Assembly (NCBI GenBank): GCA_903824575.1
Contig: CAIJXJ010000262.1
Span: 1 to 64,000 of the forward strand
Source of the DNA: an uncultured Methylobacillus sp.
GTDB lineage: Bacteria > Pseudomonadota > Gammaproteobacteria > Burkholderiales > Methylophilaceae
Length of the DNA: 64,000 nt
Direction of reading: 5' to 3'
Shown: piece after piece, positions 1-64,000 of the stretch
How the letters are laid out: each line of letters begins with the position of its first letter
Numbering within the stretch: position 1 is the first letter of the stretch
Position numbers and translations under genes: made by a program
The notes under the pieces: model-generated
Seen by the model: only the letters and a program-made list of their open reading frames with translations
The model's database searches: none
Told to the model about the DNA's origin: nothing

Positions 1-140
1 CAGAAAAATGACCAAAAACGTCATTGCAAAAACATGCAAAATAACGCATTCTGACACCCCAGTTTGAGCCCCTGAAATGACTGGTCAAAGTGGCGCCATT
101 ACGCCGAAAATGAGTGGCGTCTTAATGCCGGAAATTGACA
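1..140. mobile_element. Terminal region of an insertion sequence (IS21-like end)
   Basis: Two imperfect tandem copies of a ~24-base unit lie at 89-112 (AGTGGCGCCATTACGCC...) and 113-137 (AGTGGCGTCTTAATGCC...). The block ends in TGACA at 136-140, exactly where homology of the downstream gene to its family begins. Multiple short terminal repeats next to a conserved end are known from IS21-family elements. No transposase is visible because the element would lie to the left of the window. That this is an IS end is inference; the direct repeats and the abrupt gene truncation are seen. Confidence 0.55.
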
Positions 141-1019
141 GCAGTGGCTAACCCAAAATGGTGGAAGAATGGGGTTCCAATTTGGGTAACTGCAAAACTT
201 CAAGGAAAAATATGCTCAACATTGTTTTGGCCCGGAACAGAGGCGGAGATTCATGGAATACAGCCACAGGATTGGCTTCCGTACGACAGTAAAATGAATT
301 CTATTGATCGCGTTAAAAAATTACTTATTTGGTTAGATAGACCTGATGAAAAACGCGCAGATTTTGCAACCTTGTACTTTAGTGAAGTAGATTCGGCAGG
401 TCACGAACATGGCCCAAAAAGCGATGAAACTAACGCTTCAATTAAAAATGTTGATATCGCATTAAGTTCACTTCTGAAAGGGCTTGATAGATTAGGATTG
501 CTTGATAAAACCACTTTTGTCATCACTTCAGACCATGGAATGGCAGAAGTAGATGAAAAAAATATCATCGATATTAAGGAAATTCTAAAAGGCTACCCTC
601 AAATTTCAATCAAATGGTTAGGGCCTTTAGCTGGGATTGATGTTAACACCATTGAGCCCAAGACCGTTTTAAACGCTTTAAACCATGAATCACATATGCA
701 ATGCTGGTCTAAAGAAAACATACCAGAGAAATATCATTTCGGATCTAACAAAAGAATACCGCAGATTGTTTGCCTGGCAGAGTTAGGTTGGACTATTACT
801 GACGATCCAGCAAAAAAACCTATTCCCGGCCAACACGGCTACGATCCATACCTAAGTGAAATGCACGGGATCTTCATTGCCTCTGGGTACAAAATAAAAA
901 AGCAATATCTGGATGCTTTTAACAACGTCGATGTCTATCCGCTTCTTATGAAACTATTGAATCTTGACGGTGGTTTTAATGATGCAAATGGGCATTTAAC
1001 GACCCTTATTCAAAATTAA
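141..1019 (+). pseudogene. Nucleotide pyrophosphatase/phosphodiesterase family gene, 5' truncated
   Basis: This frame encodes the C-terminal two thirds of an alkaline-phosphatase-superfamily ectonucleotide pyrophosphatase (ENPP type). Visible motifs are NPKWW..GVPIWVTA at its start, DSAGHEHGP, the metal-binding ITSDHGM, and PGQHGYDP near the end. The family usually runs over 400 residues and begins with a signal peptide, a first metal-binding Asp and a Thr/Ser nucleophile. All of these are missing: recognisable homology begins directly after the IS-like end at 140. A TTG at 135 could still start a ~294-residue product, but without the nucleophile it should be inactive. The rest of the frame is open to its stop, so the truncation may be recent. 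The region is A+T-richer than most of the window. Confidence 0.75.
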
Positions 1020-1083
1020 GAAGTTTTATGGAAATGTAGTCATGCGTGCGTTTTGTCGCGTAAGAAATAAATAGAGGGACTAT

Positions 1084-3069
1084 TTATTTTAATTGGCTAA
1101 TGATGGCTCTGGTTTCTTGTAGTGCATTCTTGAATTCATCATATGCGGGCTGATCTAGTTTGCCTTGTTTGAGCAAAGTGTCTAGATTTAAGGTCGAAGC
1201 GTACAAGGCTGATGCTCCAAGATTGCCAGCAGATCCCTTGATGGTATGCACCAATCGATGGGCATCCTTGAAGTTACCCTCCCCCAAATGTTCGTCAAGA
1301 TCGGTCATGGTTGATTCAGTATCCCTCAGTAAAGTTAGCAATAACTGGATAATTAAACCTTCATTTTCGCCGACCATGTTTCTCAGGTTGGCCAATTCAA
1401 AACCTGGTAGCACTAGAGGCCCAGGCCGTTGATTTTGTAGGGCGTGTGTTTCATTGCCAGCTAGATTGCTTTGTTGCGGCGGGTGTATCCATTGGCACAA
1501 CAAGCTGATGAGTTCTTCAGGATTAATTGGTTTAGCGACAAAACCGTTCATGCCAGAACTGCTGCAGTTGTCCTGTTCTTCCTGAGTGACCCCGGCGGTC
1601 AGTGCGATAATGGGCAGTGCGTTGTGTTGCGATTGGTTGCGGATCAACCGTGTGGCTTCCACTCCACCCATTACCGGCATATGCACGTCCATCAGGATAG
1701 CATCATAAGAGCGCTGTTCCAGTAACTGCAACGCCTCCTGACCGTTATTGGCAATGTCAACGCTGACTCCGGATAATTTCAGAAATTCGGTCACTACCTG
1801 CTGATTGATTAAATTGTCTTCGGCTACCAAGATAGTTGTGCCTGCGAGAGACTTGCCTCGCGCTTGCAATCCCCTAGTCAGGCCGCCATCTGCGAGGTTC
1901 TTGCGCGAATACGCACTGGTAGATTCGATCTCATGCGGGGCAACATCAAACAATAGATCAAAACGGAATAGGCTCCCCTTCCCATGGGAGCTTTTTATCA
2001 CGATTTCACCCCCCATCAGGTTGACCAAGTGGTGACTGATGGCGAGGCCCAAACCAGTGCCACCAAAACGCCGAGTGATAGAGGCATCGACTTGGCTGAA
2101 TGGTTGGAAGAGTTTTGCCTGATCTTCTTTTGATATGCCAATGCCGGTGTCCCGGACATAAAAGCGAAGCCTTGTTTGAGAACCTATTGCCTTTTTCAAG
2201 CGAATCGCGCAGGTTACTTTGCCGCGCTTAGTGAACTTTAAGGCGTTACCGATCAGGTTAGTAATGACTTGTTGAATTCTTAGAGGATCACCGACGAGAG
2301 AGTGGGGAACGCCTTTGCCCATTTTGACTTGGAAGTCGATGCCTTTTTGAGTCGCCGTGAAGGCAAACAGATTTCTCAGGGTGTCAGTGATGTCACAAAG
2401 ATTAAACGGTGACTTTTCCACCTTCATACGCCCGGCGTCTATCTTTGAGAAATCCAGAATATCATTGAGAACACCAAGCAAGGATTTGGATGAGGCCAGT
2501 ATGTTATTCAGATAATCAGATTGCTGAGCTGTCAGGTCAGTATTGAGTGCCAGTTGTGACAAGCCAATGACTGCATTCATGGGAGTTCGAATTTCATGGC
2601 TCATGGTGGCAATAAATTCACTTTTTGCTTTAACTGCGCTTTCAGCGTCAAGTTTCGCCTGACGCAGGTCGATGACATGCGCACGCAGCAAATCGTGACC
2701 AAATCCCATTCCCAGGTACTTTCCCTGATCCGTGATAATAAATCCCGTATAAAGGTGATGCGGACTTGCCTCAATCAGCATGTTGCTGAAATCCTGGATG
2801 CTGACAGATTTGTCTACGAGAATAGGATTTACATCCATCAGCGTCTTGCATGCTTTGCGGCCAAGCAATTCTCGAAAATAGAGTCGGGCATATTTGCTGA
2901 TCATTAATGGCCGTGTGATAAGACCAACTGGAGTCGACCTGTTTATGACTGGAATCGCATGCAAGTCAGGATTATTTTCAAAAAGCTGAAGCACTTCATC
3001 ATTCAAGGTGTCAGGATTAACTACTTGCACCTCTTTAAGCAAGTCGGATACGGTCAGCGGGATGAGCAT
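1084..3069 (-). CDS. CBS-domain hybrid sensor histidine kinase with receiver and Hpt domains
   Basis: A 661-residue cytoplasmic hybrid kinase. Residues 1-130 look like a pair of CBS modules and no membrane segment is evident. A HisKA domain follows with phospho-acceptor His158 in [13 protein letters not shown], then an HATPase domain with the N box and the DTGIGI and [10 protein letters not shown] boxes. A receiver domain (TTILVAEDN...) has phospho-acceptor Asp461 in LMDVHMP, and a C-terminal Hpt domain has His608 in [11 protein letters not shown]. The layout is that of a complete BarA/ArcB-like phosphorelay (His-Asp-His) whose output regulator is elsewhere. The CBS pair suggests adenine-nucleotide or other ligand sensing, which is inference. 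It is transcribed away from its neighbours, with about 260 bases of upstream DNA for its own promoter. Confidence 0.9.
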
Positions 3070-3329
3070 GGTTTTATATTTGTGATGGAGAAAGAACGCA
3101 TTAAATGAACAATTAAATCTCTGAATGGCTAATGATCAAAGGGGTGGCTCAATTTTGAGATGCAATTGATTCCGAATACTTCAAAAGACAATGCCACAAC
3201 GAAACCTTTTTAACAGTCGCATATTGCAGGGATATTGCAGCTATCTAGCTCTCCTCCGGGAGTTGACCTTTCATCTTCCAGTAACAAAAGTTTGCTAGGA
3301 TAAATTTTTTAACTATAGGGAGAACCATC

Positions 3330-3545
3330 ATGAGTCAAGAATCGGCACTATTGTATGGAGAATTAGTAACTACCTCCCACGAAGAAAATAGAGCATATAT
3401 TCCAGATGAAGAAAGGGTGATGGAAGAGCAAACTCGGTTAATGATCGAAGAGGCTGCTTATTTCCTGGCAGCAAAAAGAGGATTTACAGCGGGATATGAG
3501 CTAGACGATTGGCTTCAAGCTGAAGCGCAAATAAATAAACCATAG
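3330..3545 (+). CDS. DUF2934 family small protein
   Basis: A 71-residue protein whose C-terminal half matches the DUF2934 pattern: IEEAAYFLAAKRGF followed by YELDDWLQAEAQI. DUF2934 proteins are short, soluble and of unknown function, common in Proteobacteria and often found near stress or signalling genes. The ATG is preceded by TAGGGAGAA at a good distance. The gene stands alone between two minus-strand genes with its own upstream region. No catalytic residues can be named. Confidence 0.75.
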   Translation: MSQESALLYGELVTTSHEENRAYIPDEERVMEEQTRLMIEEAAYFLAAKRGFTAGYELDDWLQAEAQINKP

Positions 3546-3584
3546 AAGTAATTAAATTAAGTCGCGGTTCGTTCCTGACTGATC

Positions 3585-4388
3585 TTAGTGCAGAAATTTG
3601 TTGGCGAGCGTATATAAGCTGAGAATGATCTCGAACAGGATCAAGCCGATCACATACCATTCCAATTTATGCAGTTGTTTGTTGTCCCACACATCTGCAA
3701 GGGTTTGCGCAGTATCGGAGATCAGTTTCAGCTTTCGATCGAGCGCCGTTTGCCGCTCCAGCAGCTCAAATTCATCCTCCAGGCTTGCATAAAGGCCACC
3801 TAGATGAGGAAAGTCCCATAAGATCTCCGGCTTGTCGCCAATTTCTGCGCGGCCAACCATGCGATGTTCAATCAGCAGCATGTTGCCGATTTTGGATAGC
3901 AGGGTTTTTGAATTCGCACTTACCTTGCCGTGTGTTGCAAGTTCTTGCGCCAGGGGTTCAATCTTGTCGAATTCTCCCGCTACCTTTTTTTCATAAAGTA
4001 ATAGCACCAGGTTTTTGCTGAGAGCGTCCGCAATAATCTGAATTTTTTCCAGAGATGCTTCGTCAAGCGAGACCGCTCCACTTTGAATGCCCAAGTTTGA
4101 TTTTCCGCAATGAATTTCCAACTCCTCAATTTCCGGTTGCTTGTAAGGCGTGGTAATCAGTGGCTTCAGAGTCTCGATAAAACGCACCTCATCCAGTGCC
4201 TTGACGCCGAACAATACTAAAACGCCATAACGAAACAGCACGGCAACGCCTCCCCCGGCGTCTACTTCTATCGTTAATGGGGTTGTTGCCAGGCAGTCGG
4301 CAAGTTTGAAAGCTCTCAGATCCAGGCGGTCGCCCAAGAGGAGTGCGCGCGCCTGGATATGTTGCCGGGTCTTGAGGGAAAAGTGCAT
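3585..4388 (-). CDS. RMD1/YagE (DUF155) family protein with C-terminal membrane anchor
   Basis: A 267-residue protein of the RMD1/YagE family. Family features are the middle segment VLVLFGVKALDEVRFIETLKPL, the LLSKIGNMLLIEHRMVGRAEIGDKPEILWDFPHL stretch (shown here in two parts: LLSKIGNMLLIEHR and GDKPEILWD) and one hydrophobic segment near the end (VIGLILFEIILSLYTLA), which should anchor it in the inner membrane. Yeast relatives act in meiotic nuclear division or in mitochondria. The bacterial role is not established and none is assigned here. The ATG start is supported by homology-like sequence from the first residues. Confidence 0.75.
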   Translation of the reverse strand: MHFSLKTRQHIQARALLLGDRLDLRAFKLADCLATTPLTIEVDAGGGVAVLFRYGVLVLFGVKALDEVRFIETLKPLITTPYKQPEIEELEIHCGKSNLGIQSGAVSLDEASLEKIQIIADALSKNLVLLLYEKKVAGEFDKIEPLAQELATHGKVSANSKTLLSKIGNMLLIEHRMVGRAEIGDKPEILWDFPHLGGLYASLEDEFELLERQTALDRKLKLISDTAQTLADVWDNKQLHKLEWYVIGLILFEIILSLYTLANKFLH

Positions 4389-4480
4389 TTTTTGTCAGGT
4401 CGCGATCCGGGTTGAAGGTGCGTGTAGCCAATGCGGACAAGCCTTGGTCACAGTGTCATTTGTACCTCTATAGGCGTGCA

Positions 4481-4717
4481 TTACTGCTGCCCGGCTAACT
4501 TTTTGCTTGCAGTTTTTGAGTGCTCTCCGCACCAGTTGGTGGTGTGTATTAGCGGGTACTGCCAGTGGTGAGACTTATCCCCCGATGATGATTCTGTAAA
4601 GACAGGGGGGTAGCGATGACAACGGCCTTGCCCCATGTCTATCTCATGAATATGAATCTGCTCGTTAAAAAAAATGCAAGTTGCACAAAGCTGGTGAGTG
4701 ATGGCTATTTTTGTCAT
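4481..4717 (-). CDS. Small Cys-containing conserved hypothetical protein
   Basis: A 78-residue protein starting MTKIAITHQLCATC. It has a CxxC near the N-terminus, a Cys in GQGRCHRYPP, and a C-terminal WQYPLIHTTNWCGEH segment. The arrangement CxxC ... GxCxRxPP ... WP.....WCGE recurs in small bacterial proteins of unknown function and suggests metal binding by four cysteines. The ATG at 4717 is preferred. In-frame upstream starts (ATG 4765, TTG 4768) would add a short tail that does not look conserved. Function unknown. Confidence 0.6.
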   Translation of the reverse strand: MTKIAITHQLCATCIFFNEQIHIHEIDMGQGRCHRYPPVFTESSSGDKSHHWQYPLIHTTNWCGEHSKTASKKLAGQQ

Positions 4718-4976
4718 GATCTTCTGTCTGTCCTGAATTTTACCGTCTTGTGATGGTCGCAGCATCAATTAAGTCCTTGCGCTTGACTGGAAAAAAAACG
4801 CTAAATCTGTCTTTACCAGTATTTTTAGCCCATCCTACGTGGCATTATCTGCGGTTGTTAACAAAGACTCCAGATCATTTTCAAGATCAAGGAAGGGGCT
4901 ACTTGAATAATTTGAAAAGTCATTCATAATTCCTGAAGTTAAGAATTTTCAATATGTTTTTATGGAGACGTGGCTG

Positions 4977-5810
4977 ATGGCAATTGAGCAACTAGAGATT
5001 GTTGATGATGTCTTCTTGGCGTTACATGCTGACAATTTGGATTTGCCGGTCTTGCCCGACATGGCACTAAAGATTCGTCATTTAATTGATGATCCAGAGA
5101 GTTCAGTGGGGCAGTTTGTACAGTTAATTTCAACGGATCTGACGATTACCCTCTACGTCATCAAGCTTGCCAACAGCGCAGCGTTGTCAAGAGGCCGTCC
5201 TGTCAGCAATTTGCATGATGCGATTCCGCGTCTGGGTTATCGGGCGTTGTTTAATATGGTGTTAACCATCACGTTGACTAAACTGTTTCAAGCCAACAGC
5301 CAACTCATCAATAATAAATTGAAAGAACTATGGGAACATAGCCGTACACTTGCGGCATGCTGTTATGTTCTGGCACAACAGCGCAAACAACTCAAACCAG
5401 ATCAGGCTTTGCTGGCGGGGTTGGTGCATGACATCGGGGCGCTACCACTTTACCTGTATGCTGATCGCCATTATCCATCCATCAGTCAGAACATGCTGGA
5501 TGAGTTGATTATAGAGCACTCAACATCTGTTGGCGTCAGATTATTGGAAAGCTGGAATTTTCCTGATGAAATAATCGATGTGGTTTCCGGGAATCAAAAT
5601 AAGAGATACTTTGCCCCGGCGGGTGAGGCGGATTATGTTGATGTGGTTGCGATGGCAAATGAGCTAATGAAAATAAGTGCCGATACAATCACTTGGGCAA
5701 ATGTTGAAGCTGCAGAGGCATTAGGTTATTTTCATGAGGACTGCCAAAATTTTATAGCCAATCATTCTGAGCAATTTGCTGTGGTCAACGAAATGTTGGG
5801 TATTAGCTAG
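4977..5810 (+). CDS. HDOD domain protein
   Basis: A ~277-residue single-domain HDOD protein (PVLPDMALKIRHLIDDP..., FVQLISTDLTITLYVIKLANSAA, LLAGLVHDIGALPLY). HDOD domains are HD-superfamily relatives that usually lack a complete metal site and act as signalling or scaffold modules, often with c-di-GMP proteins. A GGDEF gene follows 60-70 bases downstream on the same strand, so the pair may form a signalling unit. The ATG at 4977 is chosen because GGAG lies 8 bases before it; an in-frame ATG at 4962 would add five residues. Confidence 0.8.
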   Translation: MAIEQLEIVDDVFLALHADNLDLPVLPDMALKIRHLIDDPESSVGQFVQLISTDLTITLYVIKLANSAALSRGRPVSNLHDAIPRLGYRALFNMVLTITLTKLFQANSQLINNKLKELWEHSRTLAACCYVLAQQRKQLKPDQALLAGLVHDIGALPLYLYADRHYPSISQNMLDELIIEHSTSVGVRLLESWNFPDEIIDVVSGNQNKRYFAPAGEADYVDVVAMANELMKISADTITWANVEAAEALGYFHEDCQNFIANHSEQFAVVNEMLGIS

Positions 5811-5876
5811 GATCATCTTAGCTTTTCCTTGCAACTCAAAGTGGCGAGGGTTAGGCTCTGTTACGCAATAACAACA

Positions 5877-7280
5877 ATGCAGGTTAATGCTGTGCCAGCA
5901 CGCTTTCCATCTTTCCTCTATCAGTTTGGTCAAGCGATCGTTGGCTTTGTGGTGCCCCTTGCCCCCGAGAAACGTTGTGGAGTTCATAGTTACCTGATAG
6001 CCATTGTACTGATGGGTATCGCTTTGTTTGTGCGCTTAGCCATTGCCCCGGTTGATGCCGGATTGCAGTTCGTAACTTTTTTCCCGGCCGTGACTCTGGC
6101 CGCGATTGCCGGTGGTTTAGGCGCAGGTTTGTTTGCCTCACTCATAGGCGTGGTTTTAGCCTGTTACATTTTTTCTGCTCCCTATTACTCTTTTGCCGTA
6201 AATGACGTGGAAACCGCGCTGTGGTCAAGTTTGGTATTCTTTACGGACGGCTTTATCGTTTCCTACGCAATTGAAATCATGCACCGATACCGTGAGCGTT
6301 ATGCCATGGAATTGCAGGGCGAGTCAGAGGCACATTTAGCGTTAGTGAATAGCACGCGGTATCTGAAGAGAATCCTGGATAATTTGTTTACTTACGTCGC
6401 TTTACTGGACACCAGGGGCGTGGTTCAGGAAATCAACAAAGCACCTCTAGATCAATCGGGATATCTGCGGGAGGATATCATCGGCCGGTACTTCCACGAA
6501 GCACCTTGGTGGTCTTACGACAAGACGGTGCAATCACAACTGCTGGAGGCCATAGAGGCAGCAAAGCAGGGACTTACCACACGCTATGATGTGCTGGTGA
6601 AGATGGGGGCCTCACTCGTCCCTATTGATTTCCAGATTTCACCAGTGTTTGATGACAGTGGAAAAGTGATTGGTTTACTGCCCACGGCGACGGACATCTC
6701 AGCACGAAAAGCAGCAGAACTTGAGGTTCATCAATTAGCGTTCTATGATCCGTTGACCAACCTGCCAAATCGTCGTCTACTTAACGATCGTCTGTCACAG
6801 ACTATGGCTGCCAGTAAACGTAGCGGCAAGTTCGGTGCTTTGCTATTTCTTGATCTGGATAATTTCAAGCAAATTAATGATGTTCACGGGCATGACGCGG
6901 GGGATGTTTTATTGGTAGAGGCGGCTGATCGCCTGAAGAGGTGTGTCCGTGAATCAGATACTGTCGCCCGTTTCGGCGGCGATGAATTTGTGGTGATTCT
7001 CAATGAATTGGATCTTAGCCGGGACGAATCAACAGCAGAAGCCGGAAAAGTTGCTGAAAAAATACGGACAGCCCTGTCACAACCCTATTTGCTTGCCATT
7101 CAACATGAAAGACGGGCTGATGCCAACATTGAACATCATTGCTCAGTCAGTATCGGTCTAGTGCTATTTATCAATCATGAAGAGACACCAGATAATCTCC
7201 TTAAATGGGCCGATGTGGCAATGTATCAAGCCAAGGATGCAGGTCGCAATAAAATTCAGATCTATCAACCTAAAACCTGA
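5877..7280 (+). CDS. Membrane-bound PAS-GGDEF diguanylate cyclase
   Basis: Predicted to make c-di-GMP from two GTP at the inner membrane. The N-terminal ~110 residues contain several hydrophobic helices of the DUF4118/KdpD-like type. A PAS domain follows (YLKRILDNLFTYVALLDTRG...), then a GGDEF domain with FLDLDNFKQINDVHGHDAGD, an intact active-site GGDEF in RFGGDEF, and an RxxD inhibitory site (RESD) five residues before it. Both the catalytic and the product-inhibition motifs are therefore present. The frame is open back to a TTG at 5829; the ATG at 5877 is taken as start, but neither has a convincing ribosome site. It probably shares transcription with the HDOD gene just upstream. Confidence 0.85.
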   Translation: MQVNAVPARFPSFLYQFGQAIVGFVVPLAPEKRCGVHSYLIAIVLMGIALFVRLAIAPVDAGLQFVTFFPAVTLAAIAGGLGAGLFASLIGVVLACYIFSAPYYSFAVNDVETALWSSLVFFTDGFIVSYAIEIMHRYRERYAMELQGESEAHLALVNSTRYLKRILDNLFTYVALLDTRGVVQEINKAPLDQSGYLREDIIGRYFHEAPWWSYDKTVQSQLLEAIEAAKQGLTTRYDVLVKMGASLVPIDFQISPVFDDSGKVIGLLPTATDISARKAAELEVHQLAFYDPLTNLPNRRLLNDRLSQTMAASKRSGKFGALLFLDLDNFKQINDVHGHDAGDVLLVEAADRLKRCVRESDTVARFGGDEFVVILNELDLSRDESTAEAGKVAEKIRTALSQPYLLAIQHERRADANIEHHCSVSIGLVLFINHEETPDNLLKWADVAMYQAKDAGRNKIQIYQPKT

Positions 7281-7420
7281 ACACCTTGGTTCCGGGTGTA
7301 TCCCACCAATCAAATTCCAGCCATCTTGATTGCTTATCTTTGGCTGAGCTTGCAGCGTGGATGACCGGATAAAAATTCGGGCGGCTGTACTTTCATAACG
7401 CTTAATCCGATCCGGAGAAG

Positions 7421-8413
7421 TCAAAACCCCGCTGGCCATACGAACGCGTCAGATCCGGTTGGGTCTTCTTCTGCAAGACCCGTTTCCAGATCGCCAGCGC
7501 GGCCGGCATAACACTCCTTGATGATTTCCATGAAGCGTTGTGCCTGCGGCGTCACATAACGAGCATTCCGCTGCACCAGGCCATAACTTCGACGCGGGAA
7601 ATAATCAATCAAGGAAATTTTTGCAACCTTCTCCTGGCCGGTCAAACAAATATCGGTGACGATGGAGATGCCCATGCCAAGTTCGACGTATTTCTTGATG
7701 ATTTCCCAGCCACCGGCTTCAAGCGCGACGGTGTAGCCCAAGCCGGCCTGGCGAAAGGTGTAATCGACCGTGCGCCAGGTTGAGAGGTGTCGTGGTGGCA
7801 GAATGAGGCCGAATGGGCTGATATCGGCCAGGGTGACTTGTTCTCGTTCCGCTAGTGGATGGTCGAGCGGGGTGATCAACATGGGGTCATAGCTTACCAC
7901 CGGTTGGTAGTGAATATCCTCCTGCCCTTCCAGCATCGAGCCTACCGCAAAATCAATCTCATCGGCGCGCAGCATGCGCAAGCCATCGCGCCCGGTGACG
8001 TTGTGCAACTTGATACGCACGTTCGGATATGCGGCTGCGAAGCGTCTTACCGGTTCAGGCATGATGTAAAGAATGGTCGATTCACCCGCGCCGATGTTGA
8101 CCTCACCCGAATCGAGATGTCCGAATGTCGCGGCGAAGGTCTCCTCCAACTTGTCCATGCCTTCGACCAGCGGTTGAGCGATGTGATAGAGCACCTCCCC
8201 CTGTGGCGATATCTTCAGCCGGGGCCCGCGCCGTTCAAATAATTTCACTGACAGTTCTCGCTCCAGTGCCTGGATCTGCAGAGACACTGAGGGCTGGCTT
8301 TGAAACAGCTTTTCTGCGGCAGTGGAAATGCCGCCGCTCTTGACGACCTGACAAAATGCACGCAATTGCTTGAGCCTGTTTTGTTTGTAATAGTAATTTC
8401 TCGGTTCTGCCAT
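7421..8413 (-). CDS. LysR-type transcriptional regulator
   Basis: A 330-residue LysR-family regulator. The N-terminal winged helix-turn-helix is clear (LKQLRAFCQVVKSGGISTAAEKLFQSQPSVSLQIQALERELSVKLFERR, seen from about residue 14), followed by the usual two-lobed effector-binding domain. It is divergent from the rnfB-nifJ-rnf operon with a 178-base gap. That is the classic arrangement in which a LysR regulator controls the facing operon and itself. The effector cannot be read from sequence; pyruvate, a thiol or redox state are only guesses. An inverted repeat with T-N11-A geometry sits just upstream of its start. Confidence 0.88.
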   Translation of the reverse strand: MAEPRNYYYKQNRLKQLRAFCQVVKSGGISTAAEKLFQSQPSVSLQIQALERELSVKLFERRGPRLKISPQGEVLYHIAQPLVEGMDKLEETFAATFGHLDSGEVNIGAGESTILYIMPEPVRRFAAAYPNVRIKLHNVTGRDGLRMLRADEIDFAVGSMLEGQEDIHYQPVVSYDPMLITPLDHPLAEREQVTLADISPFGLILPPRHLSTWRTVDYTFRQAGLGYTVALEAGGWEIIKKYVELGMGISIVTDICLTGQEKVAKISLIDYFPRRSYGLVQRNARYVTPQAQRFMEIIKECYAGRAGDLETGLAEEDPTGSDAFVWPAGF

Positions 8414-8432
8414 GCCCTTAACTCCCTTATAT

Positions 8433-8449
8433 TATTCACAATATGAATA
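8433..8449. promoter_or_regulatory. LysR-type operator (perfect TATTC-N7-GAATA inverted repeat)
   Basis: TATTCACAATATGAATA is a perfect dyad with a 7-base spacer and contains the T-N11-A core expected of LysR-family sites. It lies 20-36 bases before the lysR start and about 145 bases before rnfB. That position fits autoregulation plus long-range control of the divergent operon. The repeat is seen; binding is inferred. Confidence 0.5.
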
Positions 8450-8591
8450 TACATTATTGAAACTATTGTTGTGTCAAATAATTGAATACCCCATAGACTG
8501 CGATTAAACAATGTCCATATTTTAAATATTGACTAAATTTGTCGGGTATTAAAGCCCGCACACAGGGCTTGAAGGGGAGGAGAAAACACGT

Positions 8592-9467
8592 ATGTTGACC
8601 ATTGTCATCGTGGCGATATTCATGGCAACACTGGGCACCAGCCTGGCAGCACTGCTTGCCGTGGCCAGCCGCCGCCTGTACGTGCATGAGGATCCGCGCA
8701 TCGAACAGGTGGAAGCGATGTTGCCACATTCCAATTGTGGCGCATGCGGGACAGCCGGTTGCCGTAATTTTGCCGAAAAAGTGGTGGCGGGTGAACTCAA
8801 ACCTGGACGTTGTACCGTCAATGCTTTGCAGCAGAATACCGTCATCGCCGGCCTGCTCGGTGTTGATACCGGTCAGGAAGAAAAACGCGTGGCACGTCTC
8901 GCTTGCGCCGGTGGTAAGCATGTCGCCGTCATGCGCGCACATTACGAAGGCCTCGCCAGTTGCCGTGCAGCAGATTCCGTCGGCGGTGGTGGCAAGGCCT
9001 GTGCTTGGGGGTGCCTTGGCCTCGGCGACTGCGCAGCCGTTTGCGATTTCAACGCTATCAGCATGAACCGTTTTGGCCTGCCGGTCGTGGATTTGGCCAA
9101 ATGTACTGCCTGTGGTGATTGCGTGGACATCTGCCCAAAGGGTCTGTTTTCGCTACATGGCATCAGCCAACAGTTATGGGTTGCCTGTAACAACCGCGCT
9201 AAAGGCGACGTCGCCGAATTGCAGTGCGAAGTCGCTTGCACTGCCTGCGGTCGATGCGTGGTGGATGCGGCTGAAAATATGATCACACTCAAGCAAGATC
9301 TCGCGGTGATCGACTACGCACAAAATGCGTATGCGACACCCACTCCCACCGAACGTTGCCCGACCGGGGCTATCGTCTGGCTGGATGATGTCAGGGGTGC
9401 CCTGCGTGGCAAGGGCGCCCGGAAAATCGTGAGGCAGCAGGCGCTGCCCGTCCTGTCAGAAGGGTGA
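8592..9467 (+). CDS. rnfB: Rnf complex subunit B (polyferredoxin)
   Basis: A 291-residue membrane-anchored iron-sulfur protein. Residues 1-25 form one hydrophobic helix. The RnfB-specific cluster domain follows (SNCGACGTAGC...GRC, near residue 50). Further clusters are suggested by ACAWGCLGLGDCAAVC, CTACGDCVDICPKG, CEVACTACGRCVVD and ERCPTGAI. RnfB takes electrons from ferredoxin and passes them into the Rnf membrane complex. The many cysteines resemble the longer RnfB form found in anaerobes rather than the short gamma-proteobacterial one. GGGGAGGAG precedes the ATG. It is the first gene of the operon and lies 11 bases before nifJ, apart from the rest of rnf. Confidence 0.88.
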   Translation: MLTIVIVAIFMATLGTSLAALLAVASRRLYVHEDPRIEQVEAMLPHSNCGACGTAGCRNFAEKVVAGELKPGRCTVNALQQNTVIAGLLGVDTGQEEKRVARLACAGGKHVAVMRAHYEGLASCRAADSVGGGGKACAWGCLGLGDCAAVCDFNAISMNRFGLPVVDLAKCTACGDCVDICPKGLFSLHGISQQLWVACNNRAKGDVAELQCEVACTACGRCVVDAAENMITLKQDLAVIDYAQNAYATPTPTERCPTGAIVWLDDVRGALRGKGARKIVRQQALPVLSEG

Positions 9468-9478
9468 AGGAGAATAGC

Positions 9479-12400
9479 ATGCTGAAAAACATACTCAAGG
9501 AATTCAATCTGCTGGAAGCCGGTGTGGGTGGCAAGCGCGTCAAGCAGACATTCAAATATCCAGGCATCAAGGATGCCATCGATGGTAATACTGCGGTCAT
9601 CATGGTCGAGCGGGAGGCGTCTGATGCAGCCGGCGCCTATCCCATCACGCCTTCGACCCAGATGGGTGAGTATTGGTCGGAGGCGGTTGCCAACGGCCAC
9701 GTTAACCAGTCCGGACGTCCGTTGATCTTCGTGCAGCCGGAATCCGAGCATGCTGCCGCCGGCGTGACCGCTGGCATGGCAATGACGGGACTGCGCGCGG
9801 TCAATTTCACCTCGTCGCAAGGCATGGCTTTCATGCATGAATCGCTCTACGCGGCGGTCGGCAAGCGCCTGCCTTATGTTCTGAACCTTGGCTGTCGCGC
9901 TATTACCAAGGCTACGCTCAACGTGCACTGTGGCCATGACGATTACCATTGCGCCGATGACACCGGTTTCATCCAGGTGTTTGCACGCAATGCGCAGGAA
10001 GCTGCTGACCTCAACATGATCGCACGCAAGACTGCCGAACTCTCGCTGACGCCGGCCATGGTTGCTCAGGATGGCTTCCTCACGACGCATCTGATCGAGC
10101 CGGTGATGGTGCCGGAAAAGGCTCTGGTGGCCGAGTTTCTGGGGCGACCGGACGACATCATAGATACGCCGACACCGGCGCAGAAAATACTCTATGGCGA
10201 TAAGCGTCGCCGCATCCCCGTGCTGTGGGATGTGGATCACCCGATGGCCTCGGGCGCGGTGCAGAATCAGGATGCTTATATGCAAGCGGTCGCTGCTCAG
10301 CGTCCTTATTTCTTCGAGCATATTGACCCGTTGGCCGAAACTTGCATGGACGAATTCTATGCGCTGACCGGCCGCCGCTATCATCGTGTCGCCACCTACA
10401 AGACCGAGGATGCCGACTGGATCATCCTTGGCCAGGGCAGCATGATCGTGCAGGCCGAGGCAGTGGCCGATTACCTGCGCGCAACACGTAAACTTAAAGT
10501 CGGTGTAGTCAACATCACCATGTTCCGGCCTTTCCCCGGCAATCTGCTGGGCCAGATCCTGAAGGGTAAGCAGGGCGTGGTGGTACTTGAGCGTACCGAT
10601 CAGCCGCTGGCTGAAGACTTGCCCTTGATGCGCGAGGTGCGTTCCACCGTGAACAAGTGCACTGAAAACGGTGCCTCCAGTGTGGCGAGCAAGCGCGGCA
10701 ACACGATTCGGGAACAGGCACATGCTGGTTACGCCTCCTACAATAGCGGGGAAATGCCGCGACTCTATTCGGGTTGCTACGGCCTCGGCTCGCGCGACCT
10801 GCAACCGGAGGCGCTGATCGGTGCCATCGAGAATATGCTGGATGGCGGCACGCAGCGGCCGTTCTTTTACCTGTCGGTGGATTTCGTGCGCGATGGCGAG
10901 ATGACGCCGAAACAGGAAATCCGTCAGCAAACCCTTCTTGATGGCTATCCGAATATCCGCGAACTGGCCGTGCGCGGCAGTGAAAACCCCAATCTGCTGC
11001 CCAAGGGTGCGATCGCGGTGCGCATGCACTCGGTTGGCGGTTGGGGTGCGGTGACCACTGGAAAAAATCTCGCGGTCACGCTATTCGAACTGTTGGGCTG
11101 GGACATTAAGGCCAATCCCAAGTATGGATCGGAAAAAAAGGGACAGCCCACGACTTATTATCTCTGCGCCGCGCCCGAACCCATCCGCATCAATTGCGAA
11201 TACACCCACGTCGATGTCGTGATGTCACCTGACCCTAACGTATTCAGCCATACCAACGCTCTGACCGGACTCAAGGACGGCGGTGTATTCATCATCCAGA
11301 GCAGTCTCGCGACAGCACAAGAGGTTTGGGCCAGCCTGCCGCAGCAAACACGCCGGCATATTGTCGAACACAAGCTCCGGGTGTTCTTTCTGGATGCATT
11401 CAAGATCGCCCGCGAAGAAGCCTCTAATGCCGACCTGCAATTGCGTATGCAGGGTAATGCTTTTCAGGGTGCGTTCTTTGCCGCGTCCCCCGTCATGGCG
11501 CAGGCAGGTCTGACGGACGTAGAGTTGTTCGCTGCGATCGAGAACCAGCTTGAGGCCAAGTTTGGCAAGAAAGGCAAGCGTGTGGTCGAGGACAATCTGC
11601 GCGTGGTCAAACGCGGCTTTCTCGAAATGCACGAGATCAGCGGGATGGCGCTGGAATCTTCCCCGCAAATCCAGTTACGGCGAGAAATAGCCTTGCCCAT
11701 GATGCTCAAGAAATTGCCTGCAGGCGATGGCGGCATTGCTGATATTCAGCGTTTCTGGGAGCAGACGGGCAGTTTCTACCAGACCGGACAAGGCTCGGAC
11801 AATTTGATCGACCCTTTCATCGGGCTGTCCCTGATGCCGGCCGCGACTGGCGTGTTCCGCGACATGACGCAAATTCGTTTTGATCAGCCCGAGTGGATCC
11901 CGGAAAACTGCACGGCCTGTGGAAACTGCTACACCGAGTGCCCGGACAGTGCGATCCCGGGCCTCGTCAGCACCATTGCGGACGTATTCAACACTACCGT
12001 CACACGCATTGAGCGTAGCCGCCCGACGCATTACTTGAGGCGGGCGCTGCGAACCACCGAGAAGAAGCTGCGTCTGCTGATTGCTGCCGACGGCGAGGCG
12101 TCGCGGGTGCGCGCCCAACTGGATCAGGCCATCGATGCGACCTTGGCCGAGAGCCAGGAGGACGAGCGCGAAAAGCTGACGCGCGAATTTGCGTTGTTTC
12201 GCGAGGCCATCGGTGATTTCCAGTTTTCCATTACCAAGCCTTATTACAGCAACAGGGAAAAGAAGGCCAAGGGGAGTGGCGGACTGTTCGCCATTACCGT
12301 CAATCCCTATACCTGCAAGAGCTGCCGTATTTGCGTGGATGTGTGCGAAGACGATGCCTTGCGCATGATCACGCAGACGCCGGCCAGCACCGAAGTTCTG

Positions 12401-14437
12401 CGTCGTGACTGGAATTTCTGGACAGACCTGCCGACTACTCCGCCTGAATACAGCCGTATCGACAGCCTGGACGAAAAAATTGGTGCGCTGGAAACCCTAC
12501 TGCTGGACAAACGCAACTACGCCTCGCTGGTCGGGGGTGACGGTGCTTGCCTGGGTTGTGGCGAGAAGACGGCGATTCATCTGTTCACGGCCACTGTAAC
12601 CGCGCTGATGCAACCCCGCGTCAAGGCGCATGTGGCTAAACTCGATGCGCTGATTGTCAGACTGGAAAACCACATCCGCATGAAGCTTACCGCTTCGCTG
12701 GATCTGACCGATGCGGTCGCCATGACGCGTGCGGTAGACGCCCACCGCAACGAAGACCTGACGCTGTCGAATCTATCGGCCAGCCTGGATATCGATCATG
12801 CGACAGAACCGCTGGACCAGGAATGGTTGCGCCGAGTGTCGCGTCTGCTCGACCAGTTGCGCATGCAGCGCTGGATGTACGTGGAAGGGCCTTCCAGTCA
12901 TGGCCGCTCTGAGATGGGCGTGGTCAATTCCACCGGATGTACCTCGGTCTGGGGCTCCACCTTTCCCTACAATCCCTATCCTTTTCCCTGGACCTCCAAC
13001 CTGTTCCAGGACTCCCCATCTGTCGCCATGGGTTTGTTCGAGGGGCACATGGTTAAAATGGCGGACGGCTTCAAGGCCGTGCGCATGGCCGAACTTGAGC
13101 TGGCAGACAAATACGATCCGTCCGCGCACGACGCTTTCTTCACCCACCTCAACTGGCATCAGTTTACCGACGATGAGTGGCAGTTGTGTCCGCCGGTAGT
13201 CGCCATCGGTGGCGACGGCGCCATGTATGACATCGGCTTCCAGAATCTCTCTCGCATGATGATGTCAGGCATCCCGGTTAAGGTGCTGGTGGTGGACACA
13301 CAGGTTTATTCCAATACCGGCGGCCAGGCCTGTACATCGGGCTTTATCAGCCAGGTCGCCGACATGTCGCCCTATGGTAAGGCGATGCAGGGCAAGCAAG
13401 AAATCCGTAAGGAAATCTGCGTGATCGGCATGGCGCACCGCTCTGCCTACGTGCTGCAGGGGGCGATTTCCAATGTCACGCATCTGCTGGAGGGCTACAT
13501 CGACGGGCTCAATTCGCGCCGTCCTGCACTATTCAACATCTATGCCGTGTGTCCGCCTGAACACGGGGTTGGCGACGAACTTGCGGTGCAGCAAAGCAAG
13601 TTGGCAGTGGAGTCGCGCGCCTATCCCCTGTTCAAGTATGACCCGGATGCTGGCGTGACCTTTTCGGAATGCGTGAGCTTGGATGGCAATCCCGCCATGG
13701 AATCCGACTGGCCGACTTATGCGCTGGACTATCTGGACGAAAATCAGCAAGCCGCCAAGCTCAAGGTGCCGATGACCTTCGCCGATTTTGCCCTGACCGA
13801 AGGCCGCTTTGCCAAGCAGTTCAAGAAGGCACCTCCGGAAACCTGGAACGATGACCAGGTGCCGCTGGCCGACTTCCTGGCCATGGACAAGGATGGGCAG
13901 GACGGCAAATTTCCCTTCATTTGGGCGGTGGATGGCAAGCAGCGTCTGATCCGTGTCTTGGTGTCCCAAGCACTGGTGCTTGCCTGCAACGAACGCCAGG
14001 CATTCTGGAAGCAACTCAAGGACGTGGCAGGCCTCGGCCATCCGGCGGTCGATACGGATGCGATCGCGGAGCAGGCGCGGGCAGATCTGATCCAGAAGCT
14101 GACCGCCAGCCTCACCTCCTTTGGCGGCGGCTCGCCTGTGACCAGTGACCAGCCCGGGACCGCCTCCGTTTCGACCGCGCCGGTGGACTTTGATGCGGTC
14201 TGGATCGACACCCCGGAATGCACTGCCTGTGATGAGTGTATCAACATCAACGATCATATTTTTGCTTATAACGAGCAGAAAAAAGTGGTCATCCTTAACC
14301 CGCAGGGAGGGAAATACGTCGACATCGTCAAGGCCGCAGAAAAGTGCACGGCCGGCTGCATCCATCCGGGCACCCCCTGGAACAGGAGCGAACCGGGACT
14401 CGACAAGTTGATGCAACGTGCGACGAAATTCAACTAA
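9479..14437 (+). CDS. nifJ: Giant pyruvate:ferredoxin (flavodoxin) oxidoreductase
   Basis: A 1652-residue, single-chain 2-oxoacid oxidoreductase that interconverts pyruvate + CoA and acetyl-CoA + CO2 with ferredoxin or flavodoxin. The N-terminal pyrimidine-binding domain (AYPITPSTQMGEYWSEA) is followed by the CoA-side and gamma domains, a ferredoxin-type pair of clusters (CTACGNCYTECP from residue 811, CKSCRICVDVCEDD from 946), and the thiamine-diphosphate domain (GACLGCGE; GGDGAMYDIGFQ around 1246; QVYSNTGGQ). Usual NifJ proteins have about 1170-1200 residues. Here an ~80-residue helical insertion splits the TPP domain after GACLGCGEK, and ~250 extra residues at the C-terminus carry another Cys motif (CTACDEC from 1581, later KCTAGC). 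The ATG at 9479 has AGGAGAA before it. It is nested inside the rnf operon. Confidence 0.9.
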   Translation: MLKNILKEFNLLEAGVGGKRVKQTFKYPGIKDAIDGNTAVIMVEREASDAAGAYPITPSTQMGEYWSEAVANGHVNQSGRPLIFVQPESEHAAAGVTAGMAMTGLRAVNFTSSQGMAFMHESLYAAVGKRLPYVLNLGCRAITKATLNVHCGHDDYHCADDTGFIQVFARNAQEAADLNMIARKTAELSLTPAMVAQDGFLTTHLIEPVMVPEKALVAEFLGRPDDIIDTPTPAQKILYGDKRRRIPVLWDVDHPMASGAVQNQDAYMQAVAAQRPYFFEHIDPLAETCMDEFYALTGRRYHRVATYKTEDADWIILGQGSMIVQAEAVADYLRATRKLKVGVVNITMFRPFPGNLLGQILKGKQGVVVLERTDQPLAEDLPLMREVRSTVNKCTENGASSVASKRGNTIREQAHAGYASYNSGEMPRLYSGCYGLGSRDLQPEALIGAIENMLDGGTQRPFFYLSVDFVRDGEMTPKQEIRQQTLLDGYPNIRELAVRGSENPNLLPKGAIAVRMHSVGGWGAVTTGKNLAVTLFELLGWDIKANPKYGSEKKGQPTTYYLCAAPEPIRINCEYTHVDVVMSPDPNVFSHTNALTGLKDGGVFIIQSSLATAQEVWASLPQQTRRHIVEHKLRVFFLDAFKIAREEASNADLQLRMQGNAFQGAFFAASPVMAQAGLTDVELFAAIENQLEAKFGKKGKRVVEDNLRVVKRGFLEMHEISGMALESSPQIQLRREIALPMMLKKLPAGDGGIADIQRFWEQTGSFYQTGQGSDNLIDPFIGLSLMPAATGVFRDMTQIRFDQPEWIPENCTACGNCYTECPDSAIPGLVSTIADVFNTTVTRIERSRPTHYLRRALRTTEKKLRLLIAADGEASRVRAQLDQAIDATLAESQEDEREKLTREFALFREAIGDFQFSITKPYYSNREKKAKGSGGLFAITVNPYTCKSCRICVDVCEDDALRMITQTPASTEVLRRDWNFWTDLPTTPPEYSRIDSLDEKIGALETLLLDKRNYASLVGGDGACLGCGEKTAIHLFTATVTALMQPRVKAHVAKLDALIVRLENHIRMKLTASLDLTDAVAMTRAVDAHRNEDLTLSNLSASLDIDHATEPLDQEWLRRVSRLLDQLRMQRWMYVEGPSSHGRSEMGVVNSTGCTSVWGSTFPYNPYPFPWTSNLFQDSPSVAMGLFEGHMVKMADGFKAVRMAELELADKYDPSAHDAFFTHLNWHQFTDDEWQLCPPVVAIGGDGAMYDIGFQNLSRMMMSGIPVKVLVVDTQVYSNTGGQACTSGFISQVADMSPYGKAMQGKQEIRKEICVIGMAHRSAYVLQGAISNVTHLLEGYIDGLNSRRPALFNIYAVCPPEHGVGDELAVQQSKLAVESRAYPLFKYDPDAGVTFSECVSLDGNPAMESDWPTYALDYLDENQQAAKLKVPMTFADFALTEGRFAKQFKKAPPETWNDDQVPLADFLAMDKDGQDGKFPFIWAVDGKQRLIRVLVSQALVLACNERQAFWKQLKDVAGLGHPAVDTDAIAEQARADLIQKLTASLTSFGGGSPVTSDQPGTASVSTAPVDFDAVWIDTPECTACDECININDHIFAYNEQKKVVILNPQGGKYVDIVKAAEKCTAGCIHPGTPWNRSEPGLDKLMQRATKFN

Positions 14438-14460
14438 AAACAGGATGCAAGGAAAACCTG

Positions 14461-14628
14461 ATGACCACCAGTGATAGCAAGCCCGTGAATCCATTACCGA
14501 TGCCTGCCATGCCGGAATCTGTCCGGTTTGTTAGTGCCCAGCCGGTTCCAGGGAAGGCTCGCGGTAACAGCGAGCCTATGACTAGTGAGTTCTACAGCCT
14601 GATCTGGGGCGACTGCATCGCCGACTGA
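14461..14628 (+). CDS. Small protein between nifJ and rnfC
   Basis: A 55-residue ORF starting ATG at 14461, with AAGGAAAA as ribosome site. It fills the gap between nifJ and rnfC (23 bases after one, 16 before the other). It is rich in Pro and Ser in its first half and ends in EFYSLIWGDCIAD. I do not recognise it. Its tight fit in the operon, good ribosome site and typical spacing argue that it is translated. No signal peptide or membrane segment is visible. Confidence 0.5.
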   Translation: MTTSDSKPVNPLPMPAMPESVRFVSAQPVPGKARGNSEPMTSEFYSLIWGDCIAD

Positions 14629-14644
14629 AGAAAGATTCAATCCC

Positions 14645-15988
14645 ATGGGTATCGCTGAATTATTTTTGAAATCCTCCTTTGCGCGCGGCGTTCATCCGGT
14701 AGCGCACAAGGAAACAGCCGGCAAGCCGATACGTCGCATGCCGTTTGCACAGCGCCTGGTGCTGCCGTTGTCGCAACATATCGGCAAGCCGTCACGAGCC
14801 CTGGTCAGGGTCGGCGAGGAAGTCGTGCGTGGACAACCAATCGCCGAGGCCGATGGTGCCATGTCGGTTCCACTGCATGCGCCAGCCGACGGCGTGATCG
14901 AGGCTATTGGCCTGCACGTTTCGGCGCGTGGTCCGTGGACCGAGTCTATTGTGCTGCGGGTGTATCAGGGTTCGCCCCAACGAGTCGCCTGGGCCGATCC
15001 AGTCGATCCCGAGCGCTTGGATCACGAACAGCTGATCGCTGCCATTCAGGCCACCGGCATGGTAGGGCTGGGGGGTGCCGCCTTCCCCAGCCATCTCAAG
15101 CTCGGTGTTCCAGTCGAACATCCCATTCATACTCTGGTCGTCAATGGTTGTGAATGCGAGCCTTACCTCACCTGCGACCACAGGCTGATGCTGGAGTACC
15201 CGCAGGACCTGATCGCCGGCATTCGCCTCGCCATGCGTGCGCTTGGTGCCAGTCGTGCCATGATAGGAGTGGAGGACAACAAGGTCGATGCCCTCATTGC
15301 CATTCGCCCGCATTTGCCTGCTGATGGGTCAATCAGCGTGCACGCCGTCGAAACCAAGTACCCGCAAGGAGCGGAAAAAATGCTGATCAAATCCCTGCTG
15401 GGACAGGAAGTGCCGGCGGGAGGCTTGCCGATGCAACTTGGTATCGTGGTTAACAATGTTGGTACCCTGGCCATGCTGGGACGCCTGATCAAGAGCGGCG
15501 AGGGCATGACGGAACGGGTGGTCACCATTACCGGCCCAGGCATCGCCAAACCCGGCGACTATTGGGTGCCGATCGGCACGCCACTGCGTGATTTGTTGGC
15601 GTGGGCAGGCGCACGGGATTGCACGGAACGTGAGGTTATCCTGGGCGGGCCGATGATGGGTCAGTCTGTCGCCTCTCTTGATGTGCCCATCAGTAAGGGG
15701 GTGTCGGGTGTTCTGGTGTTCGACCGGCGAGAGGCGCATGCCCCTGCCGCAAAGAACTGGCCTTGCATCCATTGCGGTGCCTGCATCGATGCCTGCCCGA
15801 TGGGGCTCAATCCCACCTTGCTGGGCCTGCTCGTCGCCAAGCGCGAGTTTGAGCAAATGGCGGGGAAATATCATCTTGGCGACTGCTTCGAGTGTGGCTG
15901 TTGTACCTATGCCTGCCCTTCGCAGATTCCACTGGTTCAGCAATTCCGTGCCGCCAAAGCGTTCCTGCGCGCGAGAGCCTCTGCATGA
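14645..15988 (+). CDS. rnfC: Rnf complex subunit C
   Basis: A 447-residue peripheral subunit expected to bind NADH and FMN and to carry two [4Fe-4S] clusters. The glycine-rich segment GMVGLGGAAFPSHLK and NGCECEPYLTCD are family hallmarks. Two C-terminal cluster motifs are present: CIHCGACIDACPMGL and CFECGCCTYACPSQIPL. A barrel-sandwich-like N-terminal domain (VPLHAPADGVIEAI) is typical. It accepts or donates electrons at the NAD side of Rnf. The stop codon overlaps the rnfD start. Confidence 0.92.
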   Translation: MGIAELFLKSSFARGVHPVAHKETAGKPIRRMPFAQRLVLPLSQHIGKPSRALVRVGEEVVRGQPIAEADGAMSVPLHAPADGVIEAIGLHVSARGPWTESIVLRVYQGSPQRVAWADPVDPERLDHEQLIAAIQATGMVGLGGAAFPSHLKLGVPVEHPIHTLVVNGCECEPYLTCDHRLMLEYPQDLIAGIRLAMRALGASRAMIGVEDNKVDALIAIRPHLPADGSISVHAVETKYPQGAEKMLIKSLLGQEVPAGGLPMQLGIVVNNVGTLAMLGRLIKSGEGMTERVVTITGPGIAKPGDYWVPIGTPLRDLLAWAGARDCTEREVILGGPMMGQSVASLDVPISKGVSGVLVFDRREAHAPAAKNWPCIHCGACIDACPMGLNPTLLGLLVAKREFEQMAGKYHLGDCFECGCCTYACPSQIPLVQQFRAAKAFLRARASA

Positions 15989-17019
15989 AACCAACCATTG
16001 AACTGCGTGCCGCCCCTCATGTCCACAGCGGGATTAGCGTACCGGTCATCATGCGCAATGTGGTCGGGGCGTTGCTTCCGATTTGTGCATTTTCGGTCTG
16101 GCAGTACGGAATTTCCGCTGCTGCATTGATCCTTACCGTGACGGCAAGCTGTTTACTGACGGAGCGATTCTTTTCTTCCCGTACCGGACTCGGCAACACG
16201 CTGGCCGACTGGAGCGCTGCCATCACTGGCATCCTGTTGGCGCTGACGCTGCCGCCGAATTTTCCGCTTTGGATGGGTGTGGTGGCGGGATTTATCGCAA
16301 TCGCCCTTGGCAAATCTCTGTTTGGTGGTATGGGATTCAATCCTTTTAACCCGGCGCTGGTAGGGCGTGCCTTCGTGCAGGGGGCATTTCCCTCCACCAT
16401 TGCCTCCTTCGTGCCGTCCTATGCGCCGCAACGCTTCACCGAGTTCGTGCCCTCCACGCTCACTGCGCCGCTGATGCAAGCCGCTGATAACAGTGCCTGG
16501 ATCGGTCACGCTGCCATCGATGCCTTTACCGGAGCAACGCCACTGGCACGCTGGAAATTTGAGAATTTCACTTACTCTGCAGGCGACTTCATGACCGGCG
16601 TGGTCACGGCTTCTGCCGGCGAAACATCGGCCATTCTGATCCTGGCCTGCGGAGTCTATCTGGCAATGCGGCGATATTTGGACTGGCGCATCCCAGTCGC
16701 CGTGCTGGGTAGCGCGCTGATCCTGGCCTGGGCGTTTCATCTTGCGGTGCCGGCTCGATATCCGGAGCCTGTGTTCGTGCTGCTTTCAGGCGGCCTGATG
16801 CTGGGTGCAATCTTCATGGCGACCGACATGGCAACTTCCCCCGTCACACCGGTAGGCGTTTGGATCTATGGGGCACTGATCGGAATCGTTTCAGTGGTCA
16901 TTCGCTATTTCGGCGGCCTGACCGAGGGTGTGATGTACGCCATCCTGATCGCCAATGCCGCTTCTCCGCTGATCGATCAAATGACGCAGCCAAAAGTTTT
17001 TGGGGCCAGGTCTCGATGA
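15985..17019 (+). CDS. rnfD: Rnf complex subunit D
   Basis: A 344-residue integral membrane subunit with about nine or ten hydrophobic helices. The motif AFTGATPLARWK contains the Thr to which FMN is covalently linked in RnfD/NqrB-type proteins, and FNPFNPALVGRAF is also typical. The start ATG (ATGAAACC) overlaps the rnfC TGA in an ATGA arrangement, implying translational coupling; an upstream in-frame start would run deep into rnfC and is rejected. RnfD is part of the ion-translocating core. Confidence 0.92.
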   Translation: MKPTIELRAAPHVHSGISVPVIMRNVVGALLPICAFSVWQYGISAAALILTVTASCLLTERFFSSRTGLGNTLADWSAAITGILLALTLPPNFPLWMGVVAGFIAIALGKSLFGGMGFNPFNPALVGRAFVQGAFPSTIASFVPSYAPQRFTEFVPSTLTAPLMQAADNSAWIGHAAIDAFTGATPLARWKFENFTYSAGDFMTGVVTASAGETSAILILACGVYLAMRRYLDWRIPVAVLGSALILAWAFHLAVPARYPEPVFVLLSGGLMLGAIFMATDMATSPVTPVGVWIYGALIGIVSVVIRYFGGLTEGVMYAILIANAASPLIDQMTQPKVFGARSR

Positions 17020-17690
17020 GCCGCGATCCTGAAATAACCTCCAGTACTGACATGATCCGTGCCTTGGGGCTGATCGCAGCGATCTGCGGCATCATCATCG
17101 TCGGGGTGTACGAGTTCACGCTTGATGCTGTTAACGCCAACAAGAAAATCGCCTTGGAGCGCCAGGTGTTCAAGGTGTTTCCACATGCCAAGACCGTGGA
17201 CGCCTTCGATGCGTTGCCTGGCGGAATTTCACCCGCCGGCGACCACGATGCGCTTGCCGGCGCAGTCCGGTTTTATGCCGCCTACGACGCCACCGGAAAA
17301 CTGGCGGGGATTGCCGCCGAGGGCTCGTCTGCCGGTTATGCGGATCAGGTGCGAGTGCTCTATGCCTGGGACCCGGAGAAACAACTGATTATTGGCCTGG
17401 GTGTGATTTCCATGCGCGAAACGCCGGGCATTGGCGACAAGATCCTGGTCGACCGGGACTTTCTGCACAATTTCGTCGCCCTGGATGTCTCGTTGGCGGC
17501 GGATCTCAATAGCCTGGCCCACATGGTCAAGACGGTGAAACACGGAACAAAGAGCCATGACTGGGAGATCGACGCCATTTCTGGTGCGACGGTAACCTCC
17601 AAGGCGGTCGGGCGCGGAATCAATCAGTCGGCCCAGGCCTTGCTGCCTAGATTGATGCCCCATCTCGCGCAACTGAGGAACAAATCATGA
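17016..17690 (+). CDS. rnfG: Rnf complex subunit G
   Basis: A 224-residue subunit with one N-terminal membrane helix (MIRALGLIAAICGIIIVGVY) and a periplasmic FMN-binding domain. The covalent flavin site SGATVTSKAV lies near the C-terminus, with the acceptor Thr in the SGAT(V)T motif. It transfers electrons between RnfD/RnfE and the rest of the complex. The start overlaps the rnfD stop (ATGA), and the stop overlaps the rnfE start. Confidence 0.92.
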   Translation: MSRDPEITSSTDMIRALGLIAAICGIIIVGVYEFTLDAVNANKKIALERQVFKVFPHAKTVDAFDALPGGISPAGDHDALAGAVRFYAAYDATGKLAGIAAEGSSAGYADQVRVLYAWDPEKQLIIGLGVISMRETPGIGDKILVDRDFLHNFVALDVSLAADLNSLAHMVKTVKHGTKSHDWEIDAISGATVTSKAVGRGINQSAQALLPRLMPHLAQLRNKS

Positions 17691-18337
17691 CGTCATTGGT
17701 AAGCAATTTCGACGAGTTCATGGATGGCCTGTGGAAGCAGAACCCGATCTTTGTCATGGTGCTCGGCATGTGCCCGACGCTTGCGGTTACAGTATCGGCC
17801 ATCAATTCCATCTCTATGGGACTGGCGACAACATTCGTGCTGGTCGCTTCCTGCCTGCTGGTCTCGCTATTACGCCATGCCATTCCAAAGGAAGTGCGCA
17901 TCGCCAGCTACATCGTCATCATCGCCACCTTTGTGACGGTTGTTGATTACGCCATTCAGGCCATCAGCCTCGAACTCTACGAAGCACTGGGCGCCTACAT
18001 CAAGCTCATTGTTGCTAACTGTATCCTGCTGGGTCGGGCGGAAGCCCATGCCGCCAAGACGCCGCCGGTTGCCGCATCACTCAACGCCTGTGGCATGGGC
18101 CTCGGTTTCACGCTGGGCTTGCTGGCGATCGGTGCCGTGCGTGAAATTTTTGGTTCCGGCATGCTGTTTGGGGTCTCCCTGTTCGGTCCCCACTTCCAGC
18201 CCTGGGTGATCATGGTGTTGCCACCGGGGGGATTCTTTGTGCTGGCCGGATGGTTGATTCTGTTTGCCGCGATCAAGGCCAGGAACAGTTCACAACTGAG
18301 TTCTGGCGAACGGGCCCTGGAAGGAGGCAAATCATGA
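17687..18337 (+). CDS. rnfE: Rnf complex subunit E
   Basis: A 216-residue integral membrane protein with six predicted helices, paralogous to RnfA. Conserved cysteines in LGMCPTLAVTVS and IVANCILLGRAEA are those thought to hold an iron centre between RnfA and RnfE within the membrane. Its start overlaps the rnfG stop and its stop overlaps the rnfA start, continuing the chain of four-base overlaps. Confidence 0.92.
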   Translation: MTSLVSNFDEFMDGLWKQNPIFVMVLGMCPTLAVTVSAINSISMGLATTFVLVASCLLVSLLRHAIPKEVRIASYIVIIATFVTVVDYAIQAISLELYEALGAYIKLIVANCILLGRAEAHAAKTPPVAASLNACGMGLGFTLGLLAIGAVREIFGSGMLFGVSLFGPHFQPWVIMVLPPGGFFVLAGWLILFAAIKARNSSQLSSGERALEGGKS

Positions 18338-18921
18338 ACCACGACAGCATTGCCAACATCCTGCTGACGACAATGCTGCCCGGTAACTTTGTGCTGGCCA
18401 TGTTCCTTGGCATGTGTCCGTTTCTTGGTGTGTCACAGAAGTTGGAGACCGCCATCCCGATGGGATTGGCCACTGCCTTCGTCATCATGGTGGCCTCAAT
18501 CTCGGCCTATTTCATGAACATGCTTCTGTTGCATTTTCATCTGGAATTCCTCAGCGTGATTACCTTCATTACGGTGATCGCCTGTACCGTACAACTGGTG
18601 GAAATGTTCGTTAAAAAATATTTCCCGCTGCTGTTCCGCCAATTAGGCATCTACCTGCCGCTCATTACCACCAATTGCGCCGTGTTGGGGGTCGCACTGT
18701 TTCAGACAGCTCGTCAGTACGACTTCTTGCAGTCAGTGGCCTATAGCTTTGGCGGCGGCATGGGATTCACACTGGCGCTGATCCTGATGGCGGGCCTGCG
18801 TGAGCGCCTGCAACTGGCCAATGTGCCGACCTTGGTCCAAGGGGCCGCCATCAGCCTGATTGTCGGCGGATTACTCTCTCTTTCTTTTATGGGTTTTTCC
18901 GGCATTGGAGGCGGTGAATGA
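18334..18921 (+). CDS. rnfA: Rnf complex subunit A
   Basis: A 195-residue, six-helix membrane protein paralogous to RnfE. The motifs LGMCPFLGVSQ and TTNCAVLGVAL carry the paired Cys residues of this family. The start ATG lies in the rnfE stop (ATGA) and is preceded by GGAGG. With RnfE it should form the pseudo-symmetric membrane core of the complex. Confidence 0.92.
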   Translation: MNHDSIANILLTTMLPGNFVLAMFLGMCPFLGVSQKLETAIPMGLATAFVIMVASISAYFMNMLLLHFHLEFLSVITFITVIACTVQLVEMFVKKYFPLLFRQLGIYLPLITTNCAVLGVALFQTARQYDFLQSVAYSFGGGMGFTLALILMAGLRERLQLANVPTLVQGAAISLIVGGLLSLSFMGFSGIGGGE

Positions 18922-19112
18922 TTACGACCGTCCTGATCACGAGTTTCATCATCGTTCTGGTTTTGGTGGTGTACGTGAAAGTCGGTGACTTGAGCCGAAA
19001 TTTCGCCGAGCATCATCCCGAGTTCGGTCCCTATCGTGAAAGACATGGCGGTTGCTGCGGCGCTTGTCCGGAAGAGACCTGCCAAAAACATCAAGATGAA
19101 AAAAGAGGCTGA
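18918..19112 (+). CDS. Small Cys-rich membrane protein ending the rnf operon (NqrM-like architecture)
   Basis: A 64-residue protein with one N-terminal transmembrane helix (TVLITSFIIVLVLVVYV) and a soluble tail with four cysteines in the cluster GGCCGACPEETC. It overlaps the rnfA stop by four bases, so it is translated as part of the complex operon. Architecture and context recall NqrM, the maturation factor that supplies iron to the NqrD/NqrE pair (homologues of RnfE/RnfA), although the cysteine pattern differs. A role in loading the RnfA/RnfE iron centre is inference. A small accessory subunit is the alternative. Confidence 0.65.
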   Translation: MITTVLITSFIIVLVLVVYVKVGDLSRNFAEHHPEFGPYRERHGGCCGACPEETCQKHQDEKRG

Positions 19113-19389
19113 GTTGCAAACAAGTTTTATCCCTCCCCTTATAGGCGCGTATTCCTCACAGCCAGCTGCCAATCGATATTCACCATCCAGATCAGTGCAG
19201 AGCACCTGAATCTCGGTTCTAAAGAAAACTGAAAACTGATTTAGCTTCCTTATTTCCATCGCAAGCGTTGGATCGATGTGTAAAGTACTGAAAATTATAT
19301 TCATATATATAATAAGTATTTCACTTTATATAAGGCATGACGATAATAACGACATCAGCTTCTTAGCCGTTGCTGATCTCCTCTACTCA

Positions 19390-19420
19390 GGCGGGGCCCT
19401 GGCGCCCCGCCACCTTTTTT
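19390..19420 (+). terminator. Rho-independent terminator-like hairpin
   Basis: An 8-base G+C-rich stem (GGCGGGGC / GCCCCGCC) with a 6-base loop occupies 19390-19411 and is followed by ACC and six T residues. It lies about 280 bases after the rnf operon and immediately before the ribosome site of a small ORF, so it could end rnf readthrough or act as an attenuator for that ORF. The 19113-19389 stretch before it shows no gene; it is A+T-rich around 19290-19340. Confidence 0.7.
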
Positions 19421-19433
19421 GATGAGGAGTCCC

Positions 19434-19577
19434 ATGCATGAATGGCGTGGGGCAGATGTATCTACCCCAATTTTTTATCCGTCAACTGTTGGAGGATTTG
19501 ATTATGTGTTGTTGTTTGATGATGCAGTAGGGCCGCCTTGTTCCCGCCGATTTAAGACAACTTGCAGGGCGGATTAA
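19434..19577 (+). CDS. Candidate 47-residue small protein
   Basis: An ATG at 19434 preceded by GAGGAG at the right spacing opens a 47-codon frame ending TAA at 19577. The product contains STPIFYPSTVGGFDYVLLFD and two cysteines in its tail. I do not recognise it. The strong ribosome site directly after a terminator-like hairpin is the only evidence of expression. Together with the 57-residue ORF 70 bases further on, it could be a pair of co-transcribed small proteins. Confidence 0.35.
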   Translation: MHEWRGADVSTPIFYPSTVGGFDYVLLFDDAVGPPCSRRFKTTCRAD

Positions 19578-19650
19578 GTGCTGATAAAACGTCACCTGGT
19601 CCATTGGCACAGTCAGGTTACGCTGTGAAACTGTGCTACAGGAGAGAAAA

Positions 19651-19824
19651 ATGAACAGCTTTAATTTGCAGGACTGGCTGGATGATCAGCTTGAACATAA
19701 CATTCTTAATGAGCCAGCCGGAGAGTTCTCTTTTCAGGATCTTGATGTTGATGTGACTGGATTCGGATTCCCCTACTACGCCTCTCTGGAGGCTTATGAC
19801 ATCGGCGATCCCCGCGTGCTTTAG
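19651..19824 (+). CDS. Candidate 57-residue acidic small protein
   Basis: The ATG at 19651 follows AGGAGAG at good spacing. The 57-residue product is strongly acidic (many Asp and Glu, e.g. QDWLDDQLEHN, FQDLDVDVTG) and ends in AYDIGDPRVL. No signal peptide, membrane helix or known motif was seen. A strong hairpin at 19831-19872 directly after its stop supports it as a discrete transcription unit. Function unknown. Confidence 0.45.
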   Translation: MNSFNLQDWLDDQLEHNILNEPAGEFSFQDLDVDVTGFGFPYYASLEAYDIGDPRVL

Positions 19825-19830
19825 CTCTGT

Positions 19831-19872
19831 CAAGGCAGCTTAAGCCAAAGAGTTAAGGTTTTGGCTGCCTTG
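19831..19872 (+). terminator. Hairpin after the acidic small ORF
   Basis: CAAGGCAGC at 19831-19839 pairs perfectly with GCTGCCTTG at 19864-19872. The inner segment can extend pairing through GCCAAA/TTTTGGC. Only a weak T-rich tail follows (CTTCTACCCTTTT), so it may be a terminator or an RNA-stabilising hairpin. Confidence 0.45.
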
Positions 19873-19999
19873 CTTCTACCCTTTTCAACAGGATCAAAAA
19901 CACCATCATTCCTTTCAGTTATATTTTTATAAGCATAGATTATTTTTGTACGGCCGCTAAATTTACTAATATCTCAACCAGTTAATGGAAGGTTGCTCA

Positions 20000-20203
20000 T
20001 TGTCAGACCCAACGTCATCTCTGGAGTGTGCCAAAGATTCAGCTGCTGATGTTGCAGAAATCATCGGGGTGATATTGAGGGCTCTGGATGGTCTTCAATA
20101 CGGCTCGATCGAAGTCATCATGCACAACGGTCGACCTGTACGACTGCTTCGCACAGAAACATTCCTCCCAGATAAAAATGGTTACTGGCCAAAAGACATT
20201 TAA
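20000..20203 (+). CDS. DUF2292 (YezD-like) small protein
   Basis: About 67 residues. The segment VAEIIGVILRALDGLQYGSIEVIMHNGRPVRLLRTE matches the DUF2292 core (quoted parts: ILRALDGLQYGSIEV, HNGRPVRLLRTE). The family is often found near sulfur-assimilation genes, and the YeeE/YedE pair downstream fits that. The TTG at 20000 is favoured as start because GGAAGG lies seven bases before it; the in-frame ATG at 19985 has no ribosome site. Biochemical function is unknown. Confidence 0.65.
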   Translation: MSDPTSSLECAKDSAADVAEIIGVILRALDGLQYGSIEVIMHNGRPVRLLRTETFLPDKNGYWPKDI

Positions 20204-20330
20204 CGCTGATGGTTTAAACCGGATGGAATGCCTATGAAATCGATCAAAAGAAATTTCCAGCTCCAATTGCAGCGCATTCATTTGATCCGTCATTAGATCT
20301 CAAGCCATTAAGAATATTGGAATCGTACAA

Positions 20331-20780
20331 ATGCTGGTTGACTGGAATAACTTTACACCATGGACCGCACTTTCAGGTGGCGCATTGATCGGTATTGCCG
20401 CCTCACTGTTAATTCTTCTGAATGGTCGAGTTGCTGGAATCTGCGGAATCATCGGTGGCTTATGGCAGGTTGCATTTCTCAGTCGATTCCACTCAAATGA
20501 CATAAATTGGCGTATGGCCTTTGTTGCAGGTTTAACTTTGTCACCGGTCATTTGGGGACTTTTTGCACCACTGCCTCCCATACAGATAAGTTCTAATTAT
20601 GGCTTGCTTGCTTTAGCTGGTTTTATTGTGGGGCTCGGTTCACGTTACGGCTCCGGCTGTACAAGCGGTCATGGGGTATGTGGAATATCGCGCCTTTCTA
20701 TTCGCTCGATTGTGGCAACTCTGGCATTTATGAGTTCAGGGTTCCTTACCGTGTTTGTCACCCGTCACTTGTTAGGGTAG
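20331..20780 (+). CDS. YeeE/YedE family membrane protein, N-terminal half-type
   Basis: A 149-residue membrane protein with about four helices. Its signature, SGCTSGHGVCGISR, is the conserved Cys-containing motif of YeeE/YedE (DUF395), whose E. coli member takes up thiosulfate. It is half the length of the fused protein and is followed six bases later by the complementary half. The pair should form one transporter for thiosulfate or a related sulfur species; the substrate is inferred from the family. Confidence 0.85.
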   Translation: MLVDWNNFTPWTALSGGALIGIAASLLILLNGRVAGICGIIGGLWQVAFLSRFHSNDINWRMAFVAGLTLSPVIWGLFAPLPPIQISSNYGLLALAGFIVGLGSRYGSGCTSGHGVCGISRLSIRSIVATLAFMSSGFLTVFVTRHLLG

Positions 20781-20785
20781 CCATT

Positions 20786-21229
20786 ATGCCGAGACAACTC
20801 TTAGTCAGCCTTGCCGCCATGACTTCAGGATTCGTCTTTGGGTTTGGCTTGATTTTGGCCGGGATGGCAAATCCAGGCAAGGTTCTGGCGTTCCTGGATT
20901 TAGCGGGCCCGTGGGATCCCTCACTTGCCCTTGTCATGGGAGGAGCCATCGGGATTGCCGTTGTGGCCTTCAGCATTGCGAAAGTGCGCAATCTCAGCTT
21001 TCTTGGACTCCCGATTGATTTGCCCAAGGCGACTGTATTAGACAAGCGCCTGCTGTCAGGAAGTCTTGCCTTTGGGGTGGGTTGGGGGTTGACTGGCATA
21101 TGCCCTGGTCCATCATTAGTGCTGCTCGGGACGGGAAATTTTAATGGCCTGGTTTTCTTTATCGCCATGTTGGCCGGGATGGGTTTGTACGAAGTGATCG
21201 GTACGGTGAAAGCCAAAGAAAATGATTAA
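20786..21229 (+). CDS. YeeE/YedE family membrane protein, C-terminal half-type (DUF6691-like)
   Basis: A 147-residue membrane protein with about four helices and the motifs FGLILAGMANPGKVLAFLD and GWGLTGICPGPS, typical of the second half of split YeeE/YedE transporters. The Cys in TGICPGP would line the conduction path together with those of its partner. It starts at ATG 20786, six bases after the stop of the first half. An in-frame upstream start would overlap that gene by 100 bases and is rejected. Confidence 0.85.
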   Translation: MPRQLLVSLAAMTSGFVFGFGLILAGMANPGKVLAFLDLAGPWDPSLALVMGGAIGIAVVAFSIAKVRNLSFLGLPIDLPKATVLDKRLLSGSLAFGVGWGLTGICPGPSLVLLGTGNFNGLVFFIAMLAGMGLYEVIGTVKAKEND

Positions 21230-21381
21230 ACTTGCAAAAAGCAGTTGAACCATACCCCAATGGTACTGATGATGCTACTAAGCAGCATCTAAGGTTGTAA
21301 ACGACCAAGATCACTCTCAAGCAAGCCATCGGTTGTTCACACAACCTAGACCCGTTGTTGACCGTCAAGAAAATAATTTGC

Positions 21382-21448
21382 GGACTAAAGTCCCTCCATT
21401 AGTCCGAACGGACTATAGGATTACGCCCATATTAGTCCGTAAGGACTA
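21382..21448. repeat. Three GGACTA/TAGTCC hairpin repeats upstream of a PEP-CTERM gene
   Basis: Three related dyads lie in 67 bases: GGACTAAAGTCC (21382-21393), TAGTCCGAACGGACTA (21400-21415) and TAGTCCGTAAGGACTA (21433-21448). The two longer copies are identical 6-base stems with different 4-base loops, and their starts are 33 bases apart. They end about 70 bases before the PEP-CTERM start codon. They could be tandem operators or a structured leader RNA. No known riboswitch was recognised. Confidence 0.6.
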
Positions 21449-21517
21449 TTGAGCAGAAACTTCACCAACTTGATAATGATCTCACTTTATTACATCTTAA
21501 ATGAGAGCGAGAAAATC

Positions 21518-22294
21518 ATGCATAAATTCAAGTTGGCAGCAGTAGCAGTAAGCCTGATGTTTGCGGCAAGCGCGTATGCAGATGGCGGCTCTTCCGGTTC
21601 AGGCAAGCCAAGTACCCCAGCGGTTCCAGCCTTCGTACCGACGACCTATACCTACAACTTTTCCGAGAATGTCGTTGGCCATTTGACCAATTTTGCCAGC
21701 CTGACCATCAACAACACTAGCGCCACCAGCAGCCTATACAAGCTAACGCTCGACAATAATTTTGGCAGCCTGTTCGACACTACAACGCCAACGTTTATCG
21801 GTTATACGAAATCGGGTAAGGGTGAAGATGCTGTAAAGACCCCCATTTTCCAGGACACTCTCATACTTGGCTATGTCAGTGCCGTGGACATTAATTACAA
21901 TGGCACTAAGGCGCCAAATGTGTCCATCAGCGCAGTAGCGGGCGGAGTGAACAAGGTCACGGATACCACGCAGAACCTGCCGGCCCCCTTCGATTTGAGT
22001 TATATCCTCGGTAATACCAAACATATCGGACTTGCCAATCAGCTGACGTCAGGTGAATCGGTAAGCTGGACTAGCACCATTGCTGCGGCCAACAGTACAG
22101 GCAAAGGGGAAGACCATACAGGTGCCGTGACCAGTACTCCGTTCAAGATTGATGGCATATCTCTGGTCATTAATGGTAGGAGTTATGCCGGTGCCATCCC
22201 TGCAGTTCCTGAACCGGAAACCTACGGCATGATGCTGATGGGTCTTGGTTTGATGGGCTTCATGGCATTTCGCCGCAGGAATGAACAAGACTGA
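21518..22294 (+). CDS. PEP-CTERM sorting-signal exported protein
   Basis: A 258-residue secreted protein. The N-terminal signal peptide MHKFKLAAVAVSLMFAASAYA is followed by a Gly/Ser/Pro-rich linker and a beta-rich domain of unknown fold. The C-terminus carries the PEP-CTERM signal: VPEPETYGMMLMGLGLMGF and a basic RRR tail. Such proteins are processed by exosortase and usually relate to exopolysaccharide and biofilm. Neither an exosortase nor a polysaccharide cluster lies in this window. The ATG at 21518 is chosen because the signal peptide begins there; the longer in-frame start at 21449 would bury it. Confidence 0.85.
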   Translation: MHKFKLAAVAVSLMFAASAYADGGSSGSGKPSTPAVPAFVPTTYTYNFSENVVGHLTNFASLTINNTSATSSLYKLTLDNNFGSLFDTTTPTFIGYTKSGKGEDAVKTPIFQDTLILGYVSAVDINYNGTKAPNVSISAVAGGVNKVTDTTQNLPAPFDLSYILGNTKHIGLANQLTSGESVSWTSTIAAANSTGKGEDHTGAVTSTPFKIDGISLVINGRSYAGAIPAVPEPETYGMMLMGLGLMGFMAFRRRNEQD

Positions 22295-22379
22295 TTATGG
22301 ACGGGGGCTTTGGCTCCCGATCCCATTAGTAAATACACTTTCAATTTTCAAATGATAATCAGTTTTTTTTGGGGCATTG

Positions 22380-23336
22380 ATGACAGAGATTCCATATGCA
22401 AGCCGTGAACTTTCAAGGCTGCACTACCTTTTTGACAATGACCATCCAGATCAGGTTTGGTCAAATGCGAATGAGATCCTCACAGAGATCAGTTCAAAGG
22501 CTGTAATCGATCAACTATCGTTGGTATTTCATGACGTAGTTAACTTGTTTTATGGTGACTACCCCGGTTATCAGATGGTCAAAACACCTTACCACGACCT
22601 TCGTCATACGATGGATGTATTTATGTGTGCCTTGCGACTGATGCATGGCATGCAGCAATCAGGCGAACAACTCAATGATGAGGAGATTTTTGTTGTTGCA
22701 GTCTCCGCCCTGATGCACGATATAGGCTATGCCAAGCATATTGAAGAGGACAGCGGGAGCGGGGCGCAATTTACAAAAACACATGTTAGCCGTGGTATAG
22801 ATTTTATGCATGCATACTTTCGGCGTAAACACTACCCCACTACTTGGGCCGTCTCAGTAGAAAGGGCGATTTTATGCACTAATCCCGCCCTTAAACTTTC
22901 AGACATAGAATTTTCCAGCCCTCGTGAGCAACTAATTGGAAGATTAGTTGGTACGGCCGACCTTGTGGGCCAGATGGCTGATCGCTCCTATCTTGAGAAA
23001 CTCATGTTCCTGTACTTTGAATTTCGAGAAGCCAACATGGGAAATTTCGAAAGTGTGAACGACATGCTTCTCCGTACTCGCGAATTCTATGGCATGTCCA
23101 GAATGAAACTGAATCTGGATTACGGAAGTGTATATCAGTATTTGGAATGCCACTTCAAGAAATGGTTTGGTGTAAAATTTGACTACTATATTGATTCAAT
23201 AGATAAAAATATAACTTATTTATCAAAAATAATTGCTAATGAAAATGGAATCGATTTTTTCAGCAACTTGAAAAGGCGCGGTATCGTTGAGAAAGCAAGA
23301 AAATTGGAAGAAGAATTCCAGTTTGAATATGCGTAA
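22380..23336 (+). CDS. HD-domain 3',5'-cyclic nucleotide phosphodiesterase-like protein
   Basis: A 318-residue soluble protein with the metal-binding pattern of class I cyclic nucleotide phosphodiesterases: TPYHDLRHTMDV, then ALMHDIGYAKH, and a later GTADLVGQMADR supplying the final Asp. The fold resembles PDEase_I rather than HD-GYP (no GYP motif). It would hydrolyse a cyclic mononucleotide, though the actual substrate is not determinable. It stands alone between two PEP-CTERM loci. ATG 22380 is taken; the TTG just before it adds one residue. Confidence 0.7.
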   Translation: MTEIPYASRELSRLHYLFDNDHPDQVWSNANEILTEISSKAVIDQLSLVFHDVVNLFYGDYPGYQMVKTPYHDLRHTMDVFMCALRLMHGMQQSGEQLNDEEIFVVAVSALMHDIGYAKHIEEDSGSGAQFTKTHVSRGIDFMHAYFRRKHYPTTWAVSVERAILCTNPALKLSDIEFSSPREQLIGRLVGTADLVGQMADRSYLEKLMFLYFEFREANMGNFESVNDMLLRTREFYGMSRMKLNLDYGSVYQYLECHFKKWFGVKFDYYIDSIDKNITYLSKIIANENGIDFFSNLKRRGIVEKARKLEEEFQFEYA

Positions 23337-23367
23337 TGATTGAGTAATTGTGGAAAGATGCACAAGG

Positions 23368-23388
23368 GTGCGCCCATGCCGGGCGCAC
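23368..23388. terminator. G+C-rich hairpin between HD gene and PEP-CTERM remnant
   Basis: GTGCGCCC (23368-23375) pairs with GGGCGCAC (23381-23388) around a 5-base loop. It lies between the end of the HD gene and the end of the minus-strand PEP-CTERM remnant. Hairpins of this type often follow PEP-CTERM genes, but neither strand has a clear T-run, so terminator function is uncertain. Confidence 0.4.
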
Positions 23389-23437
23389 ATGCAAACGGGA
23401 GTCGAAGCCCCCGTCCTTATTTCCATATTTCTTTCTT

Positions 23438-23745
23438 TTATGCTTCATCGTTCCTGCGGCGACGAGCGATTAAGCCCATCAACCCTAGACCTATTAGCAG
23501 CATTCCGTATGTTTCCGGTTCGGGAACTGATGAAACCGGTGGCCATGAATTGGGATCGTATGAATTCGTTTGTCCAGCCACCCAAGCATCTGCCCACTGC
23601 GTGAAGTCAGATTCGCTACCGTTAAAAGTACCACCAATACCGCCACCGGGACCGTTGTTGTAGTCCCAACTAATCGATCCATCACTATTTACTGAATAAG
23701 CTATGGTTCGGTCGCCTGTGAGGGCTCCATTGGTTACAGAAGGTC
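23438..23745 (-). pseudogene. PEP-CTERM protein gene, 5' truncated
   Basis: On the minus strand an open frame of about 100 codons ends at 23438 with a textbook PEP-CTERM signal: SVPEPETYGMLLIGLGLMG, then IARRRNDEA. The preceding part reads like an exported Gly/Asn/Trp-rich PEP-CTERM protein (e.g. SISWDYNNGPGGGIGG, FTQWADAWVAG). There is no start codon, signal peptide or ribosome site: an in-frame stop lies just upstream, next to the 3' end of another PEP-CTERM gene. The N-terminal half has therefore been lost. Confidence 0.7.
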
Positions 23746-23748
23746 CGA

Positions 23749-23802
23749 TTAGTCATTCCTGCGGCGAGTTGCAATGACCCCCATCAAATCAAGACCCATC
23801 AG
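23749..23802 (-). pseudogene. Isolated PEP-CTERM C-terminal fragment
   Basis: Eighteen codons on the minus strand encode LMGLDLMGVIATRRRND and a stop: the last membrane stretch and basic tail of a PEP-CTERM protein. They directly overlap the stop codon of the potassium channel gene. No upstream part of the protein exists. With the neighbouring truncated copy this marks deletion within what was probably a tandem PEP-CTERM gene pair. Confidence 0.55.
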
Positions 23803-24680
23803 TTGGAGACGTTTTCAATTTCATGAAATCGCGTCATATTGATCGCGCGATCACCATTCGGCAAGATGGTTAAAATATCAACGAAGTGAGCATCAAACAT
23901 AATGTCCTTGGCCAAGTAGTTATGATTAGCATATACAGTCGCAGCGATGGTTTCGTCATGACCGCCAACAGAAACGGTAATTCGAGTGCGGTTCGCCGTC
24001 AAACTTGTCGCACTGAAGTTATATAACGGGCTGCTTTCATCAATGGGATGAATCAGAGTCCACGTCATGGCAAAAACAGGGGTGCGATCTCGAACCAGTT
24101 TCAGGTCGTAAATGCGAACAAAATTTTCGCCTTGATCATTGACTTCGACACGCACCAAAGAGACAGAGGCACTCGCTTCAACGATACGGTTATGGCGCTC
24201 ATTCGCAATCCTGAACATCAACACACGGCGTCCCTCAAAATCGCGGATGAGGGCATTGTTGCTGAACAATATTCGTGCGGTGGGCTTTGAAAATCGTGCA
24301 AACACCAGGCCAGTCATGACTGCGACACCAACCATGCCGGTCAGAATTTCAATCGTTGCTACGACGTGTCCAGATAAGTTGGCTGGTGACATTACGCCGT
24401 AACCAACGGTTGCAAGAGTCTCGACACTAAAGAAGAAGAATTCCAGAAACGCCCCATCTTTGACGTTTGACACACTACCAGGCAGCATCCAGTAGAGTGT
24501 TCCGAACACGATATTCAGAAAGATAAAACCTAAAATCAGAACACTAAAAAACTTGGGCCAGGAAAGCGTAAGGATCAGATGATATGGATCTTGAAAATTG
24601 CTCTGGTGCTGACCGTCTGTTAGGACTTGTGTATCGCCCACTTGACGTGTTCGTAAGGATTTTTTATTTGGTTTTAGCAT
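23799..24680 (-). CDS. Inward-rectifier-type (KirBac) potassium channel
   Basis: A 293-residue channel subunit. Two transmembrane helices (FFSVLILGFIFLNIVFG and a second after the pore) flank a pore loop with the K+ selectivity filter TVGYG. A C-terminal immunoglobulin-like cytoplasmic domain typical of Kir channels follows (RVLMFRIANERHN..., LVRDRTPVFAMTWTLIHPID). It should form a tetrameric K+ channel in the inner membrane. Its last codons abut a PEP-CTERM gene fragment, suggesting a rearranged 3' flank, but the cytoplasmic domain looks complete. Confidence 0.88.
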   Translation of the reverse strand: MLKPNKKSLRTRQVGDTQVLTDGQHQSNFQDPYHLILTLSWPKFFSVLILGFIFLNIVFGTLYWMLPGSVSNVKDGAFLEFFFFSVETLATVGYGVMSPANLSGHVVATIEILTGMVGVAVMTGLVFARFSKPTARILFSNNALIRDFEGRRVLMFRIANERHNRIVEASASVSLVRVEVNDQGENFVRIYDLKLVRDRTPVFAMTWTLIHPIDESSPLYNFSATSLTANRTRITVSVGGHDETIAATVYANHNYLAKDIMFDAHFVDILTILPNGDRAINMTRFHEIENVSN

Positions 24681-24844
24681 GAACTTGATACTAAGCAGCT
24701 TTCAAGAATGATCAACCTGGTTTAATAGCGGCCTTTTGATAAACATTCCAACTGCTGAAGAGCACCCCCGAATATTTGTTTTGCAGTCTATGCGTAAAGC
24801 ACTATTCAGGCAATCAAGTTCGTTGAGTATGACTGTATTGGCGA

Positions 24845-25033
24845 CTACTTGCTCGCCCCCTTGCGCATTTCAATCATCCTCCTGCCAAATGCATCTCGTC
24901 CTGCAATACTCTTGCTGATTGCTTTAATGCTCTTGATGCAACGCCATCTCGTTCCACTTTTACTAACGATCTGACGCATTTCATTTTCGGGGTGGAATAT
25001 TCCACAGTAGTAACAGTATCGGGTGTTTAACAT
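24845..25033 (-). CDS. Small Cys-motif hypothetical protein
   Basis: A 62-residue basic protein starting MLNTRYCYYCGIFHP with a CxxC knuckle and a later Cys in RWRCIKSI. It looks like half of a zinc ribbon followed by a basic helix. Similar small proteins occur in betaproteobacteria as far as I recall, but no function is known. No good ribosome site was found, so expression is uncertain. The remainder of 24681-25126 holds no other gene I can support. Confidence 0.45.
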   Translation of the reverse strand: MLNTRYCYYCGIFHPENEMRQIVSKSGTRWRCIKSIKAISKSIAGRDAFGRRMIEMRKGASK

Positions 25034-25126
25034 GGCAGAAAAATTCAGGCGTCTTGGACGCTTTCATAGGTAAGCTATTTCCGGCAGTTCGTTGTAAATT
25101 TCAAATGCCCAGTGCAATACCATGTC

Positions 25127-26014
25127 TTAAAGTTTAATGAATTTCAGAAAGAACTCGTCTTTCGGTTGAGGTGGTTCTGGTGTGTTTTTGTCGCGAGGGT
25201 CAAATGGATTGCGTAGAAAATCTGCCGAACCAACCAGCCTGAAGCCGGCAGCTTCCACTTCATGACGCAGGAAACTCTCTTCGATCCGGTGCAAGGTTCC
25301 GGATTCCGAGATTCCGGTTCCCGCTCGACCTGAGTGATCGGCAATTACATAAATACCGCCTGGCTTGAGGGCGGCAAACACTGCCTTATTCATGCGTGCG
25401 CGATCGACGCCCAAATGGCCTAAATCATGATAGTTGAACATGATGGTCACGAGATCCAGCCCTTGGGTAGAAACTTCCAGTGGAATCGGATCTTCAAACG
25501 GGCGTACTAACGCACTGATGTTTGTCAGCCGAGAATTCTTGGCACGTTCTGCCAAGGCCTGGGGTGAACTTGGTCGCGCGGTCCGCGGCGTTGCGTCTGC
25601 GCCAGACTTGGCTGGCGGCGCGGTATTGCCTTCCGGGGCGACGCCAGGCCGTGGGGTGCTCTCTGGTCCGCGTGGTGCGCTTTGCCCGTACACATGGCCG
25701 CCCGGTCCCACGGCTCGCGCTAGCAATTCAGTGGTATAACCGCCACCCGCACTGAGATCCAACGCTACCATGCCTGGATGCACTCCAATGAAGGCCAGTA
25801 TTTGATCAGGCTTGCGCCGGAGATCATTGCCACGGTCGGCGGCACTACGATCCGGGCTGGCGACAATCTCGGCTATACGATCCTTGGACAACACAGTCGG
25901 CAATGCCGACGATGAAGTGCTGATACTCGAACAGGCGCTCAAGATCAACGACAGCGAGAGCATTGGCATAAGGCAGAGACTGTGGCAGATGTTTTTCATG
26001 GGGAAAGTGACCAT
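25127..26014 (-). CDS. Lipoprotein with class I methyltransferase-like domain
   Basis: A ~295-residue exported protein. A signal peptide with lipobox LSACSS ends near residue 28, predicting a periplasmic lipoprotein. The mature part resembles a SAM-dependent methyltransferase fold: VALDLSAGGGYTTELLARAVGPGG (motif I, LDLSAGGGYT), IMFNYHD, then LKPGGIYVIADHSGR. A Pro/Ala-rich low-complexity insertion (about residues 105-150) interrupts the domain. Such secreted methyltransferase-like proteins are common but uncharacterised; no SAM is expected in the periplasm, so activity is doubtful. The start may be the second Met (MKNICHS) five codons in. Confidence 0.75.
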   Translation of the reverse strand: MVTFPMKNICHSLCLMPMLSLSLILSACSSISTSSSALPTVLSKDRIAEIVASPDRSAADRGNDLRRKPDQILAFIGVHPGMVALDLSAGGGYTTELLARAVGPGGHVYGQSAPRGPESTPRPGVAPEGNTAPPAKSGADATPRTARPSSPQALAERAKNSRLTNISALVRPFEDPIPLEVSTQGLDLVTIMFNYHDLGHLGVDRARMNKAVFAALKPGGIYVIADHSGRAGTGISESGTLHRIEESFLRHEVEAAGFRLVGSADFLRNPFDPRDKNTPEPPQPKDEFFLKFIKL

Positions 26015-26060
26015 TAATTTTGGTGATGGAAATGCTTCATTTCGTCAGTCTGACGGACCG

Positions 26061-26468
26061 TTAAGCCGACTGTTCGGTTTCAACATATTTTCTGTAGAGT
26101 TCATAACTCAGCACCCACAGCGAGTAAACGGTGATTCTTCCCCAGAAATCTACAAAAACGATGCTCTCCGGAGCATTGCTGATGCGGTCAAAATAGGCTA
26201 GCAACAGAAAGAAAGGGATATTGGCGAAAACCACGGACAACAGGAGTGCTCTCCCCCATTTTGAGCGGCTCAAGTATTGTTCATAGGCGACAAAGCCGAT
26301 AAACCACAGGGAATAGACCGTAAATCTGCCCCAGAAGTCAATAAATACGGCATCTTTTGCCTCGGCGCTGAGCAGATGAAAATACGCCAGTAGCAGGAAT
26401 AAAACTGTGTTTCCAATGACCAGAAATGTCAGGATTTTCTTGGTCAATTTTTTTGTCTGTATTTCCAT
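26061..26468 (-). CDS. Four-helix membrane protein with an internal duplication
   Basis: A 135-residue protein made of two homologous halves of about 65 residues. Each half has two hydrophobic helices around the repeated motif VFIDFWGRFTVYSLWF / VFVDFWGRITVYSLWV. The repeat is evident by eye and implies tandem duplication within the gene. No family name comes to mind and no catalytic residue stands out. It sits between the lipoprotein methyltransferase and the TonB receptor on the same strand. Confidence 0.65.
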   Translation of the reverse strand: MEIQTKKLTKKILTFLVIGNTVLFLLLAYFHLLSAEAKDAVFIDFWGRFTVYSLWFIGFVAYEQYLSRSKWGRALLLSVVFANIPFFLLLAYFDRISNAPESIVFVDFWGRITVYSLWVLSYELYRKYVETEQSA

Positions 26469-26635
26469 TGGTAATTCCTAATTCGGTCATTGAAGCTCGG
26501 CAGCATACACTCCAACGATGTTCGCGAGTATTACTCCCGACATGGCTGAGATTAAGGAAAATTGAGGACAAAAGCGCAAAAACAAAAACTGGCAGCACTG
26601 ACCTGAAACCATTGCTGCCAGTCATGTTTGTTTCT

Positions 26636-28975
26636 TTAAAAGGCCAGGCGCAGGGTCGCTCCATACGTGCGTGGATCACCCAGCGCGGCCGTCAATGACG
26701 CACTTCCGCCGACTGAGGTCAGGTACTGCTTGTCAAAGACGTTCCTGCCCCACACCGAAAAGTCATAGCCCACGTTCTTCACTTTGCCAGTAACACCTGC
26801 CTGCAGATTGGTTATGGCATATCCTTGCTGAACCCCATATCCAGAGAGGCTGGAATTGACGTTCTGCGTGCTGCGATAGAAGGTATTGGCACCCAGATAG
26901 CCCGTCAAACCATAATCAAAGTGTTGTGTGAATTGCGCCGACACATTGGCGGTTACGCGCGGGGCAAAAGGTAGCTGTTTGCCTGAGAAGTTGCAAACTA
27001 GACCCTTGATATTTCCCAATTCAGCAGGGCAACCTGCATTGGTGAAGTTGAGGTAAGTGGCTTCGTTGTAAGAAGCGCCAGCACCCAGTTGCAAGGACTC
27101 GAACGGACGTCCCTTGGCCTCTATTTCCAGACCCTGCACCCTGACATCCCCGACATTGGAAATGTAATTTGCTGTTGTCGTGGGGCTGGTATCGTAGGTG
27201 AAGGTTCCTTGATAATTCTTGATTTTCTCGTTGTACACATTTGCGTTTAACTGCAAGCGTTTGGAAAACCACTGGGTCTTGACGCCAGCTTCAAAATCGA
27301 GAGCCGTTTCAGGCGCGACGACTAGCGGGCCTGTGATGACCTCAATATTGATGCCTCCTGACTTGAAGCCTCTGGATGCCGTCACATAGGTGTTGATATT
27401 TTCATTGACCTTGTAGTCCAGACTGCCAGTCCAGGACAGCGCAGTTTCCGTGAAGGAAGCTGAGGCCGAACCAGTCGGCGCATAACTCGTCACTTGAGCC
27501 AGATCAGCAGCCGTGAGGCCACTCTGAACACCACTGGCGCTGTTATTGATGGTTGCAGATTTGTGCTCGACCGTCTCCCGCAATCCGGCTGTTGCCGTCC
27601 AACTGTCGTTGAAGTGGAAGTTGGCCTGCAGGAAAGCGGCATAGCTGTCAACGACGGGTTCGCCTATAGTATCTTGGCGCAATCCATTGAGTGCATTCAC
27701 ACCAGGGGTGGTCAGCTTGATGCCGTTATAGGCGGCGTACTGGCTGCCGGCCTGATTGTGCGTGTCACTCCACAGGTCATCATGGTAGTAATACAATCCG
27801 CCCACGTATTCCAGACGCTCGCCTGCCGGTGATGACAGACGCAACTCCTGAGAAAATTGATTGTTAGTCGATTTGGTGCCACCGAATTTAGTGACGTCGA
27901 GTGGTGTGCTGTCTCCATCGCCCAGATTCTCAAAGGTGTAATGGCGGTATGCCGTGATCGAGTCCAGTGTAAATGTACCAATTTTCCAGGTGGCCTGAAG
28001 CGAAGCAGCATCTTGCGAGGTTTCCGCTGGCGTCGTGTTATTGGCGCTGATCACACGTGCCCAGGGATTAAACACCGGGGTATATCCAAATGGAATGGTC
28101 TTGGCAGGCGTTGTCTTGCTGTACGGGGCAAGCGAGCCGTTAGCATAGGTAATTTGCGGATTCCACAAAACCGAACCACCGCCAAACTCGCTGGTCTGAT
28201 AATGTTCGAAGATCGCACGCAGGGTCAGGTTGTCTGTCGGCAGCAATAACACCTGCCCTCGCACGCCCTGGCGATCGAAGCCGTTGGCACTGCTGCCATT
28301 GTAGAGATTGGTCAGGAAGCCATCACGCTTCTTATCATAGGCCGTCAGTCGGAATGCAGCTGATTCTGACAGTGCCCCTGTGGTGGTGCCATGCAGTTCA
28401 TAAGTGCCGTAATCTCCGGCAATGCCCTCTAGTTTGGTTGAGGACGTAAAGCTGGGCTTCAGCGTGGTGATATTGAGAACGCCGCCGGTATTGTTCTTGC
28501 CGAACAGCGTGCCTTGCGGACCGCGCAGGACCTCAACCTGATCAAGGTCGGCCAGATCGAACGCCGTTTGTCCCGGCTGGGAGAGATAGACGCCATCGAC
28601 ATAAACGCCGACGCTGGTTTCGAGACCGTCGTTTGCCGAGTTCTTGCCCAAGCCGCGAATGGCGATGCCGGTTTGCCGTGGATTGCTCGGCGTGATCAGC
28701 AGATTGGGAACCTTTTCTGCGAGATTCTGAATGGAATAATCGCCATCTTTTCCAATATCTGCGCCGGAAACTGTGCTGACGAGCAGGGGAACCTCCTGCG
28801 TGTTCTCCTTGCGTTTACGTGCCGTCACCACGACCTCGTCCAGCGCCGCCGGTTCGTTAGTGGCAGTGACTGTCCCGGCACTTTGTGGCTCATCGGCAAA
28901 TGCACACATTGGAAGAAGCAAACTCAACATGGTTATGTTTCCAACTTGCTTCAATACTTTCAATCTGAATCTCAT
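26636..28975 (-). CDS. TonB-dependent outer-membrane receptor
   Basis: A 779-residue receptor. A signal peptide ends near AFADEP, followed by a TonB-box-like segment (LDEVVVTARKRKE), the plug domain (LLITPSNPRQTGIAIRGLG, VEVLRGPQGTLFGKNNTGGVLNI) and a 22-strand barrel ending in ATLRLAF with the C-terminal Phe required for outer-membrane insertion. Length and motifs are complete. The substrate cannot be read; the general type resembles receptors found by similarity to pesticin/ferric-siderophore or carbohydrate receptors. A YncE-like beta-propeller gene lies upstream on the same strand, a pairing sometimes seen with metal or organic ligand uptake. Confidence 0.9.
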   Translation of the reverse strand: MRFRLKVLKQVGNITMLSLLLPMCAFADEPQSAGTVTATNEPAALDEVVVTARKRKENTQEVPLLVSTVSGADIGKDGDYSIQNLAEKVPNLLITPSNPRQTGIAIRGLGKNSANDGLETSVGVYVDGVYLSQPGQTAFDLADLDQVEVLRGPQGTLFGKNNTGGVLNITTLKPSFTSSTKLEGIAGDYGTYELHGTTTGALSESAAFRLTAYDKKRDGFLTNLYNGSSANGFDRQGVRGQVLLLPTDNLTLRAIFEHYQTSEFGGGSVLWNPQITYANGSLAPYSKTTPAKTIPFGYTPVFNPWARVISANNTTPAETSQDAASLQATWKIGTFTLDSITAYRHYTFENLGDGDSTPLDVTKFGGTKSTNNQFSQELRLSSPAGERLEYVGGLYYYHDDLWSDTHNQAGSQYAAYNGIKLTTPGVNALNGLRQDTIGEPVVDSYAAFLQANFHFNDSWTATAGLRETVEHKSATINNSASGVQSGLTAADLAQVTSYAPTGSASASFTETALSWTGSLDYKVNENINTYVTASRGFKSGGINIEVITGPLVVAPETALDFEAGVKTQWFSKRLQLNANVYNEKIKNYQGTFTYDTSPTTTANYISNVGDVRVQGLEIEAKGRPFESLQLGAGASYNEATYLNFTNAGCPAELGNIKGLVCNFSGKQLPFAPRVTANVSAQFTQHFDYGLTGYLGANTFYRSTQNVNSSLSGYGVQQGYAITNLQAGVTGKVKNVGYDFSVWGRNVFDKQYLTSVGGSASLTAALGDPRTYGATLRLAF

Positions 28976-29288
28976 GTCTTAAAATCCCCTTTGGTTTACT
29001 GCTGTATAAAAAATCGGTCAACCGTATCTTTAGTTCATCTTATTTGATTGCAGTAAACATGCCAGTTCGAAAGTGGTGGTCAGAATAATTTCTATCTTTC
29101 TGATAGTAAAAGAAATATTCAGGTAATTTGCAAAATATATAGAGCACGCAGCCGGGATCGAATCTGTTGATTTTTAAACACATCAACTGAAGCCTGTGTG
29201 GTTTTCGCAGCAGTGGCCCCGTCCTATTCATGGCATCCTCTGCGCAGCAGGATTGGTGAATGTAAGCGGGCCGACTGATGGGAGGGTG

Positions 29289-29312
29289 AAGGCCCTCTGG
29301 TTCAAGGGCCTT
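29289..29312. terminator. Hairpin after the YncE-like gene
   Basis: AAGGCCCT (29289-29296) pairs with AGGGCCTT (29305-29312) around an 8-base loop, about 30 bases past the stop of the minus-strand gene at 29343. The minus-strand side lacks a long T-run, so it is only a candidate terminator. The rest of 28976-29288 shows no gene I can support. Confidence 0.45.
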
Positions 29313-29342
29313 AGACTATTTCAGCAGGACAGTGCGATAGCC

Positions 29343-30392
29343 TTATGGTTTTAATGCGAATTCCAGCAGGACTACGCTTTTTGGAATGATTGCGGGCCTA
29401 GGCTTGGGTTCGGCCTTTGAGGCGACCGGGGCATCGCCAAATGAGGCTGTCAGCAGATAGGCACGGTGGTTTTCAGAGTCGTAAGCCATGGTTCTTGCGC
29501 CCTTTTGCGTCGCCAAATTTTGAGTCACTGAATAATGCTCCGCATCAGGTGCCGTTATCAGCGTCAGCGTCCCCTCTCCGTTAGAACTGAAGGCGATCCC
29601 CAGGCTGGAATCAAACGCGGCGGCATCAGGCCCTGAACCGATGGGAAGTTCCGACACAATTCTGCCGGTTTCCGAATCCAGGATTTCCATTTTGCCATTG
29701 CCACAGACTGTGAACAGGCGGTTATGCTTCTGATCAATCGCGAGTCCAGTCGGTCGCACTCCCTTGCCGATAGGGTAACTTGTTACCACTTTGTTGAACA
29801 CGCCATCAATAACGGCGATCTCATTCTTGTCCTCAATGTTCACAAAGATATTGCCTGCCGCGTCACTGACGGCCGCCTCGGGCTTGCCCTCCAAAACAAT
29901 CGTATTGATTTCATTGAGCGAGACGGCGTCTATCACGGTGGCATTGGATGATCGCCCATTCAATGTGAATACACGTTTCAATTTTGGTTCATACAGGATG
30001 CCGTCCGGATTCAGCCCGGTAATTTTTATGATTTTTATGACCTTGAGTGTCGTCAAATCAAACACCGTGACCGAATTATCCTTTCCATTACTGGTAAAGC
30101 CAAGATTGAGGTCATCGGCCAGTGCGATGCCATGCACGCCTGCGGTATCAGGTATGTCGCCTATCTCTTTAGCTGAATCCGCATCGATGACCTGAACATG
30201 TGTCGAACGACTTAAAAATATTCGACGATGCTTCTGATCGAACGTCAGGTAATCCCAGCGCTCTTCGCCACTGATACTATGTCGGGCAAGCAGATTGAAT
30301 TGGATCGCCGTTGGTGACTGGGCTGATGCAGGGGCTTGAATGCAAAAAAGACAAAAACCAGCAAATATTCGAAAAATAATTTTAGACAGCAT
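29343..30392 (-). CDS. YncE-like seven-bladed beta-propeller, exported
   Basis: About 349 residues. A signal peptide (MLSKIIFRIFAGFCLFC ... APASAQ) is followed by repeated YVTN/NHL-type blades: RRIFLSRSTHVQVIDADS, NSVTVFDLTTLKVIK, SNATVIDAVSLNEI, NEIAVIDGVFNKVV and GKMEILDSETGRIV. Such propellers are periplasmic and of varied or unknown function. Its neighbour, a TonB-dependent receptor on the same strand, suggests a shared uptake role, but this is inference. The ATG at 30392 is preferred because the signal peptide starts there; a TTG six codons upstream is also in frame. Confidence 0.75.
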   Translation of the reverse strand: MLSKIIFRIFAGFCLFCIQAPASAQSPTAIQFNLLARHSISGEERWDYLTFDQKHRRIFLSRSTHVQVIDADSAKEIGDIPDTAGVHGIALADDLNLGFTSNGKDNSVTVFDLTTLKVIKIIKITGLNPDGILYEPKLKRVFTLNGRSSNATVIDAVSLNEINTIVLEGKPEAAVSDAAGNIFVNIEDKNEIAVIDGVFNKVVTSYPIGKGVRPTGLAIDQKHNRLFTVCGNGKMEILDSETGRIVSELPIGSGPDAAAFDSSLGIAFSSNGEGTLTLITAPDAEHYSVTQNLATQKGARTMAYDSENHRAYLLTASFGDAPVASKAEPKPRPAIIPKSVVLLEFALKP

Positions 30393-30641
30393 GATATATC
30401 CAGGGATCAATTAAAGATAAATGGTTGGCGCAATAATCATGCCATTCGTGCGCCCAGTGCAGCGGCCGTTTTCTCGAGATGAGATTGATTAATTTGCTTG
30501 GTTTAAGGCAGGTCATCAGCAATCCTGCTCAAAATGCAACGCATCCTTGACAAAAATCTTCCCTGAAAAGCTGCGTGCAACGGTTCACTTGTTTTGGGTT
30601 GGCTTTGCGGACCCATTAAATTTTTAGCATCAGACGAGATT

Positions 30642-30758
30642 TTAGGGGTAGATCCAGTCGCGATGCACGTTGCGGCCGGGGCGGTAACTTTCTTTCCATT
30701 TTATACAGTAAAAGCGAATGCTGTTTCCGTATCGGGACTTGATTGAGGGCGTAAATAG
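30642..30758 (-). other. Unidentified 38-codon coding-like fragment
   Basis: In the intergenic region before the hydrogenase operon, the minus strand has a short open stretch without a start codon. It ends SYRPGRNVHRDWIYP and a stop at 30642. Its composition (Tyr, Arg, Trp, His) looks like the end of a real protein rather than random translation, suggesting a gene remnant. I do not recognise the family. The rest of 30411-30872 holds only the sigma54-like promoter. Confidence 0.25.
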
Positions 30759-30805
30759 TTATTCAACTAACTGATTATTATAACTTAAATAAGAATATCA
30801 GTAGC

Positions 30806-30820
30806 TGGCACGGAAGTTGT
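30806..30820 (+). promoter_or_regulatory. Sigma54 (-24/-12) promoter of the hydrogenase operon
   Basis: TGGCACGGAAGTTGT matches the consensus TGGCAC-N5-TTGC except for the last base (GT instead of GC at -12). It lies 86 bases before the hupS start, giving a leader of roughly 75 bases. A+T-rich DNA just upstream (30775-30800) could bind IHF. Sigma54 dependence fits the NtrC-type activator hoxA encoded in the same locus, as in Ralstonia and Rhodobacter hydrogenase regulons. Confidence 0.7.
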
Positions 30821-30905
30821 AAGTATCATCCTATTCGTGGTGGCTGCCTTGCCGCCAAGATCACAATAATGGTTGCGACCTATAACGAGGAGAGGGGAAG
30901 CAGAA

Positions 30906-31988
30906 ATGGCTAGCGAAACGTTTTATGAGGTGATGCGGCGGCAGGGAATTACGCGTCGAAGTTTCATGAAGTTCTGCAGCCTGACGGCTGCATCTCTGGG
31001 GCTGGCGCCAGCTTTTGCGTCAAAAATTGCAAATGCCATGGAAACCAAGCCACGCACACCGGTGATCTGGTTGCATGGGTTGGAATGTACCTGCTGTTCA
31101 GAGTCCTTCATCCGTTCGGCGCACCCACTGGCCAAGGATGTGGTGCTCTCCATGTTATCGCTGGATTATGACGATACGTTGATGGCAGCAGCCGGGCATC
31201 AGGCCGAAGCTGCGCTGGAAGAAATCAAGAAAAAATATAAGGGCAACTACATTCTTGCGGTGGAAGGCAATCCTCCGCTCAACGAAGATGGCATGTACTG
31301 CATCCAGGGTGGACGGCCGTTCGTGGAAGTTTTGAAAGAAACCGCTGCTGATGCCAAGGCCATCATTTCTTGGGGTGCCTGCGCCTCCTGGGGTTGCGTG
31401 CAGGCGGCCAAGCCGAACCCGACCCGGGCGACACCGGTGCACAAGGTCATCACCGATAAGCCCATCATCAAGGTGCCCGGTTGTCCACCCATTGCGGAAG
31501 TGATGACGGGTGTCATCACTTATATGCTGACCTTCGATCGTCTGCCGGAACTGGATCGCCAGGGCAGGCCGAAGATGTTTTACGGCCAGCGCATCCATGA
31601 TAAGTGCTACCGCCGTCCGCATTTCGATGCCGGCCAGTTCGTGGAATCATGGGACGACGATGGTGCGCGCAAGGGCTTTTGCCTTTACAAGATGGGCTGC
31701 AAGGGGCCAACTACTTACAACGCCTGTTCCACCATGCGCTGGAACGGCGGCGTGTCCTTCCCAATCCAGTCCGGCCATGGCTGTATTGGTTGCTCGGAAG
31801 AAGGCTTCTGGGACAAGGGCGGCTTCTACAATCGAGTCACCAATATCAATCAATTCGGTATCGAAGCCAATGCTGACAAGGTCGGCGGTACGCTCGCCGG
31901 TGTGGCCGGAGCCGCAGTGGTAGCTCACGCCGCAGTCAGTGCGCTGAGTCGCGCACGTAGCGGCAAGACAGAACAAGGAGAGAAATAA
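30906..31988 (+). CDS. hupS: Uptake [NiFe] hydrogenase small subunit, O2-tolerant type
   Basis: A 360-residue electron-transfer subunit (HoxK in Ralstonia). The Tat signal [10 protein letters not shown] leads to a predicted cleavage after ANA at residue 44. Mature-protein cysteines fall at positions equivalent to 17, 19, 20, 115, 120 and 149 (motifs [21 protein letters not shown]). These are the six ligands of the [4Fe-3S] proximal cluster that gives O2 tolerance. Medial and distal cluster Cys/His residues are present in the C-terminal half. A C-terminal hydrophobic helix ([17 protein letters not shown]) should anchor it to the membrane. The ATG at 30906 follows a strong GAGGAGAGGGG site. It exits the cell folded with HupL and feeds electrons to HupC. 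Confidence 0.96.
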
Positions 31989-31990
31989 TC

Positions 31991-33787
31991 ATGGCTGCCT
32001 ATGAAACCCAGGGCTTCAAGATGGATAACAGCGGCAAACGCGTGGTGGTTGACCCGGTGTGCCGCATCGAAGGCCATATGCGTGTTGAGGTTAACCTCAA
32101 CGACAAGAACGTGATCACTAATGCCGTTTCTACCGGCACCATGTGGCGCGGGCTGGAAGTGATACTGAAGGGACGCGATCCGCGCGATGCTTGGGCCTTC
32201 ACTGAGCGTATCTGCGGTGTCTGTACCGGCACCCATGCACTGACTTCGGTGCGCGCGGTGGAATCGGCTCTTAACATCCAGATCCCGGAAAACGCCAACA
32301 CCATACGCAATATCATGCAGCTCAATTTGTATGTGCATGACCATCTGGTGCATTTTTACCACCTGCACGCGCTGGATTGGGTGGATGTGGTGAGTGCGCT
32401 GTCGGCCGATCCCAAGAAAACTTCGGAACTTGCGCAGAGCATTTCAGACTGGCCGCTGTCGTCTCCCGGTTATTTCCGCGATGTGCAGAACAGACTCAAG
32501 AAATTCGTGGAATCTGGTCAATTGGGCCCGTTCATGAATGGGTACTGGGGTAACCCGGCCTACAAGCTGCCACCTGAAGCTAATCTGATGGCGGTGACGC
32601 ATTATCTGGAGGCGCTCGATTTCCAAAAGGAAATCGTCAAGATACATACCATCTTCGGTGGCAAGAATCCGCACCCGAACTGGCTGGTGGGGGGTGTGCC
32701 GTGCGCCATCAACATCAATGATACCGGTGCGGGTGGTGCGATCAACATGGAGCGCCTCAATCAGGTGAAGAGCATCATCGACCGTTCGCGCGAGTTCATC
32801 GAAAAGGTCTATTTGCCTGATCTCCTGGCGATCGCCACGTTCTACAAGGGATGGGGTTTCGGCGGTGGCTTGTCGGGCAAGAACATGCTTTCCTACGGTG
32901 ATATTCCACAGCGTGCCAATGATTACACCGCGGCCAACCTGTTGTTCCCACGCGGCGCCATTATCAACGGCGATCTGTCCAAGATCCATGAAGTGGATCT
33001 TAACGATCCGGAGCAGATTCAGGAGTTCGTCACCCATTCCTGGTACAAATACCCGGATGAAACGAAAGGCTTGCATCCGTTCGATGGCATCACCGAGCCG
33101 AATTTCGAGCTTGGCCCAAAAACTAAAGGAACCAAGACCCGAATCGAGGAGTTGGACGAATCTGCCAAGTATTCCTGGATCAAGGCGCCGCGTTGGCGTG
33201 GTAATGCCATGGAGGTCGGCCCTCTGTCGCGCATGGTGCTGGGTTATTTGCAGCCCAAGCAGTTCCCGTTCATCAAGGAAACCATAGACGGCGTGTTGCA
33301 CAAACTGGATCTGCCGGTGACGGCGCTGTTTTCCACGCTGGGGCGCACTGCCGCTCGTGGCATCGAAACCTTGTATTGTGCGAAGTTGCAGACGGAGCAG
33401 TTTGATAAGTTGATTGCCAATTTGAAGGCTGGCGATTCGGCTACTGCCAATGTCGAGAAGTGGGATCCTGCCAGCTGGCCCAAGGAAGCCCGTGGTGCCG
33501 GCTTTACTGAAGCCCCGCGAGGCGCGCTGGGGCACTGGATCAAGATCAAGGATACTAAAATCGACAATTATCAGTGCGTGGTGCCAACCACCTGGAACGG
33601 TGGTCCGCGCGACCCCAAGGGTCAGATCGGAGCGTTCGAGGCGTCTTTGATGGATACGCCACTGGCGGTTCCCGATCAGCCGCTGGAAATCCTGCGCACT
33701 TTGCACAGCTTCGACCCCTGCCTGGCATGTTCCACCCATGTCATGACGCCAGACGGTAGCGAGCTGACCCAGGTCACAGTACGTTAA
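31991..33787 (+). CDS. hupL: Uptake [NiFe] hydrogenase large subunit
   Basis: A 598-residue catalytic subunit (HoxG) that splits H2 at a NiFe(CN)2CO centre. The N-terminal ligand motif is RICGVC and the C-terminal one is [10 protein letters not shown] 15-residue tail ([15 protein letters not shown]) after the final His is removed by the HupD protease once nickel is inserted. The group 1 signature [10 protein letters not shown] is near the N-terminus. It has no signal of its own and is carried through the Tat pathway by HupS. The start lies 2 bases after hupS. Confidence 0.96.
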
Positions 33788-33799
33788 GGGGAGCGAATC

Positions 33800-34504
33800 A
33801 TGTCTGTTGATATAGCAAGCAATGCCGACCTTGAAACTGCGGCCGGCAATACCGTGTATGTGTATGAGGCTCCGGTGCGCTTGTGGCACTGGATAAACGC
33901 GCTCTCCATCGTGGTGCTGGCAGTGACCGGTTATCTGATTGCGAGTCCGTTGCCCAGCGTAGGTGGCGAGGCGAGTGATAATTTCCTGATGGGCTATATT
34001 CGCTTCACCCACTTTACTGCTGCCTACGTATTTGCCATCGGTTTTCTGGTTCGCCTCTACTGGGCCGTGGTGGGTAATCATCACGCCAGGCAACTGTTTC
34101 TGCTGCCACTGAACGATGCCAAATGGTGGGCTGGGATCTGGCATGAGCTACGCTGGTATTTTTTCTTCGAAAAGCTGACGCAAAAATATGTGGGACATAA
34201 TCCACTGGCACACCTGTGCATGTATCTGGCTATCACCGTGGGCGGCCTGTTCATGATCGTGACCGGCTTCGCGCTTTATGGTGAGGGTGCGCAGGAAGGT
34301 CACTGGTCACACGCCCTGTTTACATCTTGGGTGATTCCGCTGTTCGGACAGAGCCAGAGCGTGCACAGCTGGCATCATCTGGCGGCATGGGGCATCGTGA
34401 TTTTCATCATGATTCATATCTATGCCGCGTTGCGCTGGGAATTCATGTCGCGTCAAACTGTGATCAGCAGCATGATCAGCGGTACCCGCACCTTCCGGGA
34501 ATGA
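33800..34504 (+). CDS. hupC: Hydrogenase cytochrome b subunit
   Basis: A 234-residue di-haem cytochrome b (HoxZ) linking HupSL to the quinone pool. Four hydrophobic helices and paired histidines (VRLWHWINAL near the start, FTHFTAAYVFAIGF, WHHLAAWGIVIFIMIHIYAALRWEF in two parts) are those of the Ni/Fe-hydrogenase cytochrome b family. GGGGAG precedes the ATG. It closes the structural gene set hupSLC. Confidence 0.94.
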   Translation: MSVDIASNADLETAAGNTVYVYEAPVRLWHWINALSIVVLAVTGYLIASPLPSVGGEASDNFLMGYIRFTHFTAAYVFAIGFLVRLYWAVVGNHHARQLFLLPLNDAKWWAGIWHELRWYFFFEKLTQKYVGHNPLAHLCMYLAITVGGLFMIVTGFALYGEGAQEGHWSHALFTSWVIPLFGQSQSVHSWHHLAAWGIVIFIMIHIYAALRWEFMSRQTVISSMISGTRTFRE

Positions 34505-34535
34505 ATATGGCTTGAACCTTAAGCATCGTCAATAT

Positions 34536-34859
34536 ATGACAATTCATGCAGATCTAAACGCGAGTGGACAACACCCGCGTTTTTTTTGGTCGGTGCAGCG
34601 GGTGCCGATGCAGCCCGGGCGGTTCCTGGAGACGCGCTATTTGCAGCCGGGCAAAATTTCCCAGGATGGACTGGCCCGTGCGTTGGGTATTTCTCGACGA
34701 CGGGTCAATGAGTTGGTGTGCGGAAAGCGCGCTATCACGCCGGATACCGCAGTGCGTCTGGCGCAATTCTTCGGCACCGATGTGGCGTTCTGGCTGCAAC
34801 TGCAGTTCGCCTGGGATTTGCATCTGGCTCGGCAGGCCTATTACCGGCAGATCAAATAA
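34536..34859 (+). CDS. HigA-like XRE antitoxin-type protein inside the hydrogenase operon
   Basis: About 107 residues. The C-terminal part has a Cro/C1-type helix-turn-helix of the HigA/VapI addiction-module type: PGRFLETRYLQPGKISQDGL, then ALGISRRRVNELVCGKRAIT and LAQFFGTDVAFWLQLQ. No HigB-like toxin gene adjoins it. It lies between hupC (32 bases before) and hupD, where the Ralstonia-type operon normally has hoxZ followed directly by hoxM. Starts at TTG 34512, ATG 34536 or ATG 34608 are possible and none has a clear ribosome site. It may act as a regulator rather than an antitoxin; that is inference. Confidence 0.75.
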   Translation: MTIHADLNASGQHPRFFWSVQRVPMQPGRFLETRYLQPGKISQDGLARALGISRRRVNELVCGKRAITPDTAVRLAQFFGTDVAFWLQLQFAWDLHLARQAYYRQIK

Positions 34860-34968
34860 CTTCCACAAATTCCACATAACGGAAACTTAGTTTTCACTTT
34901 TGTTCGGGCTGCGTTTCGTGCCCACCGTTAACAGGCTGTTTCCAAATAGCATTTATTTTTCGTCGGAT

Positions 34969-34984
34969 TGGCATGATCCCTGCT
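34969..34984 (+). promoter_or_regulatory. Second sigma54-like promoter, before hupD
   Basis: TGGCATGATCCCTGCT has the invariant GG-N10-GC spacing of sigma54 promoters (GG at 34970-34971, GC at 34982-34983). It lies about 34 bases before the hupD start, in the 158-base gap after the HigA-like gene. It could let the maturation genes be transcribed separately from hupSLC. The motif is seen; use in vivo is inferred. Confidence 0.45.
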
Positions 34985-35017
34985 GTGTTACAGTATCCGT
35001 TACATGTCGAGTTTGCG

Positions 35018-35641
35018 ATGAAAAATACCGAACTGTTGGTGCTGGGCATAGGCAATATCTTGTGGGCCGACGAGGGCTTCGGGGTGCGTTGCGTTGAGGC
35101 ACTTAACGCAGCCTACGAGTTTGGCGACCATGTCACACTGATGGACGGTGGCACCCAAGGCCTTTATTTGTTGCCCTATATCGAAGATGCGCGTCGATTG
35201 ATCGTGTTTGATGCGGTGGATTACAGCATGACGCCAGGCGAGATGGTGGTGGCGGTGGATGGTGACGTGCCACGCTTCATGGGCGTCAAGAAGATGAGCC
35301 TGCATCAGACTGGTTTTCAGGAAGTCATCATGAGCGCCGCATTGCTTGAGCAGTTGCCGGAATCCATGGTGCTGATCGGCGTGCAACCGGAGGAACTGGA
35401 CGATTATGGCGGCAGCCTGCGCGCTGTGGTTAAGGCGCAGATCGAGGCCTCGCTGGACATCGCGCTACAATGGATGACGCGCTGGGGAATTTCCTATCAA
35501 AAACGTGCGGTGCCCTTGGCGGATGGCAGCCTCAGTAGTGCTATCCTGGCGATGGATCTCTACGAGGAGGGTCGACCCACTGCCGAACAGGCCTGCCGCT
35601 TTGGCGACGACCGCGTGCTGACCGGCATGGCAAAGGATTAG
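35018..35641 (+). CDS. hupD: Hydrogenase maturation endopeptidase
   Basis: A 207-residue protease (HoxM) that trims the C-terminal tail of HupL after nickel insertion. Family motifs: LVLGIGNILWADEGFG with the Glu/Asp metal-sensing residue, DGGTQGLYLLPY, IVFDAVDY with the second Asp, and LHQTGFQE with the His. The C-terminal extension beyond about residue 165 is usual for the HoxM group. The ATG at 35018 is chosen from the family's start (MKNTELLVLGIGN). Confidence 0.93.
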   Translation: MKNTELLVLGIGNILWADEGFGVRCVEALNAAYEFGDHVTLMDGGTQGLYLLPYIEDARRLIVFDAVDYSMTPGEMVVAVDGDVPRFMGVKKMSLHQTGFQEVIMSAALLEQLPESMVLIGVQPEELDDYGGSLRAVVKAQIEASLDIALQWMTRWGISYQKRAVPLADGSLSSAILAMDLYEEGRPTAEQACRFGDDRVLTGMAKD

Positions 35642-35643
35642 TC

Positions 35644-35949
35644 ATGTGCCTGGGCATACCAATGCAGGTGGTCGAGATCGAAGGCGTGTTCGCCTGGTGC
35701 GAAGGTCGTGACGGGCGGCAGCGCATCAATACCATGCTGGTTGGGGAAGTGCTGGCGGGGCAATGGCTGCTGACGTTTCTCGGTGCTGCACGCGAACTGA
35801 TCTCTGCCGAACGCGCGTCAATGATAGATGCCGCACTTGATGCCTTGAGTGAGGTGGCTGCAGGCGGAACCAATTTCGACCACTGCTTCGCCGATCTGGT
35901 CAATCGTGAGCCGCAACTCCCTCTACACCTGCAAAAGGAAAAAATCTGA
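35644..35949 (+). CDS. hupF: HypC-paralogue hydrogenase chaperone
   Basis: A 101-residue member of the HypC/HupF family (HoxL), beginning MCLGIPMQV with the essential N-terminal Cys. It differs from HypC in this locus by its longer C-terminal part. HoxL-type proteins assist the uptake hydrogenase large subunit under O2. AAGGA precedes the ATG, 2 bases after hupD. Confidence 0.9.
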   Translation: MCLGIPMQVVEIEGVFAWCEGRDGRQRINTMLVGEVLAGQWLLTFLGAARELISAERASMIDAALDALSEVAAGGTNFDHCFADLVNREPQLPLHLQKEKI

Positions 35950-36425
35950 TGACCGAACCCTTCGTGTGGACGCCGGCGCGTTCCGCCATGAGCGATAAAT
36001 TTACCGGCCTGTTGGATCGGCTGGTCACTCAGCATGGTGTTACAGAGCTTGCTATGGAAGGGTTTGATGCCTTCATGCAGGCCACAGGGGATGGTGTGGT
36101 GTTGCTGACCGAAGAGCCCGACAAGGTGGCAGAGAGCTGGGATTTGACGGTAATACTGCCCGATTTGCTGGCGGCAATTGGCACTGCGCTGCGTGCCGGC
36201 GTGCTGCGACCGGAGGCGGCAAGGCTGTTGCAACCACGTTTCGGTATCAAGCGCATGCCGGCGTTGTTATTTTTACGCGATGGCGAATATGTCGGGGTCA
36301 TCGAAGGCCTGCGCGACTGGAGTGAACTGGTCGCGGAATGTCGGGCGATGCTGCAACAACCCGTTTCACGGGCTCCCTCCATCGGCATTGCGGTAATGAC
36401 CGTTAATGCCTCAGATTGTCATTAG
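35949..36425 (+). CDS. hupG: Hydrogenase expression protein HupG (HyaE/HoxO family)
   Basis: A 158-residue thioredoxin-fold protein of the HyaE/HupG family (ILPDLLAAIGTALR, RFGIKRMPALLFLRDGEYVGVIEGLRDW in two parts). It lacks the CxxC of active thioredoxins, as is usual for the family. HoxO/HyaE binds the Tat signal of the small subunit and aids assembly of its clusters in aerobic conditions. The start overlaps the hupF stop by one base. Confidence 0.88.
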   Translation: MTEPFVWTPARSAMSDKFTGLLDRLVTQHGVTELAMEGFDAFMQATGDGVVLLTEEPDKVAESWDLTVILPDLLAAIGTALRAGVLRPEAARLLQPRFGIKRMPALLFLRDGEYVGVIEGLRDWSELVAECRAMLQQPVSRAPSIGIAVMTVNASDCH

Positions 36426-36433
36426 GAGTTTCA

Positions 36434-37309
36434 ATGAGAGACTTTCCCATTCCCGTCGTCCCCTTCGGTCCCGGATCCCAGCCCGAGGAAGAGGAGGCAG
36501 AGTTTTTGCCGATGCCGAGCGCCATGGAGACTTTCTCCATGCCCAGTCATCACCTCGAAGCTGATCCGCAGACGCTGGCATCAGTCTGCGGCTTGTTGCA
36601 ACAGCTGCACACGCTGATGGGTGAAGTGGGATCTCAGGACCCGGTTCGGCCACGGATTGAGTTGGCCGAGGTGGCACCCCAAGTGCAGGCGTTGATTAAT
36701 CAGTCGCTGGGTCACGGCGAGGTCAGCATTCTGGTGCGAGAGCCGGTGGCTTTTCGTATTCAGGAGTCCATTTTCGCCGGCATCTGGCGGGTGCAGGAAC
36801 TGTCAACCGGCGGGGAAGTGGTGCGCGATTTTATTGAGGCCGGGGGGATTCCTCAAGTGGTACCACAATCGGCTGAATTTGCAGCGAGCTTCAGCGCGCA
36901 GCCCATCCCTTTACCGTCCGGCATCATGAATTCGCCGGCCGTGCTCAATGAGTTGCTGGATCGGTCACGCAATTTCTCCGTTGGGCAGGCCACTCATGTG
37001 TTGAATCTTTCCTTGTTGCCGATGTCGCCGGAAGATCTGGATTATCTGGCCCAGTCGCTGGGTGCGGGTTCGGTCACCGTATTGTCGCGCGGTTATGGCA
37101 ACTGCCGCATCACCAGTACGGGTCTGCGTCACGTCTGGTGGGTACAGTATTTTAACAGCATGGATCAGATCATCCTCAACACGCTGGAAGTGACCGACGT
37201 GCCTGAAGTTGCGCAGGCTGCGGCTGAGGATTATGCCGACAGCATAGAGCGTCTGGGCGAGTGGCTGGCGGTGATGTTTGCAGAGGATAAGGAGGAGGAT
37301 CCGGCGTGA
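36434..37309 (+). CDS. hupH: Hydrogenase expression protein HupH (HoxQ/HyaF family)
   Basis: A 291-residue protein of the HupH/HyaF family (MPSAMETFSMP, LGHGEVSILVREP, IQESIFAGIWRVQEL, VTVLSRGYGNCRITSTGL in the C-terminal domain). It works with HupG in small-subunit maturation. The ATG at 36434 follows AGGAG; an in-frame GTG/ATG further upstream would overlap hupG. The hupI start overlaps its stop. Confidence 0.92.
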   Translation: MRDFPIPVVPFGPGSQPEEEEAEFLPMPSAMETFSMPSHHLEADPQTLASVCGLLQQLHTLMGEVGSQDPVRPRIELAEVAPQVQALINQSLGHGEVSILVREPVAFRIQESIFAGIWRVQELSTGGEVVRDFIEAGGIPQVVPQSAEFAASFSAQPIPLPSGIMNSPAVLNELLDRSRNFSVGQATHVLNLSLLPMSPEDLDYLAQSLGAGSVTVLSRGYGNCRITSTGLRHVWWVQYFNSMDQIILNTLEVTDVPEVAQAAAEDYADSIERLGEWLAVMFAEDKEEDPA

Positions 37310-37524
37310 GCATGTTCGAAGGCTCCTATCTGGGCGACGATAGCCGGCTCGATGTTGCCACTTTATTGGAGTGTGGCATCTGTTGGTGGGTATATGACCC
37401 GCAGGCGGGCGATCCGGTGTGGCATATAGCCCCCGGTACGCCGTTCTCAGGCTTGCCGGATCACTGGCGTTGCCCCAACTGCGATGCCGAGAAGCACAAG
37501 TTTATGGTGTTGGAGGCGTCTTGA
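37306..37524 (+). CDS. hupI: Hydrogenase-operon rubredoxin
   Basis: A 72-residue rubredoxin (HoxR) with the two Cys knuckles CGICWWVYD and CPNCDAEKHKFM that bind a single iron. In related operons it is needed for making the O2-tolerant proximal cluster of the small subunit at high O2. It starts at GTG 37306, overlapping the hupH stop, or ATG 37312. Confidence 0.92.
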   Translation: MSMFEGSYLGDDSRLDVATLLECGICWWVYDPQAGDPVWHIAPGTPFSGLPDHWRCPNCDAEKHKFMVLEAS

Positions 37525-38057
37525 TCTTGAGCGAGGACGAGGATAGCCCGGTTGAACGCCTGCAACAGGTGTTTGCTCATATTTTAGCCACCCGCATGCA
37601 GGACGTGCCCATTCTCAACCGTTCGCTGCATGTCGAAGCGGTCGGTTTTCGCTTGTGGCAGGGACGCTGGATTGGGGTACTGGTGACGCCCTGGATGATT
37701 AATCTGGTACTGCTGCCTGGCCCGGATTTGGCACTCCAGGTATTGCGGCTGGATGAAAAACAGAACTGGGAATTTCCCTCCGGCAGCTACGAATTCATGG
37801 GATTGAATGAAGCCGAACTTGGCACTTGCCACATTTGCCCGCTGATCTCACCGGTGGACGAATTTGCCAGTCATGAGCAGGCCATCACGGTGGCGCAAAA
37901 GATTGTGACTGAACTGTTTGCCGAGGAAAAAACAGAACATGCGCATGAGCATCAATTAACCGATATGCTCGAACAAACGCGACTCCAGGGTGAGTCTCTG
38001 GCCAACAAACCTGTCAGCCGGCGCGATTTTCTGCGTGCGCCATTTGTGGGGCGCTGA
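37521..38057 (+). CDS. hupJ: Hydrogenase assembly chaperone HupJ (HybE/HoxT family)
   Basis: A 178-residue HybE-family chaperone (MQDVPILNRSLHVEAVGFR, WIGVLVTPWMINLVLLPG, FPSGSYEFMGLNEAELGTCHICPLISPV in parts). It probably binds the Tat signal-bearing small subunit. The start is taken as TTG 37521, which overlaps the hupI TGA and has GGAGG five bases before it; no ATG is near the conserved N-terminus. The C-terminus ends in SRRDFLRAPFVGR, often seen in this group. Confidence 0.88.
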   Translation: MILSEDEDSPVERLQQVFAHILATRMQDVPILNRSLHVEAVGFRLWQGRWIGVLVTPWMINLVLLPGPDLALQVLRLDEKQNWEFPSGSYEFMGLNEAELGTCHICPLISPVDEFASHEQAITVAQKIVTELFAEEKTEHAHEHQLTDMLEQTRLQGESLANKPVSRRDFLRAPFVGR

Positions 38058-38059
38058 AC

Positions 38060-39136
38060 ATGGCGGATGGCGGCAGGCTGAGCCTCTGCATCGGTTGGGA
38101 TGGTCAAAAGGTGCGGCAGGTAGCTATTGCTTCCACGCGTCCGCAGGCGTCCGTTCTGTTACAGGATCAAACCGCGCAGGGTGCCGAACAGACAGCACGC
38201 TTGCTGTTCAACATCTGTGGCCACGCTCAGGGTGCGGCAGCGGCGCTGGCAATCGCTGCAGCACAGGACCGGGCACATCCGGCGCGAGCGGAACTGCAGC
38301 TTGCCGTCGCCTGTGAGGCGTTGCAAGAGCATCTGTGGCGATTACTGCTGGACTGGCCTCTACTGTTGGGCCTGTCTAAGGCAGAGAAAGATTTCGTGCG
38401 CTGGTATGGCATGCTGCGCGGCATCGTTGCAGGTCAGTCCGACCTGCGGATCGTGCGCCAGGAGTTCGAACACCGCTGGTTGGGGATGACTGCTGCGGAG
38501 TGGTTGTCATGCTCCAGCCTGGATGCCTTGCAATTATGGTGGCGGGCAGGAAGCAGTCCGGCGGCGAGGCTGCTCGCTGCACTGGAGCAGATGGACCGAG
38601 CTTCTGTTCCAACCAATGCCTGGTTGCCGGATTGGTCGGCGGAGCAGGCCAGCTTGGCTACGGCCGATCAACGGGGTGTGGATTTTGCACTGCAGCCGCA
38701 TGATGGCGGGGTGCCGGCGGAAACTGGCGCGCTCAGCTATTATACCGATACGCCCCTGCTGCGGGACGTGCTGCTGCAGCGGCCATCGCGGCTGCTGGCA
38801 CGCCTGCTGGCGCGAATACTTGACATGCTGGATATCGTCGGGGATGGAGGCCTTGCCCGCCTGGACAGTACGCGGACAGCGGATGGAGAGGGGCTGGCTG
38901 TGGTACGAACAGCACGCGGCTTGCTGCTGCATCGGGTGCAGTTGCTTGAGGAGCGTGTGGTGTATTACCAGATAGTTGCGCCCACCGAATGGAATTTTCA
39001 CCCGCAGGGTGTACTGGTGCAGGGTTTGGTTGGCATGCAGGTCGACGATGCGGATCAGTTGAAATGTTTGGCTGCGGTACAGGTGTTGTCGCTCGACCCT
39101 TGTGTGGAATACAGTGTGGAGGTGTGCCGTGCATGA
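38060..39136 (+). CDS. hupK: Hydrogenase scaffold protein HupK (HoxV)
   Basis: A 358-residue protein of the HupK/HoxV family, distantly related to hydrogenase large subunits and thought to carry the Fe(CN)2CO moiety to HupL. The C-terminal LDPCVEYSVEVCRA resembles the DPCxxC motif of large subunits, and YYQIVAPTEWNFHPQG matches the large-subunit segment around APTTWNFSP in HupV. Most of the catalytic cysteines are otherwise missing, as expected for a scaffold. Its stop overlaps hypA. Confidence 0.88.
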   Translation: MADGGRLSLCIGWDGQKVRQVAIASTRPQASVLLQDQTAQGAEQTARLLFNICGHAQGAAAALAIAAAQDRAHPARAELQLAVACEALQEHLWRLLLDWPLLLGLSKAEKDFVRWYGMLRGIVAGQSDLRIVRQEFEHRWLGMTAAEWLSCSSLDALQLWWRAGSSPAARLLAALEQMDRASVPTNAWLPDWSAEQASLATADQRGVDFALQPHDGGVPAETGALSYYTDTPLLRDVLLQRPSRLLARLLARILDMLDIVGDGGLARLDSTRTADGEGLAVVRTARGLLLHRVQLLEERVVYYQIVAPTEWNFHPQGVLVQGLVGMQVDDADQLKCLAAVQVLSLDPCVEYSVEVCRA

Positions 39137-39470
39137 GATGTCGCTGGCCGAAGGCGTGCTGCAACTGCTGGAGGATGCAGCGCTCAGTCAGGGCTTCACT
39201 GGCGTAAAGACGATATGGCTGGAACTTGGCCAGATGGCGGGGGTTGAAAAAGAAGCCCTTCGTTTTTGCCTGGAGGTGGTGACGCGCGACAGTTTGGCCC
39301 ATGAAGCCCGGTTGGAGATCATAGAGTTACCAGGGCAGGGATGGTGCATGCAATGTGCCGAAACGGTTGCCATGACAGAGCTGTTTGGCGCCTGTCCGCA
39401 GTGCGGAAGCCATCAGGTGCAGGTTACGGCTGGCAGTGAAATGCGAGTCAAGGAACTGGAAGTCTACTAG
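39129..39470 (+). CDS. hypA: Nickel insertion protein HypA
   Basis: A 113-residue nickel chaperone. The N-terminal (V/M)HEMSLAEG supplies the Ni-binding His2, and the zinc site is made of CMQCAE and CPQCGS. The start is GTG 39129, because HypA must begin Met-His; it overlaps the end of hupK by eight bases. It acts with HypB in delivering nickel to HupL. Confidence 0.94.
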   Translation: MHEMSLAEGVLQLLEDAALSQGFTGVKTIWLELGQMAGVEKEALRFCLEVVTRDSLAHEARLEIIELPGQGWCMQCAETVAMTELFGACPQCGSHQVQVTAGSEMRVKELEVY

Positions 39471-39482
39471 GGAGCCAATATT

Positions 39483-40406
39483 ATGTGCGGGACATGCGGA
39501 TGCGGGGCAGGTGAAACCAGGATAGACGGTCAGGCGCTCGAACATGAGCATGGGCCACATTACCATGTGCATGCCGATGGCACGGCGCACGATCATGACC
39601 ACACGCATGAACATGATCATAGTCACGAACATGATCATCCACATCCGCATTCGCATGCAACCGCTGGCATCGGCGCGACTGCATCCCATGCCCCCGGCCT
39701 GAGCCAAGCGCGCATGGTGAAGATCGAGCGTGATATTCTGGATAAGAACAATGCCTACGCCCGTGATAACCGTGCTCATTTCATCGGGCATGGCATATTC
39801 GCACTCAATCTGGTGTCCAGTCCCGGCTCCGGCAAGACCACGCTGCTGGTGAAAACCATCATCGCGCTTAACGGTCGTTTGCCGTTGGCGGTGATCGAAG
39901 GCGACCAGCAGACCGACAATGACGCTGCGCGCATCCGTGCTACTGGAGCGCCTGCCATCCAGATCAACACCGGGCGCGGTTGTCATCTGGATGCCCATAT
40001 GGTGGGCCGCGCCATAGGGCAACTGGCGTTGCCGGACGATAGTCTGCTGTTGATCGAAAATGTCGGCAATCTGGTGTGCCCGGCCGGCTTTGACTTGGGC
40101 GAGGCACATAAGGTCGCGATCCTGTCGGTGACGGAAGGCGAGGACAAGCCGCTCAAGTATCCGGATATGTTCCGCGCGGCGGACGTGATGCTGCTCAACA
40201 AGTGTGATCTGTTGCCTCATCTTGAGTTTGATGCCGATCTCGCCGTTGAGAACGCACGTCGGGTAAACCCGGATATCCGGGTCATCCGTACCTCTGCCAG
40301 CAGCGGCGAGGGGATGGACGAGTGGCTGGCGTGGATTACGCTAGGCTGTCTGCAGACCGCCGCATCGCGACAAGCGAAGCTGGCGCAACTGGTGGCGCAA
40401 GACTGA
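39483..40406 (+). CDS. hypB: Nickel-storing GTPase HypB
   Basis: A 307-residue GTPase. The N-terminus has MCGTCGCG (high-affinity nickel motif) and a long His/Asp-rich stretch (about residues 20-58) for nickel storage. The G domain follows with P-loop [11 protein letters not shown], a [12 protein letters not shown] switch, and [16 protein letters not shown] precedes the ATG. Partner of HypA. Confidence 0.95.
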
Positions 40407-40415
40407 ATATTGCGC

Positions 40416-42719
40416 ATGACTGCCACCGTGCATGCCCAGATTCGGGTCCAAGGCCAGGTGCAGGGGGTGGGCTTTCGCCCTTTCGTTTACCGCTTGGCGC
40501 AGGAACTGGATCTGGCCGGGTGGGTGCGCAACGACGGCGCCGGGGTGGAGATCGCCCTTGAAGGCGCACAACAGCGCGTGATGGATCTGGTTGCACGACT
40601 GCAAAGCGAACCACCCCTGTTGGCGCGGGTGGAAACAGTCACGCTGGATCTCGCATTGGCCCCAACTGGTCTGCGTGGTTTTAGCATAACGGCCAGCGGC
40701 GGCGGCGCGGTAGTGACGGCCATCGCGCCCGATACGGCGACCTGCCCGGAATGCCTGGCCGAAATGCTGCATCCCCAGAACCGGCGCTACCGCCATCCTT
40801 TCATCAACTGTATCCATTGCGGGCCGCGCTATACCCTGATCGCGCGTCTGCCTTATGACCGTGCCATGACCAGCATGGCGGAGTTCACGCAGTGCCCTGC
40901 CTGCCAGTTGGAATATGATTCGGTGCAGAATCGCCGTTTCCACGCCCAACCGAATGCCTGCCCTGTCTGCGGGCCGCAGTTGCGTTTGCTTGATGCAGAT
41001 TGGCTGGAGGTGGCGACCAACGATCCCGTTGCTACCAGTGTCACTGCTCTGGCTGCAGGGCAGGTGATTGCGGTCAAGGGGCTGGGTGGTTTTCATCTGG
41101 TGTGCATGGCCAGCAACGCCGCCCCCATGGCTCGCCTGCGCAATGGCAAACGGCGCGAGAAAAAACCTTTTGCCGTGATGTTACTGAACTGTGCCTCGGC
41201 GCGTCTTTATGCCGAACTGAACGTTGATGAGGCGCGGTTGCTGCAAACGGGCGAGCGCCCGATCGTGTTGCTGTCGAAGACGGAAGGCTGTGACCTGGAA
41301 TTGCCTGAGGTGGCTCCCGGCCTGTCCAACATCGGTATTATGCTGCCTTCTACGCCGCTACATTATCTGTTGTTTCATGAATTGCTGGGTCGGCCGGATG
41401 GCATGGCATGGATGGAAGATGCGACGCCTCATGCGCTGGTGATGACCAGTGCCAATCCCGGCGGTGAGCCTCTGGTGAAGGATGATGCCGAGGCAAGGAC
41501 ACAACTTGCCGGTCTGGCGGATGCGTATCTGACGCATGACCGTGGCATCCTGTACCGTGTTGACGACAGCGTGATGCGCTGGCAGGGGAATGCTCCCACC
41601 TTCGTGCGGCGTGCGCGTGGTTTCGTACCGCGCGCCATCACCTTGCCGTGTTCTGGTCCATCGGTACTGGCTTGCGGTGCCTGGCTGAAAAACACGGTGT
41701 GCGTGACTCGAGGCAAGGAGGCTTTTCTTTCGCAGCATATCGGCGACCTTGACCATGCCGGCACGCGTCGCATGCTGGACGAGATTGTGCAGCACCTTTG
41801 CGCCATCCTTGAAGTCACGCCGCAGGTAGTGGCGCACGACCTGCACCCCGATTTTTACAGTACTCAGTTTGCAGAGCGTTATGCCGGGCAGCATGGGTTA
41901 CCGCTAGTTGCGGTGCAGCACCACCATGCTCATATTGCTGCCGTGTGTGCCGAGCACGGCGTGCAACAGCCTGTACTCGGGTTGGCGCTCGATGGCGTCG
42001 GCCTGGGTGTTGATGGCATGGCCTGGGGTGGCGAACTGCTGCAGGTCGAGGGCGGCCAATTCAGCCGTCTCGGCCATCTGGCAACGCTTGCCATGCCGGG
42101 CGGTGATGCGGCCGCGCGTGCGCCATGGCGCATGGCCGCGTCGGTGCTGCACAGGATGGGGCGCGGCGATGAAATTGTGTCGAGATTCCCGCAGCAGGAC
42201 GGGGCGGGGGTGATTGCAACCATGCTGCAACGCGGACTTAACTGTAGCGCGACTTCCAGTGCTGGACGCCTGTTCGATACCGCCGCCGGACTGCTGGGGG
42301 TGCTGGAACTGCAATCCTACGAGGGCCATGCTGCCATGTTACTGGAGGGCCTGGCACAGCGTCATGGTCGAATCGCTCCGCTGGCGCAGGGCTATTGGTT
42401 GGGTGAGGACGGCGTGCTTGATTTCCATCCGCTACTCGCGACGTTGTCCGACTGCCGGGATGCCGCTTACGGCGCCGCGCTATTGCATGCTACGCTGGCC
42501 GAGGGACTCAGCGTCTGGGCGGTCCATGCCGCGCGCCGGCAGGGTCTGGATATCGTCGTACTTGGTGGCGGCTGCTTTCATAATGGCATACTGAGCGCGG
42601 ACCTCGGTCAGAGATTGTCGGCGCAAGGGTTGCTGGTGCTCACTGCGCGACAGGCACCAAGCAATGACGGCGGCATCTCGCTGGGTCAGGCTTGGGTCGC
42701 CATGCAGCAATTAACTTAA
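40416..42719 (+). CDS. hypF: Carbamoyltransferase HypF
   Basis: A 767-residue enzyme that turns carbamoyl phosphate into the carbamoyl group from which HypE makes cyanide ligands. Domains in order: acylphosphatase-like (QGVGFRPFVYRLA), two zinc fingers (CPECLAEM, CIHCGPRYT, CPACQLEYD, CPVCGPQ), YrdC-like (GGFHLVCMA, KKPFAVML) and a Kae1-like C-terminal domain with metal-binding VQHHHAHIAAV. Length is typical. The ATG at 40416 is taken; TTG 40410 is also in frame. Confidence 0.95.
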   Translation: MTATVHAQIRVQGQVQGVGFRPFVYRLAQELDLAGWVRNDGAGVEIALEGAQQRVMDLVARLQSEPPLLARVETVTLDLALAPTGLRGFSITASGGGAVVTAIAPDTATCPECLAEMLHPQNRRYRHPFINCIHCGPRYTLIARLPYDRAMTSMAEFTQCPACQLEYDSVQNRRFHAQPNACPVCGPQLRLLDADWLEVATNDPVATSVTALAAGQVIAVKGLGGFHLVCMASNAAPMARLRNGKRREKKPFAVMLLNCASARLYAELNVDEARLLQTGERPIVLLSKTEGCDLELPEVAPGLSNIGIMLPSTPLHYLLFHELLGRPDGMAWMEDATPHALVMTSANPGGEPLVKDDAEARTQLAGLADAYLTHDRGILYRVDDSVMRWQGNAPTFVRRARGFVPRAITLPCSGPSVLACGAWLKNTVCVTRGKEAFLSQHIGDLDHAGTRRMLDEIVQHLCAILEVTPQVVAHDLHPDFYSTQFAERYAGQHGLPLVAVQHHHAHIAAVCAEHGVQQPVLGLALDGVGLGVDGMAWGGELLQVEGGQFSRLGHLATLAMPGGDAAARAPWRMAASVLHRMGRGDEIVSRFPQQDGAGVIATMLQRGLNCSATSSAGRLFDTAAGLLGVLELQSYEGHAAMLLEGLAQRHGRIAPLAQGYWLGEDGVLDFHPLLATLSDCRDAAYGAALLHATLAEGLSVWAVHAARRQGLDIVVLGGGCFHNGILSADLGQRLSAQGLLVLTARQAPSNDGGISLGQAWVAMQQLT

Positions 42720-42731
42720 GGAAACTAAACA

Positions 42732-42986
42732 ATGTGTCTCGCCATTCCCGCCCGTATCGAACAGTTAGTGCCGCCAGGCAACGCCATAGTCAATCTGGGT
42801 GGGGTGCGCAAGGAAATCTCGTTGGCGCTGGTGGAAGATGCCGGGGTTGGCGACTATGTCATCGTGCATGTCGGTTATGCCTTGCACAAGCTTGACGAGG
42901 AAGAGGCAATACGCACGTTGGCAGCCTTTGCCGAGATGGGCGAACTGGAGGAGTTGCGCAGCGAACTGGCCGGAAGCGGATCATGA
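42732..42986 (+). CDS. hypC: Hydrogenase maturation chaperone HypC
   Basis: An 84-residue chaperone starting [10 protein letters not shown] with the required Cys2. It binds HypD during Fe(CN)2CO assembly and then the large-subunit precursor. AAGGAAA precedes the ATG. The stop overlaps the hypD ATG (ATGA). Confidence 0.94.
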
Positions 42987-44125
42987 AATATATCGATGAA
43001 TTCCGTGATGGCGAATTGGCCCGCAATATCGCAACAAACATCGCGCGTGAAGCGCAGCCAGGTCGCAGTTATCGACTGATGGAGTTCTGCGGCGGCCATA
43101 CCCATGCCATCTCGCGTTACGGTCTGACTGACCTGTTGCCGGATAACGTGCGCATGATCCACGGACCCGGTTGCCCGGTATGCGTGTTGCCCATCGGCCG
43201 TGTGGATCAGGCCATTCGTCTGGCGCAGGAGCATGGCGTGATCCTGTGCACTTATGCTGACACCATGCGTGTGCCGGCGTCCCATAATCTGTCCTTGCAG
43301 AAGGCTAGGGCGCGCGGCGCCGACATCCGCATGGTGTACTCCACCCAGGATGCGTTGCAAGTCGCGCGCGACAACCCGAGCCGTGAGGTTGTTTTTCTTG
43401 CCATTGGTTTTGAAACCACCACACCGCCGACGGCGGTCGCTATTCAACAGGCTGCGGCTGAGGGCTTGCAGAACTTCAGTATCCTGTGCGATCACGTGTT
43501 GACCCCTGCAGCCATGCACGCAATCCTGGCGGTGGAAGGGCTGGAACATGGCAACAGCGTGCCACTGGATGGTTTTGTCGGCCCGGCGCACGTCTCTACC
43601 GTGATTGGCAGTCGGCCCTATGAACCGTTCGCCGACGATTATGGCAAGCCGGTAGTGATAGCCGGTTTCGAGCCGCTGGATGTGATGCAGGCGATCCTGA
43701 TGCTGATCCGTCAGGTCAACGATGGGCGTGCTGCGGTTGAAAATGAATTCACCCGCGCCGTGACGAGGGAGGGCAACCTCAAGGCGCAAGGTATCGTGGC
43801 TGGCGTTTTCGAGCTGCGATCTTCTTTTGAATGGCGGGGTCTCGGCTCTGTTCCCGACAGCGCATTGCAACTGCGTCCGGAATTTCATGCCTTTGATGCG
43901 GAACGGAAGTTCGACCTGGCTTACCTGGCCGTGCCCGACAACAAGGCCTGCGAATGCGGCGCCATCCTGCGCGGCGAGAAACGGCCCCAGGACTGCCGCA
44001 TTTTCGGCACCGCCTGCACCCCGGAAAACCCGGTCGGTTCTTGCATGGTGTCGTCCGAGGGAGCGTGTGCCGCCCACTACACTTACGGTCGATTCAGAGT
44101 ATCAGCCGAGCTGGTTGCGGAGTAG
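42983..44125 (+). CDS. hypD: Hydrogenase maturation scaffold HypD
   Basis: A 380-residue [4Fe-4S] protein on which Fe(CN)2CO is built. Motifs: [37 protein letters not shown] and the C-terminal cluster cysteines ([20 protein letters not shown] and [18 protein letters not shown]). Length is normal. A 101-base gap without a supported gene separates it from hypE. Confidence 0.95.
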
Positions 44126-44226
44126 GCTAACATGAGGGCTGCGAATGTTAAGGTGCGAAGCAGTGGCCAAAGGCTTAGTGTCAACAAAGCAGGATTAACC
44201 AGAATATATGCCTGAAGGAATCAAAC

Positions 44227-45276
44227 TTGAGCAAACCTGAATCCGGCTATTCCCGTCCCCTGGACATCAAGCATGGTTGCGTTGACATGAGTCATGGCAG
44301 CGGTGGACGCGCCATGGCGCAACTGATCGACGAGTTGTTCGCCGCAGCGCTTGGCAACGAATACCTGGCACAGGGTAATGACGGTGCACTGCTGCCGCAG
44401 TTGCAGGGGCGGTTGGTGATGGCCACTGACAGCCATGTGGTGTCGCCGTTGTTCTTCGCCGGCGGCGATATCGGCTCGCTGTCCGTGCACGGTACCATCA
44501 ATGATGTCGCCGTGATGGGGGCTATTCCGTTGTATCTGGCGGCATCCTTCATCCTGGAAGAGGGCTATCCGCTGATCGATCTGCAGCGCATCGTTGCCAG
44601 CATGGCCCGTGCTTCTATTGCGGCTCGCGTACCGGTCGTCACCGGCGATACCAAGGTAGTCGAACAGGGCAAGGGCGATGGCGTGTTCATCACGACCACC
44701 GGTATCGGCGTCATGCGAGACGGCATCACCCTGTCTGGAAACCAGGCCCGACCGGGGGATCAGATTCTGTTGTCCGGCACCATAGGCGATCATGGCATGG
44801 CGATCCTGTCGCAACGCGAAAATCTGAGTTTCGATGCACCCATCGTGTCCGACAGTGCCGCCCTGCATGGCCTGATCCACTCCATGCTCGACAGCGGTGC
44901 GACACTACGGACCTTGCGCGATCCGACGCGCGGGGGGCTCGCCACCACGCTTAATGAAATTGCCCGGCAGTCTGGCGTGGGCATGATGTTGCAAGAGTCT
45001 GCCATTCCTGTGAATACGCCGGTCATGGCTGCCTGTGAGTTGCTCGGACTCGACCCGCTGTATGTTGCCAACGAAGGCAAGCTGGTGGCGATCTGCGCGC
45101 CAGAAGATGCGCAAGGCTTGCTGGCGGTGATGCGGGCACACCCCTTGGGACAGAAATCCGCCATCATCGGCGTGGTTGAGCAGGACGCGCATGGCTTCGT
45201 GCAAATGACGACCCGCCTGGGCGGTCGCCGTGTGGTTGACTGGCTGGCAGGTGAACAGCTGCCGAGAATCTGCTGA
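44227..45276 (+). CDS. hypE: Carbamoyl dehydratase HypE
   Basis: A 349-residue PurM-like ATPase that dehydrates the carbamoyl group on its C-terminal Cys to thiocyanate. The chain ends exactly in PRIC, the family's obligatory terminus. N-terminal DMSHGSGGRAM and ATP-binding GDTKVVEQGKGDG are present. The start is TTG 44227 with AAGGAA before it. The TGA overlaps the hoxA ATG; no hypX-type gene lies between them. Confidence 0.95.
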   Translation: MSKPESGYSRPLDIKHGCVDMSHGSGGRAMAQLIDELFAAALGNEYLAQGNDGALLPQLQGRLVMATDSHVVSPLFFAGGDIGSLSVHGTINDVAVMGAIPLYLAASFILEEGYPLIDLQRIVASMARASIAARVPVVTGDTKVVEQGKGDGVFITTTGIGVMRDGITLSGNQARPGDQILLSGTIGDHGMAILSQRENLSFDAPIVSDSAALHGLIHSMLDSGATLRTLRDPTRGGLATTLNEIARQSGVGMMLQESAIPVNTPVMAACELLGLDPLYVANEGKLVAICAPEDAQGLLAVMRAHPLGQKSAIIGVVEQDAHGFVQMTTRLGGRRVVDWLAGEQLPRIC

Positions 45277-46721
45277 TGGTGGCGCAATCCATGGTGCTGG
45301 TCATCGACGATGAGGTGCGTTCGCAGGAGTCGCTGCGGCGTACCCTGGAGGAAGAGTTTGGCGTGCTTACGGCCTCGAGTGCTGCGGAGGGCCTTGCCAT
45401 CATGGAGCGGGAATTCGTGCAGGTGGTCCTGTGCGACCAGCGCATGCCGGAAACCAGCGGCGTCGAGTTCCTGCAACAGGTGCGTGAACGCTGGCCGGAT
45501 TCGGTGCGTATCATCATTTCCGGCTACACCGAAACAGAGGACATTATCGCCGGCATCAACGAGGCGGGAATCTACCAGTACATTCTCAAGCCATGGCATC
45601 CGGACACGCTGCTGCTTACGGTGCGGGCAGCCGCCCAGCTATACGACCTGCAGCAACAGACCCAGCGCTTGCACCTGGAACTGCGAACCGCCGAACCCGT
45701 GCTGCGTCAACGGGTGGCGTCGAAGCAGGAAACACTGCGCAATCACTTCGAGTTTTCTCGCATCACCCGTGCCGCTGCCAGCCCGTTGAATGGCGTGGTG
45801 GATCAGGCGTTGCGTGTCGCCGGGTGTGACATCAGCGTGCACATCAGCGGCGAGTCGGGTACCGGCAAGGAATTGCTGGGGCGGGCCATACACTTCAGCA
45901 GCCCACGGGCTGGGCACGCTTTCGTCATCGAAAACTGCGGCGCCATGTCCGACACCTTGCTGGAGTCGGAATTATTCGGCCACAAACGCGGCAGTTTCAC
46001 CGGAGCCTTTGAAGACCGGATCGGCTTGTTCGAGCAGGCCGATGGCGGGACTATTTTTCTCGATGAAATTGGCGATACCTCGCCCGCGTTCCAGGTCAAG
46101 TTGTTGCGCGTGTTGCAGGAAGGCGAGATTCGCGCGGTAGGCAGTTCGCGCACGCGTCAAGTGGATGTGCGCATCATTTCCGCCACCAACCGCAATCTGG
46201 AAGACGAGGTGCGGCACGGGCGTTTCCGTGAGGATCTTTACTATCGGTTGACTCAGTTCGTGTTGCCGGTGCCGGCCCTGCGCGAGCGCCGCATGGACAT
46301 TCCGTTGATTGCCTTTGATTTGCTCGCCTTGGCGTGCTCGATCGTGGGTCGGGATTCGGCCGGCTTCACCCCGGAGGCAATTGATTGCCTCACGCGCTAT
46401 CATTGGCCGGGCAACGTGCGCGAATTGCACAACGAGATCTTGCGTGCGTTGACATTGTCGGAAGACCCGCATATTGGCGCACATCTGTTTTCGGCGCGGG
46501 TGCTGCAAGCGGCCCCGGTGGAAGATGCGTCCGAGATGAGCGTGCTGGCAGGGCTCGATGGCAGCCTGAAAGACCGCATGGAGGCACTGGAGGCACGCGT
46601 GCTGCGCGAGACGCTGATTCGGCACCGATGGAACAAGACGCGCGCGGCGAGTGAGCTTGGCCTGTCGCGCGTTGGCTTGCGCAGCAAGTTGTCGCGATAC
46701 GGCCTGGATCGCAAAGAATGA
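45276..46721 (+). CDS. hoxA: NtrC-family hydrogenase response regulator
   Basis: A 481-residue sigma54 activator (HoxA/HupR). The receiver domain has acidic pocket Asp11-Asp12 and phospho-acceptor Asp54 (VLCDQRMPE). The AAA+ domain follows with Walker A GESGTGKE, the sigma54-contact loop GSFTGAF and Walker B GGTIFLDEIGD. A Fis-type helix-turn-helix ends the protein (NKTRAASELGLSRVGLRSKL). In known systems HoxA drives hydrogenase transcription when not phosphorylated, and HoxJ phosphorylation turns it off. The sigma54-like sites before hupS and hupD are the obvious targets. Confidence 0.94.
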   Translation: MVAQSMVLVIDDEVRSQESLRRTLEEEFGVLTASSAAEGLAIMEREFVQVVLCDQRMPETSGVEFLQQVRERWPDSVRIIISGYTETEDIIAGINEAGIYQYILKPWHPDTLLLTVRAAAQLYDLQQQTQRLHLELRTAEPVLRQRVASKQETLRNHFEFSRITRAAASPLNGVVDQALRVAGCDISVHISGESGTGKELLGRAIHFSSPRAGHAFVIENCGAMSDTLLESELFGHKRGSFTGAFEDRIGLFEQADGGTIFLDEIGDTSPAFQVKLLRVLQEGEIRAVGSSRTRQVDVRIISATNRNLEDEVRHGRFREDLYYRLTQFVLPVPALRERRMDIPLIAFDLLALACSIVGRDSAGFTPEAIDCLTRYHWPGNVRELHNEILRALTLSEDPHIGAHLFSARVLQAAPVEDASEMSVLAGLDGSLKDRMEALEARVLRETLIRHRWNKTRAASELGLSRVGLRSKLSRYGLDRKE

Positions 46722-47722
46722 CTGCGCCGCTTAATCTGCTCTGGTTGCAATCGGGCGGCTGCGGTGGCTGCACGCAGTCCTGGCTGGGTGCCGATTGCAG
46801 CAAGCTGTTCGAAACCCTGGCGGGCCTCGGCATCAATCTGCTGTGGCATCCTTCGATCTCGGAAGCCAGTGCGCAAGAGGCGCGCAGCATCTGGGAGAGC
46901 TGTGCCAATGGCACCACCCGGCTGGACATTCTGTGCCTGGAGGGTGCCGTGCTGCGCGGACCGCAGGGGGGAGGCGGCTTCCATCGTACCGCCAGTGGTG
47001 AGTCGATGATGGCGTTGGTGGAGCGATTGGCGGGCGTCGCCCGCCATACCGTGGCGGTTGGCAGTTGCGCGGCTTTTGGCGGCATTACCGCAGGTGGCTG
47101 CAACCCGACCGATGCCTGTGGCTTGCAGTTCGAGTCCGACATCGCGGGCGGTCTGCTGGGTCAGAATTATCGGTCTGGTAGTGGCCTGCCGGTAGTCAAC
47201 ATCGCCGGCTGTCCAACCCATCCCAACTGGGTGACCGAAACCCTGGCCGCCTTAGCCGCCAACCTGTTGCACCTCAGCTCGCTCGACAGCGTCCAACGTC
47301 CGCGTCTGTATGCCGACCACTTGGTGCACCATGGCTGCCCTCGCAATGAGTATTATGAATTCAAGGCCAGTGCGAAGAAGTCATCCGATCTTGGCTGCCT
47401 GATGGAAAACCTGGGCTGCAAGGGCACGCAGGCCCATGCGGATTGCAATATTCGTCTTTGGAACGGCGAGGGTTCCTGCACCCGTGGCGGTTATGCCTGC
47501 GTGTCCTGCACCGAGCCTGGTTTTGAAGAACCGGGTCATCCGTTTGCTGAGACACCCAAGGTTGCCGGTATTCCGGTGGGCTTGCCAACCGACATGCCAA
47601 AAGCCTGGTTCGTGGCGCTGGCAGCGTTGTCAAAGTCGGCTACGCCGAAGCGGGTCAAGGACAATGCCGTGGCTGATCATCTGGTCGTGAGCCCTGCAGT
47701 CAAACGCACGAGGTGGAAGTGA
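46718..47722 (+). CDS. hupU: Regulatory (H2-sensing) hydrogenase small subunit
   Basis: A 334-residue cytoplasmic small subunit (HoxB). Unlike HupS it has no Tat signal and no membrane anchor. The proximal motif is the ordinary SGGCGGCTQSW and GSCAAFGGI, without the two extra cysteines of the uptake enzyme. C-terminal cluster motifs (HGCPRNEYYEF, GCKGTQAHADCN, YACVSCTEPGFE) are present. With HupV it senses H2 and signals to the HoxJ kinase. The start overlaps the hoxA stop (ATGA). Confidence 0.94.
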   Translation: MTAPLNLLWLQSGGCGGCTQSWLGADCSKLFETLAGLGINLLWHPSISEASAQEARSIWESCANGTTRLDILCLEGAVLRGPQGGGGFHRTASGESMMALVERLAGVARHTVAVGSCAAFGGITAGGCNPTDACGLQFESDIAGGLLGQNYRSGSGLPVVNIAGCPTHPNWVTETLAALAANLLHLSSLDSVQRPRLYADHLVHHGCPRNEYYEFKASAKKSSDLGCLMENLGCKGTQAHADCNIRLWNGEGSCTRGGYACVSCTEPGFEEPGHPFAETPKVAGIPVGLPTDMPKAWFVALAALSKSATPKRVKDNAVADHLVVSPAVKRTRWK

Positions 47723-49167
47723 ACAGCCGACGCGTGATTGGCCCCTTCAGCCGGGTGGAGGGTGACCTGGAAGTGACGCTTGAGATTGCCGATGGGCGGG
47801 TGAGTGCAGCCTATGTCAATTCACCGATGTATCGCGGCTTCGAGCAGATATTGCATGACAAGCATCCACTCGATGCGTTGGTTTACGTGCCACGTATCTG
47901 CGGCATCTGTTCGGTGGCGCAGTCGGCGGCGGCAGCGCAGGCACTGGCTCAGGCCATGGGGTTGGTGGCGCCGAGGAACGGGCAATTGGCGGCCAGGCTC
48001 ACGCTGGCGGCGGAGAATCTGGCCGATCACTTGAGCCATTTTTACCTGTATTTCATGCCGGATTTCGCACGCGCTGAATATCGTGATCGATCGTGGTTCG
48101 CGGAAACCGAATCGCGTTTCAAGGCGGTGTCAGGGAGTGCTACCGCCGATGCACTGCCTGCGCGCAACAAGTTCATGCATCTGATGGGTTACCTGGCCGG
48201 TAAATGGCCGCATACGTTGTCTCTGCAACCGGGCGGGTCGGCTTGCCCGCTGGAGGCGGCGGAGCAGTTGCGAATCGTGATGCTGCTGGCTGAATTTCGT
48301 GCCTTCCTCGAACGGACCCTGTTCGGTGATCGACTGGAGAGTATCGCGGCCCTTGATTCGGAAGCAGCCCTCTTGCTCTGGATGAAGTCGCATGCCACGC
48401 GCTCCGATTTTGCCCGCTTCATCGCCATTGCCTACGATCTGGACCTGCAGCGTTTGGGACAGGCAACGAACCGTTTCATGAGTTACGGTGCGTATGGCGA
48501 TGGGGATACGGCCATGTTTTCCCCCGGCGTGTGGGACGGCGGCAGGCAAGCGTTCGATGCGGCTTCCATCCGGGAGGATGTGAGCCACAGCTGGATGGAA
48601 GGGGATGCGGCGCTGTCGCCGGCCGAGGGCTATACTCTGCCCCGGCCTGACAAGCCCGGCGCCTATTCCTGGTGCAAGGCGCCCCGGCTGGGTGGTCGTG
48701 TGGTGGAAACAGGCGCGCTGGCTCGGCAAATGGTGGCGGGACATCCTTTGCTGCTTGATCTGGTTAAGCGTCATGGCGGTAGCGTAACGGCAAGAGTGGT
48801 GGCACGCCTGCTGGAGATCGCACTGGTATTGCCTGCGATGGAAGCCTGGATCAAGGAAATATGTCACGGCGCACCATTCTGCCTGCCTGGCATGGCTATG
48901 GAAAACGGGCACGGCATGGGTCTGATCGAGGCCGCACGCGGTAGCTTGGGGCACTGGCTGGAGGTGCGTGATGGAAAATTGCATAATTACCAGATCGTCG
49001 CTCCCACCACCTGGAATTTTTCCCCGCGTGATGCCGCTGGAGTGTCTGGTGCGCTGGAGCAGGCTCTTGTCGGAATTCAGGCACAGGAGCTAGACCAAGC
49101 TGCCCCGATTGCGGTGCAGCATGTAGTTCGCTCATTTGACCCGTGTATGGTCTGTACGGTGCACTAA
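47719..49167 (+). CDS. hupV: Regulatory (H2-sensing) hydrogenase large subunit
   Basis: A ~482-residue NiFe subunit (HoxC). Ligand motifs are RICGICS and DPCMVC, and the protein ends exactly at the His of CTVH. It therefore needs no protease processing, as expected for regulatory hydrogenases. Ile in RICGIC and aromatic residues in HFYLYFMPDF match the bulky gas-channel positions that keep O2 out of HoxC-type sensors (family knowledge; exact alignment not done). The start is GTG 47719, overlapping the hupU stop; GTG 47713 is an alternative. The stop codon abuts a foreign integrase remnant. Confidence 0.94.
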   Translation: MNSRRVIGPFSRVEGDLEVTLEIADGRVSAAYVNSPMYRGFEQILHDKHPLDALVYVPRICGICSVAQSAAAAQALAQAMGLVAPRNGQLAARLTLAAENLADHLSHFYLYFMPDFARAEYRDRSWFAETESRFKAVSGSATADALPARNKFMHLMGYLAGKWPHTLSLQPGGSACPLEAAEQLRIVMLLAEFRAFLERTLFGDRLESIAALDSEAALLLWMKSHATRSDFARFIAIAYDLDLQRLGQATNRFMSYGAYGDGDTAMFSPGVWDGGRQAFDAASIREDVSHSWMEGDAALSPAEGYTLPRPDKPGAYSWCKAPRLGGRVVETGALARQMVAGHPLLLDLVKRHGGSVTARVVARLLEIALVLPAMEAWIKEICHGAPFCLPGMAMENGHGMGLIEAARGSLGHWLEVRDGKLHNYQIVAPTTWNFSPRDAAGVSGALEQALVGIQAQELDQAAPIAVQHVVRSFDPCMVCTVH

Positions 49168-49418
49168 CAAAAAAGCCAGCAAAAATAATCTATAAATGCA
49201 CGCTCGCCATAGGCAATGACCACGTCGGGCGTGATCAACTCCATGCGTCCGAAGCCATGGTATTCGCGGACATAGTCTACAAACAGGTTCCAGCGATCAG
49301 CCATGGTATCGATGCTGGGAAACGACTGCAAGCCCTCTTCGAGTGCGATTCGGCCGGCGGCATGGCCGGCGTGTTTCAGATCCTCTGTAGGTGCTGTGCA
49401 GGTGCGCGATAGTTGAGT
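49164..49418 (-). pseudogene. Tyrosine recombinase (integrase) N-terminal fragment
   Basis: On the minus strand about 80 codons encode a core-binding (SAM-like) integrase domain: EDLKHAGHAAGRIALEEGL, then IDTMADRWNLFVDYVREYHG and MELITPDVVIAYGERA. This pattern is typical of the integrases of integrative elements that start with RDLK-type helices and a RW-x-F helix. The frame ends at a stop overlapping the hupV stop codon; the catalytic domain (R...HxxR...Y) is entirely missing. The start is also unclear, with a stop just upstream. The truncation coincides with the boundary of the hydrogenase locus. Confidence 0.65.
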
Positions 49419-49487
49419 TCAGGTCAAATGCCGTACCGCAGAGACACGGCTGACACTCTGCAGGTGGCCGAGGTGACGCAAAGGGCG

Positions 49488-51887
49488 TCAGGACAGCGGC
49501 AGTGCCAATTCCTGCTCTGACCCTACCCGATAACCCATCGCCTTGTAGCCGCGCTGGCGCTTCTCCCACATGCGTTCGAGCACCGGGTTACCAGTGTCGA
49601 CGTAGTCGTAGATCAGCACATCCGACTTGGTGGCGTGTTCGCGATGCAGGCGGCCGGCATATTGCTGCAAGGTGCCCTTCCACGAAATCGGCATGGCCAG
49701 CATCAGCGTATCGAGCGGTGGGTGATCGAAACCTTCACCGACCAGTCGTCCGGTAGCAAGCAATACGCGCGGAGCATCGCCCGGCAAGGCTTCAAGCGCC
49801 GCCAATAGCGCGGTGCGTTGTTTCCCGGACATGCGGCCATGCAAGGCGAACAGATTTTCAATCTGTCCGGCAAGGACCTGCTCCAATGTGGCGAGGTGCT
49901 CGGTACGCTCGGTGAGTATGAGGATGCTGCGGCCGGATCGATAGGCGTGGAGCACATCGTCGACGATCCGTCGACTGCGCTCGGCGCTGTTGGCAAGCTG
50001 CCGGAAGACATCCTGAATAGGCATGGCCGGATCGCTGACCGGTTGCGCCGCAAAGGTTCGCGGAATCACCGTCAATGATCTTGGCGCTCCTTCGGGCCGG
50101 CTGGCTTCATGACGAATGGGGCCGCACTGCATGAAGATGATCGGATGCTGGCCGTCGCGGCGGATCGGCGTTGCCGTGAGACCGAGCACATAGCGCACCT
50201 TGAACGCTTTGAACAATTTTTCGTATGAGCGTGCCGCGAGATGGTGACACTCGTCGATAACGACATGGCCATAGCGCTCGATCTCGTCGCTGACTTCGCC
50301 GTTACGGACAAGTGACTGCATGGACGCGATGTCGATCATCCCCGTCGGCCTGCGTTTGCCGCCACCGATGGTGCCAAGCTGGTCTTTGTCCAGCCCCAAA
50401 AAAACGTGCAACCGTTCCTGCCACTGCTTGAGGAGTTCATTGCGGTGGACGAGGATCAGTGTGCTGACGCTGCGCCGGGCAATCAGCGCCGCCGCGGTGA
50501 CGGTCTTGCCGAAAGCGGTTGGCGCGCAGAGGACGCCGGTATCGTGGGCCATCATGGCTTTGACCGCCTTCTCCTGGTCGGGGCGGAGCTGACCGGCGAA
50601 TTTTAGCGATAGCGACTCCCCGGAAAACCGCTCGTCGGTGAGATCGAGTCCGATGCCGTTTTCGTCGAGCAACTTGGTCGCTGCATCCAGACATCCACGG
50701 GGCAAGGCAATGTGCCGAGGATAGTTTTCGGCACTGCCAATAACGCGCGGGAATTCCCACGTCGACCGGCGCATGGCCTGAGCCTTGTAGAACTCGGGGT
50801 TCTGGAATGCCGCAAGGCGGATCAGGCGGTTCATCAACGCCTGTGGCAGTTGAGATTTTTCGAAGTAAAGCTGATTGGCGAGTACGGCCGTGAGTTTGTC
50901 GGGCAAGGGACCGGGCAGCTTTTTCGGGATAGGCCGCCTCTTCCACGGTTCGTGTTCGTCCTCTTCGGTGATGAACGCCACGTCCAGCGGATGGGCGCCG
51001 CCTGTAGCGCGCAGGATGGTGGACTCCAGATCCGCTAGCGACATTCGGCGGACGGTAGCTAGAAATGCCCACTGATCGGCATGCGGCTTGAGCTCGCCAT
51101 CGACGAACAGGCTGAAGCCCTTTTCTCGCGCCTCCTTCTGGAGTGGCAGCGCGACCAGGTTGCCGAAGCCGCCCATGGGCAGCGTGTCCTGGTTGGGGAA
51201 CAGCCGGTCGTACGATTCGAGTTTCAGCTGCCGGGTTCTGGCGCAGGTATGGCTGATGATGGCGGAACCGAGGCGGCGCGCATCGCGGGCAGATACGGCG
51301 GATGAGAAGAAGATCCAGGCATGCGCGCCAGCACCGGAGCGCGATATTTCGATGGCGACTGGCACATCCAGTTCGTGACAGGAAACGGTAAAGGCCTTGG
51401 CATCGTCACGCCAGTCGGCCTCGTCAAAGTCGGCGGCAAGGAAATGGCAGGTATCGTCGGTGAGCAATGGATAAACCCCGACGACATGCTCGCCGGTAAG
51501 GTGGTCGTAAATCACCTGATCCGCGAGCGGCAGTAGCAGGCGGTTGCCGCATTCGCTGCATTTCACCCGTTTCTTGTCGCAGAGGTTGACTTTCCATTCG
51601 TTGCCGCAAGCTGGCGCGTAGCCAGCCTTGCTACCGTCTTTCTTCTCCCAGCGGACCGGGTAGACATCGGTGCGGCCACGGAACAGTTTTCTGAAAAGCG
51701 CGATCTTCTGTTCGGTACTGAGGTGCGAATTGGCGCGAGGGGGCGTGGCTGGCGGTGTCGGCGGAGGCGGCTCGACGGAATGAGCGATGCCGTGTTTTTC
51801 CAGCAGGGAAATCAGGCGGGCATTTTCGCTGCGTAGTTGCGCGCACTCGTGCTGCTGGTCGGCGAGTTGTTGATCGAGTGGCTTCAC
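49488..51887 (-). CDS. TOTE-type archaeo-eukaryotic primase / superfamily II helicase
   Basis: A 799-residue protein. A short N-terminal coiled segment (residues 1-35) precedes a zinc motif (CGNEWKVNLC, CSECGN) and an archaeo-eukaryotic-primase domain with FLAADFDEADW (metal Asp pair), ISRSGAGAHAWIFF and GGFGNLVALPLQ. The second half is an SF2 helicase: Walker A CAPTAFGKT, DECHH box, GLTATPIRR, and C-terminal QYAGRLHREH. Primase-helicase proteins of this type belong to TOTE conflict systems, thought to act in defence. The start is GTG 51887, overlapping the end of the AbiEii frame. Confidence 0.85.
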   Translation of the reverse strand: MKPLDQQLADQQHECAQLRSENARLISLLEKHGIAHSVEPPPPTPPATPPRANSHLSTEQKIALFRKLFRGRTDVYPVRWEKKDGSKAGYAPACGNEWKVNLCDKKRVKCSECGNRLLLPLADQVIYDHLTGEHVVGVYPLLTDDTCHFLAADFDEADWRDDAKAFTVSCHELDVPVAIEISRSGAGAHAWIFFSSAVSARDARRLGSAIISHTCARTRQLKLESYDRLFPNQDTLPMGGFGNLVALPLQKEAREKGFSLFVDGELKPHADQWAFLATVRRMSLADLESTILRATGGAHPLDVAFITEEDEHEPWKRRPIPKKLPGPLPDKLTAVLANQLYFEKSQLPQALMNRLIRLAAFQNPEFYKAQAMRRSTWEFPRVIGSAENYPRHIALPRGCLDAATKLLDENGIGLDLTDERFSGESLSLKFAGQLRPDQEKAVKAMMAHDTGVLCAPTAFGKTVTAAALIARRSVSTLILVHRNELLKQWQERLHVFLGLDKDQLGTIGGGKRRPTGMIDIASMQSLVRNGEVSDEIERYGHVVIDECHHLAARSYEKLFKAFKVRYVLGLTATPIRRDGQHPIIFMQCGPIRHEASRPEGAPRSLTVIPRTFAAQPVSDPAMPIQDVFRQLANSAERSRRIVDDVLHAYRSGRSILILTERTEHLATLEQVLAGQIENLFALHGRMSGKQRTALLAALEALPGDAPRVLLATGRLVGEGFDHPPLDTLMLAMPISWKGTLQQYAGRLHREHATKSDVLIYDYVDTGNPVLERMWEKRQRGYKAMGYRVGSEQELALPLS

Positions 51888-52811
51888 TGCGGAAAGCGTT
51901 CAAAACGGTCCATGAGTTCTGTGGACTGAAGATCGAACCGTGTTCTATTGTTCGCGCGCAGTTTTTCCAGGTTGAGCAGTTTCCAGCGGATCGCGGGCAT
52001 GTCCTTGAGGTGCTCGAATGGCATCAGCGACCAGTCGGGTTCTGCGCGCACGAAAGAAAGCAGGAAGTGCCGGTGCGCATCAGTGAGTGCCTTGGGCAGT
52101 TCCTGACGGATATGCTGCCGTGTTTCGATCAGCCGTTGCAGCGGTATGTCGGCAGCGGTCATGCCGACAAAATCGCTGTTGAAAATTTCATCCAGCGGCA
52201 GGTCATTCGAGAACATCACCTCATGGACCGGGCGATTGTGGCCGGCGAGGTAGGCCACGAAACAGTCAACCATTGAGGCTTCGAGGCCAAAGTCAACAAT
52301 CATGGCAGCCACATCAAACCAGTCGCGCGGATGCTGGCGATCCAGCGCGGCAACCAGTTTGCTGCCGTACAGTTCTGGAATGGCAAGGACCGGCAACGCC
52401 ATCGCGGTGGTGAACAGACTTGCGCGCCGAACTCACCAAAGTGCGTGGCACCACGGGCAACAATGTGCCACGGAAGACGAAATTCACCTCGACCTTGATC
52501 TGGCTGGCCTGATCCGCCACCAGCAACTTGGCTTCGTCGCCCTTTTGTGTTTTTCGGATCGTGGCCGAGTAACCCATGCGTTCCAGCTTGGCCTTGGCTG
52601 CCTGGAGATCATCGCCGATCGCAATGAGGGCCGGTTCGCGCGCCATGGCGTGATCCGTGAACACGACATCAATATCCACCGACAACCGGGGCAAGTCCTG
52701 CACGAAAAGATTGAGTGCGGTGCCGCCCTTCAGTGCAAAGCGCGGCGACTCGAAAATCATTGGCGCGACGGCGAGCAGCAGGCGGACGGCATCGACGTAT
52801 TGGCGATCCAT
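51884..52811 (-). pseudogene. AbiEii-type nucleotidyltransferase toxin, frameshifted
   Basis: The type IV toxin of an AbiE pair. The first part starts at ATG 52811 and has the nucleotidyltransferase motif ALKGGTALNLF and VDIDVVF. After VNFVFRGT...SSARKS the frame shifts near 52428. Continuation in another frame begins FTTAMALPVLAIPELYGSKL and runs to 51884 (DRQHPRDWFDVAAM...). The two frames join perfectly in sense if one base is removed or two are added, so this is a single frameshift in an otherwise complete gene. The product would stop early and probably lacks toxin activity. Confidence 0.75.
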
Positions 52812-53554
52812 TATTTCTTCAGGCTCAGAAGTTCGCCGTTCCGGGTGCGAAGCATCCAGCGCCGATCGCTCCCCATGCGCTGGCTGTGCGGATGGACGAT
52901 CTTCGCCCAGGGCAGTTCGAACTCGTCGGCAAACTGGCGTGCCAGTCGAACCACCTTGATGCGGGTGCAATGGGTAAGCAGCGTGTCGAGCACGTCCGGA
53001 CGGGGATTGTGCAGACTCTCCGTCAGATTCCTGGCGTCTTCCACCGATTGCTGCTTGCCGACGTTGCACAGCATTTCCAGCAGCGCCCGCTCGGGGACAG
53101 ACACAAGGGGCCCGGCTGGGGTTTCTGGGAGTGGCTGTAGTCCAAAACCAGCGGGCAGATTGGCATCGAAGAGTTGAGTGGTCTGGTAGCTGCAGGGATG
53201 GTGCGCCGTCATCCAAGCGGGAAGTCGCACGGGTCGGTCACCCCACAATTCCAGTTGCTCGCGGGTAGGCAAGTTGTGCCTGACGCCGCGCCAGGCCAGC
53301 GCCGTTTTGCCGCCGACATGCAAACCGCGGGTGCGTCGTGCCAGGAAGATCAGGCAGCCATCACGGCTTGGCTGGTCGCCGACGAGCAAATACACGCCAC
53401 GCGACAGATGCTGCAGCCATCCGCTCTTGGCGAGGTAAGAAGCCAGCTGCGGCGAGACGCCGTGCGTGGCCAGAGTGGACGTCTCGACGGGCTCGCCGCG
53501 CGGCAAGGCGCTGAGCAGGCGCTGTATTGAACTACTTGATTGAGTTAAAGCCAT
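52811..53554 (-). CDS. AbiEi family type IV antitoxin
   Basis: A 247-residue antitoxin/regulator. An N-terminal winged helix (TLATHGVSPQLASYLAKSGWLQHLSRGVY in parts: VSPQLASYLAKSGW, LSRGVYLL) is followed by the AbiEi antitoxin domain (GGKTALAWRGV, VSVPERALLEMLCNV). Its TAA overlaps the ATG of the toxin frame, the usual antitoxin-toxin coupling. It probably represses its own promoter through the inverted repeats just upstream. It is intact while its toxin is broken. Confidence 0.8.
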   Translation of the reverse strand: MALTQSSSSIQRLLSALPRGEPVETSTLATHGVSPQLASYLAKSGWLQHLSRGVYLLVGDQPSRDGCLIFLARRTRGLHVGGKTALAWRGVRHNLPTREQLELWGDRPVRLPAWMTAHHPCSYQTTQLFDANLPAGFGLQPLPETPAGPLVSVPERALLEMLCNVGKQQSVEDARNLTESLHNPRPDVLDTLLTHCTRIKVVRLARQFADEFELPWAKIVHPHSQRMGSDRRWMLRTRNGELLSLKK

Positions 53555-53558
53555 ATGC

Positions 53559-53619
53559 TAACTATGGCAAAAAATCAAATCAATTTCAAGATATGAGATT
53601 GAAAAACTATACATAGTTA
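53559..53619. promoter_or_regulatory. Inverted repeats upstream of abiEi
   Basis: TAACTATG (53559-53566) and CATAGTTA (53612-53619) form a perfect 8-base inverted repeat 45 bases apart. The second arm lies within a local dyad, ACTATACATAGT (53606-53617). Paired inverted repeats are the known binding sites for AbiEi-type autorepressors. The repeats are seen; binding is inferred. Confidence 0.5.
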
Positions 53620-53682
53620 AAGTCTAGCTTTAGTTCCGAGCGCCAGGCAGCACCGTACTGAAATAGACTATTCGTAACGCAC

Positions 53683-54909
53683 TTACCGTCCATCTGACTC
53701 ATGGTTGTCCTCGAAGTCGTCAGTTTGGTATCGGTAGGTCCACGGAATTTCCGGCAAAGCTGGCAAGGGAATTTCTGTTCCTGCCTGGCCGTTTGTCAGC
53801 GGGTCACGCCGGTCGATGTTGGATGTTGCCCAGTTTATCCATGTAGCTCTCGCATCTTCGGATTCGAACTGCGTGAGCTGTTCCAGCGGTGCATTGTGAA
53901 CAACCTCGACGTAGCGACGCAGGGATTGGGCTTCGAACCAAGCAACAGATTCTTCGCAAAGTTGCTTGATCTTCAGCTTTTCATGCTCCTGTCGCTGTAG
54001 TTTTTGACGTATACGCAACTTGCGAGCAGTTTCGGCGGCAGTTTTCATGGCTTGAATTTCACGTTGCCGCTTTTCAGCCGCTGCAAATGCAATGGTACCC
54101 GCGACGATTTCGTCGATGCGCTGTTCCAGCGTTGCGCTCGCACCGTCAGCCCAGCGACGTTCAATGTAGTCGTTAAATCCATTTCCGAGCTTGACGTTCA
54201 ACTTGCCGGTGGGGGTGTAGACCCACCGATTCGGAGCAAAGAAGTAACGGCGTTCGGCTTCCGCCTTTTGCTTTTCTGACAGTTCCTTGGGCGTGAAGTC
54301 CCGCTCATGCTTGCTGGCATGTTCTTCAATCCAGAACCAGTAGTTGCCACCATCGATTTTGAAGTCGACCATGGCGGTATTCATCTCGGATTGATTTACC
54401 GTGTAGCCGAGCGACTGCAGGCGTGTCCACAATAGTCCCAAAATTGCTACGCCTCGATCGACTCTCTCTGGCGCAGTCCGGCACGGCCAAGGCAAAGGGC
54501 CTTGGCCGATCACGATGCCGCGTTCGTCCGTCTTGCGCAGGTGTATGGATTTTCGAGTCTCTTTCAAGTGCCGAACAACTGATTTGTCAATTGTCTCCAG
54601 GGGCGGCGTAAGAGCGAGCCGATGCTCGGCCTCGATGCGAGCCTGATTTCTCTTGCGCTCTATGCTCAGGTCGCCGATTTCGAAGTCGAAAATCAGGCGC
54701 GCCCCTTGTACTGGCGGCGGCAAGGAAGGCCTCAGTTGATCCCGTGCGGATCCCGGTTTCTTCAGCCAATGACCTTGGTGAGGAATAGGTATGCCGTTTC
54801 TGCGACATACCTTGGCTAGGCCGACATCGGAGATTCCCAATTCGGCGGCGACTTCACGGATCGGCTTTTGCCAGACACGCTCGTAGAGCGCTTCGCGGGT
54901 TAGTTTCAT
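53683..54909 (-). CDS. Helix-turn-helix protein of unknown function in the island
   Basis: A 408-residue protein. It begins with MKLTREALYERVWQKPIREV and the helix-turn-helix AELGISDVGLAKVCRRNGIPIPHQGHWLKK (quoted here as AELGISDVGLAKVCRRNGIP). This N-terminal module recurs in large unannotated proteins of mobile and defence islands. The centre is mixed alpha/beta. Residues about 270-350 are strongly charged and probably coiled-coil (KRQREIQAMKTAAETARKLR). No catalytic motif is recognised. The ATG at 54909 is chosen from the motif start rather than one 26 codons upstream. Confidence 0.7.
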   Translation of the reverse strand: MKLTREALYERVWQKPIREVAAELGISDVGLAKVCRRNGIPIPHQGHWLKKPGSARDQLRPSLPPPVQGARLIFDFEIGDLSIERKRNQARIEAEHRLALTPPLETIDKSVVRHLKETRKSIHLRKTDERGIVIGQGPLPWPCRTAPERVDRGVAILGLLWTRLQSLGYTVNQSEMNTAMVDFKIDGGNYWFWIEEHASKHERDFTPKELSEKQKAEAERRYFFAPNRWVYTPTGKLNVKLGNGFNDYIERRWADGASATLEQRIDEIVAGTIAFAAAEKRQREIQAMKTAAETARKLRIRQKLQRQEHEKLKIKQLCEESVAWFEAQSLRRYVEVVHNAPLEQLTQFESEDARATWINWATSNIDRRDPLTNGQAGTEIPLPALPEIPWTYRYQTDDFEDNHESDGR

Positions 54910-55031
54910 CAAGCACCTCGACAGTAGAAACGGATAGATGAAAGGATATGCCTTCTCGCATTTGGCAAGTACATTGCCATAGATCACAAAAGGCAGTACA
55001 TTTGCGGTGCCGTCAATTACTGGATTTTTCC

Positions 55032-55220
55032 ATGGCCCGTAACAAGTCTGAAACCTTGTCGATACGTACCACTGCCGAGATCAAGGATCTGGTGCGGCTG
55101 GCGGCTGAACGCGAGCGCCGCTCGGTCGCTTCGATGATTGAGATACTTGTGCTGTCCTATGCCGAACAGCACGCGCTTCAGAAGGCACCAAAACCAACAA
55201 AAAGCAAAGCCAGCCGGTAA
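55032..55220 (+). CDS. Small ribbon-helix-helix-like DNA-binding protein
   Basis: A 62-residue protein: ETLSIRTTAEIKDLVRLAAERERRSVASMIEILVLSYAEQHA (strand ETLSIRTT and helices after it) fits the Arc/MetJ ribbon-helix-helix pattern. The tail is basic. It is divergent from the 408-residue HTH protein and may regulate island genes. The ATG at 55032 (MARNKSETL) is preferred over longer in-frame starts. No partner toxin is adjacent. Confidence 0.6.
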   Translation: MARNKSETLSIRTTAEIKDLVRLAAERERRSVASMIEILVLSYAEQHALQKAPKPTKSKASR

Positions 55221-55250
55221 ATGCGGTTCGTAAAAGCGGGGGAGACGGTC

Positions 55251-55363
55251 ATGTCAAACTTTTCAGTGCTGAGCCAGCACGACGAGCAATTGCTTCGTCT
55301 GGGCATGCTCGCCGAAAAGTACTTTGCCGATGACCCCAATACCTGCCTGCTCAAGCTTCGCTG
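55251..55363 (+). pseudogene. hsdR: Type I restriction endonuclease R subunit, N-terminal fragment
   Basis: Starting ATG 55251 after GGGGGAGA, about 37 residues match the beginning of HsdR proteins: MSNFSVLSQHDEQLLRLG and KYFADDPNTCLLKLR. Homology stops abruptly at 55362 and the frame runs on as nonsense to 55469. The nuclease and helicase motor domains are missing. This is a deletion relic of a type I restriction locus. Confidence 0.6.
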
Positions 55364-55576
55364 TTGCGTATTGAGCCGCACCGCTTGCAGGAACTCGTGC
55401 GTGAAGATTTGCGCCGATATCCACGGTCAAAAATCGGTGAAGTCAGCAGCCGCATTGGGCAAGAGGTGAATCGATCACAGCTCAAACGTGCGCTGGCGGA
55501 ATTGGTCGGCCTCTCCGTGGTTGTTATGGAGGGGGAGCGAAGCGGCGCTCGCTACCGACTGGCAGGTGAAAAATGA
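55364..55576 (+). pseudogene. C-terminal winged-helix-like fragment joined to the hsdR relic
   Basis: From 55364, in a different frame from the hsdR relic, about 70 codons encode RIEPHRLQELVREDLRRYP, then RIGQEVNRSQLKRALAELVG and EGERSGARYRLAG. It reads as the C-terminal winged helix of a larger protein, perhaps one of the ATP-binding proteins often encoded beside type I restriction genes, but I cannot name it with confidence. A TTG at 55364 lies exactly at the junction. The two relics together record one deletion event. The 225 bases after it (55577-55801) hold no supported gene. Confidence 0.4.
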
Positions 55577-55801
55577 CTCACCACCGTTTGGCTCAAACCC
55601 TACCAAATCGAACCAGTCATCACGACGACTTGAGCCAAATATTGCCTCAGTTAATTCGTAACACGCTATTTTTTCTATGTTTTATGCTTTGTGGCGCTCG
55701 GCGAATGAGCCAAGTTCAAACCAAAGGCTGAGCTAAAACCATGCGCGCTTTGGCAAAAGAGGTAATGACCGTGAAAGAGTGTAATAAAGAGGGTAATAGC
55801 G

Positions 55802-57574
55802 GTGCTGGCCACGCTCATCAATCGTAACGCGCTCGAAGCTCTGGCCGGCGGCACTGCCTTCCAGCGCGGCGAAGAGTATTTCGCCGTCGGTGCCGTCGGG
55901 CGTCTGCGGGCGCAAGAAGACAAAGTGTTTGCCAAAGTCGAAGGCACCGAGACCTATCAGGTCGAACTCTGGGACGAAGATGGGGAGCTTGCCGGCGACT
56001 GCACCTGCCCGCGCGCTGGCGATGGCTATTTCTGCAAGCATTGCGTCGCGGTCGGACTGGCTTGGCTCAGCGAGCACGATTCAGCGCCTGTCCAAAGTAC
56101 CGGACGAAAGCCGACCAAGGCCAAGCGCCGTGACCCATGGAAGGATATTCGACAGTTTCTGGAAACTCAGCCTACCGAATCATTGGTCGAGATTTTGCTG
56201 GACGTCGCCCAGCGCGACGATAGGCTCTTCCAGTCTCTTCTGCTCAAAGCGGAGAGGACACACGGTGGCGGCAACGCCGAAAAAGCATTCCGGCGGGCGA
56301 TTGACGATGCCGTGCAGATTCGTGGCTTCATCGACTGGCGCGAGGTCGGCACCTATGCCGGAAATATCGATCAGGTCGCCGATTCCCTGTCCGAGCTGCT
56401 GCAGCCGGATTCGGCGGCCATGCTGGTCGGGCTCGCCGAGCATGCGATCGAGAAAGTCGAGAACGCCATGGAGCAGGTCGATGACTCGAACGGTGAAATC
56501 GGTGGCATCGTCTGTCGCCTTGGTGAGTTGCACCTCAAGGCCTGCACCCTTGCCAAACCTGATCCAGTGGCCCTCGCGGAACGGCTGTTCCGTTTCGAAA
56601 CCACCTTGCCGTTCAGCTTGTGCAGTTTCGATGCTGCCACCTACCGAACACCCCTCGGTAAGAAAGGCTTACAGCGCTACCGGGAGCTGGCCGAAGCCGA
56701 ATGGCTGAAAATCAAACCACGCGCCGACGACAAAGGCTATGACGCCCATCGCTCGGCGATCACCCGGATCATGGAGCGTCTGGCCGAGGCCAGTGGTGAC
56801 ATCAATGAACTGGTAGCGATCAAGGCCAAGGATCTTTCCTCCAGCTACCGCTATCTTGGCATCGCCGAAATTCTGGCCAAGGCGAAGCGCCACGACGAAG
56901 CCTTGGGCTGGGCCGAGCGAGGTCTGAAGGCCTTTCCAGATCGTCCGCATGACGGCCTGCGTGACTTCCTCGTCGCCACCTACCTGAAGCGCAAGCGCAA
57001 CGACGAGGCCTTGCAACTCACCTGGATTCAGTTCGAGGAACGTCCGGGGTTGGAACCGTACAAAAAATTATACGAGGTCGCCGGCAAGCTGGGCATCTGG
57101 CCGGGGCAGCGCGAACGCGCGCTGACCTGGCTCGACCAGACGATTACCAAGGAGGTGACCTCGACCAGTCGCTGGAAGCCCAAGCCATCGACGCCCAATT
57201 ACAGCCTGCGGCTGTCGATTGCCTTGTGGGAAAAGGACCTGGATGCCGCCTGGACAGCCGCCCACCAAGGCATCTGCGACCGCAGCCTGTTGATCGCACT
57301 GGCCGGGAAGCTCGAAAAGGATCGCGCTGACGATGCCATCAGCCTGTACCGGCGGGTGATTCCAGCCATCGTCGATGAGACCAAGAACTCGGCCTACGAG
57401 GAAGGGGTGCGGCTAATCCGTAGGATCGGCGACCTGATGAAGGCGCAGAAAAAGCTATCGCAATACGGCGACTACCTGGCCGAGCTGCGATTGCAATTCA
57501 AGCCAAAACGGAATTTCATCAAGCTGCTGGATGACGTTGTACGTTCGATGACATTCGCAAAATGGCCCTTGTAA
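55802..57574 (+). CDS. SWIM zinc-finger protein
   Basis: A 590-residue protein. The SWIM motif CxCx(n)CxHC is clear near residues 67-80 (CTCPRAGDGYFCKHCVAVG). The remainder is a long helical-repeat region resembling TPR-like arrays (e.g. ILAKAKRHDEALGWAERGLKAFP, YLKRKRNDEALQLTW). SWIM domains bind DNA or protein; bacterial members often accompany helicases. In this island the TOTE-type helicase is a possible partner (inference). The start is GTG 55802. Confidence 0.75.
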   Translation: MLATLINRNALEALAGGTAFQRGEEYFAVGAVGRLRAQEDKVFAKVEGTETYQVELWDEDGELAGDCTCPRAGDGYFCKHCVAVGLAWLSEHDSAPVQSTGRKPTKAKRRDPWKDIRQFLETQPTESLVEILLDVAQRDDRLFQSLLLKAERTHGGGNAEKAFRRAIDDAVQIRGFIDWREVGTYAGNIDQVADSLSELLQPDSAAMLVGLAEHAIEKVENAMEQVDDSNGEIGGIVCRLGELHLKACTLAKPDPVALAERLFRFETTLPFSLCSFDAATYRTPLGKKGLQRYRELAEAEWLKIKPRADDKGYDAHRSAITRIMERLAEASGDINELVAIKAKDLSSSYRYLGIAEILAKAKRHDEALGWAERGLKAFPDRPHDGLRDFLVATYLKRKRNDEALQLTWIQFEERPGLEPYKKLYEVAGKLGIWPGQRERALTWLDQTITKEVTSTSRWKPKPSTPNYSLRLSIALWEKDLDAAWTAAHQGICDRSLLIALAGKLEKDRADDAISLYRRVIPAIVDETKNSAYEEGVRLIRRIGDLMKAQKKLSQYGDYLAELRLQFKPKRNFIKLLDDVVRSMTFAKWPL

Positions 57575-57660
57575 AACCCGTTCGTAAGCGTTTGATTCTT
57601 ATGGTGCGTGCTATCCTGAATCGGTGTGTTTTTCAGGGGTGCAGGAAACTAGCTATGGCC

Positions 57661-57726
57661 ATGAATATCCAGCAATTTGTCGCATCGAAGCCAGCCCATA
57701 TGATCTGCACGGTGTACATTCAATGA
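57661..57726 (+). other. Short ORF resembling the HoxC C-terminus, overlapping hoxJ
   Basis: ATG at 57661 opens a 21-codon frame ending NIQQFVASKPAHMICTVYIQ and a TGA that overlaps the hoxJ ATG (ATGA). Its last codons match the end of hupV. Over the six codons encoding MVCTVH/MICTVY, 15 of 18 bases agree, and over 18 aligned residues 7 are identical and several conservative (I count these by eye). It may be a decayed remnant of an ancestral hoxC 3' end left on the hoxJ side of the insertion. Chance similarity is not excluded. Confidence 0.3.
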
Positions 57727-59069
57727 TGACGTCAGCCGCACCTTTTCCCCTTGATAACCTGGCTCAAGCGATCCTGCCTGAGACTCTGTCCGAAACGGTC
57801 TGGATCGAAGTCATTCAGAAGATGGACGAGGTTTACAACGAGTTGCTGGAATATGAGGTCGCGCTCGAGCAGAAGAACGCCGCATTGGAAGAATCGCAGC
57901 AGTTCGTATTCAGCGTACTCACATCGATGTCAGATCTGCTGGTGGTGTGCGACCGGCACGCCGTGATCGAAGTGGTCAACCAGGCACTGGTTGAACTCAC
58001 GGGTCGGCAAGAGGGAGAGCTGAAGGGAGCCAAGTTAAGTACCTTGTTTGCCGAGCCTGGTTCGATTGAAGCGGCAGAGCGGGTGATGGCGCGGATGGCA
58101 TCTCAACCGGCACATGATCTGGAGTTGCAGTTCAGTACCCGTGCCAGTGGCGCCACGCCGGTGGCGCTAAACTTCACGCCGCGCCTGTCTGGTGCAGGCA
58201 ATCTGTTGGGAGTGGTCATCACCGGTCGTCCGGTAGGCGAGTTGCGCCGCGCCTACCACGCCCTGCGCGAGGCTCATGACCAGCTCAAGCGTACTCAGCA
58301 ACAGTTGTTGCAGGCGGAAAAGATGGCCTCTCTGGGCCGGTTGGTGGCAGGCGTGGCGCACGAGCTGAACAATCCGATCAGTTTCGTGCTCGGCAATGTC
58401 CACGCCATGCGGCGCTACGCACCGCGCATCAAGCGTTATCTGGAAGCCATGCACGCAGGGCAAGATCGTGAAGCGCTGGCTGTATTGCGAACCGAACTGC
58501 GCATTGATCATATTCTGGAAGACTTGGCGCCATTGCTCGATGGTGCCATCGAGGGCGCTGAACGCACGCGTGACATTGTGGACGGTCTTAAGCGCTTCTC
58601 TGCTGCCGATCGCAACGAAAATATTGAATTCAATTTGTCTGAGATCATCGAACGATCCGTGCATTGGGTGACGCGGGCTACGCCGCCTGGATTCATTGTT
58701 GATCTGGATTTGCCCGATGCATTGCTGATGACCGGATCTCCCGGGCAGATGCAGCAAGTCGTTATCAATTTGGTGCAGAACGCCGCTGATGCGACCGCTG
58801 GCCAGCCCTCCTCGCAGCTAACCGTGCGGGCAAGGCGGGAAGACGGCGACATCGTGGCGACGTTCCACGACAATGGCCCCGGCATTCCGCCTGATGCGCT
58901 AGACAAAATTTTTGATCCGTTCTACACCACCAAGCCGGTGGGCAAGGGCACTGGACTCGGCTTGTCCATCAGCTACGGTATTGTCGAACGTCACGGCGGA
59001 CAGCTCTCCACCGGCAACATGGAGCAGTCAGGGGCGGAATTCATTTTGCGCTTGCCGGCGGTCAGTTGA
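57723..59069 (+). CDS. hoxJ: H2-signalling sensor histidine kinase
   Basis: A 448-residue soluble kinase (HoxJ/HupT). The N-terminal helix ETVWIEVIQKMDEVYNELL, followed by YEVALEQKNAALEESQQF, is characteristic of HupT/HoxJ. A PAS domain follows (VFSVLTSMSDLLVVCDRHAV), then HisKA with His213 in VAHELNNPISF and an HATPase domain with DNGPGIP and GTGLGLSISYG. It should receive the H2 signal from HupUV and phosphorylate HoxA. The start is ATG 57723 (or 57726); an in-frame upstream extension is not conserved-looking. It is separated from hupV by the inserted island, so its transcription must be independent or island-driven. Confidence 0.9.
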   Translation: MMTSAAPFPLDNLAQAILPETLSETVWIEVIQKMDEVYNELLEYEVALEQKNAALEESQQFVFSVLTSMSDLLVVCDRHAVIEVVNQALVELTGRQEGELKGAKLSTLFAEPGSIEAAERVMARMASQPAHDLELQFSTRASGATPVALNFTPRLSGAGNLLGVVITGRPVGELRRAYHALREAHDQLKRTQQQLLQAEKMASLGRLVAGVAHELNNPISFVLGNVHAMRRYAPRIKRYLEAMHAGQDREALAVLRTELRIDHILEDLAPLLDGAIEGAERTRDIVDGLKRFSAADRNENIEFNLSEIIERSVHWVTRATPPGFIVDLDLPDALLMTGSPGQMQQVVINLVQNAADATAGQPSSQLTVRARREDGDIVATFHDNGPGIPPDALDKIFDPFYTTKPVGKGTGLGLSISYGIVERHGGQLSTGNMEQSGAEFILRLPAVS

Positions 59070-59124
59070 ATAGGAAGGAAATATTCTTCTTTGCCGGGTC
59101 CTGAGGATTAGGACGCTACATTAC

Positions 59125-60033
59125 TCATAACGTTTTTAATCCGGCCAGATAGCGACTGACGGCCAGATAGGAACCTCCCCACCCCAGCAGTCCGGCGAGG
59201 CCGGTCAGGATCAGGCAGGAGCGGGCATCGAGCATGTGCAGGCGGAAGTCGGAGGCGTAAAGACGGGCCAGCTCAATGATGGAGAGATTGAACAGGGACA
59301 AGGCACAATACAGGATCAGCCAGGCGGCGACGCCACCGCCCAAGCCATGCAGCGCACCAGCATAGAGAAACGGGCGGCGTATGAAGGCGTCGGTGGCGCC
59401 GATCAGCTGGCTGACTTCGATCTCCTCGCGTTGCGTCAGGATCTGCAGGCGGATGGTGTTGCCGATGATCGCCAACAGGGCGAATCCGAGCAGGCCCGAC
59501 AGAACCAGTACGGCCTGGCGTCCGGTCTGCAACAGCGTATAAAGGCGCTTCACCCAAGCGGCGTCGAGTTGCGCCAGTTCCACGCCGTGCCATTGCTGCA
59601 ACTCCTGCCGCAAATGGTCGACACTGGCCGGGTCACTGTTCCTGGCATGCAGGATGTAGGCGTCTGGTAGCGGGTTCTTGTCAAGGCCGCCGGCAAGTTC
59701 TTGCAAACCGGCATTCTTCTGCAATTCGGCCCAGGCGGTTTCCCGCCCGACAAAGCGATAATCCTTGACTCCAGCATGACCGCGGAGGCGCGTGTCGATC
59801 TCATGAACCGTATCGCCGTTGGCATCGAGCGCCAGAAACAGGCTGATTTGCGGGTCACTTTCGATGCTGCCGGCCAGCTTTTCCATGTTGTCGAGCACGA
59901 CGTAGAGGCCGGCAGGCAGGCTCATGGTGACGCCGAGCACCCCCAGCATCATGAGGGTGGAGAGGCGCGTGCGCCACATCCGGGATAGCACCAGACGGAG
60001 TGCCTGGCGGTGGCCGCCCAGCCATTTTTTCAT
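59125..60033 (-). CDS. ftsX: Cell division protein FtsX
   Basis: A 302-residue membrane component of the FtsEX ABC-like complex, which regulates peptidoglycan hydrolysis at the septum. There are four transmembrane helices: one near residue 30, an extracellular loop of about 120 residues, and three at the C-terminal end (VLSGLLGFALLAIIGNTIRL...). The start overlaps the ftsE stop (ATGA). It is convergent with hoxJ, with 55 bases between stops. Confidence 0.93.
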   Translation of the reverse strand: MKKWLGGHRQALRLVLSRMWRTRLSTLMMLGVLGVTMSLPAGLYVVLDNMEKLAGSIESDPQISLFLALDANGDTVHEIDTRLRGHAGVKDYRFVGRETAWAELQKNAGLQELAGGLDKNPLPDAYILHARNSDPASVDHLRQELQQWHGVELAQLDAAWVKRLYTLLQTGRQAVLVLSGLLGFALLAIIGNTIRLQILTQREEIEVSQLIGATDAFIRRPFLYAGALHGLGGGVAAWLILYCALSLFNLSIIELARLYASDFRLHMLDARSCLILTGLAGLLGWGGSYLAVSRYLAGLKTL

Positions 60034-60683
60034 GCCAAAATTCCTCCATGATCGAGTCGCAAAATTTTTGCCGTGCTGGAGGCGAGGGCGCTGGCGTTGT
60101 GGGTGGCGATGATGACGGTGACTCCAACCTGATGAAAGCTCAGAAACAGCTGCATGATTTCGGCCGCGTAACTCTCGTCTAGATTGCCGGTGGGCTCATC
60201 AGCGATCAGGATGGCTGGACGACTGACCACGGCGCGCGCAATGGCGAGGCGCTGTTGCTCGCCTCCGGACAGGGTGACTGGCATGGCTTTTTCCTTGGCC
60301 AGCAGACCGACCTTGTCCAGCGCGGCATGGACACGGCGCGCGGCATCCATGCCGACTATGCCGTTGATATGAAGGGGCAATGCGACATTTTCGAACACGT
60401 TGCGGTCATACATCAGCTTGTGGTCCTGGAACACCAGGCCGAACTTGCGGCGCATGTGCGGGATGGCGGCATGGCGCAGCTTGGCGATATTCTGGCTGCC
60501 GATCAATACTGTGCCGGCAGTCGGGCGCTCAATGGCAGCGATGAGTTTCAGCAGGGTGCTTTTGCCGGCGCCGGAATGGCCGGTGATGAAGGCGAGTTCT
60601 CCCTTGGCGATTTCAAACGAGATGTTCCTTAACGCCTCGAATCCGCCCGGATAGAGTTTGTCGACCTGATCGAAACGGATCAT
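60030..60683 (-). CDS. ftsE: Cell division ATPase FtsE
   Basis: A 217-residue ABC ATPase. Walker [14 protein letters not shown], signature [14 protein letters not shown] and Walker [13 protein letters not shown] are complete. It partners FtsX. Starts and stops overlap both neighbours by four bases, giving the conserved ftsY-ftsE-ftsX operon. Confidence 0.95.
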
Positions 60684-61633
60684 GAAAAAAGCGCCTCGAC
60701 GAATTCACGCGCATTGAACGGCTCCAGGTCCTCAATCGTCTCGCCCATGCCGATGAAGCGGATGGCAATCGGCCTGGCTTGGGCAATGGCGGCGATGACA
60801 CCACCCTTTGCCGTGCCGTCGAGTTTGGTGAGGGCGAGGCCAGTGACTTGAATCGCATCGTCAAATGCCTTGACCTGCGACACGGCGTTCTGTCCGGTAT
60901 TGGCATCGAGTACCAGCAATACTTCATGTGGTGCGCCGGGTAGAGCCTTGCCAATGACGCGGTGTACCTTGCGGATTTCTTCCATCAGATTGAGCTGGGT
61001 GGGCAGGCGTCCGGCGGTGTCTGCCAATACCACATCAATGCCACGGGCGCGGGCCGAATTGACGGCATCGAATATCACGGCGGCAGGATCGCCGCCGTCG
61101 GAGGCAATCACATGCACGTTGTTGCGTTCACCCCAGGACTGCAGTTGTTCGCGTGCGGCGGCACGGAAGGTGTCGCCAGCCGCGATTAGAACCGATTTGC
61201 CCTGGCGTTGCAGGCTCCAGGCCAGCTTGCCAATGGTCGTGGTCTTGCCGGCACCGTTGACGCCGACCAGCATGATGACAAAGGGTTGGTGGCCTGTGGT
61301 GTCGAGTGGTTGCGCCAGAGGTTCTAGCAAGCGGATCATGGATTCCTGCAAGGCTGCGCGCAGTTGCGTGGTGTCGCTCAAGGCCTGTCGTTTAACCTCA
61401 TTGCGCACGTCCTCCAACAGGGAGGCGGTGGCGCTGATGCCGACATCTGCGGTCAAGAGGATGGTTTCCAGTTCTTCGTACACCGCTTCGTTTATGTTTC
61501 CACCACTGAACAGCGCGCCAATCTGCACGCCCAAGGTCAAACGGGTGCGCGCCAGGCCCTGCTTCAGGCGCTCGGCCCAGGTTGGAGCTGTGACTGGTGT
61601 CGGCGCGGGGTCTTTTTTGAAGAAATTCAGCAT
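60680..61633 (-). CDS. ftsY: Signal recognition particle receptor FtsY
   Basis: A 317-residue SRP receptor GTPase. The NG domain is clear: N-domain helices, P-loop GVNGAGKTTTIGKLA, DTAGRLPTQ (G3), TKLDGTAKGG (G4) and the closing GMGETIEDLEPF. The acidic A domain of some bacteria is very short here, as in many betaproteobacteria. First gene of the minus-strand operon; divergent from the M16 peptidase gene. Confidence 0.95.
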   Translation of the reverse strand: MLNFFKKDPAPTPVTAPTWAERLKQGLARTRLTLGVQIGALFSGGNINEAVYEELETILLTADVGISATASLLEDVRNEVKRQALSDTTQLRAALQESMIRLLEPLAQPLDTTGHQPFVIMLVGVNGAGKTTTIGKLAWSLQRQGKSVLIAAGDTFRAAAREQLQSWGERNNVHVIASDGGDPAAVIFDAVNSARARGIDVVLADTAGRLPTQLNLMEEIRKVHRVIGKALPGAPHEVLLVLDANTGQNAVSQVKAFDDAIQVTGLALTKLDGTAKGGVIAAIAQARPIAIRFIGMGETIEDLEPFNAREFVEALFS

Positions 61634-61735
61634 GCCGGCATTTTACTCTCAGAACTAAGCCCGTGCGACCTGGGTCATACCAGCGGATCGCAGTTAAGCC
61701 GGTATAATTCACCCAAACAAACTGGAGTTTTAAAC

Positions 61736-63097
61736 TTGCTGACAAGATGCATGGTTTTTTTGCTGGCACTGCTGCCGGCCGCGGCGCATGCCGACATACA
61801 GGAATATAAACTCGCTAACGGACTCAAGATCGTGGTGCAGGAGGATCACCGTTCGCCCGTGGTGGTGACCCAAGTCTGGTATCGGGCGGGTAGCCTGGAC
61901 GAATATAACGGCACCACCGGCGTTGCCCATGTGCTGGAACACATGATGTTCAAGGGTACGAAAAAAGTTCCTGCTGGACAGTTTTCTCGCTTGATTGCAT
62001 CGGCCGGCGGGCGAGAGAATGCGTTTACCGCCAACGACCATACGGTTTATTTTCAGCAACTGGAAAAATCCAGACTCGAGCTCGCATTGCGGCTTGAGGC
62101 CGATCGTATGGCCAATCTTCTGCTCACAGACAAAGACTATGCTAAGGAAATCCGCGTGGTGATGGAAGAGCGTCGCTGGCGTACCGAGGACAAACCGCAG
62201 GCGCTGGTGTATGAGCAATTTCAGGCCGCAGCCTATCAGGCCCACCCCTATGGCCGCCCCGTCATTGGTTGGATGAACGATCTGGAACAAATGACCGTGG
62301 CGGATGCCCGTGACTGGTACCGGCGCTGGTATGAGCCCAATAACGCAACTCTGGTGGTGGTCGGTGACGTATCGCCCAAGGTGGTATTGCAGCTGGCTAC
62401 CAAGTATTTTGGTCCGCTCAAATCGCATCCATTGCCGGTACGCAAGGCGCAAATTGAACCCTTGCAGCACGGCGAGCGTCGCGTGACGGTGCAGGCCCAG
62501 GCCAAGTTGCCGTACGTCCTGTTGGGCTATCACGTACCGGTATTGTATGACCCCGAACGTGAGTGGGAGCCCTACGCGCTAGAGATCTTGAGCGGAGTGC
62601 TGGACGGCAATGCTTCTGCGCGTCTGAACCAGAACCTGGTGCGGCGTGACCGCATCGCTATTGACGTCAGTACCGGTTATGAAATGGTGCAGCGTGGTGG
62701 CACCACCATGTTCCAGCTGGATGGCACGCCAAGCGAGGGCGTGCCGGTAGCGGACCTCGAAAATGCGATCCTGGGTGAAATTGAACAGCTTAAGGAAAAT
62801 GGGGTAACGGCAGACGAATTGCTGCGCGTCAAGGCGCAGGTCATCGCGGCCGATGTTTATCAGCGTGACTCCATGTTCTATCAGGCCATGAAGATCGGCA
62901 ACCTGGAAACTGCCGGTCTGTCCTGGCGCTTGTTAAAAGATTATCCGGCAAGGTTGCAGGCGGTGACGGCCGAACAGGTGCAGGCGGTAGCGCGTAAGTA
63001 TCTGACGACAGACAACCTGACGGTGGCGACGCTCGATCCGCAACCGATCGATGAACATGCGCCCCGTCACAAGGAAATTCCCCATGGCCACAACTAA
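61736..63097 (+). CDS. M16 family zinc metallopeptidase (catalytic partner)
   Basis: About 453 residues. A signal peptide (MVFLLALLPAAAHA) is followed by an M16 (pitrilysin-type) N-terminal domain with the inverted zinc motif HVLEH and the downstream Glu region (EIRVVMEERR), then the C-terminal M16 domain. It is exported, so a periplasmic protease is expected. The start is TTG 61736, with GGAG six bases before it; ATG 61751 is possible. It overlaps the next M16 gene by 14 bases and probably works as a heterodimer with it. Confidence 0.88.
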   Translation: MLTRCMVFLLALLPAAAHADIQEYKLANGLKIVVQEDHRSPVVVTQVWYRAGSLDEYNGTTGVAHVLEHMMFKGTKKVPAGQFSRLIASAGGRENAFTANDHTVYFQQLEKSRLELALRLEADRMANLLLTDKDYAKEIRVVMEERRWRTEDKPQALVYEQFQAAAYQAHPYGRPVIGWMNDLEQMTVADARDWYRRWYEPNNATLVVVGDVSPKVVLQLATKYFGPLKSHPLPVRKAQIEPLQHGERRVTVQAQAKLPYVLLGYHVPVLYDPEREWEPYALEILSGVLDGNASARLNQNLVRRDRIAIDVSTGYEMVQRGGTTMFQLDGTPSEGVPVADLENAILGEIEQLKENGVTADELLRVKAQVIAADVYQRDSMFYQAMKIGNLETAGLSWRLLKDYPARLQAVTAEQVQAVARKYLTTDNLTVATLDPQPIDEHAPRHKEIPHGHN

Positions 63098-64000
63098 AAG
63101 ATGTGTTGCTTTTCTTTTCGGCATCGTCATGGCATCGACAGCATCGGCCGGGCTGCCGATCCAGCATTGGGTCACGACGACTGGCATCGAAGTCTATTTC
63201 GTCGAGAATCACGAATTACCCATTTTGGACCTGGCGGTTAATTTCCCTGCCGGCAGCAGTCGTGACAGCCGTGACAAGGCCGGCTTGGCCGGACTCACGC
63301 ATGCGCTGCTGTCACAGGGGGCAGGAGGACTGTCTGACGAAGAAATCTCGAGGCGCATGGCGGATCTGGGCGCGGTGCTAGGTGGTGAAATGGATCAGGA
63401 TAGGGCTGCCCTGACCTTGCGTACTCTGTCCAGCCCCAGAGAAAGCAGTGCTGCGCTGGAGCTGTTTGCCAAAATATTGCAGCAGCCGGAGTTTTCGCCC
63501 GAGGTGCTGGAGCGGGAACGTGCGCGCATGATTTCGGGATTGCAGGAGGCGGACACGCAACCTGCGAGTATCGCCAACAAGGCATTTTACGCCAGCCTGT
63601 ATGGAGATCACCCTTACGGCATCGCCAATGCCAGTACGCCGCAATCGGTATCTGCCATCGGCCGCGAAGACCTGTTGCAGTTTTATCAGACGCATTACCG
63701 TAGCGATGGCGCCGTGATTGCTTTGATGGGCGATGTGAGTCGTGATATGGCGGTCAGAATAGCCGCAACCTTGGCAGCCGGGTTGCCTGGCGGCACCAGG
63801 ATCAGCGCATCTCTGCCCGCTGTGACTTACCCTGCGGCGGCACAGACGGTACGCATTCCCCATCCGGCCTCGCAATCACATATTTTGCTGGGTTACCCCG
63901 GGGTCCGTCGTGGTGACAAGGACTACTTCCCGCTCTATGTTGGCAATTATATTCTTGGAGGCGGCGGTTTCGTTTCACGGTTGACCGAAGAGGTGCGTGA
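63084..64000 (+). CDS. M16 family protein, non-catalytic partner (cut by the window end)
   Basis: About 305 codons are visible; the gene runs past the window edge. The signal peptide (CVAFLFGIVMASTASA) is followed by an M16-like domain where the zinc motif is replaced (GLAGLTHALL instead of HxxEH). It should be the inactive structural subunit of a two-gene M16 protease. AAGGAA precedes the ATG at 63084, inside the end of the upstream gene. Confidence 0.85.
   Translation, partial: MATTKRCVAFLFGIVMASTASAGLPIQHWVTTTGIEVYFVENHELPILDLAVNFPAGSSRDSRDKAGLAGLTHALLSQGAGGLSDEEISRRMADLGAVLGGEMDQDRAALTLRTLSSPRESSAALELFAKILQQPEFSPEVLERERARMISGLQEADTQPASIANKAFYASLYGDHPYGIANASTPQSVSAIGREDLLQFYQTHYRSDGAVIALMGDVSRDMAVRIAATLAAGLPGGTRISASLPAVTYPAAAQTVRIPHPASQSHILLGYPGVRRGDKDYFPLYVGNYILGGGGFVSRLTEEVR

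Follow-up and report, generated by a model that had tools for sequence, protein, structure and literature searches.

The window analysed here, a stretch of 64,000 nucleotides, carries a cluster of rnf genes on its plus strand. The gene rnfB (8592..9467) encodes a polyferredoxin-type RnfB of 291 residues with 20 cysteines and is followed by nifJ (9479..14437), which encodes a giant NifJ, a pyruvate:ferredoxin oxidoreductase (PFOR)-like protein of 1652 residues. Downstream lie rnfC (14645..15988, 447 residues), rnfD (15985..17019, 344 residues), rnfG (17016..17690, 224 residues, FMN-binding), rnfE (17687..18337, 216 residues), rnfA (18334..18921, 195 residues), and a cysteine-rich ORF of 64 residues with a hydrophobic, membrane-type N-terminus (18918..19112), which matches 49 of 50 clustered homologs and closes the region marked out in the sequence-only reading. 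The subunits RnfA, RnfC, RnfD, and RnfE score at or above their NCBIfam cut-offs (TIGR01943, 229.3 bits, equal to its cut-off; TIGR01945, 491.8 bits, cut-off 245.95; TIGR01946, 281, cut-off 207; TIGR01948, 220, cut-off 213). RnfB and RnfG fall below theirs (TIGR01944, 60.9 bits, cut-off 68.7; TIGR01947, 83.8, cut-off 102), yet their iron–sulfur (PF04060) and FMN-binding (PF04205) domains exceed the Pfam cut-offs; the best NCBIfam matches of RnfB are PRK07118 models, likewise below their cut-offs. Gene calls and family matches bear out the 1652-residue NifJ between rnfB and rnfC that a sequence-only reading had described.

That reading had also described one overlapping operon, which holds for rnfC through the last ORF, where neighbouring cistrons overlap (ATGA), and fails for rnfB and nifJ, which are separated by an 11-nt gap if nifJ starts at its ATG, a codon preceded by GGAG. 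The operon is probably co-transcribed. A scan for sigma-70 promoters and terminators found no more sites than in shuffled sequences (4 versus 4.9 and 8 versus 10.2, respectively), a result that neither shows nor excludes internal promoters. The last 54 residues of the 55-residue ORF between nifJ and rnfC (14461..14628, plus strand) matched nothing in Pfam or NCBIfam, and the ORF was rejected as a conserved subunit since a by-eye comparison found no similar ORF in the nifJ–rnfC gaps of relatives; it is probably outside the system. Among the matches listed, 48 of 69 loci have a homolog of the 64-residue ORF after rnfA, in the same orientation. This ORF resembles NqrM in what we take to be the NqrM layout alone; neither Pfam nor NCBIfam gave a family match at cut-off, and the ORF was not accepted as NqrM.

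A LysR-type regulator of 330 residues (lysR, 7421..8413, minus strand; PF00126 and PF03466 above cut-off) is divergent from rnfB. The intergenic region contains a putative LysR operator (8445..8468, plus strand) of the class (C/T)AATA-N6-ATTGAAA-N2-ATTG, the window copy of which begins GAATA. The core CAAT-N7-ATTG, with at most 1 mismatch, occurs in 28 of 32 lysR–rnfB intergenic regions (mean 4.0 and maximum 10 in mononucleotide shuffles), which points to a conserved operator-like site before rnfB where the divergent lysR is present. Scanning the genomes of 12 carriers for the operator gave one best site in 11 of them, with two equal one-mismatch sites elsewhere in the other (G146); these genomes were picked among those with the motif already in the rnfB promoter, and the scan mainly reflects rarity of the site elsewhere. 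Control of the unit by the divergent LysR, as first suggested, is consistent with the operator core but does not extend to the whole class, as, among the matches listed, a divergent lysR homolog is present at only 27 of the 70 named loci whose sequence extends 1100 bp or more beyond rnfB on the upstream side.

The giant NifJ belongs to the 2-oxoacid:ferredoxin oxidoreductase superfamily by its domains, its TPP-site residues, and the cysteines of its three core clusters; POR_N (169.2 bits), POR (102.8 bits), and PFOR_II (48.9 bits) all score above the Pfam cut-offs. Comparison with NifJ-type PFORs (TIGR02176; 6cin, 1b0p, and 7plm) revealed the same domain order, the same TPP and three-cluster core, and the same catalytic residues, and T57, E90, R140, N1279, and C1024/1027/1154/1358 of the giant NifJ align with the ordinary NifJ of the window genome. 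The giant protein differs by (i) two helical inserts; (ii) a C-terminal ferredoxin with a fourth cluster; and (iii) its location in an rnf operon. In an alignment with split and ordinary relatives, insert 1 (residues ~856–914; 12044..12220) sits in the ferredoxin-like domain, between its two cysteine motifs, and insert 2 (residues ~1044–1140; 12608..12898; model helices 289–397) lies inside the TPP domain, where it separates the CxxC of the proximal cluster from the third cysteine of that cluster. The model used in the fold search is the part of NifJ from residue 739, and because model residues outside 48–777 were barely tested there, we name the inserts just "helical". The insertion that splits the TPP domain and the C-terminal extension with extra cysteines, both noticed in the sequence-only reading, are real. 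The extension is a single [4Fe-4S] ferredoxin domain (residues ~1575–1652; 14201..14434) behind a flexible linker; it matches PF13370 (30.1 bits, cut-off 24.5, E 8e-7) and, by Foldseek, Desulfovibrio africanus ferredoxin I (1fxr; target TM-score 0.85, with 58 columns at rmsd 0.7, although E is 0.12). The linker has pLDDT <50 at model residues 811–831, so the model fixes no interface for the ferredoxin behind it. Each of the 16 cluster cysteines is conserved without exception in 92 of 92 homologs and is kept in the Persicobacter and Gemmatirosa proteins; the 92 are those of 94 candidates left after L030 and L113, whose tblastn matches started ahead of a stop in the N-terminal region, were set aside. 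No NifJ–Rnf fusion protein was seen, and the word "fusion" used earlier does not apply at the protein level.

Our homolog search gave at least 80 named loci. Among the matches listed, rnfB precedes nifJ in 75 of 75 loci with room, rnfC is next after nifJ in 65 of 65 loci with room, and the order rnfB-nifJ-rnfC-D-G-E-A is found in 56 of 56 named full-context loci; chance is therefore no explanation of the arrangement. The pairing of NifJ with a dedicated Rnf, proposed from one locus, is kept across beta- and gammaproteobacteria and in two other phyla: Gemmatirosa (Gemmatimonadota) has the same order, and Persicobacter (Bacteroidota) has a rearranged one with rnfB moved. Within the family of the window organism, the arrangement is patchy: it was found in the window genome and one other (G019) of the 60 genomes searched, and the two congeners are without it. 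A search of plasmids for the giant NifJ gave 36 records, two of which hold at least 80% of the protein, and a search of phages gave 15 weak matches, all below 60% identity and none covering 80%. Many sulfur-, iron-, and light-using bacteria hold an extra Rnf copy with an oversized NifJ, ferredoxin included, in its operon; Thiocapsa roseopersicina and Rhodoferax antarcticus are among the carriers.

A passage of PMC4014512 gives the Chlorobi/Bacteroidetes Rnf gene order as rnfBCDGEA, which is shared once nifJ is omitted; the window class adds nifJ between rnfB and rnfC. Classical proteobacterial Rnf systems (rnfABCDGE, including nif-linked ones) have homologous subunits but another gene order, are without nifJ in the 15 loci read, and place their RnfD on a separate branch. 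In the RnfD tree, which supports the assignment of the window rnfD, a branch with support 100/100 separates the 25 operon-linked rows from 14 other RnfD found in carrier genomes; the tree holds 39 of the 40 intended rows, L156 being left out for the same kind of cause as L030 and L113. The nearest relatives of the giant NifJ among the tree sequences are compact two-gene PFOR relatives (L122, L123, and L145) and a giant of 1677–1679 residues (L142–L144), the latter from a subsample; none has an rnf gene in the fetched flanks. The compact form L122 is without insert 2 and the ferredoxin tail, and the rnf-less giant has inserts and a cysteine-bearing tail. Docking on RnfB, suggested earlier for the extra domains, is therefore unlikely to be their sole purpose, and the tail may serve any partner. 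No description of the order rnfB-nifJ-rnfC was found in the search listings and passages of open-licence PMC full text that were read, and we regard the operon as a variant on the known PFOR and Rnf systems that is apparently undescribed there.

Other Rnf and NifJ copies were searched for in 38 carrier genomes of our choice. A further rnfC, taken to mark the classical Rnf, is present in 37 of them. An ordinary NifJ above cut-off was not found in 29, by a search that also failed to recover the giant protein in two genomes. The window genome has an ordinary NifJ of 1203 residues elsewhere. A normal NifJ elsewhere, combined with models that place the extensions away from any Rnf interface, had been named at the outset as a refutation, and the first half of this pair is thus seen in this organism; the presence of that NifJ speaks against a dedicated machine there.

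The neighbouring genes vary among the 69 loci considered (all counts among the matches listed). The gene ppsA (PEP synthase) is downstream on the same strand in 17 loci, and ppsR is downstream in 8 of the 69 and upstream in 4 loci; both are protein clusters, one copy of each of which was named by NCBIfam over a cut-off or subfamily cut-off. The conversion of pyruvate to PEP is the gluconeogenic step, and at part of the loci this context leans to Rnf-driven pyruvate synthesis. A flavin reductase gene is downstream in 24 of the loci and fits both directions. No ppsA, ppsR, or reductase gene was found in 26, including the nearest relatives of the window (L009 and L027), in flanks that in some cases reach little more than 1 kb; these loci count against a reductive reading. 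In five Sedimenticola-like loci, a peroxiredoxin-type gene lies between nifJ and rnfC.

We give about even odds to the interpretation in which the operon supplies a dedicated Rnf complex along with a PFOR of its own that has a tethered ferredoxin, together acting as an Rnf-driven, reversible pyruvate synthase. Electrons from NADH would enter at RnfC, and the ion gradient across RnfA, RnfD, RnfE, and RnfG would push them to low potential on RnfB. From there they would pass through the tethered ferredoxin domain on the C-terminus of NifJ and on to the three core clusters of that protein. Acetyl-CoA and CO2 would then be joined to pyruvate on the TPP of NifJ, and the pyruvate would go to PEP. With spare pyruvate, the machine would run in reverse, with pyruvate oxidation, NADH formation, and ion pumping. 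We tentatively favour the reductive direction as the main one. RuBisCO is found in 13 of 15 giant carriers versus 129 of 261 other genomes of one class sample (p 0.006, by a statistic that ignores kinship), with the match in G196 (1.3e-70) being weak and possibly RuBisCO-like; this sample is a subsample in which the split-form G242 and G349 are left out of the giant carriers, and with both counted, RuBisCO is in 15 of 17 and nifH in 5 of 17.

The opposite main direction has to be weighed. PFOR together with Rnf usually runs in the oxidative direction in fermenters. An abstract on Butyrivibrio likewise states the oxidative direction for NifJ and Rnf. The giant PFOR might thus oxidise pyruvate at low oxygen while Rnf makes NADH and an ion gradient, as an energy-saving substitute for pyruvate dehydrogenase in NADH-short lithotrophs. 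The 29 carriers in which no ordinary NifJ was found above cut-off, the 8 of 38 without an aceE match, and the peroxiredoxin-type gene of the Sedimenticola-like loci, as if protecting oxygen-sensitive catabolism, are in line with such a role. However, aceE is present in 30 of the 38 carriers, among them the window genome, so that most of these organisms already have a route for pyruvate oxidation, and the ppsA and ppsR genes near some loci carry pyruvate toward PEP; we consider the oxidative role possible but rather unlikely. The supply of electrons to nitrogenase, to which Rnf and NifJ both can feed ferredoxin, is a far more doubtful role. The gene nifH is above cut-off in 27 of 53 carriers, the window genome included, in a survey that drew on 49 of the at least 80 named loci, and it is enriched in giant carriers (5 of 15 versus 22 of 261 others, p 0.009, uncorrected). 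Yet about half of the carriers show no nifH. Among the 24 of 38 that have it, 10 have a different rnfC no more than 35 kb from nifH, and none has the giant operon within 100 kb of it on the same contig, a count limited by contig breaks. In the window genome, no rnfC is near nifH. With no nifH seen in about half and, in 10 of those 24, another rnfC nearer to it, we rejected nitrogenase supply as the main role.

The substrate itself could be another 2-oxoacid, in which case the pyruvate label would be wrong. The giant NifJ scores 395.4 bits against TIGR02176, under the curated equivalog cut-off of 911.35, and in alignment it is 28.5% identical to the ordinary NifJ encoded elsewhere in the genome. 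In the fold search, chains of oxalate oxidoreductase (VIA Z 22.3 to 22.8) are tied with PFOR chains (Moorella thermoacetica PFOR, Z 23.7). Against another substrate stand the conserved residues noted above, which we take, in role and numbering, to be those holding TPP and pyruvate in D. africanus PFOR. The best PDB sequence matches are PFOR (E 8e-85 and 7e-79) and not oxalate oxidoreductase (1e-25), 2-oxoglutarate enzymes match lower (Z 13 to 14), everything ranked lower than PFOR and oxalate oxidoreductase is a common type of TPP fold, and ppsA is near some loci. A substrate other than pyruvate is improbable, and pyruvate is the one we infer.

To our knowledge, purple and lithotrophic proteobacteria need a very low-potential ferredoxin and have no photosystem I-type source of it. 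A pangenome study of the Gallionellaceae lists rnf among the genes distinct to iron oxidisers, points out that some genomes with rnf are without nif genes, and calls the specific function of rnf there unknown (PMC10734462). The nifJ–rnf operon gives one Rnf clade a definite partner enzyme and a reaction that can be put to the test. We tentatively envisage, as a less than likely extension of the pyruvate synthase reading, a self-contained carboxylase powered by the ion gradient: a membrane-bound Rnf–NifJ assembly with a swinging tethered ferredoxin that would shuttle electrons directly from RnfB to the PFOR clusters and back, in which NADH and the ion gradient would drive acetyl-CoA and CO2 to pyruvate without a soluble ferredoxin pool in purple sulfur, sulfur-oxidising, and iron-oxidising bacteria. 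If electrons are indeed transferred directly, the complex would be an energy converter in the membrane by which CO2 is fixed onto acetyl-CoA.

The window carries rnfB-nifJ-rnfC-rnfD-rnfG-rnfE-rnfA and a 64-residue cysteine-rich ORF on one strand, with lysR divergent upstream. The sequence-only reading had placed nifJ (9479–14437, +) between rnfB and rnfC beside a divergent LysR gene, and this gene order is confirmed. The gene overlap that it described holds from rnfC through the last ORF, where the start codon of each gene overlaps the preceding stop (ATGA), but not for nifJ, which is separated from rnfB by 11 nt and from rnfC by 207 nt.

The 1652-residue giant NifJ has pyruvate:ferredoxin oxidoreductase (PFOR)-type Pfam domains above cut-off. 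Alignment revealed that T57, E90, R140, and N1279 are the same residues in the ordinary NifJ of this genome; they correspond to T31, E64, R114, and N996 of the D. africanus PFOR. Structural comparison between the model from residue 739 onward and the Moorella PFOR gave Z 23.7 (rmsd 4.5, 454 residues aligned), with which oxalate oxidoreductase subunits were tied (Z 22.8 over 271). The giant is 28.5% identical to the ordinary NifJ and scores 395 bits with TIGR02176, below the 911-bit cut-off. Judged by alignment, its core is PFOR-like, yet the protein as a whole is not a close PFOR. Set against a compact relative encoded by two genes (43.5% identity), its largest gains lie at residues ~856–914, ~1044–1140, and ~1523–1652; alignment and a PF13370 match bear out the insertion (~1044–1140) and the cysteine-bearing C-terminal extension noticed earlier. 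In the AlphaFold model (914 residues, 78 rows, mean pLDDT 80, pTM 0.81), both inserts are helical and the last domain sits beyond a stretch with pLDDT <50.

The PF13370 profile identifies this last domain as a single-cluster ferredoxin, and its fold resembles 1fxr (TMt 0.85, rmsd 0.7, although E is 0.12). Sixteen cysteines, forming four predicted clusters, are invariant in 92/92 homologs examined and recur in the Persicobacter and Gemmatirosa proteins. Profile, predicted fold, and invariant cysteines together make a ferredoxin tethered to the giant NifJ well supported. A 710-residue protein in another genome (locus L012, 14363–16495, −) resembles the last third of the giant and has the same C-terminal ferredoxin (PF13370 above cut-off); it lacks a TPP family match, a proximal-cluster CxxC motif was not seen by eye, and an rnfC match was not found in its genome. 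By sequence, it looks like a non-catalytic paralog.

A scan of named species genomes gave at least 80 loci. Among the matches listed, giant homologs with 63%–73% identity over most or all of their length occur in Rhodocyclales, Gallionellales, Thiobacillaceae, Hydrogenophilus, Rhodoferax, Thiothrix, Venteria, Sedimenticola, Thiodiazotropha, Thiocapsa, Marichromatium, Ectothiorhodospira, and other groups. Where these listed matches had sufficient sequence, rnfB precedes nifJ in 75/75 loci, rnfC lies downstream in 65/65, and the order B-nifJ-C-D-G-E-A is complete in 56/56, so that the search for rnfB-nifJ-rnfC in other genomes found the order upheld. In a class-wide sample, 17/276 genomes had a match at E 1e-150, two being split compact relatives; ten contexts from the remaining matches kept the nifJ-rnf linkage to the contig ends, with one layout change. 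At locus L118, rnfB is relocated after rnfA. The giant operon occurs in 2/60 genomes of the window's family, both congeners being without it, and a phylum-wide sample had the close full-length form in 2/299 (the window's genome and G079). Outside Proteobacteria, Gemmatirosa kalamazoonensis has the window's order and Persicobacter psychrovividus an L118-like order, each on a ~1.1-Mb replicon filed as a plasmid. Because the Persicobacter protein groups with that of L118 (support 100/100), the tree suggests acquisition by transfer.

In the protein tree, in which the program flagged long branches, the giants linked to rnf form a single group (19 rows, 100/99), followed outward by a 1677–1679-residue giant, two-gene forms, and ordinary NifJ. 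The two-gene compact PFORs (L122, 8469–12022; L123, 8093–11591) are adjacent gene pairs, and the L122 copy has neither insert 2 (about residues 1044–1140) nor the ferredoxin tail. The 1677–1679-residue giant (L142, 7709–12748; L143, 7574–12613; L144, 632–5665), from another family of the phylum, has the inserts and a variant cysteine-bearing tail; no rnf match was found in the fetched 8.8–17.8 kb, and the five genomes with it have one rnfC each, elsewhere. Since this adjoining giant has inserts and tail with no rnf nearby, the large size probably arose before, or apart from, the rnf link. An ORF of unknown kind (980 or 958 residues) lies downstream of this giant in L143 and L144.

The RnfD tree separates 25 nifJ-linked rows from 14 other RnfD of the carrier genomes (100/100); the window's RnfD adjoins that of a Methylotenera MAG, a position suggesting that the genome is a member of the Methylophilaceae. 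In fifteen other Rnf loci the genes run A-B-C-D-(G)-E, and nifJ was not matched there. Two or three rnfC were found in 37/38 carriers examined, so the nifJ-linked Rnf is usually an additional, specialised complex. Without nifJ, its operon has the rnfBCDGEA order that PMC4014512 gives for Chlorobi/Bacteroidetes. Extra ORFs, similar by eye, lie between rnfC and rnfD in four loci (L019, 16396–17205; L036, 10388–11266; L077, 7507–8346; L088, 16312–17187), the L088 copy having no Pfam or NCBIfam match. Sedimenticola-like loci have a Redoxin-family (peroxiredoxin-type) gene in the nifJ-rnfC gap (L042, 14935–15441, the copy tested; like places in L047, L050, L070, and L087).

Across 32 lysR-rnfB intergenic regions, including the window's, CAAT-N7-ATTG is exact in 11 (shuffle mean 0.15) and present with at most one mismatch in its eight fixed bases in 28 (shuffle mean 4.0, maximum 10). 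A longer operator pattern, scanned in 12 genomes picked from those already with the motif, marked the rnfB promoter in 12/12, as the sole or best site in 11, with five one-mismatch sites elsewhere; the reversed control pattern gave zero sites in these genomes. Among the matches listed, a divergent lysR homolog is present in only 27/70 loci with room, so the others, including most Rhodocyclales and Chromatiaceae, must be controlled differently.

The reading that we favour, with confidence about evenly divided, is a pyruvate synthase driven by Rnf and able to run backward; operation chiefly in the oxidative direction is less likely. Downstream neighbours were counted in 69 loci with at least 1 kb past rnfA. 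Among these listed matches, 17 have a same-strand ppsA homolog (the single copy tested is PEP synthase, 1199 versus 740 bits), eight have ppsR (four loci have it upstream instead of or besides this count), and 24 have a flavin reductase (in the copy tested, both Pfam domains above cut-off; nearest models BoxA and PetH, below theirs); ppsA and flavin reductase were not seen together, and 26 loci, including the window's closest relatives, have none of the three. Ten further window genes tested did not include ppsA. In part of the loci, these neighbours speak for a role in carbon metabolism. The aceE gene is present in 30/38 carriers, including the window's genome. As for a normal NifJ elsewhere, which the sequence-only reading had weighed, the window's genome (3.66 Mb, 315 contigs) does have one (1203 residues; G000:C261, 48493–52020; L014, 6422–10033, −; TIGR02176, 1696 bits), and 9/38 carriers, this one included, have one above cut-off.

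Carriers more often have RuBisCO (13/15 versus 129/261, p 0.006; one of the 13, G196, by a weak match) and nifH (5/15 versus 22/261, p 0.009), enrichments that are only hints because relatedness was uncorrected. Electron supply to nitrogenase by the giant operon is unlikely, because nifH is above cut-off in 27/53 carriers and, of 24 carriers with nifH, 10 have another rnfC no more than 35 kb from it, whereas in none does the giant operon share a contig with nifH at a distance of 100 kb or less. For purple sulfur bacteria, PMC10609205 lists por/nifJ and rnf separately, under carbon and nitrogen metabolism, and no description of an rnf operon with a giant nifJ was found in open-licence PMC text.

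Elsewhere in the window, 49488–51887 (−) weakly matches a CRISPR-associated primase-polymerase model (80.9 bits, cut-off 200). NiFe hydrogenase small and large subunits and HypF are encoded at 30873–42719, and the genome has RuBisCO and nifH matches; because of these genes, the sequence suggests that hydrogen-based autotrophy may occur in a methylotroph family.
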